Shown piece by piece: positions 1 to 64,000 of a stretch of 64,000 bases of DNA. The notes under the pieces were generated by a model that made no database searches, was not told the DNA's origin, and saw nothing but the letters and a program-made list of their open reading frames with translations. The position numbers were made by a program, and so were the translations under genes. The stretch is from Molanna angustata (Eukaryota > Arthropoda > Insecta > Trichoptera > Molannidae): positions 17,840,217 to 17,904,216 of the forward strand of contig OY754982.1 of NCBI GenBank assembly GCA_963576475.1, written 5' to 3'. Position 1 is the stretch's first letter. Every line of letters starts with the position of its first letter.

Positions 1-95
1 TCAATCCTCACTCCTCCAAAGTTTCTAAATTCTTTTAAACGATCAGCAACAATGAACTTTGATTGTTCAGGGTCAGCAAGAGCTTTGTCCAACAA
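1..95 (-). CDS. PEPD: Prolidase exon, most 3' visible, truncated by window edge
   Basis: Minus-strand exon beginning after an AG acceptor (CT at 96-97 on the plus strand). It reads [13 protein letters not shown], then a stretch ending FRNFGGVRI, matching the segment that follows the EPG..YFID motif in animal prolidases. It joins in frame to the exon at 973-1164 to give FIDK-LLDK. Position 1 falls inside the codon after Ile (bases GA), at or next to the fifth metal ligand, so the C-terminal roughly 50 residues lie outside the window. Confidence 0.9.
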   Translation of the reverse strand, partial: MLDKALADPEQSKFIVADRLKEFRNFGGVRI

Positions 96-3000
96 CTATT
101 AACAAAACTTTAGTTGAAATAAATACATCTACAAATTACTGTTAATATTAACCCTTTGAACGTGTAAATCGACTAAAGTCGCCCGAATTTTTTTCCCCTT
201 TCGACGCGTAAATGGACTATAGTCCATGGCTTGTAAAAAACATTACCTTCGGATGTGAAAAAATATAAAAATATATATTTAATTAAAAAATTTTGAGCCC
301 CCCAAAATATAACGTGAGAACTATTTTTTGATGTATTACATCAAGATATTGATTAAAAAAAATTAAAAGGAATTTTGTCGAATACTTTATATTTTTATTG
401 AAAATTTGCATTTTTCAGATCAAATTTTATTTTTTGCTTAACGTGTTCAAAGGGTTAATAACAATGCTGTTGGACAATGGTATGAACATTGACCATATTG
501 ATAGATGGGAGATGGGATGTATTAAAAAATAAAAACCTCAAATTTCCAGGCTGTGAAAGCATTTGGAAAATTTTGACAGATGAAATCATAATGAAGAAAT
601 TAATGAATATCTATGGAATACAAATCAGCTTTAAATTTATGCTATTTAAACATATGATATTGAAGTCAATTAGACTTATAGTTTGGGGTGTAGAGAAGAC
701 ACAAAAAAGATATGTCATACGGCGTACGCCCTACGTACAAAAACAACGTGATGAAATTCAAAGTATGAAAAGCATATGAGAAGGGCTGACCCTAAATAAA
801 CTAGAGGCAAAGAAGATTTATAATGAATTTCAGATTAAAGCTTTGATTTTAATAAATCGAAATACAGAATCATATTGCCATATATACATATATGGATGCA
901 AATCATTTTGCCATATATCTATTAATATAATAAAAAAAAATAATATTATAAGCTGTATTTGTTCCATATTACCTTGTCAATAAAGTAGCATCCGGGTTCA
1001 ACAGTAATAGCCATGCCAGCTTTAAGTTCCCTGGCGGTACGAAGTGAGTTGAGTGGTGGCGGAGGACGGGCTGGATTCCCTGGTAAGTAACCACCTACAT
1101 CGTGCACATCAACTCCTAAGAAGTGACCCAAACCATGGGGTTGGAATATTCCGTGAATCCCTGCCTGAAAATCAACATAAAACATACATACACGCTATAA
1201 ATATTTGTCAAATGTATTGTAAAACTTGACATACATCAAATGTGTTACTGCAATAAGCTTTTGATTCAATGAAAAAATAATCAATGTACAAAACTAAAGT
1301 ATCTTGTGAGTTTATACATTATGATATGTAAATACTGCGTTTTAAACGAGTGGATATTGAATCAAATTGTTTTTTTTGCACAGATGTTTATTTTAATTAA
1401 AAGTTCTAGAAAACTACAGCAATAATATTGTGGTTACATAATATGATGATTTGAAATAATAAATTAGCCAAAGATGTTTCTACATAGATATTAAAACAAG
1501 GGTTAATGGTGTATGTACAATGTGCTGACCAGTAATAAATAATAATAATTTAACAATAATAACAAGTAGCAAAAAAAAAAACAAGTAATCATGATAAAAT
1601 GAGGAGGAGGGAGGATTATTTGTGAGAAGGGAGGTGCTTGTTTTAGGGAATTATGGAATGGGGTTGAAAAATATCTATCTGTTTCCGATAAGTTTCTAGG
1701 AAGTCATGGAAAATGTCTGTATGTTTGAATTTTAAGTTATTGTCTCGTTCAGTTCTGAATTATTATATTGTATGTATGTATGTCAAAATTTATCATGTAA
1801 AATAAGGGATATCCTGTGTAACAAAACTTCTGTACCCACTTTTATCATGTCTTCTACATCTCCAACAAGAATTCCTCCATCTACTAAATGCTGAAGCATT
1901 ACTTTGTTTGCCAAGATGTGCATATCTGGCCACATAACCCCTGGCTTGGCATTGCTGAAAAAAAAATTAAATTATAAAAAGAATAGTGCTGTGTGAGAAA
2001 AAAATATCATGAATATGCAAAGTTTTCAGATTAGTTGTTGCCTTATTTTTTTCATTTAAATGAGTGTAAATATAAATGGCTGTCTGTCTAAGAAGTAAGA
2101 ATCTTGTTAAAACCAGAAGCAACTGCATGGCAAGCAACAAAGATAATTTCGCAAGAAACAATAGATAATCCTATGCAAAGTTCAACTGCTTCAAGCTACC
2201 AGCGTTCATTCAGTTGCAATTTGGAGCTGTACCGACAGTTTGAAGCAGTTGAACCGAATGTTTTAAGCAGTTGTTTGAACTGCAACATGACTGCTTCAAG
2301 CGGTCCAAGTACAAATTTTAGTACCTAATCAATAACTTTTTGAATAATTCTGAACAAATTTCCTTCTCAAAGTCCATAAAAAATAAAAAAAATATCACAA
2401 ATTGAGGATATTTACTTTAAGACAGCGTTGTTAGCTGCTAATACTGCATTATAGATAATCTTTTGATTTTCAGTAAACTTTCCATTTGCGGGGAAACTGC
2501 ATGTTATGTCAGCTGCATATCCGGCATAGTTGGCACCCATATCATATAAACTACAAATAAAAAATTAATGGCAATCAAATATCATAATTATTAAAACATA
2601 AGTAAGTTATTGTGAATTGCTATATTTTTTGCACTGGCAAAATAATAACATTTCAGTTTTAAATAAAAAAATTATAATAATAAAAACAGTTTGGAGTTTG
2701 GATCCACTATAAAATTAACAAGTATAAAGCACTTTTGTTAAACATAGCTAGCATTCTCAGAGGCACAATAATTTATATTCCCATTGTGGATTGAACTTTT
2801 TTTATTGTTATAAATAAAATTCAAATTTAATTGTAATTAGGCGGCTATGTAATAATAATATTGATAGTTTTGTCTGCAACACCTCGGTCCCCGCACCCCT
2901 CTCATTCACTCCATCCACACAATATTTTACTTGTAAAGTTGTATATTATTCAGTTTGATTTCTGCCTCTGAGGATGCCGGCTGTGTTCGGCGAAAGCGCT

Positions 3001-6000
3001 CAGGCTCATTAAAGTCTTACTCATTTGTGGATTAAAACTGTGTGTTTTTAATTTATTTTTATAAATATTTTATTTATATTTAATTCTAATTTAATTTATA
3101 CTTATGAACTTTCATTGTGTTATAATTACGAAAAAAAACTTAAAAAATTAGTAATATTTCATATATTATTTACATAATATTCCCAGCATTTTTTCCCCTA
3201 AATGTCATTCACCATTTTTCATTACATAATCCAACTGTCGATTTGTTCAAGAGAATTTATTTCTCTTAATGAATCAACAGTATTAATTAAGCCAAGACGT
3301 GGGTGCTAGGAAGAAACATTTTGTATGTTGTAGTGGATTTTTACACAGCATTATTATGTTCTATATATAAAGATGAATTCATTACCTATATGTAATATAT
3401 TATGTATGAAGCAAAATGATATATTTACAAACCACATATCGCCATTTTGTAACTTCCTTGTATTAGGTGCTCCAGGATGTCCATAGTGAAGTACGGCAGA
3501 ATTGTTTCCAGAAGCACAAATGCATGTGTAGGAGACATAACGACAACCACCCTTTTCATAACACCAATTCAAGAAAACAGCCTCGCAATGAAACTCCATC
3601 AACTCTGGACGTGCATACAACATAACCTAAAATGTAATGCATTAGCATTATTTTCAATGGTGTTTGATGGAAATACTGCAAGTTTGCTTTTTTCGTAGAA
3701 TAAATAATATAGTACCTATATGAAATATACAGGTGAATAAAAATACCTTATTGTGTAACAATAACAGTCCCAGAACAGGATTTTACCTAGTGGGGTGTTA
3801 TTATAGTCAGCTTTTATTTTTAATAACAATTTGGCGACTTTTAATTTTAATAATAATAATGAACACTTCCTTGCAACTTGCGCAAGTGGCGAGTTTAATT
3901 TCGTATGGCAATTTCTTCCAAATAACCAGTGTTTGCAGCCCAGAGAAGCAATATTTGCGTGAGAAATAAATTTTAATAAATTTCTCCTTCTCCTTCTTCT
4001 TCTTCGATGGCGCTACAGCCCAAATCGAGCCTTGGCCTCCGTTAACTTTTGCCTCCATCCAATCCTGTCCTCTGCTGCGACTTTCCAGCTCCTCTCCTGG
4101 AGAAGCTGAGCCGCATCCTTTCTGACTTCATCTTCCCACCGCAGCCTTGGTCTTCCTACCCTTCTTCTCCCACCCGGGTGTCCAGTCATGATTCGTTTCG
4201 GCACCCGTGAGGTTGGCATTCGTTGTACATGTCCAGCCCATCTCAGCCTAAGTAATTTCATGTGCGTTGAGATACTTGGGGTCTGGTACCTATATGTTGT
4301 ACAACTCATCGTTGCGTCTAATGCGCCATTCATCGCCATCCTTCACGGGTCCGCATATTCTTCGCAGTACCTTTCTTTCAAAGGTGTCCAGCGTTTCAGA
4401 CATCTTCGCCGTTATGGTCAATGTCTCGCATCCATATGCCAACACTGTTCTGACTATGGTCTTGTAGAGTGTGACTTTTGTTTTACGATGGACACTGCGA
4501 GATTTAAAAACAGGGAGCAATGAAAAATATGTTTTGTTAGCTGCCGTAATTCTTTTTCTTATTTCAGCTGGGTCTTCATTATTTTCGGTAAGACTGGAGC
4601 CCAGGTAAGTGAATTGATCCACTACTTCAAACGAGTAGTTATCCTTATAAATTTCTCCTCTGTTAGGAATCGAACCCAGGACACCCACACAGAAACCAAA
4701 CGGCTTACCAACTGTGACACGGCGGTCGGCAATTTTAGAATTTAATTGTAAAATCTGAGATTTGTACAGTTTTATTTGAATTGAAAACCTAATAGATATT
4801 AAAATGGTTCAACAAAAATTGTGATACCGTGTGAACTGGATTTAAAACCACTTGTCAATAATAATTTTAGTACATTCTATTTTTATATGTTGCAATTAAA
4901 AAAATGCATTAAACCACTTCAATTCAAATCAGATGGAGTCAGAAAAAAAATTATAAATACAAAATTCTTATAAATATTACATATTTACCTGCTTATGAGC
5001 ATCAGATGATATCTTGGCGACATAACGAAGTACATCTTGTTCCATTTCAGTCTTAATAACTCTCCTAAAATCAGGAAAGATTCATTTTATGAATAATGTA
5101 TATTTAGACAAATAATATTTCTGTATAATACCTACAGTGCAATAAATTGGAACATTGTATATAGTATATAAAAATACATTTCTATTGATTCGGCCACATT
5201 GTTAAGAGTTTCTTTCATTTTATTTGATGATTAAAAAAGATATTTTAAAATGCGAATACATATTTATTCAAAAATATACGAATGATGAATACTTACAGTT
5301 CAGCAATGATTGGGAAAAGAATCTTATTGTCCACTACAAATCTAAAAAAAGTACAACATATGAAATAATTTTAAAATCCACTTCTTAATAAAATGAAATG
5401 ATGGTAAGTTAAATGGTACCATTATCAATCTTGACACACATTCATCGCCTCATCAACATTCATACATCGTCTTATACACGTTCGTCTGTTGTTCACACTT
5501 CTTACATTTCCATCTTTCAGAATATCGTTTACATGGTCGTGCCGTCCTTTTCTTGGGCGCCCCCAACCTCTTATTCCATTCCTGTCAGCTTTGTATATTT
5601 TCTTCGTCAGGCGTTCTTCATTCATTCTCTCCAAGTGGCCAAACCATCTCAATGTGTAATAGTTTGAACAGAATAAATAACGCAATCATGTTATTTAAAA
5701 TATTCAGATATTTGTGCATGTACATTTTTCATGATGATGTGTTAAGGTAACTGGGTGATGATTGTAATGGGGAAGTTTCAATCTAATAGGGCCCATATAA
5801 TGTGGTAAGCTGAAATATCATCATAATAAAAAATTAAACCTAATGGAAACGAGTATGTTGTAGCCAATACTAAACTCTCCACTACATAGTAAGTGTATAT
5901 TTTTTCTTCTTGAAAGGTTGACAATATCTAAATGCATTTTTATGAAGTACATTTCTACTAGATTCCTAAATAAATATAAGATTCCCAGAGGGCATAAGTT

Positions 6001-9000
6001 TCCACAATGCACCATACACACAAAAACATTGTCACAAAACTCATAGTGTGCACTCTCTACATGATACCTGTTGAGAAATTAATGAAAAAAAATACACTTA
6101 AAAATTGCGAAATCATGACTCTCCACTATTCCATAGTGTGGTGAGTAAAAAGGTTTGATGTCATATGCTCATTGCATTTTTTATAATATCATACATAGAA
6201 TTTTAAATTATTATCTTTTTAAATACCCGTATTACATTATTGAATTGTTATCAGTACATACTTATCAATCCCATCAAATGAAGCTTCTTTTGAAGTAAGT
6301 CCACTATCAGAGTTTACACCATTCTAAAATGTGAAAAATAAAAACATATTGATTAAAACAAGAATTTATTTATGTACTACATCAAATTTTCAATAAATTA
6401 CATGTTTATTTTTTTCAATTAATTTTGATTTGATAAATACAAATACTCCAGCTTTGTTTGCAGAGAAAGAAAAAAAAAATACTTTGTAAGTATGAAATAA
6501 AAGAAGTTATAGATTTTATAAAATACATACTTACCAATACCAATAGTTTACTGGGATTCTTTTCTGATAGTATATCTACAATCTGAAAAATGAATAAGGA
6601 AATATTTTTATTCATTTAATTTATTGAAAATATCATGCAAAATATAATTTTGAACTGGTTACCCATTAAATATGAAATAAAATAAATAAAGTGAGTATAA
6701 ACAGTCTTCATTTGTTTCCTCATACCTTAGTATCATAGCCCCGTAATAATTAGAATAGGGGCCTGTGAACTTTTTTGGAGTTATGCCAGATAACTAGGTC
6801 TTTTAGGTTGAGTAAACAAAAAATATCAAATGATAATTTAAAAAAAACACTAAACCAACCAATAATGTGTTTTCAGTCTGGATCTGTGAGACGATTAATA
6901 TTGTAATTCTCCAGAATGTGGCAACTTGTTATTGGGTGCGTGTTTAATTAATATTTGACATAGTAGATGTTAGTTGCCCGAGAAGCAATATTAAATAACT
7001 AAATAATTTACAATGATTATGGTTGCGAAAATATACCTCAATCGAGTTGGTAATGCATAAATTTGTCACTAAGATAAAAAAATCATTATATCTCAATTAA
7101 CAAGATGTTTTATATTCAAAGAGTGGAAAAATGGCCGTTAATAATCAATTTTAATTTATACACCTTTGTTAGTGATCTATTCAATATTATGAACTCCATG
7201 TGCATTAAAAGACAAACTAATTTCAATTTATTGACTTTGATCTAACCTGATTTATCAATACTCATTCCAATTACTTTAAAAGGAGCACACATCTTTATAC
7301 AAACAAATTAATTGCATTTTTTTTCCCTTCAATCACAGTAGCTCAATCAAGGGACCACCGTTAGTTGAGTATCCCTACGAAATATAAAATCCTAACTATG
7401 ACAAGTATATACCAAAATTAGAAGAACCCGGTAGCCCATTTAAATTTTGTATATGTGAATTTTTATTGAAAACAAATATTATTGCTTTACAATCATATTT
7501 TTTTATTAACAAATTGGATCAATTAGTTTTGTGTAAAAATGATGAATAAGTGTTATACTCATATCATCTACATTTTAAAATCCAATAAGTCTTACCTAGA
7601 AGTGTTATCACTAGTGTCTTTATGGCTAAATTCTTCTGAATATCTAAACACCTTGTCAGTAAATTTTGATTTCATGGGCATCTCCATTGCGTTCACTCCT
7701 CAAAGGATATAATAACAATCAGATATAGGTGGTAATGTTTGATTACCTGATCAACATAATAAACATCATCTATCTGATAGATTTTCTTAAAATCTTCGGG
7801 TGCAAGAAGTGGTCCCATCCAAATGGCGTAATCTTCGGGAAGTCTTGGAATGAACAATGTGGCTGCACCGGTACCGCCTTGGATGGCCAGGAAACATCCC
7901 ACTTCTCGTACTCCAGACGCCCACATAAAGTAGGACTCCTGGAAAAAACAAACATCATCAATAAATTATTTTTTCTTGTCATATTTTTATTCTATTTGAA
8001 TAAAATATACTTAGTCCACACTTATGTGATTTGATATTAGTGATGGGATCATGCTGAAAATCAGCTGCTGTGGGCTTTTCCTCCTGCAATATAACTATGC
8101 ATGGTCCTTTTGAGGCGGAAAAGTTGTTTTTACAGGTCAGCGGGTGTGCAATACCTTATAAAAGGAAACACGGCACATGTGTGTATTCCCACACACCAGT
8201 CTAGTTTCACTTAAAAAGGTAACATTCGAATGAGACGGAAAAGTTGTTTATTTTTATCAATGATTTTTCTCTTGTAATTTGTTATTTGTATTCAATCTGT
8301 TTGTCTCAATAAATGTTTTATTATTATGACAACTCAGTTAAACATCTTAATCCTTAGCTATTTACAGGTACGATTCCCTGTGGGATTACAGCTTTTCACT
8401 GTGACTAAGTTGTTTTATGAGAAGATCAACATAATATAATATGTATCTCTTTACAATATGGCACCTCGATATTGAGGGATATAATGAATACCTATAGACA
8501 TATTATTTTAAATGTAAAGAAGCAGTAAAATAACTTATACACACATATTTTAGGCTATTAACAGCTAATTGACCATGCTTTTTTTCGTGTTTCTTTCTAA
8601 AATTCTGCCAAAATCTGAAAAATTTGCAATGGGTATATATATAGTTGTCACCAAATATCTTGAGCCATTTTGCCGAGTAGGGGGGCGATATGCACATATA
8701 CCAACGAAGCAAAAAGACACAAGTTTGCGCTCTTCGCACCCGGAATTTGGCAACAACTTTACATACGTGTCTTAACCAGTCAGGAGCTATCAATATGTAT
8801 TTTTTTATTTAAAAATAACAATTTTTCAATACAAATAAGTAATAATACATAAGTTATGCAACCATTTTTGTTGATTCCCCAGACTTGTTAAAAAAAATTG
8901 CTTTTATTGTCCGAGCTGAACAACCAGATATCCTAGCACTTTTTATATTCCTAATTGTAATAATCACTACACTCAGAATGCATTTGTGTTGAGTGCTTGC

Positions 9001-12000
9001 ACGGTGTACAATGCTTTCTTTAATACACTCGACATCTCTGCAAGCTCTCTCAGTGTGTTTAGGTACGACAGCTGTCTCCTCCTATCTTTCCTAGTACTTT
9101 GATTTAATCAGGGGGGCAAGTCTGGTCCTACCGGTGAAATCAAAACCATCACGATGACCAATATCATGGGTATAATTATTACATGGAGTTCTATAATATC
9201 TTTAGATGTCATAGAACTCCATATGGTAAATATATACATGATATGGGTTATCACGAGGGTTTTGATTTCGCCGATTGGACCAGACTTGCCCCCCAGCTGT
9301 CTTATTTTATTGGTTTTTTTTATGTACTAGTAAATCAATTATACACTATTTATAATTTTTGTATCAATATTAATTATCCTATTGAATAATACATGGAGTT
9401 TTCACTGGTCCACTAATAAAGCAATGTACGTTGTCTGTTTTATAAATTATGTAGACTCTATAACTTTCTATCGACCAATAAAAATAAAATGAACCTAATT
9501 CACTATCATAAAAACCTGTTCTGAAGCATATGAATACAATTGTTTCTATAATGAAGAGAAAAAAAGTATTTAAAAAAAATGAAAATACACATAGGCAGGT
9601 AGTATGTCAGGAATCGAAAAAGCTAGCGTGTGACACGAGGTTATACTTCATGCCATGGAATATGAGCTGAAAAAAATGCCTTGGTTTTTAACATATTATA
9701 AACATATTCCAAATAAGTAAGTAGAAAGAATGAGTGATGACCGTCTGACAAAAAAAGTGTACAAGGCTGATAAAAGAGGAACGAAAAGTAGAGGTCGGCC
9801 AAGAAAAAGTTGGCACGATCACATAAATGGGATTTTGAAAGATGGTGATGTTAGAAGTAAGAATAATAGAAGAGCGTGTATGAGACGATGTATGGACGTG
9901 AATGAAGCGAGGAATGTATGTCAAGAGAGAGGAGTCTGGCGTTCGGTTCTCTCTGCCTACCCCAAATAGGGAAATGGCGTGATGGTATGGTATGGTAAAT
10001 AAGTAATTAGGTCGTGTCATTCCAAGGAAATGATGGCTCGACCATGTGAACAATATTGTGAAAGAGAAAGAATAAGCTAAAAACAGGTGAACATGTTGTA
10101 TAAGACAATGTATAAATGTTAATGAGGTGATACATGCGTGCCAAGATAGACAAAATATGGCGATTGATTCTCTCTGTCTATCCTATTAGGGACATGGCAT
10201 GATGGTATGTATATAATAGAACCTGATAATGTCAAACATTTTATTTTACCCTGCGCAAGTGGCAAGTTTATTTCCATTTGGCAATTTCTTCCAACTATAC
10301 CTAGGACTAACCAGCTTACGATCTAAAGTTGATATGATTGAGTTCTAAAGTTGCTGAAGGATAATAAACTATTATCATTATTATCAAGCAACATAACTCA
10401 AATTGTGGAAAAGCCATTATGAATATTCAGCGAAACAGGCAGGGCGTGATCAGCGCCCTCTGGATTTCCTATTTTTCTGTTGTCTAGGGGTATAATTTCC
10501 AATATGGCGGACATTTAAGCAGAATTATTATTATTTTTTTTTATTCATCTTTCTGTAGGTACTACCTATAAGCAAATAGATTGTACATTGGTGTGCTTAT
10601 TCCATGACTCACTTTTTGCACGGAGTACTACATCTAGTAAAAATATCATATGAAAATCTATGGATATTTTTAGTGACAATAACATCTCAATAGAGACGAA
10701 GTTTGGGTATTTATAGGAGAACCAGGAACTCAGGCACCTACAGGGCTTACGACCTGTCATCGGCTGGTTTATGTGATCACTCTATGCGCTTGCGCAATGT
10801 TCACCAATTATGCCTTGATTGAGTTCCCTTATCAATGTAATTTTTTTTTTAAGTTTTATATATTTGAATAAGTGAATATTTCACCTGAATAAATACGAAA
10901 TTATACTATTGCCATCTATGAGGTAAGGAAGAAACCTTTTTGTAAAGCCATCTATTGAGAAATTGATTTATTTGTAAACAATGAAAGCAACAGTTCTTGT
11001 AAATGTGGTGACGGACGTGACGGTGTCTCGCACAGATGTCACCTCTGAACTGCGCCAGAAATATTATTTCATTTTTGGCTTGTTTACCTACATGTTCCTG
11101 GTTCTTCTATAAATACCCAAACTTTGTCTCTATTAAGATTTTATTGTCAATAAAAATATCATTTGACTCCCGACAGGGAAAAATCCAATGTTTGCGTATA
11201 TTCAATTAAAAAAATATAATCGAAAATCTATGGAGCTTACCAACACAAAAGGTGTTAAAATGAATACATTATAGCTGTTAAACTCCAAACAATTTTCTCC
11301 TCTCTATGAAGGGTGGATTTGAAAAAAAAGCGCCATATTGTTTAATTGGGCGTTCGATATACAATTTTCGTGCCTGGATTTTGTTACTATCATTACATAT
11401 CACTGGTTACTATGGAGTTATCATTCTTCTCTTGAGCATAATATTCTGTGTTTCGGCCTGTCTAAGAGGAAAGCGAACAAATCCAGAGGGCCTTGGCGTG
11501 ATATGCCAAAGATTCAAATGATGCGATTGTTTCAAGCGCATATTTTATTTTCTAATATAATTAAACAAAATAAAATATCTTAGTTTTTAACCACGTTGAG
11601 TATTTTTATGCCTAAAATACTCAACGTGGCATAAAAATACTCAACGTGGTTAAAAACCAAGATATTTTATTTTATTAAATTAGTTAAAATGTGCCACAAA
11701 GAATTAGCAGCAAAGTATGAATATATTATATTCTGGTTGGTTGGAAAAAATTGCCTAGTGGCAATAAGCCCGCCAGTGTACAATATATTTGTTTATATTA
11801 TGTAGAGAAAGATAAATATATTGAAAAACGATCCTGCATTTTCGTTGATTTTTTTAGTTACTTACATAGTAAAGTTTTATTTTCAAATGGATAATTAAGT
11901 CGTTTTATTTTGTAAAATTACCTAAGTATATCATTTACGATTTCAGATAAATATGTATAGGTATATGCAATAATTTATTTAGTCGCCGAAAGCCGTGGAT

Positions 12001-15000
12001 GCGGCCGGTGGGGGTTGTCATAGTGGCTCCGTGGTGGCCCAATATTGAAAAAAAAATGTCAGGGATTGCATTGATACCGCGACGATCCAGACCAGGAAAA
12101 GGTACGAAAATATTTACGGAAATTTGATCCAAAACTATTTCTACATAAAAAAACACAAATAGCATCAAACAGCTCAAGGCAGAACTAAAAGAAAAACACT
12201 CCCTTATCCAGCAGTGGACCGAATATAGTTAAGAAGAAGAAGAAAAAAACACAACTAACTTACTTCTTGTAATAATTAACGCCATAGAATAAAGATATAG
12301 GTATTATACTGTAATTGATTAACGCGCGTTCATAATATTAGGTAGCTGCACGTATATTTTATGGCTAAAGTGACATAATATAGGAAGGTACTTATTTTTA
12401 TAACGCTCTATTTATATAATTAAATATTGACTTAAATTATAATTTCAAAAAATAAAAAAATCATTCATTCATACCATCACGGCATATCCCACAATATGGG
12501 ATAACCAGAGACAGGTCAACGGATGTGCATTACCTTATAAAAGGAAGCACGGCACATGTGTGTATTCCCACATACCAGTCTAGTTTCACTTAAAAAGGTA
12601 ACATTCGAATGGGTGGTTCGAATGTAACATTGGAATCCAAAAGCTAATGGGTAATGAACTATGTGAGATTTTATTTTGCCTCTTCTATTTTCGATTATCC
12701 GGATCTTTAGGGACACTCGAAAACAATGATAATAGTAAAGAGTGGAATAACTATTCTATAGCGGTGCCACACAACCAAATAATAAAAGATGGGTGGGGGT
12801 ATTCATTAAGTTACTTTCTTTCGTATTTTTTTAATATGAAATTTTGAGTTCTAACCTAGCCGGTTACCTATGCCTACAGGATACTTATTATATTATTGGT
12901 GGGTTCTATGAACTACGGCAGTGACGCGCAAACTTTTTAAAGGGAGGGCCAGATAAAATAAAAAATTATCTAGGCGGGCCGAAAAAAAATTGAACAAAAC
13001 AGATTTCTATAAGTGATAACGTTTATTTTTGATTTTTACATCACACTCAGCTTATACTTATATTATAAGAAAAAAATTACAAAAATTGATTATTCTTTAG
13101 AAGAGTATGGCTCATGTGACAGATGAAACTGTGACTGAGCTTCTAAAAATTGCTGGGATGAGCTGATTCGCAGTAGTGAAGCTAAATGAAGCTTCAGAGT
13201 AGTAGAAAACACCTGTTCACAGATGTAGGAAGATGCACATATCGCTATTATCTTCAAGCGTGAGATTTCTTGTTGGGGAAACTTGATTTTGACAGGACCT
13301 TGTAGGACTCAATTTTAGAAACGTTGAGAAATAGTTGCTTCAATTCAACGCAGAAAATACCTACATTTTGTCCTATTCTAGGTGTAATTTTAGGGGTTAT
13401 TCGAAACCATGTCGCGGGCCGGATTGACAACCCCGAAGGGCCGCATTTGGCCCGCGGGCCGTACTTTGCCCATGACTGAACTACGGTGACCTCCTGCTGT
13501 GAAGAAAATCACCAGGCGACAATTATTGTTCTATAAATAAACTCCATTCAAAAATAATACTATAAACATCCACAGACCACAACATGTGTCCTACACTGAC
13601 GCTTTTATAGCTACATACCTTAGTTAGTCAAATTGGCATAATATTTTTTGCTTTGTCGACTATTAATATTCTTGATGGTTTTTAAATTTTAAATGCATGT
13701 TTCATTCGAAATTGAAAAATATAACAACGGGAAGATTTGGCTGAAGGAATATGTATAGAGAAAATAAAATAGAATTCTAAAAGACAGCGTTTGCTTATTA
13801 TGATGGTAATGTACCTACATAATAATATATGCGATGTTGAAATATCTTGATCTGAGATATTTAGGAAATTAATTAATAAATACAACGAGAGATTTCGAAG
13901 ACAGGAAAGTATGGCATTTGATTCTTTTGCCTACTCCAGTAGGGAGAGACTCTTACTTTGATGATTGTCGACCTATGTACACTGAGATTATTAAGTTCCA
14001 CAGTTTCTATCCATCGACTTCAACAAAGGTATGTTTTTACCCCACTACCACCCGTTCTGCTTATGAGGAATAATAATTGCCCCTTGCAAAACTCTGAGAT
14101 TCCGGAGAACTCTAAAACCTTGCAGACACTGCACTTTAAGTGCCGAAGAGAGCTAATTAAGAGGAAACAGCTGGCTCACCGTTTACTGAACCTGAAGATA
14201 AGAGTGAAACGTACTTTTGACAGGAAATCTTGAAAGCCTCGAAGTTGCTCTTCATATAGCTACAAGATCCGCATGTCCAATGGGTCCAAAGAAAGTAGAG
14301 TTCTCGCCGGAAAGTTCACGCTCAGCAAAGTTCTATGGAACCAGAGAAAATTATGATTTTTATCCAGTAACTTTTATATGGACACGTATATTTGCCGCTG
14401 GGAAAAATTTGGTCATACCTCTCCTAACCTTACGATACCTTTCCCGTTTTTTCTCATCCTCTGGACCGAAATCCTTGCATACATTTTTACATTAAAAATA
14501 AAAATGTTTTGAAATTAAATAATATTTTGGTTATTGTAATTTATGATTTTAAATTATCGACTATAAGTGGGTATTTACTAGTTGTATCTTCCAATATAAA
14601 AATTAAACCCATAGTATGAATATCTACGAAGAGTGTCGATTTATCAAAATAACATTGAATATTAATATATCTAGCACGTCTTCATTACAATTTACAATCT
14701 ACCCTTGTCATTCAGACGATCGTCCTTAGTTATTATCGATTTCTTCATCTCTATGGCTTCTTCCTACTGATAGAAGGCTGAAGGAGCCTTGAAAAAATGA
14801 TATAGTAGGTATATTTCCGTCAAGACAATAATGTCTTTTTCTATCTAGGTAGCTATTGCATGTAAAATCTACAAGTAATTAATTGAAATCGCAAAAATCA
14901 CTCGAATGACAATGAACAAGCAGCATTGTGTTTTGAAACATTTATACTTCCACTATTTCAACATATTTTTAGATTTATAAATAATGGTGCAAGATTGGAA

Positions 15001-18000
15001 ATATTCACATTTTACAGTAGATTATTGTATTTTAAAAGGTAGCTAAAAATATCTATAAATTTCCTTATATCTTATTTCTGAGTTTATTTCATGTTTCAAA
15101 AAACAATGTGAATGTCATAGTGAATGTATAGTCGTTTTAATTTGGAACACTATAGTCAAATAATGACCTCAAATTTACCACGTTTTATGAAGAATTATTA
15201 ATTTTAGGGACATGAAATAGCTGCTGCTAATATCTAAATAAAATAACCCTACAGAGGTTACTTTGGCACATAAACTTAGAATAATATATAAACTTCCTTG
15301 CTATAAAGAATTGTATTCGTGCAAATTTTGGAGAACACGCATTCATTAAAAAACAAATTTGTCAGTGACATGTTTCGCTGCGTTGGCATATTCTTGAAAA
15401 TATTCACATGAAATACCTAACATAATATCGTGTCGTGGTTAAAACTAGAGTAAATTATAATATAGTATATTGTGTGTTTGGGGAAAACGTAAATATACCT
15501 AATTGAAATAATATCCATTAGGACGAAAGCCGATTTTTGTGAAGTAAAATTTGATAAAAGCTGTGATTGAACAGTACATATTATAATCTATCATCAATCT
15601 ATTTCTGGGTAATGCATTAATAATCGTTGTAAATAGATTGAAATCTCGAACTCTGCATAAAAATCGTCAATAATCATATTGGAAAGTAATTTGGAAGTTC
15701 CATGAATGCAAATAATAGTTGTGATAACAGTTGAAAACTCAAAAAGCTTGTCAATATTTTTTCATTCAAAGACAAAGAAACCCAAAATCACTATTGAACT
15801 AGAGTTGTTTGTATAAAAAAAATATATACTTACTTAATTTATTTTTATTAGTTGTCCGAACTCTAATTACAAATTAAACTCTCCTGCAACTTGAAGATAA
15901 TATAAATCTTTGGGATGTAAAATATTAATGACGATAACTGCATAAAATCAGAACACAAAATACAGTAATGTTTTCAATAAAAGTGAAGTATTGTGTAACC
16001 GCGACCTGTTAATATTTAAGAGCGAAGATCACGCGTTGCTAGTTATTATTGTTTTTACTATTATCCTCTTGTAGGTTATCAAAGAATACTTGGCTTACTA
16101 AGGAGAAACAGAGTTTGTTTAGACCATGGGGGTATAGTTTAGACTCTGTCCTCCAGGGATTAAAGTATCGAAATCCTGTCCATCGCCTAAAAGCGAAAGT
16201 GAAATATGTTAGTCACATTAAAAAAGGGCGAACAGTCAATCGTCCGAAAATCCCACATCAGCATACAAAATGAAAAGTATTGTTGCAAATCTTGCAAGTT
16301 AAAATACAGAGGAGTAGAGGGCCGAGGAACATCTTGACAAATTTAGATTAAACGTTGACCTGGAATAAATGTGAATGGTTTTTCACAAACTGTACCTATA
16401 TCAAATTATTGTGTATTTCGGCAGCAAGCTATTGACGAATGCCTGGTCTGGATAGGATGGTATACAAGTCATTATTTCTGGTGTTGTAATTATAGCGCAC
16501 AGTGACCACCGGAAAAATGTTGGCAGCGGCAACATTGTAACATGTGCTACCATAATAATATAATATATAATCTGTGCATGTGCTTCCATTGCAACTACAA
16601 GTAAACACGACTATCCCAGCCAACATTCAACTTTGAGATTGCGATTTCAGAGAAAAAAAAACGCCAGCTATTCGCATAAGATGCAAGACAAAACATACTA
16701 AAATGTGTTTTTGTTTTTTAATTGCGTTATGCTCTTGGCACGGTCATCTGCTCTAAACTTAAAAATAATACGACATAATCAAACATTGTATCCAATATTT
16801 ACCAAAATACCAACACAGTTGATTTTATAAGTTCGACAAACAAAATGCTAAGAATAATATTTATATGATCGTGAACGAAATTATTAATACAGCAGGTATG
16901 TTCACAATATGAGTTAGACAATCCATTGAAGGACTTGTCCAATGTGAAGTACAAAATGAAACACAATTGGTTATGGAAATCAAGAACTTAAATAAATTGG
17001 ACCATTGAGTGTGGGTATAAGTTTCTCACAAATCGAACAAGTTAAGCAATAGAATATATTAAAGATCAACATACGTTAATCTAAATACTTGTGTAACCAA
17101 TATAATGTTAAACTTCAAATCAAATAATCTTCAAATTCCTTTGCTTATAGAACTAATGCCAATGAACCGAAATATATTTCACTTTTTACTCCATAGAATT
17201 CTAAGTTTTACTCAATACACGTGTAGGTCTGATCTGAAAGTAATAGGTATGTATAGCGATTCTTAGAGTCTATTGCCATCTCCAATAATCCAATGTAGTT
17301 AATATTAATTATCTGTAGGTCTTCAATGTCATATAAATATTTGTACATGTTCCGTCCAAACGCATTAATTCATTTGCATTTGATTTAAAACAACGAATCA
17401 TTGTTGTAACGGTATAAAATCAAGAAATACTATTTTTATTCTTTTACCTACTCGTATTAACACTAACAGACAACTGAAGTGAATGATCGTACTAACCAAG
17501 AAGATTAATTAAAGTATTTTCTGTAGTATTTTTAAGAATCGCTAATCAAACTTGAAACATTTGAAATAGAATACCTATAAGCATACGAACTTTGATCGTC
17601 ACAACAAAGACAATAATAATATTATGATTATATGTTTAAAATATGCAAAATGGCACACGTGGTTCGAAATGCGTACTAAAGAATCTACGCCATATCGCCA
17701 TTACTATATAGAATAATAATAACAAGACCAACAGAACAGAATTGTAGACATTAGCCGGGCCTACATTAAATATAAACATAACACACACTACAGACAACAG
17801 ACTTACAAGGCCGCCCTGAATAGCCACGATTGTGTTTGCAAATGACACCTCCTCGATAGAGTAACCATACGTTATAACAACAAAACGACACCGTTCCTTT
17901 TTCCACGTCATTGATTTTAGTTTCATTAAGAAATAATCACAAATCCGGCCCGTGCTTTGCAGTTTGACGAAACGAAAAATTTGTACATTGTATGGTAAAT

Positions 18001-21000
18001 TATTTAGTTGAATAACCCAATGAGCTGAATGACTGCATTGAGACGTAAGCCAAGATGAAAAGTTTGTACGGTAACAGATTAATAATTAGCGAGTGGTGAA
18101 TTGGAAAAGATTACCCGATAAACTTTTCATCTTCGATACTCCGAATCTATTTTCAAGTGGTGTCAGTTTGATTCTTAATTTGTCCGTCTGTCTTGTGGGT
18201 GATTTTCTTTTCCCAGTTCTAACTACAACTTTACTATTCCAGTGATCATTAGCATTTCCAGGCACTGTTGCAGTGATCATTAGCATTTATTATTGAGTTA
18301 TTATTTATTAAGTAGAATTCTACTGTACCTAACTTAAAAGAAATAAATCAATTTATTTGGTTCTATGTAGGTATTTTACGGTAAAAGTATCGGTAGTTAT
18401 CTGGGAACTACGTAAGTAATGTTTTAAATATAATGCTCCTTTCTGAACAAGAGCCACTAACAAAAATATTCCTGGTATAAATATCACTAAATATCTTAAC
18501 CATGCTTCTATGTGTTCATAGTGCAAATTTGTGTATTTTTGATTCGTTGGTTTACGTGCAAATTGCCCCCGTTCTCGGGGAAATGGTTCAAGACATTTGG
18601 CGACAACTTTACCTAGGACGAAATAGCTATCGACACCGCAAAATCAATATGTAGACTCAAACAAATGGTTAACACGTTTAAATGTACTCTCCATTCGTTG
18701 TAACAAAGTGTATAAGAATTCTTATATCAAAGTTATCCAACTGCCGATTTGTTCAAGAGAACTTTGTTCTCTTAACATATCGACAATCGAATATTTTTAT
18801 TATTGCATATGCGCAAACATTGGATTTTTTTCCCTGTCGGGAGTCAAAGATATTTTTTAACAGATTTTTAATTATGATTTCCCGGTTCTCCTACAATAAA
18901 TATTCCAACTTCGTCTCTATTGAGATAATTAAAAATCTGTTAAAAAATATCGACAATGTTTCAAGCCAGGATACGCGAGAATTGTATGCAGAGGTCTACT
19001 TTTTTCACGGCTTTTCCAACTTTGAAGTCAAAAAACACCAACTTAGAGGCTTCGCAGCATATATGTTCCATACACGGATTTACTCAGAATTCGGAGTAGA
19101 ACATTTCGTGTGTCTGTGTGTGTGTGTGTGTGTCCCCTTATTCTTCAACTATACGTACTATCGCTATCGACAGTTGGATCTCATGTGTTACATGCAACTA
19201 GTTACGAGAAAGTCAAATTTTCAAGTAATCAAACAGTACATTCTGATTGTTGATGTCTCTGTATTGTAATAGATTTTTGCTGGCATAATCGGATAATCCT
19301 ATCTATTTATTACGTGATGTGAAATATTACCAATTTTCATTTCTCCCATGCTAAAACAGATTGAATTTTATCCCTCATGTCTGAGGACCGTGACCTACAC
19401 GCTCTGGCGATTCAGTGACCATATGCGGCTAATGCTCCCAGATATTAAATGTTAAGCGTATAATAGGGATTACTGCCGTGTTATACTGCAATGGTTACTG
19501 GTTTTATGTACATATATGGTCCAATAATCGCGTTGGTGATCGACCTCTTGTTTACTTATATGATCAATTCATATTTCGTTATACAGATTTTTATAACTAA
19601 GGGTAAAACTTAAAGAAATTGTGGAAAATCCACAATGTTTACACTGTCTTGTTTACTTGTGAACAATTTATCGCTATGACACGAGGTAATATGTTCATGT
19701 TATATTTTATACCATTAGAATACGAACTGAAAAAATGACTCGATACTTGTCACGATATCATAAAAATAAAAATTATATTATTTGTCAATCAAAGGAGTAT
19801 TTGAGTTGGAGTACTTTTTCTTATTCCAAGAATATTCCAAGCTCTATTTTTTAGGATCATAACTGATTGAAATTCTGAGTAAGAGTAGTATCTGGTCATA
19901 TTTATGTTGTACCTATATTTAGACACGAACTCACGGTAGACTAGAATACTTTTGAAAGATATCGGCTCTCATAGCAGGATGGACATAATCAGACTAGAAG
20001 TACTGGAAGATCTATGGCACAAGAGTCTCATGTGACAATTGAGTATAAATGGTTGGTACCTACTTATGATTTAAGAGATTCGTTGTGTAAATACTGATCA
20101 AAGCATGATTCATGACGTCACATTCACTATAGGAATGCGTCAATGCTTTCCCCAAATAGCATTAATTGTTCCATATTTTTTTGCGTCTTGGTTCACCTTA
20201 ACTTTGAGTTGCTTCCAGGGATCACGACGCCCAAAAAGAATCAAAACAACAATGAAACTAATGTAATTTTATTGTAATGAATAACGGCGCAATGCCCCGT
20301 TCAATATTCAGTTGATTGACTTATTGATAGCAAAAAATAATAACAGTCTTGCTAAATACAATCGTTGAGATCTATAGCTTCTTATGCCGGCTGTACACAC
20401 TCGCCGAGAGTCTCGGCCGAAAAAGCTCTCGACGAGAGCATGCCTGTACACACTCGTTCTGCCAGTTGTACAGAAAACTCCCGAGACAATGGACATAGAA
20501 ATTGCTGCTGCTTTTTCTCTTTGCGCTGTGTCCTATTATAATTTTTTATACATTTACCATAAAAAGAAAATTCTCAAGCAATGGTGTAAAAGAAGATGGT
20601 GGATGGTTACTATGCACCGCATGAATCTAAATGAATCCATGAAATCGTATGCGAACCAACTTGGTTTGTATACAGTATCAACTCCAGCTCCGGATTGTAT
20701 ACATGCAAAAAAAAATATTTTATGCCCACGGTACGTTGGTTGCCATAAGCGAGTCCCTCTTCTTTTTAAATTCACCTACAGTAATATTAAGTTTTTCACT
20801 TATTCATACCCAAGCATCAAGGATAAATTGTTTATCCTTGTGCTTTATATTCCTCGGGTCCCATAATACTGATTCTGTTTGATACGACTCCAAAAATTCT
20901 AACTCGAGTTCGTTAGACCACATCACGACAACAACACGTCTTCACACAACGACAATAAGCGGGCGATTAAAATTAAACGAACGAGTGTGTACATGCTCGC

Positions 21001-24000
21001 TCTCGTTTTCCTCGCGAGATCCAACGAGATCCTTTGACTCGGGCGCAAAAAACCGACAAACGACCGAGACCGGCCGAGACGAGACAGGAGAGAACGAGAT
21101 AAGACGAGAGCTCCATGTACACACTCGCTCTCGGGCTGTCTCGGGGTGTCTCGGCGAGTGTGTACAGCGGGCATCATACTTATTATTTCATGCCGTTTTC
21201 GTCTAGCTGATCCACGCTCAATACGAAAAATGTGATTGTGTTGAACGTAATCCATCCAAAGTATTGTTCGTTCTAAGTAGGTATTGTTCGTTTCTATTCT
21301 TCCGAACCTCGTTGATACACTTCTTAAATAGGCATATTCGCTCCAGAAAAATGAATCAGCCAACACAAGTAACGTAAAGCTTCAAATGAATTCGATAGGT
21401 ATTGTGGTCATTCCTTGTACGGCCGATCTTTAGTCCTATTTGGTTTTTCGCTTTAGCCATCGTTGATCATGTCCTGGGGATAGGGCTCCTATTGGTGTAT
21501 GAAATATTGTCTCTATAATGACGTTTTAAATTAATCATACCGTAATGAAGAAACATGAATGTACTGATAACCAAATAATGACACTTTTAACATTTTTAAA
21601 TAACATTTCACTTGATGTTAATTGTACATAAACATTTCCTTGTTTTTAAAATTTTCATTGATAAGCCAGGAAATTTAAATGAAACTACGACAAAACTCCA
21701 TTAAGTCGGAATTGTAAAAAAAAAAACGGGAATTTTTATTATAACAAATTATTATACAATACAATAAAGACAAATAGATTTAAAATGTTTTGCAAGTTAA
21801 AAAGTGTAGGTAACTACATATATAAAATTAACTATTTCCGGATATATTCATTTTTTGTTCCGGATATATTCATTTGTAAAACCGGGACAAAAAGACATAC
21901 CTACAACAAAGAAATTAGTATCAATAATTGGGAAGTCAGATGACTGGAATATCCTAATGGATATTATACGAGAACAGAGAGATATACCCTTCCAAAGGAT
22001 ATCTGCATCTCATATCTTAATCATGACTTGACAATAGGTATACTCTCTTTCATCGAAAAGAGTTATTTATGTGGAGCTGACTGTACCATGGGACACAAAT
22101 ATTCCAAAAGACCACTAATACAAGCTAAACAAGTACAAGGAACTGTTAGATAAAACAATTCAAAATGGCTTTAGCACAAATATATTATGCTGTAGGGGTG
22201 GGGACGAGAGCCCTGTCCCCAAAATCTTTATATTCCTACTTTAGGTATTTAACCGTGTTCTGCTGGTTGAAGTTGTTTATTACGGTGCCGCGAGAGAACT
22301 GTGTTGGCTGAGTTGGCTCGTCGTTGGTGGGGATATATATAGGCAAGCCAGAGGGGTTTGCCTCCTCAATCCCCACACTACTAAGGACCTAGGTCTCCCT
22401 AGAGGTAAAATAAAAGAACCATTGGATAGGGTGGTAAAAGCAGCATAATCCGTGTCCTATTAGATTTGGTTGCGCAGGGGAGTGGAGTATCAGTCTCAAT
22501 CCCGCAAACATGGTCGCAAGCCCATGTGGCTCGCCTATTCTGGCTGGTACTCTAGTCGCCTGTGCTCGTGGGCCTGGATTCGTGAATCCAGTGAAACTAC
22601 AATTGCCTTTCTCTTTTGTATCTTTATCTAGACACATGTGTCAAAGGCGGAGTTTTTGTCATCAATCAGTCACTTCCGCCGTCCGCCGCGTCATAGTGGA
22701 AAGTCGTTTGAATTCTGTGCTGGCGTCCTGGGTTCGATTCCCAGCAGGGGATGACTTTATTTAATAATATTTCCCAGGCAATTATTATTTCTCTGGGCCA
22801 ATACACGTTTTTTTTTTAATTTTTACTTTCATATTTTTGTTGGAATATTCCTGCTGACGATACCATTATCCGTATTATTGTAATATTATTTCCAAATCGT
22901 ATTGTTGTATGTTTTCTGCTCTAAATAATATGATGTATTTTGAACCAGAATTTCTATAAACCGAGGTATGTTTTATATTTTTTTGCGATAAATGTGATAT
23001 CGGGTATACGAAGGAGGTTGGTATTATTTGTAAAAATTAAATAATATATATGTAGGTATTGCAATAAAATTTGTTTTATTATTATTAATGGTAGGTAAGT
23101 AAGTTGAATATCAAGTGATATTATGTATATCAAAATCAAATACAATATGTTTTTAAGTACCAACCAACAAAAATATCTCTCAAGATATCTCATTATAAAT
23201 CACACAAAAGTACCTACTTATTTATTTATTACATATGTACGCCCTTAATAGGGCATTTACAATAAAATATAAGATAAATAATAACAATGTAGGCACAAAA
23301 ATAATTGCAAATACATCAATAACACAAATAATAAAAAAGTAGTAAAAGAAAGGATAATTTAAGACAACATAATACAATATTATAAAACAAAATAAAGATA
23401 ATGATAAAAAAGTAGTAAAAGAAAGGACAATATAACTACACACAAAAGAAAGAAGAAAAAAAAAATAAACATTATTATAGATTCCATTTTTAAACCGGAA
23501 AATAAACAAACCAAAAATCAAAAAATATAATTTGAGCTAAGCATCCTTTTGAAAGCTTCTATAAGTGTGTGCCTACATTAAAAAGTTCACTTCTATATTA
23601 TCTGTGACATTGAATATTATATCAACAGCACTATATTGGTTCCCAAGCCGATGCAATTACTTCGAAGATTCTTTATATAAAAAGGTGCATTTTGACTTAT
23701 AACTGTAATTGAATTTCATCGAAATAAGATTCAACATTTAAATATTATGAATCAAACATAATATATGACTAATTTTCTCTTCGCGAAATCCGTACACAAA
23801 CTAATCTATAAAATAATAACATGAGTCATACCATACGATTCTTAAGAAATACATACATAGGTTGGTATACAAACAAATATTATTACTTGTAGGTGTAAGT
23901 GTGTATTACTTGATTCATTGTATTGTTATTATTATAACAACAATATCTTGCGAAAGTTTAAACAGTTGTGGGTGTCTGTCTCAAGGTTTGTGTACAAAAT

Positions 24001-27000
24001 ACAAAGCCTTTCGATTTGATGTATGGGATTTTTATAAACTACAAAAGTAATTTGAAACATAATTAATATACCGGCAATATTTATTAATTTAAGTATTTTG
24101 TAATATTGACTCGTAAAGATGAATTTACATTGGTGGCTGGTGGGATTAATATTAATATTTGACAATTTCTTCCAAATCACGAATTTGAAAGAAGTAGGTA
24201 CAGAGTGCGTGTTCACTATTAAAACCAAAGAGTTAAAAAAAATGCCAGTATAGTATTTATATTTATATGACTAAGTAAAAAGTTTAAATATTAATATTTA
24301 ACGGTGTAAAATCTATTATGTGTATCTGTATCTGCTCTATAAAATAAAATTGATATCTGCCTATATACTTACACAGTTTATAATAATATATATTTGTTAC
24401 GAGTTCATGTACCTATGTTAAATATACATATAATACACTGTGTACTAAGGCAATAAAGTACATGACAAAAATAAAATTAAGATTACAGAACAGAGATCGT
24501 TTCGATTAATAATTCCTTTTTTATTTTTACATTGGTAGGTATGATTTTTTGGTGTTGGCAGATGTAAAATAGTACCTACCTACATATGTAGTAAAGTTGT
24601 CGCCAAATATCTTGAACCGTTTCGCCGAGAATGTGGGCGATTTGCACGCATAAAAACGAAGCAAAAAGACACAAATTTGCACTCTGCGCACCCGGAAGTC
24701 AGGTTCAAGACGTCGAAAATTATGTACATATAATGTCGGCCGTAATCACAAGTGCCGCCAAAAGTGCTCTGAAGTAAAACAGCAAAATGAAAGGAAAAAT
24801 GTATCAGTTTTTATATTACCTATGTATAATTAAGTCGTCGAAAAGAAAGCTTAACTTCTTGATGACATAAGAACTATATACTTGAATAAAAGTAGGTATA
24901 TCCACTTTATCGGAAGAACATAATATTATTATGTATAACATAAGCTTATTATGTATTAAGTAAATATGGAATTATGTCATAATACAACACTGACTGCCAA
25001 ATAATTACATAAATGGGAAGGTAAATACGTATAATATACATATGTACATTACGTAAATTGGGGATATTTTTTTCAACTTTATAAGAAGATGCGTACCTAC
25101 AATATAATTTAATTACGGTTTTTATGTGAGATTTTGGATTCGATTAAGATCAGAGATAATATACTGAATATATTTTAAAAACTACATTTGAAAGACGCTT
25201 AGCCATTCTCCATTTTGTTTTCTATAATGTGAAAAAATAAAATTTATAATAAAATGTGCATAGAATTATAATGTACAGAAGCCGCGTGTAGTACAAATTT
25301 CGAATTCAAATGTATGACAAGTTTTTTTTACATGTGTGTGTGAGGCGGTAGATCGGTTGGTCTACGTATTATGTACAATTATGTAGGTGTGCGTATCGGT
25401 AGGTGTACGTATACTAGAAATTCGTCTGTTTCCTCGTAGTTTTAGTTGGCATACATTCATTGCGCTGACTAGGTATCTGTATCATATATAATCTAAGAAA
25501 ATGTGTTTATCTTGCTTGCACACATAGAATAGCAAAATGCGCCATTAGGAAATATTTTTTTACGTGTTTAATAATTGTATAGTTTTTTATATTGTAAGTA
25601 ATATTTTTAATTTATTTATTCAAAAAAATGGACAACATACAAAAATAAATTTCAACAATATAATAAATAAAAATAACACAAGTAAATATAACTTAATTAG
25701 TCCACCTTTGATTTCACGTTACATCGTTACATATAGGTAGGTACCTACTCACTGTTGGTAACAATATAACGAATTATTTTTGTTTAATGTGGCTCCTGAA
25801 GAGGGTCCTGGACATACAGAATATGTCCATGGACCTACCTGATTCTTTCCAAACTAGGTATTAAATGTGGTAAGGCATCGGTATAATGGGGAATTCTGAG
25901 CGGCAGTGTTAGTGATTTTTTTTGTCTAAAAAGAACGTTGAGGTGTCCCTTGTTCGTCTGTTTTTTACAATTTGTAGAAGGTCTGTACAGTCAATATTGG
26001 AGTTTATTATGGAATAGCCTAAGTCCTGACATTACATCGTCTATCTCACTAAACATCTTCAAGAAAAGGCTAAAACAAAAATATTTATCTGACAACACAT
26101 GATGCGTGGCAAGCGTGTGTTGATAGCAATATTCCTGCGACCAATTTCCATTCAATATTTAAAGTAACTAGCTCACGCGAGTTGCTATTATTATTAAGGC
26201 ATAACTGAACCTAACCAAAAAATAAAGGAGAATGGGATTTACGTACACATCATCCTACTATTTTGCTGTCGTATTTTATTGCATCCCATATAATTTTCCC
26301 TTAATTCGTCTGTCGTCCGGTCTTCACTGCTGGCAAGTAATAAATAATAAGTACTTAGTAAGTATTTTGCATAATATATGCGAAATACTTACTAGCTACA
26401 TATTATGTAGGCACATATAGCTAAACTATCGTAGGTGCTTTGTAAAAAAAAAATGTTGTTGTAAATTATATAAAAACGTATATTCCCTAATGTGATACTA
26501 CTAAACAATCAACTATGAAAGTATAATATTGTATGATTAATTATGTTGGAAACGAAAGAATGTGAATAATCGGGAATTTTGATTCAGAATGTTACAAAAT
26601 TTGTTGTATAAATGCGAACTTAGTATCTACATAAGTATATCGAAACCAAACAATCGGGTTTTGTGATATTATCGTGTCTTGGCAATAATGCTATCGTGTT
26701 AATATTGTGACGTCAATCTGAACATGTAATCGTAATATAGGTAGGTACTTACACGAATCAACCAAATATAATATTATGTATACCTACCTAACTAATGGTA
26801 TTACAGTATAAACTTGGAGGTCACAATCTACTTATACAAATATCTAACTGAAATATTATACTTGGAAGACGCGTGTCTACTAAAAAGCGATCCCTCGATT
26901 ATCATACAGCAAAACTATTCGCGATAATATGACGATCGATACGTTCATTCATCCAGTTTGGCAAAAATCCGTAATGGATATTGAGGATCTGCCAATTTCA

Positions 27001-30000
27001 ATTAAGATTAATATTTTAATTTTCTTTTGTATTGCATCTCGGACAATTAACAGGTATTAACACGCACCCAATAACATGTTGCCACATTCTGAAGACTTAC
27101 GAGATTTATCGTCTCACAGATCCAGACTGAAACAGACACAATTAAAAACTGTTTCCACCGGAAATTGAACCGGAACCTTTAGCTCAACAGTCAGATATCC
27201 ATTTAACTGAACCACGAAGGCCGACAATAAATACGAATATATATTACAATAAAGATGAAGATTCCATAAAAGTTGGCAAATCAGGCTCAAATGAACATAC
27301 AAAGTGCATGGTGACCAGATTCTTCTATGGAAAATGTGCTTCTACTTCGTCTTTGTTGTAGTTCTTAACCTGTCACTGGTTATCCCACATTGTGAGATAT
27401 GCCGTGGCGGTCATAGAATACACTAACTATGTATGAAGTTTTTATCCATATTTTGCCGATTACGGAATTGAATTGAATATTCGCGGTTTTGACATGAGCA
27501 GCAATTGTTTAAGAACATAATCCTTACTAATATGTATCTAGAGATTGATTACCGTATATTTCAAACACGGTCGTCCCCAATACGAAACAACATCCACACA
27601 CGAGGAACGCTAGAGTAGGTTAGGTCAATTATATCGAACCATTCACCCATGACAGTTATTTTACCTAGTCATTAAATATAATTAAAATAATGTAGGAGGA
27701 ATCTTAAAATAAGCAAAAAAAGTTCTATTTTTTGTCGTTTTACTTTTGAAAATAGAACCATTTGAAAAGGGATCTGCACCACCTTTGAAAAGTCGAGAGT
27801 AAAATTCTATATTAAAACCCTGGGATGGAAGACAATAATTGAGATATGCGAATGAATGCGTGAAATGTTTGAAATTAGCCCATCTCTCTACCTATCAGAA
27901 AACAGAACCTATAAAGATAGAAATATTTGTTTTATTTTCTCAAATAGCAAAGTAGTTTCCATGAATCAAACTAGTTCACATTGAAACCAATATGGGACTG
28001 CCTAATTTGCCCCACACAGTTTGGAAACTACAATAAGCGCGTGTGGGTGCCTTAACCACAGAGGCATTGAAGATACGAAACAGCTCATGGCAGATACACG
28101 ATTTGCCAAATAATGAGCAAGGTTTTTCTTATTTGAAGACTACTAACGAAAGGGCAGATTATGTCCAGAAAAGAAAGAAAAATTTTACGCGAATTTCCAA
28201 CTTTGAAGACTTGGGCCTACACATTCGGAGACCCGGGACTAGGGAGAAGTAGTTATAGGTACCATGATTATATTTTTAACCTACAAATGAAAAAGCAAAA
28301 TAAATCGTAAAAAATGGTAGTAGTGCTTTTAATTATATTGAATTAGGTATTCACTCCACAGTCCACATTATAATAAATCGATATGAAACGCAAAAGACTA
28401 AAACGTCCTCGATATCATTTAATGTGTATGTCCTAGATAATACCTGAACTAGATATCATCGTTATTATTTATAACAAAGTCCTTGATATCATTAAACCCG
28501 AATAAACACACCATAGAACTAGATGTAGGTATTCATGTTAAACATGAAAGCCTTCAAAACAATTTGAAATGTTATTGGCGTGACCAATTAAGTTCAAGTA
28601 GAGTATGGGATGGATCAGTATGATGTACCTAAATTTGCGAATCTAAAGACAGTGAAATTGGATATCTACACAAAAAAGTCTTATACCTATTATTTTCGTC
28701 TTCGATTTTGGTGTTGACGCCCGAACTCTTTCTGCATTCCTCATTTTTTCTCCCCAACTCTAATTTCTTTTTCTCGACAAACGATGGGGTCAAAGCGTTG
28801 AGTCTGCGGTCATACACGTGTGAATTCTGGCAGAAAACAAAGCTCATGGCCGATACGACGGACGTGACAATCCGTTTCAAAAACCGATTTTTTTAGGTCC
28901 AGATTTAACATTCTTATCAATCTCTTCCGAACAGATTCGTTTAGACACGGTTATTTGATCTTTTCAACACATCAGCACCAAGATCTCTATCTTTTCAAAT
29001 ATTTAATCCATAAATTAAAATAATTTCAGTTTTTAATTTATCTAAAAGTAGAATCAATACATAGTTGAATCAAGACGATACCCGATTATTGGTCTTAAAA
29101 GACGATGATTCCGAAATGATTTACAGTCTCAATAGACATAAAGTTTTGTTATTTTTTTAACTTGAGTAATATCAGCTTGAATTTCGCGACGCAAAATCGT
29201 TCAGAGGAAACTAAAAATCACACAGCGTTTAGATCCCTATCAGAAAGAAATACAGAAGATACCTTATTTCATTTTGCCAAATACATTATAAAAATAATTC
29301 ACCTGTTGTCGATTTAAAACTATTTTTGCATATCGAAGGTTGATTTTGGGCAGGTGCTTATAGAATAAAATATGTATGTGATGAAACGCATCTCGTCATT
29401 CCTTTTTCTCTCTTTTGTAGTTAAAATATATCAGCAGATAAATAAATAATCGATAATTTCGATACATCAGCAACTGATCAATCACAATAGATAAATCTGT
29501 TATTTTTGAAGCCGATTAGTTACGCGAAACTTTCAAGACACGTGTCTGAATTTGTTGAAGAAATGTTTGCATATATTTTAAATCTCTTGTGTTCAAAATA
29601 TCAGAACCAGTCGTGGGACATGTAGAGACTTGTTTGTTTACCTCAAAATAAAACAAATTCAAAATAGAACTTGAAAAATGTAAATATATAACTAATACAC
29701 AGAAATCTCATCATGCTGTCAATAGCTTCATTAAGAAATACGTGTAACAAGACTATGACTATGGACATTTGACATGTAGGTAATAGGGAAAATTAAACTG
29801 AATGTAATTCAAATTTATCTTTTAACTTTGGAAATAAACTCGTCACATACACAGGATGTTTATTATTTTATTACTATCACAACATATCTCCTCCTTCCAT
29901 TCCTCCTTGGTGTAATCGGTCTGCTTATAAATATGAACACACATGAACAAAGAAGACACAGCACCAGTATAATAAGAGAAACAAAAATAGTCTTAAGCAT

Positions 30001-33000
30001 GTGTGCAAAATGTTAAGAATGTGTCAAGACAAAAATCAGTTGATTCATCCCGGAAGAAGACGTGACATGTAGTAAGTACGTGTCTGTCTCAACTATCAGT
30101 TTAGTTAATGACGTCAAATACCATCCAAATCCAAACATCATTTATACTCTACCGACATACTATAGTTCTTTCAGCTACACGTGTAAACAATAATAAAGAA
30201 TAAAACACGCTCGTAATAACTATCGTATGTCATCAGTAAGTTGTAGTTTTCATAAAAAACATGATTTATTCAACATTAGGTATCTATTCATTTTACGAGA
30301 CAGTAAAAAAACTTGTATATAGATTGTTCAGCAAGTATTCAACACTAATATTACAAAACAAAGTTGATTTTATGAAAATGAGAATTCGACATTTAGGTGC
30401 AATTAAAATATTTTAAATGAAAAATTACTAAAAAGATCAATATCCTCTCTCACATCCCACAACCTCTATGTCCCACCTTACTTACATGTTTTTTTTTTGG
30501 CTCCACCCGTTAAGAGTGTTCTCAGCCATTTAAGTTAACATATTAAATTATCTAAATCAGTGATTCCCTAACTATGGTACGCGTACCACTGGTGGTACGC
30601 AACAATTATTAAGGTGGTACGCAAGCAGCCATGGCCATAGGACATACACAGTAAATGAGTAAATAATTTTGGCTAAAAGTTAAAAATGAATATCCATCGC
30701 TGTCCAGAAAAGCATTACTGTTTCTGATTCCATTTACAATTACAACCACATATCTCTGTGAGAGCGGATTTTCTGCTATGTTGATAATAAAAAACAAATA
30801 TCGTAATAGGAAGCTTAATGTTGCCCCCAATTTGCGCTTAAAATTAAGTACAACTGAGCCAAATATTTCCTATCTTGCCTCGAACATGCAGCACCATTTT
30901 TCGCACTAAGAATATTGTATTATTTTCCTATAGTTAATAAATGATAATGTTGAAACAGTTGTTGCAGTTTTTATTACTTTACCATTTTGAAGGTTTTTTT
31001 AACGGTTACAGTTCAGTGGTACGCTACTGATTTGTAATTTCGTGTGTGGTACGCGAAATCAAAAGTTTGGGAACCACTGATCTAAATGGAGAGAAACCTA
31101 AATTATTTTTGTATACCTATTTATTTTACTTCAATCAATTTCAATTTTATGTACAGAGTTAGATTTTAATATCATTAATTTTGATGAATTTTTTGATCAA
31201 AATGTTCACCTGCCTGGAATTGTACCTCAACAATGTCCTCACATTTGTTGGCATTGGAATCCCAATCTCTGCGAGGTCGGTAAAAAAGGACGGATATCTA
31301 TCGTTTATGGGGCATTCAAGAAATAAATGATCCAGTGTCTCATCACTAATCAAACACTCGCAAAGACTGCTATCAATGATCCCTATTTTTTTAAATGCTC
31401 TCTGGTACAACAGTGTCCCATGCGAATACGACACATAACGCTGATGGAATGTTTACCTTACTTTGTTTCTGTGATTTTACGTTTGATATGTTACGTGTTT
31501 ATCTTTCTGTATGTTTTTTTGTTATAAATTTAATGTTCCTACCACTACACTATTTATGGCATCACGTTGCTTTGGTTGGTTGGAAGAAATTGCTTCAAGG
31601 TGAAACAAATTAAAAATAGAACACAATCACAAGATACACAAAAAGATATCTAATACTTTAGACACAGGCGTAGGTAATAATAATATCATATACTATGATT
31701 TTTTTGTTTGATTCCAAAAATCTGACATGATATTTTTATTTGTATTATAAAATAATAATACGAGTTATAAAAAAATCCGAGAACACATTCTCAAACCTCA
31801 CGTGGCTATTTTAGTTTTTTTTTACCAAACATTTAAATGGAACAACATTACCATGTTATGTTTTCATTCAGTCAATAATAGCGTTACAATTTAGTATCAA
31901 TATTCATATAAAGATCGATCGATTACTTATTCAACCGTTGTATATTATGTAGGTAGGTACCTCTACCTATTTCTTTAAGACAGGAAACGGAAATAGTCGA
32001 GTACCTTCCGGTTACAGTCAACGACCAATAATTATAAATAAAAACATATTCAAAATACTTTGTATTGGAGAATCTTGACTTTACTAACACAAATAATGTA
32101 GGATGGATTGCCTACTAAAAAAATGATCCAAGTGTGATTATTATTATTATTATTTATTTATTTATAGACAGGCACGAAGGCAGATGTGCCTATATTCACT
32201 GTCGAATTTTAATATTTGGTTGTAGGTAACTATTTTGCTTTGTCCAAAAAAAAAGTCCAGTCTATTCATGAAAATATTAACATTTTCAGCATCCAAAACA
32301 TAATGGTGCATTTTATTCCAAGTATTCACAACTCTATTTGAAAGAAAACGCCTTCGAGAATTTGTCGAGAACCTAATTTTCACAAGTTTTAAGCTATGGC
32401 CACGCAAATATTATATTGAAAATTATATTGAAAATTTTAAATGAAGTGTCAACTTAAAAATACATAAAAACCCAGCAATATATATATATACCACAATACA
32501 CCCTTACTCTTAATACAAGAAATAGACATTTGCTGCAACCGACTCATACACAGACTACTTTTGCCCAGAGATACTACACATTTTTAGCACCCAGAATATA
32601 TAATATGGTTATGTCTGATATCTTGGACAAGTACAGCCGAGTGAACATAATTTTGGAAAGCTGGTTACTGATTGGTTGATTCGGAGAGGGAGAGAAGAGT
32701 CAGAAAGAGACTTGACGTTTGTCCTAAGATAATTTTAATAAAATTTATAATTCTTTCTTACACCCTTTTACACATATCCACACACGCAAACACACCCCCA
32801 CGTTAACAAAAACACAAAGACACTTGATAAATTTTTCATGTACCAACTATTGAATTCTATAGGTATGTCCTTTTTTTATTTTTTTTATATTTTTTTTATG
32901 TCTTAGAATGTGTTATTTTGTACTTTATTATTTGTACTTTTTATATTTTTTGTACCTCAGAATATGTTAAGAATTCACGTAGCTAAAATTTCTTCGTACT

Positions 33001-36000
33001 TATTGCCTAGTGTTACCTCAGAACAGGCTTTGCCTAGTGAGGTAATAAATTCCATTTATATATTTCATGTTATGTTATATTTTATATTATATTTTGTATT
33101 GTATTATGGAAATAAATTTAAAAAAAAAATGCTTTAACCTTGACATTTTGTAAAATAACAATATTGAGTCTATTCATACGCGAAGTAAATAATATACCTG
33201 AGTAGCTTATTTTTTTATCGCGAAACATTGAAATTGGCTATATTTTGCGTTTAACATCATTAACATAACTCTAAAACATAATCGATCATAACCGATTTCG
33301 CTCACCTATAGCACAATCATTATGCTTAATTAAGGGAAACTATGATAAAAAAATAAAACATGATAATTTTAAGTTCCAACTATATATTTAGTTTCTTATA
33401 TGCAGGTACATGTTATTCAGTTAAAAATCATTTCATCATAGGTATATTTAATGGAAATGAAGCAAAGAAATTACGGTTTATTAAATTAATGTAAAGACAT
33501 CTGCTTCTTATCTTAAACACTTGCAAAAAACAACAGACGTTTTTAAAACAATATTATGTAGTCTTATTTGAACAACAAAAAAAGAATAATAATTTCCCTA
33601 TAAAGTTGATAAATAAACATAAAAACAATATTATGTAATGATTAGACAAGTCTTCTTTGAACAACAACATACGAATAATAATTTCTCTATAAAATTGATA
33701 AATAAATTTAGTTTTTTATGTTAGTAAGATGAAAATAAGTAGGATGAAAATAAATGCCCTAAGGTGGTTCGGCCACATAGAAAGAATGAGTGATGACCGT
33801 CTGACAAAAAAAGTATACAAGGCTGATAAAAGAGGAATGAAAAGTAGAGGTCGGCCAAGAAAGAGTTGGCACGATCACATAAATGGGATTTTGAAAGATG
33901 GAGATGTTAGAAGTAAGAATAATAGAAGAGCGTGTATGAGACGATGTATGGACGTGAATGAAGCGAGGAATGTATGTCAAGAGAGAGGAGTCTGGCGTTC
34001 GGTTCTCTCTGCCTACCCCAAATAGGGAAATGGCGTGATGGTATGGGTATTTTGTAAGTATGTAGGTATTTTTACTCCTCACTAACACAAGGTGATATAG
34101 TGGGGAGTTATGATTTCGCAATTTTTAAGGGTATTTTTTTTTTTGCAGATTATCAACTAGTATCATGCTGAGATTGTATTCTGAAAGTTTCATCACAATG
34201 TATCTGTGTGTGTGTGCTATGTGCAGTGTGCTATGTGCAGTGTGCTATGTGCTATGTGCTATGTACGGCGTGTTCATTTTACTTTATCGATTATAGACTA
34301 AAGTACTCATTCGATTCTATTCAAATTTTGCAAATTTGTATATCTAATGCTCACTTAGATCCCATTAGATTTTGAACGATATATGAATAGTGCTTCTCAA
34401 TTTTTTTAACTGTCAAATATTTCAAAGTGACCCCAAGCTCAGGAAACTTAAAATTTGAAATTTTTATTTTCAAATAGGTAAAAAGGCTCCTCACTTTCAT
34501 AAAATGGCATTAAAGAAATATCAACTTTTCATAATAAAATAAAAAAATAATTAAACAAACTCATTTCATAAAATCGCTGAAAATTTTCCATACAAAATTT
34601 GAGTACGGAACATCTTTGACTAGGTATATACCAAAGACCTTATAATAATATATACTGACTAAAGGTTATATATTAACATTATTATTGTGAAATTTGCTCT
34701 GTTTATGTTAAATTATTATTTAATTTTACTCTTTTACATCATTTTTCATAATATCTTATATGAATATTAGGAAAATGTTTATTTTATCAGTTTTTTTTAG
34801 AAACCGGACGTCATAAGAGTTTATTTTCTAGAAATATACTAGTTACTAATAAATATTTTGTGTTTTTTTACATACATACTATCATGCCTTGTTCATATTG
34901 AGGTAGGCAGAGAGAACCGAGCGCCATACTTTCCTATCCTGATATACTTTTCTCGCTTCACTTAATCCAAACATTGCCTCATGCACACTCTCCTACTATC
35001 TAAACTTCAGATTCCATTCATGTGATTTAAATGAGTCTTTCTCGACCGACCTCTATCTCTTATTCCGCATCTTTTAGCCATGTATAATTTTTTTGTCAAC
35101 TGTTCTTCATCTGTTCTTTCTATGTGGCCGATCCACTTAAGGACATATATTATATTTTTATCTTGCATGTGGCGTCCTTTTCCAACATACATTCTGTTCT
35201 TGTGCTTACTTTTTTTATTCAATCACACATCGTCTTATTACACATTTGTCTGAGAGACCTCATTTCAACGGCAGTTATTCTACTTGGGAAACTTGATGTT
35301 TTACTATGTTGTTTTGAAAAATATATAAAAAGGACATTATTTACATTGAATTACATTCATGTATTCTCAATGTAACATAAAGAAATTAAGTTTATAAAAA
35401 AATAACAAAACAAATAATATTCATCAATTACTAATTTCCACTAGCGTCTACAATCCGCATTAACCATTCCGCATTATGTTTCCGGTTGGCTCTCTGATTG
35501 GTTGAGGTCTCGTAGTATGGAGTCAAATGAGCTGTGAAATTTTATATTAAATGCAATAAATTAAATAAAAAATGTAAATTTAACTTATAATAATTTATAA
35601 TTCAATTTATAAAGCAACTCGCTCACGCGAGTCGCTATTATTATTATACACAAACTTACACCTAACCTAATAATGCAGAAAAGAAGAGCTGGGGCTAGAC
35701 GCTACTCTAATTTCCAATGTAAAGTTTGAATTTAGAACAACTTGTATAGACTTAATATTGATTTTTGAAATCATAATATTGTGTATGTTCATCATGAGTA
35801 ACAAACTATATTTTTCCAGACCAGCCATAACATGTCATGCATAGAAAACTTTCATATTACTATATAATATAATTTATATTTCACAAAGTATGCTTTTGAA
35901 AAATTTCTTTTAGAATTTTTGGTTCATTGTCTTAAAATTATGCACAAAAGCTAAAGAAATATTTCATGGTATTAGTTAAAGCAGCACTTCAGAGATCAAG

Positions 36001-39000
36001 TGATTTTTTTTTCCTATATTATGTTTAGTATTATATATTAAAAGTGTTCTTTGATTGACCAGACTCTTATTGAGCAGTCTCTCTCGCACCCACACATTTA
36101 CAGATCTATGTCACTGTGCACTACGAGCTCAGGAGATTAGTCTGTGTATAATAAATCGTTAAATTTTAGTGACTTTAAATATATATATTTGTAAAATAGA
36201 AATAGAATAATGTTTATAAAGAAATGCTTTTACTCATAAGCAAAATTTGAATGAAAAACAGCTTTTGTTATACTGAATGAGGGCAATATAGAAATATTAT
36301 TTTCAATATTTGTCTTGTTTGTAGTAAATCGTTTGTCTAATTTAATTATTATATTTATAAAATTTCTCATACCTAATGTATGTGATTCTTATACATACCA
36401 TAATGCCATGATCCTCACATGGTAGACAGAGAAAACTGAATGCTATATATCTTGACACACAATCATCGCCTTGTCAACATTCATACATCTTCTTATACAT
36501 GTTTATCTGTTCTTCACGCTTCTAACCTTTTCGTCTTTCAAAATACCATTCACATGGTCATGCCATCCCTTTCTTGGGCGGCATTGATTTCTCATTTCAT
36601 TCCTATGCGCATTGTATATTTTCTTCGTCAGGCATTCCTCATTCATTCTCGCCATGTGGCCAATTAATGAATGAAATGAATTCATCATTTTCATTCTATT
36701 AATGACATCTATCTTCATCTTAAATTCATTTTAGTGATCTCATTTAAACTGCATTTATTCAGCTTTCATGTGACTTCTGCCATGTCCAGGTTTCACTTGC
36801 ATACATCAAGGTTGGCACTATTAAGATAGCGTTATCAATGGCAACTTTAGCATCCTTTGATATGTTGCGGTCATTCATAACTGGTCTAAGTGCTCCATTC
36901 CCTCTGTTTCTTGCCATAACTCTTCTTTCGATCTCCTTATCAATCCGTCCATTCCGGTATTCCGTTGCTTCCCAAATAGACATATTCGTCTACTTGCTTG
37001 AACCATTTGTTCTCTAATTTTATTTGGTACGCTGTTCTGCTTTCACTCTTTTGAAACACCATTTGAACTTCGATTTGCTGGCATCCATTCTCAGTACGTT
37101 CTCTTTACATCCTTCATATACTATACTTACTGAATTGTCAACGTTTTGACATTTCTCATATACCTACTAAAATTCAGACAGATAAATTTAAACGAATCGG
37201 AATGGGACATATTATGAATATTTCGATTTGTGTGATAGATTTTGTATTTTAATGAATTATTGTGTTGTTTTTCTTGTTAATTGTTGTGTTGTTTAATACG
37301 AGTTTTATGTTTTATTTTTACCATATTTTTATAATGGCTAAGAGGCCGTGTATGTGAATATAAATAAATAAATTTCAGACCCTTGCTATCCTCCATAAAA
37401 GTTCTGATGCAACATTCAACGTATAGATTGAAGAGCCATGGAGATAGCATGCACCCCATTATTTATAGAGAACTATGTTGTTACTGTGTCGGTGACACAA
37501 ACACGTGATATTCAGTAGTGGCCAAAAGAATGGAAACTTTTTATTTTGACTACATTTTTCAACTTACTAGGTGATTCATTTTACTTTTTCATTGAAATTT
37601 TATTGCATTCTTATTGTTTTTAATGACAAATATTTTCTTTTGTTTATTTCGCAAGAAACAATAAATATTTTTTTAATTGTTTTAACTTTTTTTTACAAAA
37701 TTAGTTAATCCTTTCTAATTTGTCTCATAATGAGTTGTAAGGAACATATACCTTACTATTTGATGATATGAATCATCATTATTACTCACATTATTTCTGG
37801 AAATTTGTTTTTTTGATGTCTGTGATCATTAGAAAGTAATTATTGAGGATATTTGAAATCCTATCTAAGCAAGAGCTATTAGTCTGTCGTTCGTCCTGTA
37901 CTGTGTCATTTGTAAGTGGTTGGACTGTTTTTCAAATTCTGAGATTATTTTATTCTGAAACTTCTTCTGAAACATGCTTGGAGGCTACTGGTCACCTACA
38001 AAATGTAGTAGAGCAGTTACCCTACGAGAAGAGGGATATACATATAAACAAATTGCTGAAAAGTTGGGACACAGAGCGTCCAAGTCTGGAGTTCAAAGGT
38101 CTGCGAGAGGTTCAAAGTCTCCAAAAGTTTACACAATGCTGTAAAATCTGGCAGAAACCGGAAGACGTTATTGATAGACGACAGAAGGATAACGAAATTA
38201 GCTCTTCAAGACCGTAGATCCACTTCGAGTGATATCCAACACATCCTTGCTGAGAGTGGTATAATTGTAAGCGCTAGGACGATTCGACGACGCCTAGTCA
38301 ACAATGGATTAAGGGCCAGAAGCCCAAGTAAAAAAGCTTACTTGTATAGTAAACAAAGGGAAAAAAGACTCAATTGGGCAAAAGAACACAAGAATTGGAC
38401 CAAAGAAGACTGGAAGAATGTAATCTGGAGCGATGAAACAAAAATTTCTATATTTGTATCGGATGGAATAAAGTATGTTAGGAGGAGAACTGGAGAAGAC
38501 TTGTTACCAGTGTGTACCACCGTCACCATGAAGCACCCTCTCAGCATAATGATATGGGGGTGCATGTCAAGAAGTGGCGTGGGTCGTCTACATATCATTG
38601 ATGGGACGTTACATGAAAAAAATACAAGGAGACTATCTTGGATCCAAAGTTAAAGCCTTTTATAGCGGATCTGTTTGGAGAAAATAGAGAGACATGCATA
38701 TTCCAGCAAGACAACGCACCCTTTCATACTGCTAAAAGTGTCTCAAGCTGGTTCGAAGAAAATAATATTATGGTACTTAAGTGGCCTGGTAACAGCCCAG
38801 ATCTTAATTAGATAGAAAACTTGTGGGCCAGGTTGAAAATCTTTGTATCTTTATACTTTGCTGCTATTGCTTTGTGGCACATTTTAACTAATATAATTAA
38901 ATAAAATCTCTTATCGAATAAGAGGGCCCTGATTGAAGCTGTAATAAAATCATGATTCAAGGTCATCAATAATGCAGATTTGGAGAAGTTGGTGGACTCA

Positions 39001-42000
39001 ATGCCTCGAAGAATGAAGGCTGTGATAAAAAATAAAGGCTACCCAACTAAATACTAAAGTGATTTATCTTAAACACGTGAATTTTAAATTTTATTGTCAT
39101 TAACAATTTTCCATAGCTGAGCACAATATTTTTTATATTTTATTCAATGTACAATAATTTTAATAAAATGTGTATTATATCTGAATATTTTATGTATAAA
39201 TGATAATTCATGCATAACCCACACTATAATAAAGACAAGGCAATAATATTTTTTTAGAAATATTCATTTAGAAATCTAAGAAGGAAGATTTTCTATATAA
39301 TTTAGTCGAGTAAAAAATAGTTTCCATTTTTTTGGCCACTACTGTATTATATAGGTACAAATTTTTATTTGTTAACCGTTCATCTTAAGTTCATTCTATA
39401 TGGTCAAACAAAAAAAATATAAACCAAATTTTGAATTAATTGAACTAACATATTTAACAAACCAAATATTTATTTAGAAATAATTGAAATAGCCCACCTA
39501 AGTGTTGAAGAATGATAAATTACTGATTTTCAAATAATAAGTACCTGCCAATAAATCTAAAGTTTAAGTTATGGTTTAAGTATTGAATTTAGAATAAAAT
39601 ATGAAATTATGTGAACAAAAAACTGATTTAATAGATAAACATTATTTTTGAAAAATAGTACAATATAATAATTTATAGTACAAGTCATTGAACCAGCCAT
39701 TGTATGTAGTACAAGTCATTGAACGACTGTTAGTCAAGTAAAGGTTTTTTAAACAACTGCGATCGAGCGCCATTGTTGATTGTTTTGGCAGGGTTGAAAT
39801 TCATAGTATAATTAGTTGCATGTAACTAGGGAATGCAATCCCGCAGGACGATGTCAATCCAGGTATTTGCGGGACTGAACAATCTTAGTACCGCTGGATC
39901 CAGGTATTTGCGGGATCCAGCAGGGTGGACTTAGATATCTTATCAATCGTATAATAAAGACCTAATTAATACCTCGATCTACCAACCTTGTTTTTAGAGT
40001 TTTAAATTTATACCTAATCAAACACGTTCTTTGGGACATTTTAAATGGTTTATTAACATACTTACCTCTAGTTAGACATCGGTAAAGTTTGTCATAAATT
40101 GGCAAAGAATAAAATGAGACATAAATTTATATTACAAATTAAATTTAAATAATAACGTTCACACGACAAACAATATTTTTGTACAATAAGCATCATAAGT
40201 TTAAACATTATTTTGGAAATAGCTTCGTAAAAAAGTTAAAGTATTGTGTCGTCTGATAAACGGCTTCTGATATTGGACACAAGGTAGCCAGTGGCTGAAA
40301 AAGCTCGTTCAGATTCCACGCTGGTTGGCACAATAGTCATTTGCGCATTGTAAGTGAATTGAAGGTATGTGCCTTTCCACCGGACTCGAAATAATTCATT
40401 TCCTTCTTTATCAAAACCTCAATGTTGCTCATATTGCCAGATCTAGGTTGTTGGGCTGTTGATCTCGAACTCTTCATACTAATCAAAGTAAGTTTGAGTT
40501 CGTCTTGAAGTGACATTGGTGCTGCTGCTGCTGCTGCGTATGTCTCCTGATTTGCGAGAGGAGTGTCGTCATCCTAAGGTTCATCAGCGTCAGCAGGAGC
40601 AGTGGCTTCTGCGTTGTTACCCATGTCCGTGTACTCTAGCCTTTCGACTATAGTTTTGATTGTCTTGCATATTAAACTTTTTGAAGGTAGACTAAATGTG
40701 TCATCAACATTAATAAATTGACTACTGTCTTCTTCGTACTTATATGGATCATGTAAGTATATAATAAAACCGCTGTCAAGTTAGTTCGCCGCTCTGAAAT
40801 CCGTTTCCTCAACAAATCAACAAAGAGTAACACGTATGAATTACGCTTCTCTGTAATCCCGCCAGTCCAGCGGGAAACGCAAAATTTTCGACCGAGATTA
40901 GTCCCGCAAAATGTCTGCGGGATCTCGGTATTTCGGGATCCCGTTTGGGATTGCATTCCCTACATGTAACACATTACATCCAACTGTTGATAGTATGTGT
41001 ATAGTAAAAGAATACGTAAAAATCCATGTATTTTATAAATAAAAATAAATAAACGTACCAAACTATGAACCCTAGCATCTAAATTATTGAATATTTTTAA
41101 GATATTTTGTTTTTTATATAAAAAATGTATGTCAGGCAAGACTTGTGTGAAGGTCAGTAGGTACTTTTTCCTCTCTCGAATATGTAAACAGCTTGATGGT
41201 ATGTATGTATGGAGATTAAGTATCAAACTACTGAGATTCCCCGTAAGAAAAGTTCAAGATGCACTGCGATAGTGTATATGTTTTTATAGAAAATTAAATT
41301 ATCTAGTTGGTTTTTCTGCGTTTTTCAATATTTAAGAAAAATGGGAAATAAAGTCAGTAAAAAACACACAAATTATTATAAAAAATATACATAAATATAT
41401 GTTTTTAATTTGATGCCAAAAAGAATAGTGTTTGTAATCATTTTTATTGACTCACAAACAGCGAAGTGTATAATTTTATTTTAATATTATATTTATTACG
41501 CTGCAGTTTATCAATGTTGGAGATAGTTTTTTCAAGTCAAGTTTGTTCAAAATGCAGAAAAATATCAAAAAACATTAGGTTTCCGTTGATTTAATTCACG
41601 TATAAAACTTTTTTAACGCACGTGATATTTATCTTAACTAACATGTAACTTCATCATGTATTAGGGTGTTTTAATAAATCATATTATATTCAATTACTAG
41701 ATTCAGTGTTTTATGTTCTCTTAATTTCTCCCAAATGTAAAACAAAATGTTTAATTTTGTTTTATAAAAGTCTGTACTTAACATCTATAAAACATATTGT
41801 CATATAAAAGGAATATAACAGGTTCATCGACAACTACATATTATGTTTTATAAAAGTTTTTGTTTTTCATTTATAAAACCAACTGTTGATAATAGGTATA
41901 TAAACGTCACACTAATAATTTTATGTCGTATTGAAGTCATCCATAATACCACTATACAATCGTCTATTAAAGTTTTTTCTAAAACGTTTATAGGCCAATA

Positions 42001-45000
42001 AGTTGTTTAGATGTTATAATAATACCCTTTTTATGACGATATTGTCTTTTTAAAAATCTTTATACAACTGAAATGTTTTTACGACTTACAGATTTGTTAA
42101 GTTAACGTTTCGATTAAGACCATTATGTGATCCTTGTATAATTACGTTGCAAAAACGTTTATTGGACGTTGCAATTAGACTATTTAGTTAGAGGACTTAA
42201 CCGTCAGATGTACAACGTCTATACGACTAACAGAGTTAGTTAATAACCACTATAAAACTCCTATACGACTAAAAGTCATAGGTATAACTCTTATTTATAC
42301 GACTTGTTTGCTAGTTGGATTGTCTCTGGGGGAAACATAAAATTAAAATAGTCGCATCATTTCTATCTTCGGCCTTCGTGGCTCAGTTGGTTAGGTATCT
42401 GACTACTGATCCAAGGGTCCCAGATTCGATTCCCGGTGGAGATACAGTTTTTAATTGTGTTTTAAGTCTGGCTCTGTGAGACGATTAATACCATAAGCAG
42501 ATCGTAAGTCTCCAGAATGTGGCAGCTTGTTATTGGTGCATGTTAAATAATTATTTGACATTGTACCTGTTAGTTGCCCGTGAAGCTACATAAAATAAAA
42601 AGTTATAATATAATATTATGCTGATTAATTATTTAAATGTTTTATCAAATGACAGAACGAACGCGTATAATATCTGTCAAATGACAAATGTCAACCACGG
42701 TAGACGGTGCTGCCAGGACTTAAATTTTTAGATATTATTGGAGAGTTGCACGAAAAAAATATGAATCCTTATGAAGAAGGGGTTGAACTTAACATTGTTT
42801 TTACTCCTCACTACCCCAAGGGGATTTATGAATTCGCAATTTTTAAAGTAATTTTTTATTGCAGATTATCAACTAGTATCATGCTGGGATTGCATTCTGA
42901 AAGTTTTATCACAATGTATCTGTGTGTGTGTGTGCTGTGTACTATAATATACTACGTACGGCGTGTTTATTCTAGATTATCGATTATAGACTAAAGTGCT
43001 CATTCGATTATTTTCAAATTTTGCAAATTTGTATATCAAAAACTCGCATAGACCTCATTAGATTTTGAAGGATATCTGAATAGTGGTTTTCATTTTTTTT
43101 AACTGTCAAATATTTCAAAGTGACTCCCATGCTCAGGAAACTCGAAATTTGTTATTTTTATTTTCAAATTGCTAAAAGGGCACATCACTTAAATAAAATG
43201 TCATTAATAAATATCAATTTTTCATAATAATATATTTAAATAATAAAAGAATTAAACTCACTAAATTCATAAAATTGCCGAAAACTTTCTATAGAAACTT
43301 TGAATACTCTATAGTGACTTGTTAGTGAGGAGTTTAGCGTTGGCCACAACCCACTCGTTTTTTCATGCAATTAAAATAAGGATATATTTTACATAATGAT
43401 ATTCGAAGGTGAGTCGAGTTAGATACTCGTTTTTTGTAATAAAAAAATGTACCATTTTTTCTTAATTATGTAGTATATGGACCTTTTGAACAAAATAAAT
43501 ACAAATACATTAGAAACGAGTGGGTTGTGGCCAACGCTAAACTCCTCACTAACAAGTCACTATAGAGTATTCAAAGTTTCTATAGAAAGTTTTCGGCAAT
43601 TTTATGAATTTAGTGAGTTTAATTCTTTTATTATTTAAATATATTATTATGAAAAATTGATATTTATTAATGACATTTTATTTAAGTGATGTGCCCTTTT
43701 AGCAATTTGAAAATAAAAATAACAAATTTCGAGTTTCCTGAGCATGGGAGTCACTTTGAAATATTTGACAGTTAAAAAAAATGAAAACCACTATTCAGAT
43801 ATCCTTCAAAATCTAATGAGGTCTATGCGAGTTTTTGATATACAAATTTGCAAAATTTGAAAATAATCGAATGAGCACTTTAGTCTATAATCGATAATCT
43901 AGAATAAACACGCCGTACGTAGTATATTATAGTACACAGCACACACACACACAGATACATTGTGATAAAACTTTCAGAATGCAATCCCAGCATGATACTA
44001 GTTGATAATCTGCAATAAAAAATTACTTTAAAAATTGCGAATTCATAAATCCCCTTGGGGTAGTGAGGAGTAAAAACAATGTTAAGTTCAACCCCTTCTT
44101 CATAAGGATTCATATTTTTTTCGTGCAACTCTCCAATAATATCTAAAAATTTAAGTCCTGGCAGCACCGTCTACCGTGGTTGACATTTGTCATTTGACAG
44201 ATATTATACGCGTTCGTTCTGTCATTTGATAAAACATTTAAATAATTAATCAGCATAATATTATATTATAACTTTTTATTTTATGTAGCTTCACGGGCAA
44301 CTAACAGGTACAATGTCAAATAATTATTTAACATGCACCAATAACAAGCTGCCACATTCTGGAGACTTACGATCTGCTTATGGTATTAATCGTCTCACAG
44401 AGCCAGACTTAAAACACAATTAAAAACTGTATCTCCACCGGGAATCGAATCTGGGACCCTTGGATCAGTAGTCAGATACCTAACCAACTGAGCCACGAAG
44501 GCCGAAGATAGAAATGATGCGACTATTTTAATTTTATGTTTCCCCCAGAGACAATCCAACTAGCAAACAAGTCGTATAAATAAGAGTTATACCTATGACT
44601 TTTAGTCGTATAGGAGTTTTATAGTGGTTATTAACTAACTCTGTTAGTCGTATAGACGTTGTACATCTGACGGTTAAGTCCTCTAACTAAATAGTCTAAT
44701 TGCAACGTCCAATAAACGTTTTTGCAACGTAATTATACAAGGATCACATAATGGTCTTAATCGAAACGTTAACTTAACAAATCTGTAAGTCGTAAAAACA
44801 TTTCAGTTGTATAAAGATTTTTAAAAAGACAATATCGTCATAAAAAGGGTATTATTATAACATCTAAACAACTTATTGGCCTATAAACGTTTTAGAAAAA
44901 ACTTTAATAGACGATTGTATAGTGGTATTATGGATGACTTCAATACGACATAAAATTATTAGTGTGACGTTTATATACCTATTATCAACAGTTGGTTTTA

Positions 45001-48000
45001 TAAATGAAAAACAAAAACTTTTATAAAACATAATATGTAGTTGTCGATGAACCTGTTATATTCCTTTTATATGACAATATGTTTTATAGATGTTAAGTAC
45101 AGACTTTTATAAAACAAAATTAAACATTTTGTTTTACATTTGGGAGAAATTAAGAGAACATAAAACACTGAATCTAGTAATTGAATATAATATGATTTAT
45201 TAAAACACCCTAATACATGATGAAGTTACATGTTAGTTAAGATAAATATCACGTGCGTTAAAAAAGTTTTATACGTGAATTAAATCAACGGAAACCTAAT
45301 GTTTTTTGATATTTTTCTGCATTTTGAACAAACTTGACTTGAAAAAACTATCTCCAACATTGATAAACTGCAGCGTAATAAATATAATATTAAAATAAAA
45401 TTATACACTTCGCTGTTTGTGAGTCAATAAAAATGATTACAAACACTATTCTTTTTGGCATCAAATTAAAAACATATATTTATGTATATTTTTTATAATA
45501 ATTTGTGTGTTTTTTACTGACTTTATTTCCCATTTTTCTTAAATATTGAAAAACGCAGAAAAACCAACTAGATAATTTAATTTTCTATAAAAACATATAC
45601 ACTATCGCAGTGCATCTTGAACTTTTCTTACGGGGAATCTCAGTAGTTTGATACTTAATCTCCATACATACATACCATCAAGCTGTTTACATATTCGAGA
45701 GAGGAAAAAGTACCTACTGACCTTCACACAAGTCTTGCCTGACATACATTTTTTATATAAAAAACAAAATATCTTAAAAATATTCAATAATTTAGATGCT
45801 AGGGTTCATAGTTTGGTACGTTTATTTATTTTTATTTATAAAATACATGGATTTTTACGTATTCTTTTACTATACACATACTATCAACAGTTGGATGTAA
45901 TGTGTTACATGTAGGGAATGCAATCCCAAACGGGATCCCGAAATACCGAGATCCCGCAGACATTTTGCGGGACTAATCTCGGTCGAAAATTTTGCGTTTC
46001 CCGCTGGACTGGCGGGATTACAGAGAAGCGTAATTCATACGTGTTACTCTTTGTTGATTTGTTGAGGAAACGGATTTCAGAGCGGCGAACTAACTTGACA
46101 GCGGTTTTATTATATACTTACATGATCCATATAAGTACGAAGAAGACAGTAGTCAATTTATTAATGTTGATGACACATTTAGTCTACCTTCAAAAAGTTT
46201 AATATGCAAGACAATCAAAACTATAGTCGAAAGGCTAGAGTACACGGACATGGGTAACAACGCAGAAGCCACTGCTCCTGCTGACGCTGATGAACCTTAG
46301 GATGACGACACTCCTCTCGCAAATCAGGAGACATACGCAGCAGCAGCAGCAGCACCAATGTCACTTCAAGACGAACTCAAACTTACTTTGATTAGTATGA
46401 AGAGTTCGAGATCAACAGCCCAACAACCTAGATCTGGCAATATGAGCAACATTGAGGTTTTGATAAAGAAGGAAATGAATTATTTCGAGTCCGGTGGAAA
46501 GGCACATACCTTCAATTCACTTACAATGCGCAAATGACTATTGTGCCAACCAGCGTGGAATCTGAACGAGCTTTTTCAGCCACTGGCTACCTTGTGTCCA
46601 ATATCAGAAGCCGTTTATCAGACGACACAATACTTTAACTTTTTTACGAAGCTATTTCCAAAATAATGTTTAAACTTATGATGCTTATTGTACAAAAATA
46701 TTGTTTGTCGTGTGAACGTTATTATTTAAATTTAATTTGTAATATAAATTTATGTCTCATTTTATTCTTTGCCAATTTATGACAAACTTTACCGATGTCT
46801 AACTAGAGGTAAGTATGTTAATAAACCATTTAAAATGTCCCAAAGAACGTGTTTGATTAGGTATAAATTTAAAACTCTAAAAACAAGGTTGGTAGATCGA
46901 GGTATTAATTAGGTCTTTATTATACGATTGATAAGATATCTAAGTCCACCCTGCTGGATCCCGCAAATACCTGGATCCAGCGGTACTAAGATTGTTCAGT
47001 CCCGCAAATACCTGGATTGACATCGTCCTGCGGGATTGCATTCCCTAGTTACATGCAACTAATTATACTATGAATTTCAACCCTGCCAAAACAATCAACA
47101 ATGGCGCTCGATCGCAGTTGTTTAAAAAACCTTTACTTGACTAACAGTCGTTCAATGACTTGTACTACATACAATGGCTGGTTCAATGACTTGTACTATA
47201 AATTATTATATTGTACTATTTTTCAAAAATAATGTTTATCTATTAAATCAGTTTTTTGTTCACATAATTTCATATTTTATTCTAAATTCAATACTTAAAC
47301 CATAACTTAAACTTTAGATTTATTGGCAGGTACTTATTATTTGAAAATCAGTAATTTATCATTCTTCAACACTTAGGTGGGCTATTTCAATTATTTCTAA
47401 ATAAATATTTGGTTTGTTAAATATGTTAGTTCAATTAATTCAAAATTTGGTTTATATTTTTTTTGTTTGACCATATAGAATGAACTTAAGATGAACGGTT
47501 AACAAATAAAAATTTGTACCTATATAATACAGTAGTGGCCAAAAAAATGGAAACTATTTTTTACTCGACTAAATTATATAGAAAATCTTCCTTCTTAGAT
47601 TTCTAAATGAATATTTCTAAAAAAATATTATTGCCTTGTCTTTATTATAGTGTGGGTTATGCATGAATTATCATTTATACATAAAATATTCAGATATAAT
47701 ACACATTTTATTAAAATTATTGTACATTGAATAAAATATAAAAAATATTGTGCTCAGCTATGGAAAATTGTTAATGACAATAAAATTTAAAATTCACGTG
47801 TTTAAGATAAATCACTTTAGTATTTAGTTGGGTAGCCTTTATTTTTTATCACAGCCTTCATTCTTCGAGGCATTGAGTCCACCAACTTCTCCAAATCTGC
47901 ATTATTGATGACCTTGAATCATGATTTTATTACAGCTTCAATCAGGGCCCTCTTATTCGATAAGAGATTTTATTTAATTATATTAGTTAAAATGTGCCAC

Positions 48001-51000
48001 AAAGCAATAGCAGCAAAGTATAAAGATACAAAGATTTTCAACCTGGCCCACAAGTTTTCTATCTAATTAAGATCTGGGCTGTTACCAGGCCACTTAAGTA
48101 CCATAATATTATTTTCTTCGAACCAGCTTGAGACACTTTTAGCAGTATGAAAGGGTGCGTTGTCTTGCTGGAATATGCATGTCTCTCTATTTTCTCCAAA
48201 CAGATCCGCTATAAAAGGCTTTAACTTTGGATCCAAGATAGTCTCCTTGTATTTTTTTCATGTAACGTCCCATCAATGATATGTAGACGACCCACGCCAC
48301 TTCTTGACATGCACCCCCATATCATTATGCTGAGAGGGTGCTTCATGGTGACGGTGGTACACACTGGTAACAAGTCTTCTCCAGTTCTCCTCCTAACATA
48401 CTTTATTCCATCCGATACAAATATAGAAATTTTTGTTTCATCGCTCCAGATTACATTCTTCCAGTCTTCTTTGGTCCAATTCTTGTGTTCTTTTGCCCAA
48501 TTGAGTCTTTTTTCCCTTTGTTTACTATACAAGTAAGCTTTTTTACTTGGGCTTCTGGCCCTTAATCCATTGTTGACTAGGCGTCGTCGAATCGTCCTAG
48601 CGCTTACAATTATACCACTCTCAGCAAGGATGTGTTGGATATCACTCGAAGTGGATCTACGGTCTTGAAGAGCTAATTTCGTTATCCTTCTGTCGTCTAT
48701 CAATAACGTCTTCCGGTTTCTGCCAGATTTTACAGCATTGTGTAAACTTTTGGAGACTTTGAACCTCTCGCAGACCTTTGAACTCCAGACTTGGACGCTC
48801 TGTGTCCCAACTTTTCAGCAATTTGTTTATATGTATATCCCTCTTCTCGTAGGGTAACTGCTCTACTACATTTTGTAGGTGACCAGTAGCCTCCAAGCAT
48901 GTTTCAGAAGAAGTTTCAGAATAAAATAATCTCAGAATTTGAAAAACAGTCCAACCACTTACAAATGACACAGTACAGGACGAACGACAGACTAATAGCT
49001 CTTGCTTAGATAGGATTTCAAATATCCTCAATAATTACTTTCTAATGATCACAGACATCAAAAAAACAAATTTCCAGAAATAATGTGAGTAATAATGATG
49101 ATTCATATCATCAAATAGTAAGGTATATGTTCCTTACAACTCATTATGAGACAAATTAGAAAGGATTAACTAATTTTGTAAAAAAAAGTTAAAACAATTA
49201 AAAAAATATTTATTGTTTCTTGCGAAATAAACAAAAGAAAATATTTGTCATTAAAAACAATAAGAATGCAATAAAATTTCAATGAAAAAGTAAAATGAAT
49301 CACCTAGTAAGTTGAAAAATGTAGTCAAAATAAAAAGTTTCCATTCTTTTGGCCACTACTGAATATCACGTGTTTGTGTCACCGACACAGTAACAACATA
49401 GTTCTCTATAAATAATGGGGTGCATGCTATCTCCATGGCTCTTCAATCTATACGTTGAATGTTGCATCAGAACTTTTATGGAGGATAGCAAGGGTCTGAA
49501 ATTTATTTATTTATATTCACATACACGGCCTCTTAGCCATTATAAAAATATGGTAAAAATAAAACATAAAACTCGTATTAAACAACACAACAATTAACAA
49601 GAAAAACAACACAATAATTCATTAAAATACAAAATCTATCACACAAATCGAAATATTCATAATATGTCCCATTCCGATTCGTTTAAATTTATCTGTCTGA
49701 ATTTTAGTAGGTATATGAGAAATGTCAAAACGTTGACAATTCAGTAAGTATAGTATATGAAGGATGTAAAGAGAACGTACTGAGAATGGATGCCAGCAAA
49801 TCGAAGTTCAAATGGTGTTTCAAAAGAGTGAAAGCAGAACAGCGTACCAAATAAAATTAGAGAACAAATGGTTCAAGCAAGTAGACGAATATGTCTATTT
49901 GGGAAGCAACGGAATACCGGAATGGACGGATTGATAAGGAGATCGAAAGAAGAGTTATGGCAAGAAACAGAGGGAATGGAGCACTTAGACCAGTTATGAA
50001 TGACCGCAACATATCAAAGGATGCTAAAGTTGCCATTGATAACGCTATCTTAATAGTGCCAACCTTGATGTATGCAAGTGAAACCTGGACATGGCAGAAG
50101 TCACATGAAAGCTGAATAAATGCAGTTTAAATGAGATCACTAAAATGAATTTAAGATGAAGATAGATGTCATTAATAGAATGAAAATGATGAATTCATTT
50201 CATTCATTAATTGGCCACATGGCGAGAATGAATGAGGAATGCCTGACGAAGAAAATATACAATGCGCATAGGAATGAAATGAGAAATCAATGCCGCCCAA
50301 GAAAGGGATGGCATGACCATGTGAATGGTATTTTGAAAGACGAAAAGGTTAGAAGCGTGAAGAACAGATAAACATGTATAAGAAGATGTATGAATGTTGA
50401 CAAGGCGATGATTGTGTGTCAAGATATATAGCATTCAGTTTTCTCTGTCTACCATGTGAGGATCATGGCATTATGGTATGTATAAGAATCACATACATTA
50501 GGTATGAGAAATTTTATAAATATAATAATTAAATTAGACAAACGATTTACTACAAACAAGACAAATATTGAAAATAATATTTCTATATTGCCCTCATTCA
50601 GTATAACAAAAGCTGTTTTTCATTCAAATTTTGCTTATGAGTAAAAGCATTTCTTTATAAACATTATTCTATTTCTATTTTACAAATATATATATTTAAA
50701 GTCACTAAAATTTAACGATTTATTATACACAGACTAATCTCCTGAGCTCGTAGTGCACAGTGACATAGATCTGTAAATGTGTGGGTGCGAGAGAGACTGC
50801 TCAATAAGAGTCTGGTCAATCAAAGAACACTTTTAATATATAATACTAAACATAATATAGGAAAAAAAAATCACTTGATCTCTGAAGTGCTGCTTTAACT
50901 AATACCATGAAATATTTCTTTAGCTTTTGTGCATAATTTTAAGACAATGAACCAAAAATTCTAAAAGAAATTTTTCAAAAGCATACTTTGTGAAATATAA

Positions 51001-54000
51001 ATTATATTATATAGTAATATGAAAGTTTTCTATGCATGACATGTTATGGCTGGTCTGGAAAAATATAGTTTGTTACTCATGATGAACATACACAATATTA
51101 TGATTTCAAAAATCAATATTAAGTCTATACAAGTTGTTCTAAATTCAAACTTTACATTGGAAATTAGAGTAGCGTCTAGCCCCAGCTCTTCTTTTCTGCA
51201 TTATTAGGTTAGGTGTAAGTTTGTGTATAATAATAATAGCGACTCGCGTGAGCGAGTTGCTTTATAAATTGAATTATAAATTATTATAAGTTAAATTTAC
51301 ATTTTTTATTTAATTTATTGCATTTAATATAAAATTTCACAGCTCATTTGACTCCATACTACGAGACCTCAACCAATCAGAGAGCCAACCGGAAACATAA
51401 TGCGGAATGGTTAATGCGGATTGTAGACGCTAGTGGAAATTAGTAATTGATGAATATTATTTGTTTTGTTATTTTTTTATAAACTTAATTTCTTTATGTT
51501 ACATTGAGAATACATGAATGTAATTCAATGTAAATAATGTCCTTTTTATATATTTTTCAAAACAACATAGTAAAACATCAAGTTTCCCAAGTAGAATAAC
51601 TGCCGTTGAAATGAGGTCTCTCAGACAAATGTGTAATAAGACGATGTGTGATTGAATAAAAAAAGTAAGCACAAGAACAGAATGTATGTTGGAAAAGGAC
51701 GCCACATGCAAGATAAAAATATAATATATGTCCTTAAGTGGATCGGCCACATAGAAAGAACAGATGAAGAACAGTTGACAAAAAAATTATACATGGCTAA
51801 AAGATGCGGAATAAGAGATAGAGGTCGGTCGAGAAAGACTCATTTAAATCACATGAATGGAATCTGAAGTTTAGATAGTAGGAGAGTGTGCATGAGGCAA
51901 TGTTTGGATTAAGTGAAGCGAGAAAAGTATATCAGGATAGGAAAGTATGGCGCTCGGTTCTCTCTGCCTACCTCAATATGAACAAGGCATGATAGTATGT
52001 ATGTAAAAAAACACAAAATATTTATTAGTAACTAGTATATTTCTAGAAAATAAACTCTTATGACGTCCGGTTTCTAAAAAAAACTGATAAAATAAACATT
52101 TTCCTAATATTCATATAAGATATTATGAAAAATGATGTAAAAGAGTAAAATTAAATAATAATTTAACATAAACAGAGCAAATTTCACAATAATAATGTTA
52201 ATATATAACCTTTAGTCAGTATATATTATTATAAGGTCTTTGGTATATACCTAGTCAAAGATGTTCCGTACTCAAATTTTGTATGGAAAATTTTCAGCGA
52301 TTTTATGAAATGAGTTTGTTTAATTATTTTTTTATTTTATTATGAAAAGTTGATATTTCTTTAATGCCATTTTATGAAAGTGAGGAGCCTTTTTACCTAT
52401 TTGAAAATAAAAATTTCAAATTTTAAGTTTCCTGAGCTTGGGGTCACTTTGAAATATTTGACAGTTAAAAAAATTGAGAAGCACTATTCATATATCGTTC
52501 AAAATCTAATGGGATCTAAGTGAGCATTAGATATACAAATTTGCAAAATTTGAATAGAATCGAATGAGTACTTTAGTCTATAATCGATAAAGTAAAATGA
52601 ACACGCCGTACATAGCACATAGCACATAGCACACTGCACATAGCACACTGCACATAGCACACACACACAGATACATTGTGATGAAACTTTCAGAATACAA
52701 TCTCAGCATGATACTAGTTGATAATCTGCAAAAAAAAAAATACCCTTAAAAATTGCGAAATCATAACTCCCCACTATATCACCTTGTGTTAGTGAGGAGT
52801 AAAAATAAACGGGATCGCTGGCAAGATGTTTTATAATAAGTATTGTTCAATATTGTTTTACGATACGTTAGCAAAATGCATGGATTTTTAGCGAGTTGTA
52901 CCCCACTTCCCCGCGCATGTCGCTGTAACAATGCCCGTTCCTAAACGACTCCCGCGCTCGCCACTACGTAGGTAGGTACATATCGTGGCGTGAGTACGTT
53001 CACCAAAGTATGCAGGTATATTTGGTACATACCAAACTGTTGCATTATTTCTATTTTGCATATAATCCTAAACACCCCAATTTCAAATCAAATTCCTCAA
53101 TTATGTTAGCATTGTGTTTTCAAAATTTCGCTAGTGAATGTTCGTTCGTCTTACAATTTTAAAATACAGCTTAAATTCCCCTAAAAAATATTAAAAATAA
53201 CCTTTATTACAGCATTTTTTTAAAATTACTCCATAAATATGTACATGTCAAAGAGAAATAAATCTTTTACATGCTCAAAGAGTGTACAAAATTCAAGTGA
53301 ATGACCGATAAAGTTTTTAATTTCAAGTAAGTTTTGTTCTTAAAATGCAAAAAAATCAACAAATTTTGAGTTTCCGATAGTTTAAATCACATATAAACCT
53401 TTTTTAACGCGCGCGATATTTACCCTTACTAACACTTAGATTCATAGTACATTGGGCGGTTTTTATACATCATGTTTTCAGTCACTAGATTTAGCGTTAT
53501 ATGCCCTCTTGAGCCGTTAATAAAGAAATCCATCATCATTTCCTGTCCCTCTATTATTTAGTTCATCGGGGGTCGGGTCTCCTAGCAAGAATCGCCATAA
53601 TCTGAGTTGTCTCTTGTGGAACTCCCTGTGCTCCCTTTCGATAATCGACAATGGAAATTGATAAAGAAAAAAAAATGGTATGTTTCGATATAATTTTTGT
53701 GATAGAAATGTAAAAGACAATAATATGTTTATTTCCATCACAAATCGTCCAAATGAATCCATGAATTTATTCCAAGTGTCCGATTTAAATGGATCGGCAA
53801 TTCAATCATGAACTATTGCGTTTGAAACGTCAAGCAATAGGTTCAGATTATGAATAGTTGATCTTCTTCTTTTTCTCAGAAATTGTCCCACATAATGGCG
53901 GGGTCTGCTTTCTGTGTCTTGCGCTTCCACTGTCTTCGGTTCCGCACGTCCTCTGATTACTCCGTTACATAGCATAACCTGTATCGCCACTTATTTCCAT

Positions 54001-57000
54001 CTGCGCTTTGGTTTCCCTCTGGATCTTGTACCCGGCACACCCAAGTTTTTGGCTACGTTTCCTTTTTATTCCAGTGGTCTTCTACAAACATGTCCGTACC
54101 ATCTTAATCTATTTTCTTGGAGCTGCTCGGATATATCGCGCATTCCTAGGCCTTCTCGTATATGACGGTTTCTCATTTTATCCAGCCTAATCGATACGAA
54201 AGAAAAATTGAAATATTTATACCAAAAATAATTTAATATTAGTACCTAACCTATATTTTCATCATCATTGGCACTACAGTCCGCTACGGACCCTGGTCTC
54301 CTCCAGAAATCGTCTACATCCCGCCCTATTGACCGCCAGTCTTCTCCAATTTATCAGTTCCATTTCTCTTGTATCGCACAGCGCGTCCTGCTCCAGCCAT
54401 CTCAACCTAGGTCTGCATCTACTTCTTCTGCCTTCGGGACAGGTGTCTAATACCTTTTTAGTAATACGGTCATCATCCATCCGGCAAATATGTCCAAGTC
54501 AACGTAGGCGCAGAATTTTAATAAATTGGACTACATTCGTTTCGTTGTACATTGCCTCTAACTCATGATTATACCGTATTCTCCAGGCCCCTCCATCGTT
54601 AGTTGGGCCAAGAATTTTCCTTTATATCTTCCTTTCAAACATCAATAACATTCTTTCGTCCTTTTTAATCAGTGCCCTACATTCTGCTCCGTATGTCAGG
54701 ACTGGTCGGAGAAGAGTTTTATATACAAGGACCTTAGTATTTCGCGAGATTAGTCTTGACTTGAGATGTTTGAGTAGCCCGTAGTAACATCTATTAGCCA
54801 CTTATTTTATTGTCCGAGGAGTTCCTATACTTAAAAAAGTACCTACCTATATTGAGTATATTTTAAGTATACAAATAATGGTGGTGCAAATTGCAGTAGT
54901 TGATATTGTAAAATGTGCTGTTATTTTTATGATACGACACGCAAATGTAAAAAATAACAATAATAATATCACGAAAAGATTTTACGGTTGTTTGTTCTAT
55001 TGAAATGAAACGTCTGTTTCCAAAACATCTTATGAATGCTGTGAATGGCGTGGATTTTGACACGATAAGAGATTCACACAACACACAGCACACCAGCACG
55101 ACAGTCATCAATAAGAGATATGTAAGTGTAAGTACCTACCTATATAAATAATATTATCTTAGTAGCAAACGATTCAATGGGTCGTGTTACTTATTCTGCA
55201 AAAGAAACGAGATAATTTCGTAAACGGCAATATATTTATATACCTACCACACCACAGTAAACGAACAGTTAGCGCGCTCGATCGTGTCGGCACAATTTTT
55301 TTATGTATCCAATCCAGTCATAACAAGACTCTAATACCTAACCGAAGACGGCATTATAACGCTAAATCTAGTGACTGAAAACAATCATCATATCAAAACC
55401 GCCTAATGCACTATGAAGTTATATGTAAGTAAGGGTAACTATCGAGTGCGTTAAAAAGGGTTTAGGTATACGTGATATAATAATCGGAAACCCAAAATTT
55501 GATATTTTATTGCAATTTAAGAACAAATCAGACTTTAAACTATATCGGTCATTCACTTTGATTTTATGCACCTTTTAAGCATATAAAACAATTATCTCTC
55601 TAAGACAAATAGTTATGTAGTAGTTTAAAAAATGTTATTTTGAATAAAACTTTTATAAGGGAATTTAAGCTGAATTTTAAAATGTTGAAAATACTTACGG
55701 TATTTTTTTAGAAACACTGTTTAACATATTAGAGAAATTCGATTTCATTTATTTATTTATTTGGCACAATACATTATTACATTATACACCGTTAAGTACC
55801 TATAACAACAAAATAATTTCAAGATTACAGTGACAATATATCCTAAATTTAATGCTAGGTTACTATTAAAGGTTTAAAGTAAGCTGGTACTAGCAATTAT
55901 GCTCCAGGAGGATACAAATTTCAAAATGCGATGTTTAGATTTATACGCTCTCTTAAATGAGAGTATAGGTAGAATACTGATTTTTTGCTGTAGGTATACA
56001 GAGGTTTTTTTGAATATACCGTAGATTTTTGATTCGTAAAGGCTTTCTTTCTCTCACTGCAGAAGATGGGCATCTTATATCTCTTTTCGTTACTTGTATA
56101 CCTACCACCTATCAAACGGTTCTTTATTTATGTACAGATTTTATAGGTTATTTTAAGTAGGTACTAGGTATACAGCTTTTTTAGAATAGTGTTTAAAATT
56201 GTATTTTTTCCTTGTTGGATAGTTTGAAATCGAACTATACTTTTCAGATACTTACATATTTTATATATTTTGAAAATTTATATAGGTATCTATAAAAAAG
56301 TTCAAAAACTTTTTTTGGCTATTAGATCAAGTAATTATAGCTAGTTGCATGTAACACATGAGATCCAACTGTCGATAGCGATAGTATGTATAGTTGGAGA
56401 ATAAGTACCAAACTATAAACCCATAAATACAAATTATTTAATATTTTAAGATATTTGGTTTTCTATAGGTACAACACATGTACCTAGGTATGTACCTATG
56501 TCAAGATAGGATAGTATGGAGGTCAGTCCTTTGATCCTACAGAATATGAAAACAGCATGATGGTATGTATGTATGTATGTTTGGAGATTAGTATCAAACA
56601 ATTAAGTCTTCTTAGATATTGTGTATAGGCGACTGCCATACAAATTGTATGAAGCAATGTCGTCACTAAATTCAATTTTTATAAAACTTGTTAAAAAAAT
56701 TTGAGATGTGCAACCTATCACAATTATAATATTTTTTATAGAAAATTAAATTTTCTAGTTGGGGTGTTTCGGCTTTTTTCGATATTTTTAAAAAATTTGG
56801 AAATATAGGCAGTTAAACTCATAAATTTATCATAAAAAAAATATTTTTCTTAATAAAAAATGTTTGAGAAACCCTGGAATTAAAAAAAAACTTATTTAAG
56901 ATTTTGTATTTGTCTATGTTTATACCAATTTTCAGCGTTCTAGCTTTTATGGTTTCTGAGATATATGGAAAAATAAATAAAAATTTCAAAAGTTGATAAC

Positions 57001-57656
57001 CCCTGACTGAAACAAAAATTTACAATTCTGAGTATAAAAGTTTTGTAAGCCTGTAACTGTTTATATATTCTGAAAATTTGGGCTCTGAAAATTGAGCGGA
57101 TCAAAAGTTATAAGGGGGGACGGACACACAGACACACACACACAAAACTCACATAAAATGTTCTACTGCGAATTCTGAGTAAATCCATGTACGGGAATAT
57201 ATATGCTGCGAGGCCTCTAGTTGGTGTTATTAGCATGCAAAAGTCCACTACGCCATACAAAATGTTCCTTCGTACACGCATCTTGGCTTAATAATGTCGA
57301 TTCATTCAGAGAATTGAATTCTCTTGAACGAATCAACAGTTGGACTAGTTTCTAATGTTGGTACAGAACGCTTATAAATTGTTTTACAAAATCATTATTA
57401 GGGGTGTCCAGTTGAGCAGTTGCGTAACAAAACTTGCGTAGTTGAATCACAAGATAACTAATAAGATTAGAATAAATAAAATCAACGACAGACCTGTCTA
57501 AAGAGGTAATCCACGTCGGTGTCATTAAAACTGACCGCAGTCCCTCCCTGCAAGACTGCTATAGTATCAGCTGGTAGTTCAGCACCCAGGCGTCTTCGAT
57601 TTAAAGCGAAAAGATCCAGAGGTACTTCAAATGTTCCAGGACCCATGGACCATATC
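1..57656 (-). CDS. PEPD: Xaa-Pro dipeptidase (prolidase), 11 visible exons, 3' end cut by window
   Basis: Cytosolic metallopeptidase of the M24B (pita-bread) family; it cleaves Xaa-Pro dipeptides. Eleven minus-strand exons (listed separately) join in frame across GT-AG introns to about 436 codons; animal prolidases are about 490 residues. Seen directly: the N-terminal segment [14 protein letters not shown], then [39 protein letters not shown] and [13 protein letters not shown] (the two metal-binding Asp, 11 residues apart), PHGLGHFLG (metal His) and [10 protein letters not shown] (metal Glu). The window ends just after GGVRI, where the last metal-binding Glu is expected. The intron between the two 5'-most visible exons is about 49.6 kb and contains an 18.7-kb palindrome. 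No stop or frameshift was found in the exons, so the gene looks functional. The start is either the ATG at 57644-57646 or lies in a further upstream exon that I could not find. Confidence 0.93.
152..454. mobile_element. piggyBac-like MITE, 303 bp, TTAA target sites
   Basis: Flanked by TTAA at 148-151 and 455-458. Both termini start CCCTTTGAAC (terminal inverted repeat), the piggyBac signature. Just inside the left end are two small palindromes, tcgactaaagtcg and ggactatagtcc, a subterminal arrangement often seen in such elements. No coding capacity. It sits in the last visible prolidase intron. Confidence 0.75.
973..1164 (-). CDS. PEPD: Prolidase exon with HGLGH and EPG motifs
   Basis: 64 codons, phase 0 at both ends, acceptor TTTTCAG and donor AAG|GTAATA on the minus strand. 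It contains [17 protein letters not shown], whose GLGH histidine is a metal or substrate ligand in the family, then the loop [11 protein letters not shown] and [11 protein letters not shown] with the metal-binding Glu. It carries the catalytic core of the C-terminal pita-bread domain. The Pro-rich stretch ARPPPPLNS before LRTAR looks longer than usual. Confidence 0.93.
1840..1954 (-). CDS. PEPD: Prolidase exon ([10 protein letters not shown])
   Basis: 115-nt exon, acceptor TTTTTCAG, donor AAA|GTGGGT. It reads [18 protein letters not shown], then [16 protein letters not shown], aligning with the KPGV.WPDMH block of animal prolidases. It starts one base into a codon completed by the exon at 2416-2550 and ends in phase 0 before [11 protein letters not shown] of the next exon. 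Confidence 0.9.
2180..2254. repeat. 15-bp inverted repeat around GCAGTTG motifs
   Basis: gttcaactgcttcaa at 2180-2194 is the exact reverse complement of ttgaagcagttgaac at 2240-2254. Further partial copies of aagcagttg and ctgcttcaag follow to about 2305. It lies in a prolidase intron and is probably a MITE remnant; no target duplication recognised. Confidence 0.4.
2416..2550 (-). CDS. PEPD: Prolidase exon with the two metal-binding Asp
   Basis: 135-nt exon, acceptor TTTGTAG, donor AA|GTAAAT. It reads [20 protein letters not shown] followed by ANGKF. The Asp of YDMG and the Asp of ADIT are 11 residues apart, the spacing of the paired metal-ligand aspartates in M24 peptidases. The first base completes a Cys codon with the preceding exon, giving the family motif GDMC-LYDMG. 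Confidence 0.93.
2964..3005 (+). other. Small structured motif with hammerhead-like core
   Basis: The sequence can fold as a hairpin: GCCT at 2964 pairs with AGGC at 3002-3005, and GCCG at 2975 pairs with CGGC. It includes CTGAGGA and GAAA in the order of a hammerhead ribozyme core, but the base pair next to the core in stem II looks wrong (T against C). Motifs of this kind occur at the ends of Penelope-like retroelements. Catalysis is not established. Confidence 0.25.
3231..3345 (+). repeat. Dispersed repeat R1, partial copy
   Basis: It starts ccaactgtcgat, then a hairpin-forming caagagaa...ttctctt, then taagccaagacg. It matches in reverse complement the segment at about 57230-57343 and the start of the copy at 18737. 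Confidence 0.55.
3433..3626 (-). CDS. PEPD: Prolidase exon (CYEKGG / [16 protein letters not shown])
   Basis: 194-nt exon, acceptor TTTTAG, donor TG|GTTTGT. It reads [18 protein letters not shown], then [29 protein letters not shown] and [14 protein letters not shown], a near-complete match to the start of the prolidase catalytic domain. The donor choice is set by the next exon: TG+T gives Cys. Confidence 0.93.
3878..3960. repeat. Short dispersed repeat (gcgcaagtggc..ggcaatttcttcc)
   Basis: gcgcaagtggcgagttta and ggcaatttcttccaa recur at 10254-10300. The reverse form ggttggaagaaattgc appears near 31575 and a variant at 11735. It looks like the 3' end of a retroposon; family not named. Confidence 0.4.
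3993..4650 (-). pseudogene. LINE (RTE-like) ORF2 C-terminal remnant
   Basis: Minus-strand fragments in two frames. The upstream part contains [23 protein letters not shown] and [11 protein letters not shown]. The downstream part contains [10 protein letters not shown] and [16 protein letters not shown]. This order (YLGS, ..YG.E.W, LRW.GH..RM, GRP..RW) is typical of the C-terminus of insect endonuclease/reverse transcriptase non-LTR elements. A frame break lies near 4290-4340. It ends with an (AAG)n-like tail at 3985-4010. Inactive, in a prolidase intron. Confidence 0.8.
4655..4732 (-). repeat. tRNA-derived SINE head
   Basis: On the minus strand it has a B-box-like ggttcgattcc and an A-box-like cagttggtaag, as in a tRNA. 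It lacks a foldable acceptor stem, and related heads recur at 22668, 27150 and 42369. Confidence 0.55.
4989..5064 (-). CDS. PEPD: Prolidase exon ([20 protein letters not shown])
   Basis: 76-nt exon, acceptor TTTTAG, donor CAG|GTAAAT. It encodes [20 protein letters not shown] followed by DAHKQ, corresponding to the linker helix between the N-terminal and catalytic domains (RVFKTDMELEVLRY in mammals). Its first base completes Leu with the upstream exon. Confidence 0.9.
5297..5341 (-). CDS. PEPD: Prolidase micro-exon ([14 protein letters not shown])
   Basis: 45-nt exon, acceptor TTTTTAG, donor CT|GTAAGT. It encodes [14 protein letters not shown], matching FEVNNTILHPEIVE of animal prolidases. 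The phases on both sides fit the neighbouring exons exactly (AA+A gives Lys; CT+G gives Leu), which supports it despite its size. Confidence 0.87.
5420..5668 (-). pseudogene. LINE C-terminal fragment
   Basis: Minus-strand reading contains [33 protein letters not shown] and [14 protein letters not shown], the same C-terminal domain as the copies at 9719 and 33729. It is 5'-truncated, with no reverse transcriptase motifs. Confidence 0.75.
5875..6145. mobile_element. Divergent short relative of the palindrome-border element (TAAA target)
   Basis: Begins CTCTCCACTA and ends TAGTGTGGTGAG, flanked by TAAA at 5871-5874 and 6146-6149. The internal aaaaattgcgaaatcatgac and cattgtcacaaaact segments match the element at 43542-44070 and 52254-52799. 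The outside flank acgagtatgttgtagccaa also resembles the flank of the inner palindrome copy. Non-coding. Confidence 0.6.
6262..6323 (-). CDS. PEPD: Prolidase micro-exon (GVNSDSG / EASFDGIDK)
   Basis: 62-nt exon, acceptor ATTTTAG, donor AA|GTATGT. It encodes [20 protein letters not shown], matching RGVNTDSG...EASFDGI of animal prolidases. Phase 0 at its 5' end joins the exon at 6535-6582. Confidence 0.88.
6535..6582 (-). CDS. PEPD: Prolidase micro-exon ([16 protein letters not shown])
   Basis: 48-nt exon, phase 0 at both ends, acceptor TTTTTCAG, donor TTG|GTAAGT. It encodes [16 protein letters not shown], corresponding to the segment just before the GVNTDSG block. Confidence 0.87.
6867..6996 (+). 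repeat. SINE body, head missing
   Basis: It matches the body of the SINE at 42369-42600 (gtctgg.tctgtgagacga, ctccagaatgtggca.cttg, ttagttgcccg.gaagc) but lacks the tRNA-like head. In a prolidase intron. Confidence 0.7.
7747..7938 (-). CDS. PEPD: Prolidase exon ([16 protein letters not shown] ... YVDQ)
   Basis: 64 codons, phase 0 at both ends, acceptor TTTTCCAG, donor CAG|GTAATC. It reads [19 protein letters not shown], then [19 protein letters not shown] and DDVYYVDQ. The segment fits the N-terminal prolidase domain (ESFFHWAFGV, TLFVPRLP, DDVQYVDE in mammals). Its 5' neighbour exon is about 49.6 kb away at 57494-57656. Confidence 0.93.
8128..8232 (+). repeat. Dispersed repeat with TATA-like box, copy 1
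   Basis: Contains ccttataaaaggaa, cacggcacatgtgtgtattc and cagtctagtttcactt, nearly identical to 12508-12612, with a third copy reversed at 63853-63964. TTATAAAAG looks like a TATA box about 60 bp before a conserved tract, so it may be an LTR or promoter-bearing retroposon fragment. Function is inferred. Confidence 0.55.
8640..8770 (+). repeat. Dispersed MITE-like repeat (gttgtCRCCAAAT ends), copy
   Basis: gttgtcaccaaat near the left end and atttggcaacaac near the right end form an imperfect 13-bp inverted repeat. Internal gaagcaaaaagacacaa and ttgcgctct are shared with 24592-24720, 61635-61735 and, reversed, 18535-18660. Confidence 0.55.
9111..9294. mobile_element. 184-bp long-hairpin MITE
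   Basis: Nearly perfect palindrome: ggggggcaagtctggtcc at the left is mirrored by ggaccagacttgcccccc at the right. Pairing continues through gaaatcaaaacc/ggttttgatttc to an inner stem ggagttcta...tagaactcc. Non-coding. No clear target duplication. Confidence 0.7.
9719..9996 (+). pseudogene. Young LINE C-terminal copy
   Basis: Plus-strand open frame [17 protein letters not shown], then [38 protein letters not shown] and [11 protein letters not shown] with a stop. The 3' UTR is only gggaaatggcgtgatggtatg plus ggta repeats. It differs from the copy at 33729 at about four positions by eye, so this lineage moved recently. 5'-truncated. Confidence 0.8.
10014..10213 (+). pseudogene. Decayed LINE 3' end
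   Basis: Degenerate version of the same 3' end directly after the copy at 9719: tgtataagacaatgtata, aatgttaatgaggtgat and gattctctctgtctatcc, ending gcatgatggtatgtat. Frames are broken. Confidence 0.6.
10248..10300. repeat. Short dispersed repeat, second copy
   Basis: gcgcaagtggcaagttta and ggcaatttcttccaa match the repeat at 3878-3930. Confidence 0.45.
10660..11165. mobile_element. MITE-like element with about 70-bp inverted ends
   Basis: The left end around agagacgaagtttgggtatt and ataggagaaccaggaac (10690-10735) is mirrored by gttcctggttcttctata and aatacccaaactttgtctct (11092-11140). Pairing continues through gacaataa and aaaatatca. Interior is non-coding. A related sequence with ccctgtcgggagtcaaa lies at 11165-11190 and 18830-18930. 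Confidence 0.55.
11583..11657. repeat. 30-bp perfect stem with 15-nt loop
   Basis: The left arm 11583-11612 (gtttttaaccacgttgag then tatttttatgcc) is the exact reverse complement of 11628-11657. The loop repeats aaaatactcaacgt. The inverted symmetry extends imperfectly for about 40 bp further on both sides (aaaataaaatatct / gatattttattttatt). Confidence 0.7.
11658..11724 (+). repeat. Repeat end shared with the insert in the Tc1-like element
   Basis: ttagttaaaatgtgccacaa and agcagcaaagtat recur in reverse complement inside the Tc1-like element at about 38850-38915 (and its mirror). Probably one end of a small inverted-repeat transposon whose other features are in the hairpin at 11583. Confidence 0.45.
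12199..12250 (+). repeat. LINE 3'-end scrap with (AAG)n tail
   Basis: cttatccagcagtggacc followed by gttaagaagaagaagaa resembles the 3' ends of insect RTE-type elements. Very short. Confidence 0.35.
12508..12612 (+). repeat. Dispersed repeat with TATA-like box, copy 2
   Basis: Contains taccttataaaaggaa and cacggcacatgtgtgtattc, then cagtctagtttcactt and aaggtaacattcgaatg; nearly identical to 8128-8232. It is preceded by tatcccacaatatgggataa, which recurs in reverse near 27368-27412. Confidence 0.55.
12919..13478. mobile_element. hAT derivative with perfect 8-bp target duplication
   Basis: Flanked by aactacgg at 12911-12918 and 13479-13486. The ends are hAT-like: CAGTGACGCGCAAACT on the left, and the right end reads CAGTCATGGGCAAAGT in reverse complement. 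gggccag/cgggcc subterminal motifs are present. Inside is a minus-strand transposase scrap. 560 bp, internally deleted, non-autonomous. Confidence 0.85.
13110..13260 (-). pseudogene. hAT transposase C-terminal scrap
   Basis: The minus-strand reading contains [20 protein letters not shown], resembling the (T)Y.CE..FS segment of the hAT dimerisation domain. It lies inside the element at 12919-13478. No open frame of useful length. Confidence 0.5.
13490..18530. other. Intron sequence without recognisable genes
   Basis: About 5 kb of AT-rich intron. Open frames at 13958-14233, 14217-14495 and 16049-16273 (plus) match nothing I recognise. A decayed LINE 3' scrap (gacaggaaagtatggc, ttttgcctactcc) lies at 13893-13955. 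An 18-bp direct repeat cagtgatcattagcattt occurs at about 18240 and 18272. Confidence 0.5.
17636..17926 (-). CDS. Candidate orphan exon or spurious ORF with hydrophobic segments
   Basis: ATG at 17924-17926. The frame reads through a strong donor-like site (GGCCTT|GTAAGT near 17810). Before the donor it is mixed polar ([13 protein letters not shown]); after it the frame is strongly hydrophobic ([26 protein letters not shown]) as AT-rich non-coding DNA often is. No family recognised and no partner exon found. Probably chance. Confidence 0.12.
   Translation of the reverse strand: MKLKSMTWKKERCRFVVITYGYSIEEVSFANTIVAIQGGLVSLLSVVCVMFIFNVGPANVYNSVLLVLLLLFYIVMAIWRRFFSTHFEPRVPFCIF
18535..18660 (-). 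repeat. Dispersed MITE-like repeat (gttgtCGCCAAAT), reversed copy
   Basis: On the minus strand it reads aaagttgtcgccaaat and then ccccgagaacggggg. It matches 24592-24720 and 8640-8770. Confidence 0.5.
18849..18951. repeat. 26-bp perfect inverted repeat around a nested insert
   Basis: 18849-18874 (gatattttttaacagatttt then taatta) is the exact reverse complement of 18926-18951. The 51-nt loop carries cccggttctcctacaata and cttcgtctctattgaga, which match the ends of the element at 10660-11165. Confidence 0.65.
19107..19133. repeat. (TG)n microsatellite
   Basis: Run of TG with one interruption inside repeat R1. The equivalent place in the copy at 56341-57343 is a (CA)n run near 57135. Confidence 0.8.
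19270..20380. other. Intron sequence without recognisable genes
   Basis: AT-rich. tgacacgaggt..atgttcat followed by gaatacgaactgaaaaa (19677-19740) recurs at 9630-9690, so at least one low-copy dispersed repeat is present. Nothing else recognised. Confidence 0.4.
20386..21174. mobile_element. PIF/Harbinger-like non-autonomous element
   Basis: Inverted ends gcc[g/c]gctgtacacactcg: the left copy is at 20386-20403 and the right mirror ends at about 21172. tgtacacactcg occurs at 20392, 20445 and 21116, and its reverse complement at 20982 and 21155: five terminal or subterminal copies. It carries a Harbinger-type N-terminal fragment. The flanking trinucleotides (TTA and TCA) allow a mutated 3-bp target duplication, but this is not certain. 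Confidence 0.65.
20489..20725 (+). pseudogene. Harbinger transposase N-terminal fragment
   Basis: ATG at 20489. The reading [12 protein letters not shown] is followed by [17 protein letters not shown] and [10 protein letters not shown] basic stretch followed by KRRWWV is typical of the start of HARBI1-like transposases. The frame runs on without the DDE nuclease domain, so it is a deletion remnant inside the element at 20386-21174. Confidence 0.5.
21180..22190. other. Intron sequence, nothing recognised
   Basis: AT-rich. A 15-bp direct repeat cggatatattcattt occurs at about 21839 and 21861. Confidence 0.4.
22190..22640 (+). other. GC-richer island with TATA-like sequence
   Basis: Base composition departs from the surroundings. 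ggggacgagagccctgtccc forms a short hairpin near 22200, and ggggatatatataggcaag near 22330 looks like a TATA box followed by a GC-rich leader. No long open frame continues. It could be an LTR or promoter fragment of an unrecognised retroelement. Confidence 0.3.
22666..22800 (+). repeat. tRNA-derived SINE
   Basis: A B-box-like gggttcgattccc stands near 22731, with an A-box-like tcatagtggaaag about 40 bp upstream. It is followed by a non-tRNA tail (aatatttcccaggcaatta, ttctctgggcc). Confidence 0.55.
22801..24590. other. AT-rich intron with (ATTT)n LINE-like tail
   Basis: At 23217-23260 ttatttatttattacatatg followed by gcccttaatagggcat looks like a reversed retroposon 3' tail. The rest, including the open frames at 23222-23521 and 23932-24228, is low-complexity and not coding by appearance. 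Confidence 0.4.
24592..24720 (+). repeat. Dispersed MITE-like repeat (aaagttgtcgccaaat), copy
   Basis: aaagttgtcgccaaatatct, gtttcgccgaga, gaagcaaaaagacacaa and gcgcacccgga match 8640-8770 and 18535-18660. Confidence 0.6.
24721..26007. other. AT-rich intron with LINE-like tail
   Basis: taatttatttattcaaaaaa at 25610 resembles reversed LINE 3' tails at 23217, 32140 and 55746. No coding sequence seen. Confidence 0.35.
26008..26102 (+). pseudogene. LINE C-terminal tail
   Basis: The frame [20 protein letters not shown], then RLKQKYL and a stop, is the usual C-terminal tail of jockey/CR1-like ORF2 proteins (WN.LP..I..S.S...FK..L). Only the last 30 or so residues remain. Confidence 0.55.
26160..26205. 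repeat. Short repeat gctcacgcgag
   Basis: agctcacgcgagttgctatt followed by attatta recurs at 35615-35645 and in the mirror arm, in each case soon followed by aacctaa-like sequence. Confidence 0.45.
26356..26394. repeat. Small hairpin
   Basis: tagtaagtatttTgcat pairs with atgCgaaatacttacta across a 5-nt loop. Stem of 17 with one G-T pair. Confidence 0.55.
27061..27230 (-). repeat. tRNA-derived SINE, same family as 42369
   Basis: On the minus strand it reads ggccttcgtggttcagtta, then a degenerate B box ggttcaatttcc and the body ctgtttcagtctggatctg and cagaatgtggcaacatg. It matches 42369-42600 throughout with substitutions. Confidence 0.75.
27231..30557. other. Intron sequence without recognisable genes
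   Basis: Contains a reversed copy of the tatcccacaatatgggata repeat at 27368-27412. The open frames at 28043-28252 (plus) and 28629-28880 (minus) match no family I know. Otherwise nothing seen. Confidence 0.4.
30558..31079 (+). mobile_element. hAT derivative with perfect 8-bp target duplication ATCTAAAT
   Basis: Flanked by atctaaat at 30550-30557 and 31080-31087. Termini CAGTGATTCCCTAACTATGG and, in reverse complement, CAGTGGTTCCCAAACTTTTG, with gcgtaccac subterminal motifs on both sides and ggtggtacgc repeats within. It keeps an intact transposase C-terminus. 522 bp, internally deleted. Confidence 0.9.
30661..30909 (+). pseudogene. hAT (ZBED5-like) transposase C-terminal domain
   Basis: Open plus-strand frame [20 protein letters not shown] followed by [24 protein letters not shown] and LRLKLST with a stop at 30907. 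This is the C-terminal hAT dimerisation domain as found in ZBED5/SCAND3-type transposases. The BED finger and catalytic core are absent; the element boundaries enclose it. Confidence 0.8.
31159..31440 (-). pseudogene. LINE ORF2 C-terminal Cys-His motif fragment
   Basis: The minus-strand frame contains [20 protein letters not shown] followed by ECP. The C.C...ETL.H....C pattern follows the RNase H or RT region in jockey, I and R1-like elements. It ends IKKFIKIN before the stop. Fragment only. Confidence 0.6.
31441..32130. other. Intron sequence, little recognised
   Basis: ggttggttggaagaaattgc near 31575 belongs to the short repeat seen at 3878 and 11735. Otherwise nothing seen. Confidence 0.35.
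32134..32410 (-). pseudogene. LINE (CR1-like) C-terminal fragment with (AAAT)n tail
   Basis: The minus frame [20 protein letters not shown], then [11 protein letters not shown] and [12 protein letters not shown], is the standard C-terminus of CR1/jockey ORF2. The tail is (TAAA)n / (TAA)n, seen reversed at 32140-32165. 5'-truncated. Confidence 0.7.
32515..32679 (+). pseudogene. LINE C-terminal fragment, plus strand
   Basis: The frame [20 protein letters not shown] is followed by APRIYNMV and then a stop. T.N..L..P...T....R.F...APRIYN.L is a recurrent C-terminal signature of CR1-like elements. The 3' UTR may run to the AATAAA near 33112. Confidence 0.55.
33547..33711. repeat. Two-copy tandem repeat
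   Basis: acaatattatgta, tttgaacaacaa, gaataataatttccctataa and gttgataaata occur at 33547-33617 and again, slightly changed, at 33625-33711. Confidence 0.55.
33729..34050 (+). pseudogene. Young LINE C-terminal copy ending just before the palindrome
   Basis: Open frame [20 protein letters not shown], then [55 protein letters not shown] and SVLSAYPK with a stop. Near-identical to 9719-9996 but longer at the 5' side. Its 3' UTR gcgtgatggtatggg is followed by about 17 bp and then the left end of the giant palindrome at 34067. Confidence 0.82.
34075..34624 (+). mobile_element. CTCCTCACTA element, outer left copy, one end lost
   Basis: Starts CTCCTCACTA. The shared internal gattatcaactagtatcatg, cacaatgtatctgtgtgtg, tttgcaaatttgtatatc and tcaaatatttcaaagtgac match the inner copy at 42804. 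The right terminus has decayed near 34624. It includes a short ctatgtg tandem array (34210-34265). Its left end lies 8 bp inside the palindrome boundary. Confidence 0.7.
34871..35222 (-). pseudogene. LINE C-terminal remnant in left arm
   Basis: The minus reading contains [20 protein letters not shown], then [16 protein letters not shown] and a stop, followed by frame-broken remains of the 3' end to catgatagtatgtatgta. Mirrored at 51652-52003. Confidence 0.7.
35612..35690. repeat. Short repeat gctcacgcgag, palindrome copy
   Basis: ctcgctcacgcgagtcgcta then ttattatta matches 26160-26205. Mirrored at 51184-51262. Confidence 0.45.
36397..37140 (-). pseudogene. LINE ORF2 remnant (YLGS to RRCM region) in left arm
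   Basis: Minus-strand scraps in shifting frames: [54 protein letters not shown] and [15 protein letters not shown]. The order is that of the C-terminal half of the local RTE-like family. It carries several frame breaks, all repeated identically in the mirror copy 49734-50477. Confidence 0.75.
37150..37377 (+). repeat. LINE/SINE 3' tail inserted within the older LINE
   Basis: gctaagaggccgtgtatgtg followed by (AAAT)n at 37360-37372 looks like a retroposon 3' end. It separates the LINE part at 36397-37140 from the reverse transcriptase scrap at 37378. Mirrored at 49497-49724. Confidence 0.45.
37378..37465 (-). pseudogene. Reverse transcriptase scrap
   Basis: The minus frame [20 protein letters not shown] matches the motif following the RT active site region (G..LSP.LFN.Y) in non-LTR elements. 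Mirrored at 49409-49496. Confidence 0.6.
38010..39055 (+). pseudogene. Tc1 transposase (DD34E), frameshifted
   Basis: An N-terminal HTH remnant [20 protein letters not shown] stands near 38010. The longest frame, 38171-38653, contains [27 protein letters not shown] and [12 protein letters not shown] with the first catalytic Asp. The frame then shifts to [13 protein letters not shown] (second Asp), and [17 protein letters not shown] supplies the Glu, 34 residues after the second Asp. The end [12 protein letters not shown] precedes the stop. Several frameshifts, a stop and an insert make it dead. Mirror copy at 47819-48864. Confidence 0.85.
38850..38915 (-). repeat. Foreign insert in Tc1 transposase
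   Basis: atactttgctgctattgctt, tgtggcacattttaactaat and aattaaataaaat are in reverse complement the repeat at 11658-11724. It interrupts the transposase between the RLKIFV and NKRALIEA segments. Confidence 0.5.
39345..39812. other. Unassigned sequence in left arm
   Basis: AT-rich. The direct repeat gtacaagtcattgaac occurs twice (about 39679 and 39711). No element recognised. Confidence 0.35.
40236..40720 (-). pseudogene. hAT transposase C-terminal half, broken
   Basis: The minus reading contains [20 protein letters not shown], one stop, an Ala run, [15 protein letters not shown] and [13 protein letters not shown]. After a frameshift it gives [20 protein letters not shown] and IRSRLSDDT with a stop. 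P.S(V/A).SER.FS..G.....R..L is the hAT dimerisation-domain signature. Mirror copy at 46154-46638. Confidence 0.8.
40518..40538. repeat. (GCT)n microsatellite
   Basis: ggtgctgctgctgctgctgc codes the Ala run in the hAT remnant on the minus strand. Mirrored at 46336-46356. Confidence 0.8.
40963..41420 (+). repeat. Repeat R1 copy (right of hAT insertion)
   Basis: acatccaactgttgatag, accaaactatgaacccta, cttgatggtatgtatgtatg and agaaaattaaatta.ctagttg follow the same order as 56360-56830. Both carry the same small LINE 3' scrap ending gatggtatgtatgtatg. Mirrored at 45454-45911. Confidence 0.65.
41490..41720 (+). repeat. Dispersed repeat R2, left-arm copy
   Basis: tcaagtttgttcaaaatgca, aggtttccgttgattta, aacgcacgtgatatttatct and actagattcagtgttttatg match 53320-53500, 63410-63530 and, reversed, 55350-55560. 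Mirrored at 45154-45384. Confidence 0.65.
41750..42310. repeat. Region of recurring tTATAAAAcg / cgacta motifs
   Basis: Many short near-repeats occur in both orientations: tttataaaagt (41761, 41847), ctataaaac, aaacgtttata, aacgtttattgg, cgtctatacgacta, cctatacgactaaaag, tatacgactt. They look like subterminal transposase-binding arrays of a large DNA transposon. No coding part seen. Mirrored at 44564-45124. Confidence 0.4.
42369..42600 (+). repeat. tRNA-derived SINE, best copy
   Basis: The head ggccttcgtggctcagttgg (A box) and cagattcgattcccggtgg (B box) is followed by the body ttaagtctggctctgtgag, ccagaatgtggcagcttg and ttagttgcccgtgaagc. Related copies at 6867 and 27061. Mirrored at 44274-44505. 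Confidence 0.8.
42707..42800 (+). other. Protein-like segment beside the inner border element
   Basis: The frame [20 protein letters not shown] followed by YEEGVELN has a balanced, exon-like composition unlike its surroundings, then runs into the CTCCTCACTA element. I do not recognise the family. It could be a captured exon or chance. Mirrored at 44074-44167. Confidence 0.25.
42804..43332 (+). mobile_element. CTCCTCACTA element, inner left copy, complete
   Basis: 529 bp with 10-bp perfect inverted ends CTCCTCACTA/TAGTGAGGAG, flanked by TTTA at 42800-42803 and 43333-43336. No coding capacity. The palindrome arm ends 28 bp beyond it. Family not recognised. Confidence 0.8.
43361..43513. other. 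153-bp spacer at the palindrome centre
   Basis: The two sides are not complementary. It starts tttcatgcaattaaaataag and ends aatacaaatacattag. It has a small cgagttagatactcg hairpin and no open frame. A real, non-palindromic apex argues against a simple read-through-adapter artefact. Confidence 0.85.
43542..44070 (-). mobile_element. CTCCTCACTA element, inner right copy
   Basis: Exact mirror of 42804-43332, flanked by TAAA on both sides. Together with its partner it frames the central spacer. Confidence 0.8.
44274..44505 (-). repeat. tRNA-derived SINE, mirror copy
   Basis: Exact reverse complement of the SINE at 42369-42600. Confidence 0.8.
45154..45384 (-). repeat. Dispersed repeat R2, mirror copy
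   Basis: Reverse complement of 41490-41720. Confidence 0.65.
45912..47047 (+). mobile_element. hAT element, mirror copy
   Basis: Exact mirror of 39827-40962, with the same CATGTAAC duplication read as gttacatg on both sides and the same transposase defects. Confidence 0.88.
46154..46638 (+). pseudogene. hAT transposase C-terminal half, mirror copy
   Basis: Same reading as 40236-40720 on the opposite strand: one in-frame stop near 46298, a frameshift near 46535, and the dimerisation motif [13 protein letters not shown] at 46549-46590. Confidence 0.8.
47530..49361 (-). mobile_element. Tc1-like element, mirror copy
   Basis: Exact mirror of 37513-39344, including the foreign insert (now at 47959-48024) and every frameshift. 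Confidence 0.88.
47819..48864 (-). pseudogene. Tc1 transposase, mirror copy
   Basis: Same frames as 38010-39055. The longest open piece lies at 48221-48703. Confidence 0.85.
49409..50477 (+). pseudogene. LINE ORF2 remnants, mirror copy
   Basis: Mirror of 36397-37465: the reverse transcriptase scrap [12 protein letters not shown] (49415-49496), the inserted (AAAT)n-tailed retroposon (49497-49724), then [12 protein letters not shown] and [14 protein letters not shown] fragments. Confidence 0.75.
51652..52003 (+). pseudogene. LINE C-terminal remnant, mirror copy
   Basis: Mirror of 34871-35222: [30 protein letters not shown], then a broken 3' end catgatagtatgtatgta. Confidence 0.7.
52250..52799 (-). 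mobile_element. CTCCTCACTA element, outer right copy
   Basis: Mirror of 34075-34624. It ends TAGTGAGGAG at 52790-52799, 8 bp before the palindrome ends. Confidence 0.7.
53020..53505 (+). repeat. Dispersed repeat R2, longest copy
   Basis: Starts around cctaaacaccccaatttcaa, passes through gtgaatgttcgttcgtct, aaaatgcaaaaaaatcaac, gagtttccgatagttta and aacgcgcgcgatatttaccc, and ends cagtcactagatttagcgtt. It matches 63130-63530 along its length and, reversed, 55340-55600. Non-coding. Confidence 0.65.
53856..54180 (-). pseudogene. LINE C-terminal fragment
   Basis: The minus reading contains [11 protein letters not shown], then [13 protein letters not shown] after a stop, the LRW.GHV.R and G.PKRRW signatures of LINE C-termini. 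It ends in a reversed (AAG)n-like tail near 53860. Frame broken. Confidence 0.6.
54256..54800 (-). pseudogene. LINE ORF2 C-terminal fragment
   Basis: The minus frame from 54480 reads [20 protein letters not shown] then [32 protein letters not shown] and a stop. Upstream, decayed reading extends to about 54790. Tail (ATG)n reversed at 54257-54268. Related to but distinct from the local RTE-like family. Confidence 0.65.
54801..55339. other. Unassigned sequence
   Basis: AT-rich with tacctacctata-type runs. No element or gene recognised. Confidence 0.35.
55340..55600 (-). repeat. Dispersed repeat R2, reversed copy
   Basis: Starts ataacgctaaatctagtgac, then gtaactatcgagtgcgtta and aatcggaaacccaaaattt. 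Reverse complement of the right part of 53020-53505. With that copy it forms an inverted pair bracketing the LINE remnants at 53856-54800. Confidence 0.6.
55746..56340. other. LINE-like (ATTT)n tail and unassigned sequence
   Basis: tttcatttatttatttattt at 55742-55763, then ggcacaatacattattac, resembles other reversed retroposon tails in the window. The remainder is unassigned. Confidence 0.35.
56341..57343. repeat. Dispersed repeat R1, longest copy, lacks hAT
   Basis: Starts ctagttgcatgtaacacatg then ccaactgtcgatag. It carries the LINE scrap ending gcatgatggtatgtatgtat, a (CA)n run near 57135, gaattctgagtaaatcca, and ends tcttgaacgaatcaacagtt then gg. Both ends contain CCAACTGT(C/T)GAT in inverted orientation. 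It has a single CATGTAAC where the palindrome copies hold a hAT element. Confidence 0.65.
57494..57656 (-). CDS. PEPD: Prolidase 5'-most visible exon
   Basis: Donor CAG|GTCTGT and acceptor-like TTTCAG on the minus strand. It encodes [20 protein letters not shown], then [12 protein letters not shown] and DVDYLFRQ, the N-terminus of animal prolidases, and continues in frame into [10 protein letters not shown] at 7938. The ATG at 57644-57646 (MGPGTF) may be the start. Alternatively the reading frame is open back to the AG, so an upstream coding exon is possible. An in-frame TGA lies upstream of the AG if the intron is not spliced. Confidence 0.9.
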
Positions 57657-59566
57657 CTGAAAGACACTTTTCAATTGATATAACAAAGTCAAATACTATA
57701 TCGAAAACAAAATATACGAAATTCAGTCATTTGACTTTTCGACAAGCAAATTATTATTGGTATTAGGGACAGGAGGAGTGCATATCAGGATAGAGGAAGA
57801 TGGCAATGAATACTGGATGACGTCATGACCCACAACGGCCATTGATGAATGAATGAAGATAAGTATTGCAATAATGGAAATCCATTTTTTTAGTTTATAA
57901 ATCAAAAATAAGAATATTAAATGAATTAATAAAAATACAAATATTAGAACGAAATTATGTTTATTGACAATAAACAAATAAAAAAATGATAAGTTTAATA
58001 GCAAAAATATACAAATAAACGTGAACGACAAACAGGAATGCATTCTGCGGTAACAGATTGTATTTTCTTTCAATATTACCATAATTTAATTCAGTCCGTA
58101 CATATTAGGTAGGTACATAAATAAATTGGAATAAACATATTAAACATCATCCGGATGTATTTAAAGTCAATTTCTCTCCATCGCCTTTGAATGTTTAAAC
58201 ATGTGTGAACTATTTCGCCATATTGTATACATTTTGAATGAAATTCTGTGACGAAGTCGTCGAATGAGCTCTGATCTTTGAATTGTCATATTTGGATAGA
58301 GCTAATGAATGAAGTTGTTTACTAATATCGCAGTTTCTTCCTCTGTCGCTGTCCTGCTCTCTCTAGAAATAGGAGAAGCTCCATGGAAAGATTATTCTAT
58401 GATGATCTAATGGACATAGCGTCAACCGTTCTCCTACCACCCGCAAAAAACCCGCAGTTTTGTTGTAAACTGAACAATTAATTGGGATAAAAAATCTCTC
58501 TGACGTACGTTCTATAAGCTAACATCTTGAGGTTTCCAGAAATTTGTTTAAGACTACTTTGTTTCGCAGAGCTTATATAACGCCCTTGAAATAACTCTGA
58601 TCTGTTTGAAAATAATTTAGTCTTGTTCAAGAGATGATGATGTACAAGTATCCCTCAATCACTTCGATGGTGGCCGACCCTTAGGAATTCCATTTTTATA
58701 GATTCATTTATCAGCGTCACATTTTTTTTAAGTAAATAGTATCAAATGGCGTGTACGCCGAGAAAATATATTTATTTAGATGCAGTTATATCACGACGAC
58801 ATTGATAAGATTGATAAAATGTCGGTAAATACACCAAAACTGATAATATTATATAAGAATAAAACATCACCAAAATGATTAGGTACCTCCACATATATGT
58901 AATATATTAGGTACCTATATTAGGTACCTCCACATATACACATTGTGTAAGTGAATTTCCTCATATTATAATGGCCGAACACTGCGGTCACCTTCAGTTT
59001 TATTTAGGGGTTATCTCGTTTCAAAACATTCATCATACATTTATGTAGATACCTATCGATCTTATCATAATAAAACACAATGCATGTTAAAATGCTTTTC
59101 ATTTAAATGTGCACTTCGTAGCTATTATGGTATGATTGAATTTGGTGTTGTTACGCGTTAAAAAATGGATTTTTTTAACTTCTTGTGTAATTTTTTAAAG
59201 TTATTTCTGATGATTTTTTGTTTAAAATAATTAAAGAAGTCATATTGCATTCTATCATATACATTTCAGATTGTAATCTTTTACATTTTTTTTTTATTAT
59301 TCAGTCTTAAATATGACATTAAAGGAACATAATTTGGAGATATGGCAACATTATTCAGTTTATTTCACTGATTGACAGTCGTACCAACATTAGCATGAAG
59401 TGCACTTATAAGAAATGAAACGCAGTTTACTTAATAATATTATTATTCTAATGACGCAATGCTGGAAAAAAAGCATAGATACATTGTTTAACATCAAGTT
59501 GATGTTCACAAACGTAAACATTAATGTTAGATGGGAACGGATGAAATCATAATAATAAATAATGTG
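57657..59566. other. Sequence 5' of the visible prolidase exons
   Basis: It should contain the prolidase upstream intron and possibly its first exon or promoter, but I cannot place either. The open frame at 57723-58082 (minus) is a hydrophobic low-complexity run. A partial tandem ggtacctccacatata occurs twice near 58882 and 58924. Confidence 0.4.
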
Positions 59567-61439
59567 TAGGGTAGACTGGGGACGATTGAAACAATTTAAC
59601 TTTAACCGCATGTAGTGGATTATCTTCAGTATTTAAAGAAAATATTTTTATAGTGTTTGAAGGAATATGTATCTAGTTCCTAAATAAAATTGATTAGGTG
59701 ACTATATCTCGATCAGTTAAGCTACAATAACCACATTAAAAACATAGGGAAATATGTTTCAATTGACCCCAGTATGGGGTCAATTGAAACAGTGAGAGGG
59801 GTTGATTGAAACACTCAAGTATTTATTTGAAGCGATCCAGTTTCTTTATTCAGTCTTAATTATTTTCGTTACTATAACAGTTTTTAATGAAATCATAAAT
59901 AATCGGTACTCGTAACATAAAAAAATCGATATTAATGAACAAAAATATCTTTGACCTATATAACTTAAAATATTTGTGTACTATGTAACTAATTCCTGTA
60001 CATAACTTATATAAATCTTTAACATTTGACAAAGTCAACACTGTTCAAGTGTGATATTAAGCTGGAAATTGAAAATAATGTAAGAAAAAAGAAATATTCA
60101 GTTACATACAAAAGTGTTTGTTTCAACCATAACAATGTTTCAACCATAACAATGTTTCAATCGTAACAACGTTAAATTTACTCGCACTGTGAGCATTTTT
60201 CTATTTATACAATTCAATAGTGAAAAATATGCATAAGTAAAATGAAATATTACTAAAATAACTAGTAAAATAAGTAGATACATATTTGGTTGTTATCGAC
60301 ATACCTGCACGTCATAAATGTCATAATATTGCATGGGTGCAAAAACTTAAAACCACTGGGTAAAACCACATGAAATCTATAAAAAATACCTTAATAATAT
60401 CTAATCTGCCTACATATGTATGTACTTACCAGTACTTACAAAAATGAACTTCGAACATAGAAAACAATTCTTTAAAGTCTAAAATTTTGTACCTAAATGC
60501 CATATCAAATTAAACTAAACAAACGGTAAGCCTAAAATTTTTTTTTCGTAATAATTTTTTATCCTACCTACTACAAACTATAAAAAAAGTAAACGAATCA
60601 CAAATATTTTTATCAGAAAAACATGCTTTTCACGTTTTGCGAGAGTGATGGCTAGTAAGTGCTGCTCATTCGTGGTAATTGAGTTCGCACATAGGTAGGT
60701 ATAATAAATATTAATAATAATCATTCATTACATATAGAAAAGAAAAAATACAGGAAACAAAATATCACGACAGTAAAAATACAAAAATATTTTTGAAATT
60801 CTCCCCGAATATAAGGATACCTTGTGCTTCGAGGAGGAGTTCAGAAAATAAAAATCCGAAAAGGGGGAAAAAAGAATTACAATAAAAAAATGTTGGTAAT
60901 TTTAGTCTAATATTTTTTACTCAAATGTTTTGTTTAGGTACATCACTTAATTTGCGAGCATATATGTACTTTTCTCACAAATTATGCTACAAAAAACATT
61001 GGTGGACGGTTGAAACACAGGGACGATTGAAACGGTTCAATCGTCCCCAAGCAAGTTGTTTCAAACGTACCCATGTCACGTTACCTACTTCAAAGTCAAA
61101 AATATGTGTTTTAAATCAATAATTACGATGAAGAAATGTAATAAAAATACTCTCAAATAACTATATTAAACAATAGAATAAAACTTTTGGTCAAGACACA
61201 ATAGTAAACAAGGCTAAAAAGGAAATTAAAATCTAAATAATTCTCACTTTTGGGCGCGAATTTCGATAAGTCGTCCTAGTCACGTCTGTGTTGATATGCT
61301 GTTCAAGGGCAATTGATGGCAGATTCAAACGTACTAGACAAAGCTACAAGTGCCGCGTCACATGTGTAGGAACCGTGGTTTTCGAAATATTTGAGGTGTT
61401 TCAACCATGACATGTTTCAAACGTCCCCAGGCTACCCTA
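59567..61439. mobile_element. 1.87-kb element with TAGGGTAG ends and TTGAAACA arrays
   Basis: The left end tagggtagactggggacga is mirrored on the right by cgtccccaggctaccc then ta. About a dozen copies of tTGAAAC or GTTTCAA lie inside in both orientations: near 59586, 59760, 59775, 59805, three in 60118-60165, 61012, 61027, 61056, 61398, 61415. No transposase frame recognised. Target duplication unclear. Confidence 0.6.
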
Positions 61440-61634
61440 TGTCAAGAGTAAAAAGTTTTTAAATGATCTTGCACTTTTTACATAGGCATAATCAAGACCA
61501 CATGCTTCACTGCGAAACTATAACTAGGAACCAAGAGTCTAGCAACACTTAAATTTAAGATTCAACTTCGTTAGGTACCTTCAGCAAAATATTATATGCC
61601 AATTTTAATGGGAAGTAATTATAATTTCTGGAAA

Positions 61635-61735
61635 ATAACTTCGTGGAGGAGGGCGGTTTGCACATACACCAACCAAAAAAAAAAAACAAATTTGCGCTCT
61701 AAGCAACCCACGTGAGTTCCCAAATTATTTGCCGA
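61635..61735 (+). repeat. Dispersed MITE-like repeat, partial copy
   Basis: gggcggtttgcacatacacc, acaaatttgcgctct and caacccacg resemble the interior of 8640-8770 and 24592-24720. Confidence 0.4.
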
Positions 61736-61783
61736 AAACCATATATTCCGTTGTTTTTTTTTATTTTTATTAATTTTGTCAAT

Positions 61784-61996
61784 ACTGACGGTGTTGAATA
61801 TGCAAAACATCTTTTACAAAACAATCACAACCTGACCGACGCAAATAAACCTATACGTATCTATATAAATAATAAAGGCCTAAAACTGAATATTTTAGAG
61901 CAACTAGAAATCAATAAAAATTTACACGAAAATATAATAAACGAACAAATAAATTTGTACAGCTCACCTCTCCTAAACATGTTTAGAACGAAATAA
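61784..61996 (+). pseudogene. Penelope-like element C-terminal fragment
   Basis: The frame VEYAKHLLQNNHNL followed by NNKGLKLNILEQLEINKN, SSPLLNMF and a stop resembles the end of the GIY-YIG endonuclease domain of Penelope-like elements (.A.H......K..KLN.LE.LEI...... SPLLN). Nothing upstream is recognisable. A tandem array follows, possibly the 3' UTR. Confidence 0.5.
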
Positions 61997-62088
61997 TAAT
62001 ATTACTCTTTTCTCACAAAATACATATGTATGTAACTAGAATAAGTCTTAACAAAAAAAATGTAATATTATATGCTTTAAGATTTACC

Positions 62089-62480
62089 TATCTATGCTGC
62101 ATTACTTAGGTACCACTGTTTGTTTTGTTACCGAATTAATTTATTGTATATGCCACATTTTAATTATATGCACATCAATTTCCTATCTATATTACTTACC
62201 ACTGTTGCTCAGTTATTGTTATTCAATGTTTCTATGTAATTTAATTGTATATACCTAGTTTTTAATTATAGGTACATCACATCCCTATCTATATTACTTA
62301 CCACTGTCGTTCATTTATTATGCAATGTTTCTAATTTAATTGGATATGCCTAGTTTTTAATTATATGTAAATATTTACATTATATACACACTATGTACCT
62401 ACCGAGGAATATTACTTACCACTATTATTCACCATTATTGTTTTAAGTGTCTCTAAGTTAATTGTATAGTCCACGCTTAG
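62089..62480. repeat. Roughly 100-bp tandem repeat, about 4 degenerate units
   Basis: tatctatattacttaccact recurs at about 62188 and 62291, with degenerate versions at 62089 and 62409. Each is followed by caatgtttct, taatttaattg and tatacctagtttttaatta variants. Confidence 0.55.
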
Positions 62481-62867
62481 CTTTAATTTATTAATTTGTA
62501 TAGAATGATCTCAATTTAAATTTGTGAATCTGGTTGTATACCTAATACCTGTAATTTTGCCTCACCTATTTTATTGCGGGTTTTTCGAAAAGTGGACCAC
62601 TGGTATACAGACCAAAACTAACCCACAATAAAAACGTCCGATCTTCACCCTTTCGGTAAAGACTTTATATTATTTTTAAACAGCTGTACTGTAGGTTTTT
62701 ACATTACTTAAAAACACCTGCATCGACGTAATTCCCAACATAAACTATAATACAACTGTTTTGAACAATTCATAATTGCAAAAATGTACCGAATTTGTTT
62801 TACTTTGATTGCTTTAAACTGTTTTAATATTCTTTTTTTTTCTATTTTCTCTTCTCTTCTGTATTTT

Positions 62868-63154
62868 TAAAACATTGGGTAAGTAAGGGGGCATATAAAC
62901 CTAAACACTACAAAACATTAAGTAAGGGGGCAAATAAACCTAAACACTACAAAACATTAAGTAAGGGGGCAAATAAACCAAAACACTACTAAACAATAAG
63001 TAAGGGGTCATATACACCTAAACACTACAAAACATTAAGTAGGTAAGGGGGCATATAGGTAAACCTAAACACTACAAAACATTAAGTAAGGAGGCATATA
63101 AACCTAAACACTACTAAAACATTAAGTAAGAGGGCATATAAACCTAAACACCCC
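62868..63154 (+). repeat. 39-bp tandem repeat, about 7 units
   Basis: Unit aaaacattaagtaaggggg followed by c(a/t)aataaacctaaacactac. Units start near 62868, 62912, 62953, 62991, 63030, 63075 and 63116, with small insertions (ggta) in some. It abuts repeat R2 at 63130. Confidence 0.85.
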
Positions 63155-63530
63155 AATCTGAAATAAAATTTCTCAAATATATTTAAGTGTGCTTTTTTAT
63201 TGAATATACCTACCAGTATTATTTTCAACATTTCTCTAGTAAATGTTCGTAGCACAATTTTAAAATTCAGCATAAATTCCACTAAAAAAATAAAATCCTT
63301 TAGAGCATTATTTTACAACATAAGGTCGTGGTAAAATAAATATTTTATGTGCTTAAATAGTGCATTAACTCCAAGTGTATGTTAGTGATACTTTTTTTTT
63401 ATTTCAAGTCAGGTTTGTTCTTAAAATGCAATAAATCAACGAATGTTGAGTTTCCGTTAATTTAAATCTCGAACATATAAGAAAAAAATAACGCACGCGA
63501 TAGTTAATCTTACCAATACGTACTTAACTT
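63130..63530 (+). repeat. Dispersed repeat R2 copy
   Basis: cctaaacaccccaatctgaa, gtaaatgttcgtagcaca, gtcaggtttgttcttaaaat, gagtttccgttaattta and aacgcacgcgatagttaa run parallel to 53020-53505. Confidence 0.65.
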
Positions 63531-63852
63531 AAGATCAAGAACTTGGCTAATCACCAGAGAAAAGTATCGAACTAGCGGTTCCCTCTCTAAAACCCGAACA
63601 GAGGATTACGTCTCAATTCAAACTAGTATAAGCTTTAACGGTTTTCTTAAATTTATTATAAGACCATAACGCAATAGAATAAATAATATTATCATTGACA
63701 ATTAATGATTAACTCATTATCAATTTTGTTGTGAGGCACAGGATTAGAATAGTGCTTCCACTATTTTCTATTATCTTTGTTTTCGAGTGTCCCGTAAGAG
63801 CCGGGTAATCGAAATTACAACAGGCAACAATAACATCTCGCATTGTTCAGCA

Positions 63853-63964
63853 ATGAGGTTCACCACCCATTCTGTATGTTGCCTTTTTATGTGAGACGAG
63901 ACTATTGTGTGGACATATACGCATGTTTCTTGCTTTCTTTTATAAGGTAATGCACACCAGCCCC
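63853..63964 (-). repeat. Dispersed repeat with TATA-like box, copy 3 (diverged)
   Basis: On the minus strand: ggtgtgcattaccttataaa, then aagcaagaaacatg, gtctcacataaaaaggcaac and gaatgggtggtg, following the order of 12508-12612. Confidence 0.5.
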
Positions 63965-64000
63965 CCTAGACAACGTGTCATTTAGCTCGAGAAAAGAAAC

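What the first reader, a model, noticed from the sequence alone, without database searches (positions are those of the whole stretch)
34067..52807. 18.7-kb near-perfect palindrome inside a host-gene intron
Two 9294-bp arms mirror each other at coordinate sum 86874 with no net indel. All open frames, frameshifts and element boundaries recur identically, around a 153-bp unique spacer. It sits between two prolidase exons, so the host transcript must cross it and could fold into a 9.3-kb duplex. Arms this similar imply very recent duplication, ongoing gene conversion (as in sex-chromosome ampliconic palindromes), or a misassembly.
Basis: seen in the sequence. Interest (0 to 1): 0.92.

Follow-up and report, generated by a model that had tools for sequence, protein, structure and literature searches.

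The report
Two mirrored jumping-gene copies in intron
The 18.7-kb mirror-image sequence is most likely two identical copies of a recently spread 9.3-kb mobile element that landed tail to tail, 153 bases apart, inside an intron of an insect enzyme gene, so the palindrome itself needs no new mechanism.

Summary
The palindrome is real in the sequence and perfect: 9294 of 9294 mirrored bases match around a 153-bp spacer. It lies in a ~49.5-kb intron of a prolidase gene in a 995-Mb insect genome, possibly a caddisfly. It is not an ampliconic palindrome. Each arm, less its outer 2 bp, is a complete 9292-bp mobile element. Twelve further full-length copies were scored elsewhere in the assembly. Three of them were read in full: 99.8-99.99% identical, same two ends, other flanks, no mirrored partner in the 1.5 kb before and 2.7 kb after. 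So two copies sit tail-to-tail, and their identity reflects a young family. [quoted passage not shown] the 3' hairpin is weak. The 22-bp 3' terminus occurs 9409 times genome-wide, reversed control 0. The element joins a HINE lacking its terminator to a complete one 8.2 kb downstream, which fits read-through capture (inferred). Reads were not available; misassembly is disfavoured, not excluded.

The parts
34069..43360 (+). Left copy of the 9292-bp HINE/Helentron-like element (5' end outward, 3' end towards the spacer)
   Evidence: 12 other full-length places scored outside the window; three read in full, 99.78-99.99% identical
43514..52805 (-). Right copy of the same element, inverted; identical to the left copy in 9292 of 9292 bases
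43361..43513 (.). 153-bp host spacer, member of a dispersed repeat family
   Evidence: (40 scored of 431 candidates, itself included)
34069..34606 (+). HINE 'A': 5' part of a short HINE lacking the last ~53 bp (3' subterminal repeat, hairpin, terminus)
   Evidence: ~80% alignment with 42798-43307 that stops before the 3' end
34607..42797 (+). ~8.2 kb of DNA between the two HINE parts (captured, by inference); repeat and transposon debris, no host-gene domain found in the frames scanned
42798..43360 (+). HINE 'B': complete ~560-bp short HINE that supplies the 3' end of the 9.3-kb element
   Evidence: Complete short copies of 512-559 bp at three other places; sequence
34074..34087 (+). 5' subterminal inverted repeat ACTCCTCACTAACA, 5 bp (T-run) from the 5' terminus
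34098..34108 (+). 3' half of the DINE-1-type 5' inverted repeat (TAGTGGGGAGT pairs with ACTCCTCACTA)
   Evidence: Folded as DNA, z = -3.70
34212..34264 (+). Short tandem repeat after the 5' block (14-bp unit, 3.8 copies)
43320..43333 (+). 3' subterminal inverted repeat TGTTAGTGAGGAGT, 27 bp from the 3' terminus
43339..43350 (+). 3' mini-hairpin GTTG-GCCA-CAAC; the terminal 22-mer (43339-43360) occurs 9409 times genome-wide
   Evidence: (stem not more stable than shuffles, z = -0.62)
38060..38650 (+). Tc1/mariner-type transposase remnant inside the captured DNA (HTH_Tnp_Tc3_2)
   Evidence: mirrored at 48224-48814
57494..57658 (-). Prolidase (Xaa-Pro dipeptidase) N-terminal exon, upstream of the palindrome in the transcript
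7744..7947 (-). Next prolidase exon; the intron between them holds the palindrome

Best explanation
The palindrome is two insertions of one recently active, non-coding 9292-bp element of the HINE (DINE-1-like, non-autonomous Helentron) type, tail-to-tail 153 bp apart in a prolidase intron. Shown: the arm is a complete unit that exists elsewhere as a single copy, with the same two ends and other flanks. Inferred: (1) the 9.3-kb element formed when rolling-circle copying began at a short HINE lacking its 3' terminator and ran 8.2 kb on to the terminator of a second HINE; (2) an autonomous Helitron or Helentron of this genome moved it in trans; (3) the two window copies come from one sub-lineage and arrived by separate hops close in time. 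Their identity reflects a young family, not gene conversion. The confidence given is for the core claim, two element copies; the inferred steps are less sure.
For: The first 2054 bp of the arm recur at ten other fetched loci at 99.46-100%, each starting at the arm's outer end (10 of 10); 14 full-length copies, 2 of them in the window, plus one cut by a contig end, among 15 scored of 31848 candidates. Among one search's 40 full-length 5'-end hits the window's is the only opposite-strand pair within 20 kb (read from the table, which is capped). 23 of 40 5' ends have a 3' end on the same strand's list, 22 of them 9.27-9.45 kb away; 17 have none in that capped list. The window copies are identical; C1 differs from them at 1 position, C22 at 8 plus 4 gap columns, C5 at 15 plus 4. 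Helentron-like ends. Complete short relatives. Open frames with a Helitron_like_N domain, up to 2436 aa, exist in this genome: (0 of 14 control genomes matched).
Against: The 3' hairpin stem is 4 bp and no more stable than shuffles. The 3' subterminal repeat lies 27 bp from the end, against 38-60 bp in mite HINEs (passage of PMC4067079). A T-only target duplication cannot be told from the boundary Ts. No orthologous empty site was read. Two copies of this subfamily 153 bp apart are unlikely by chance, so placement may not be random.
Confidence: 0.9

Rival explanations
1. Assembly error: only one copy (or a different arrangement) is present, and the assembler joined reads wrongly across a repeat with many near-identical copies.
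For: The arms are 100% identical, and the family has many copies of 99.8-100% identity; 9.3-kb repeats challenge reads of ordinary length. No read data were available here.
Against: Both outer flanks differ and belong to the same prolidase gene; both junctions are at the family's own termini, as in the other copies read; the spacer is a dispersed host repeat. No N in the 264-kb region.
Confidence: 0.07
2. Local inverted duplication by fold-back or template switching of a chromosome segment, kept identical by gene conversion.
For: Perfect inverted repeat with a short spacer.
Against: The arm ends coincide on both sides with the termini of a dispersed element that is single in the three other copies read in full. 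A fold-back would not stop exactly at element ends. Family-wide identity already explains the match.
Confidence: 0.02
3. A variant of the best explanation: the two copies were inserted together in one event (paired or dimeric rolling-circle insertion) rather than by two hops.
For: The window copies are identical and group with C1 against C22 and C5 (unrooted). Another inverted pair was noticed on C9, 5' ends facing 218 bp apart. Expected neighbours within 250 bp for 60-500 copies: 0.0009-0.06 pairs.
Against: On C9 the left copy differs from the window copy by 9 mismatches and 35 gap positions over the 1318 bp read, while its partner's first 2050 bp are identical to it, so those two differ in age. 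Over all termini, tail-to-tail pairs with 140-170 bp spacers are not enriched: 2 places seen, 0.69 expected, P = 0.15.
Confidence: 0.12

Closest known systems
HINE / DINE-1 (INE-1), non-autonomous Helentrons (passages of PMC4067079)
   Same: Subterminal inverted repeats, DINE-1-type 5' inverted repeat nested in the 5' subTIR, microsatellite, 3' palindrome, boundary T-runs, no long reading frame (longest in the arm 197 aa stop to stop), high copy number
   Different: 3' subTIR 27 bp from the end; weak 3' stem; this member is 9.3 kb because 8.2 kb of other DNA lies inside; no autonomous partner tied to it here
Helraiser/Helibat 3' read-through capture (abstract and passages of PMC4778049)
   Same: A missing or bypassed terminator leads to transduction of flanking DNA up to a new 3' end; here a terminator-less HINE is joined to a downstream HINE terminator
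   Different: Inferred from anatomy, not observed; the TC / CTRR ends of Helraiser are absent here
Hel-2 and other lepidopteran non-autonomous Helitrons (passages of PMC4344730)
   Same: 5' inverted repeat, subterminal inverted repeats, microsatellite after the 5' block, 3' hairpin
   Different: Hel-2 has 5'-TC and 3'-CTRR ends and A/T flanks; this element does not
Mu killer of maize (abstract and passages of PMC3440606)
   Same: Inverted duplication of transposon sequence able in principle to give hairpin RNA
   Different: No transcript, small RNA or silencing shown here, and this element encodes no transposase. That paper itself found that read-through transcripts from the flanking gene did not go with silencing

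Membership tests
HINE / non-autonomous Helentron | 12-15 bp subterminal inverted repeats at both ends | tested here: met
   14 bp, ACTCCTCACTAACA / TGTTAGTGAGGAGT, perfect complement
HINE / non-autonomous Helentron | Distances of subTIRs from the termini (mite: 2-4 nt at 5', 38-60 bp at 3') | tested here: inconclusive
   5 nt and 27 bp; Fusarium Helitron2-like elements have ~20-40 bp at 3' (passage of PMC5148889)
HINE / non-autonomous Helentron | Palindrome / stem loop near the 3' end | tested here: inconclusive
   4-bp stem GTTG-GCCA-CAAC folds but z = -0.62; the 22-mer holding it occurs 9409 times
HINE / non-autonomous Helentron | DINE-1-type inverted repeat beside the 5' subTIR | tested here: met
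   z = -3.70
HINE / non-autonomous Helentron | Microsatellite after the 5' block | tested here: met
   34212-34264
HINE / non-autonomous Helentron | T-runs at the boundaries, varying in number | tested here: met
   5' TTTTT in all five copies read at both ends; 3' T-run of 6, 3, 5, 5, 5
HINE / non-autonomous Helentron | Insertion at TT without target-site duplication | tested here: inconclusive
   No duplication of 4 bp or more apart from T-only matches in 4 of 5 copies, which the boundary Ts explain as well
HINE / non-autonomous Helentron | Shares ends with an autonomous Helentron (Rep/Hel/endonuclease) | not tested
Canonical Helitron (Helitron1) | 5' TC and 3' CTRR ends | tested here: not met
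   Ends are TTTTTACTCC and CACTCGTTT
Ampliconic / gene-conversion palindrome | Arms specific to the locus and kept identical by conversion | tested here: not met
   12 full-length copies scored elsewhere

The most novel reading that the evidence does not exclude
The tail-to-tail pair lies in an intron, so the prolidase pre-mRNA would carry a perfect 9.3-kb hairpin whose arms match this young family across the genome. It could serve as a natural dsRNA trigger giving endo-siRNAs that silence the family, in the manner first proposed for Mu killer or reported for Drosophila hpRNA loci (PMC10317233, start of abstract in a listing only). Nothing here shows transcription or small RNAs, and for Mu killer the passages read report read-through transcripts in individuals that failed to silence.
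Probability: 0.06. Interest if true: 0.75.

Novelty: new member of a known kind. Interest (0 to 1): 0.38.

Why it matters
It shows that a perfect giant palindrome in an assembly can be two young mobile-element copies back to back, and that the test is to look for the arm elsewhere in the same genome. It also documents a recent spread of a chimeric 9.3-kb Helentron-like element in an insect, possibly a caddisfly, whose 22-bp 3' terminus occurs 9409 times. The pair makes a long intronic inverted repeat that could be tested for dsRNA and for genomic instability.

Tried and rejected
Rejected: a TA target-site duplication suggested by the outer TA of both arms; other copies are preceded by CA, GA, AA, AT, GT or TG as well. 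Rejected: a single transposon with 9.3-kb terminal inverted repeats; the three other copies read in full are single arms. Dropped: the spacer as a hairpin seed for fold-back duplication, once the arms proved to be element copies. Considered: that palindromes are common in this assembly and point to a fault. In the 264-kb region around the site five other long inverted matches were looked at; four lie in or beside AT repeats and one is an 840-bp palindrome at 99.5%.

Not achieved: a count of the 9.3-kb subfamily by pattern, requested and never answered. A search with the middle of the arm was asked twice, not answered, and dropped. No orthologous empty site and no autonomous partner with the same ends were obtained. 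Comparison of the joined empty site with fetched loci was weak and is not used as proof. Rfam and tRNA scans gave nothing. Search tables hold only the best-scored candidates (40 of 3511, 40 of 8226, 15 of 31848), so copy counts are lower bounds and a missing partner in them proves little: the left copy of the C9 pair is absent's list.
Full report
What is there. The window is C18:17840217-17904216 of an unnamed 994.8-Mb genome in 131 contigs. Positions 34067-43360 and 43514-52807 are reverse complements with 0 mismatches in 9294 and no indel; the spacer is 153 bp. In the protein search with the window's prolidase exons the best hit is an unnamed protein at 66%, the best named one is from the caddisfly Arctopsyche grandis at 65%, and moths and butterflies follow at 64% and less, with a wasp at 63% further down (taxonomy). 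The host is therefore possibly a caddisfly; the margin is small. Prolidase exons on the minus strand lie at 57658-57494 and 7947-7744, so the palindrome sits in an intron of about 49.5 kb.

The arm is a mobile element. A search of the same genome with the first 554 bp of the arm gave 40 full-length hits, and two short ones, from 40 scored of 3511 candidates; 26 of the 40 are at 100% by the table's rounding, two of these being the window's arms. In the ten fetched loci outside the window the match runs on for at least 2 kb at 99.46-100% and begins at the same base with a different flank (10 of 10; one of them, L035, also holds part of a second, inverted copy at 96.7%). A search with the whole arm scored 15 of 31848 candidates: 14 are full length, 2 of them in the window, and one is cut by the end of contig C48. 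Three copies were read in full (C22, C5, C1): each is one 9290-9292-bp unit, with no opposite-strand terminus of the family in the 1.5 kb before and 2.7 kb after it. The other nine full-length copies were not read. A search with the inner end gave 41 rows reaching the arm's 3' end and one short row, from 40 scored of 8226 candidates; 33 of the 41 end at the arm's last base or up to three bases past it, seven run 7-30 bases past it, and the window's left copy runs through its own spacer, which was in the query. In one search, 23 of 40 5' ends have a 3' end on the same strand, 22 of them 9.27-9.45 kb and one 10.5 kb away; 17 have none in the capped list. The window's left copy is inflated there by the spacer that was in the query.

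Why the arms are identical. Both window copies agree in 9292 of 9292 bases. C1 differs from them at 1 position, C22 at 8 with 4 gap columns and C5 at 15 with 4. Wherever C22 and C5 agree with each other against the window, C1 goes with the window, so the window pair and C1 group together (unrooted; at the one site where C1 stands alone, C22 and C5 go with the window). The 95% upper bound on divergence of the pair is 0.00032. No conversion is needed.

What kind of element. It begins TTTTTACTCC and ends CACTCGTTT. A 14-bp inverted repeat lies 5 bp from the 5' end and 27 bp from the 3' end. The 5' repeat also pairs with a neighbouring stretch, folding better than shuffles (z = -3.70), while the 3' mini-hairpin has a 4-bp stem and is not better than shuffles (z = -0.62). 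A short tandem repeat follows the 5' block. In the five copies read at both ends no flank duplication of 4 bp or more was found except T-only matches in four, which the boundary T-runs explain as well. These are mostly the features given for DINE-1 and HINE elements, the non-autonomous Helentrons (passages of PMC4067079). The canonical Helitron ends are absent. The terminal 22-mer occurs 4721 times forward and 4688 reverse, with 0 in the reversed-pattern control. Helitron_like_N gave 141 matches among 150 scored of 163 candidates, and none in 14 control genomes; 43 rows share one score (211.9 bits) with open frames of 689-1546 aa, and a second group has frames up to 2436 aa. Rows are matches, not genes, and helicase domains were not checked. 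Which of them, if any, moves this element was not settled. Recent rolling-circle activity has been reported in some limnephilid caddisflies (one passage of PMC13045387).

How it was built. The first 538 bp align at about 80% with 42798-43307 inside the same arm. The inner copy is a complete short HINE of about 560 bp. Among 16 3' ends in 351 kb of fetched DNA, five are this inner copy in the five copies read, three are other complete short elements of 512-559 bp, and eight have no plausible nearby 5' end. The outer copy stops before the 3' repeat, hairpin and terminus. The simplest reading is that copying started at the terminator-less HINE and ended at the terminator of the next one, carrying 8.2 kb along, as in the read-through model for Helraiser (abstract and passages of PMC4778049). 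This step is inferred. The DNA between contains dispersed repeats that match other window copies, some of them LINE-like to my eye but without a Pfam match, and a Tc1-type remnant. Of four frames of it scanned (one of them partly in the inner HINE) one gave the Tc1 domain and three nothing; of ten nine gave nothing and one a match below its cut-off.

Why two copies lie back to back. Over all termini of the superfamily, tail-to-tail pairs with 140-170 bp between them are found at 2 places, the window and C22:24160859, against 0.69 expected (P = 0.15), so there is no sign of a special pairing process. For the 9.3-kb subfamily alone a pair this close is unlikely by chance if it has 60-500 copies, a range assumed because the count was not obtained (expected 0.0009-0.06 pairs within 250 bp). 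A second inverted pair, full length by its two ends, was noticed on C9 with 5' ends facing 218 bp apart. The window pair was itself the reason for looking, which weakens that argument. Local hopping or shared target preference may contribute.

Artefact question. A fold-back error would mirror the outer flanks; they differ, and both carry exons of one gene. No N was found in 264 kb around the site. A wrong join across copies of a family this similar is still possible and can only be settled with reads.

Consequences. A transcript across the site could fold into a 9.3-kb duplex. Inverted transposon pairs have been proposed as sources of hairpin RNA (Mu killer, abstract and passages of PMC3440606, which also report results against the flanking-gene read-through model) and are under-represented and unstable as DNA (Alu pairs, passages of PMC3215922). 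Neither was tested here. Three literature searches on inverted or tandem Helitron insertions and on Helitrons in caddisflies (12 of 45, 8 of 57 and 2 of 2 papers listed) showed no title on this arrangement. The one Helitron paper's listing uses the two orientation terms only in its reference list. Subscription papers are mostly not held, so this is no proof that it is unpublished.

Noticed in passing
G000 C9:14165204-14183983: Another near-palindrome of the same family: two copies, full length by their two ends, head-to-head 218 bp apart.
   Followed up: partly
G000 C22:24160859-24161041: A second tail-to-tail pair of the 3' terminus with a 151-bp spacer.
   Followed up: no
G000 C15:9385947-9397297: A full-length copy with further family pieces on the same strand beside it, a possible tandem or nested cluster.
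   Followed up: no
window 9722-9990 and 33778-34046: Two repeat pieces 98.5% identical (LINE-like to my eye, no Pfam match for the frame at 33702-34022), the second ending about 20 bp before the left element.
   Followed up: no
L010, window coordinates -81033 to -80194: An 840-bp palindrome at 99.5% identity, between direct repeats of about 95%, left of the window.
   Followed up: no
window coordinates -57313 to -53735 (left of the window): An inverted repeat with 1.5-kb arms at 98.2% and a 558-bp spacer, outer ends in AT repeats.
   Followed up: no
window coordinates 123640-124536 (L024) and 130465-131638 (L025): Near-identical tandem arrays with a unit of about 109 bp right of the window.
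   Followed up: no
window 62880-63151: A 39-bp tandem repeat, 6.7 copies.
   Followed up: no
G000, whole genome: 43 Helitron_like_N rows share one identical profile score with open frames of 689-1546 aa, and a second group has frames up to 2436 aa, suggesting recently active autonomous elements.
   Followed up: partly
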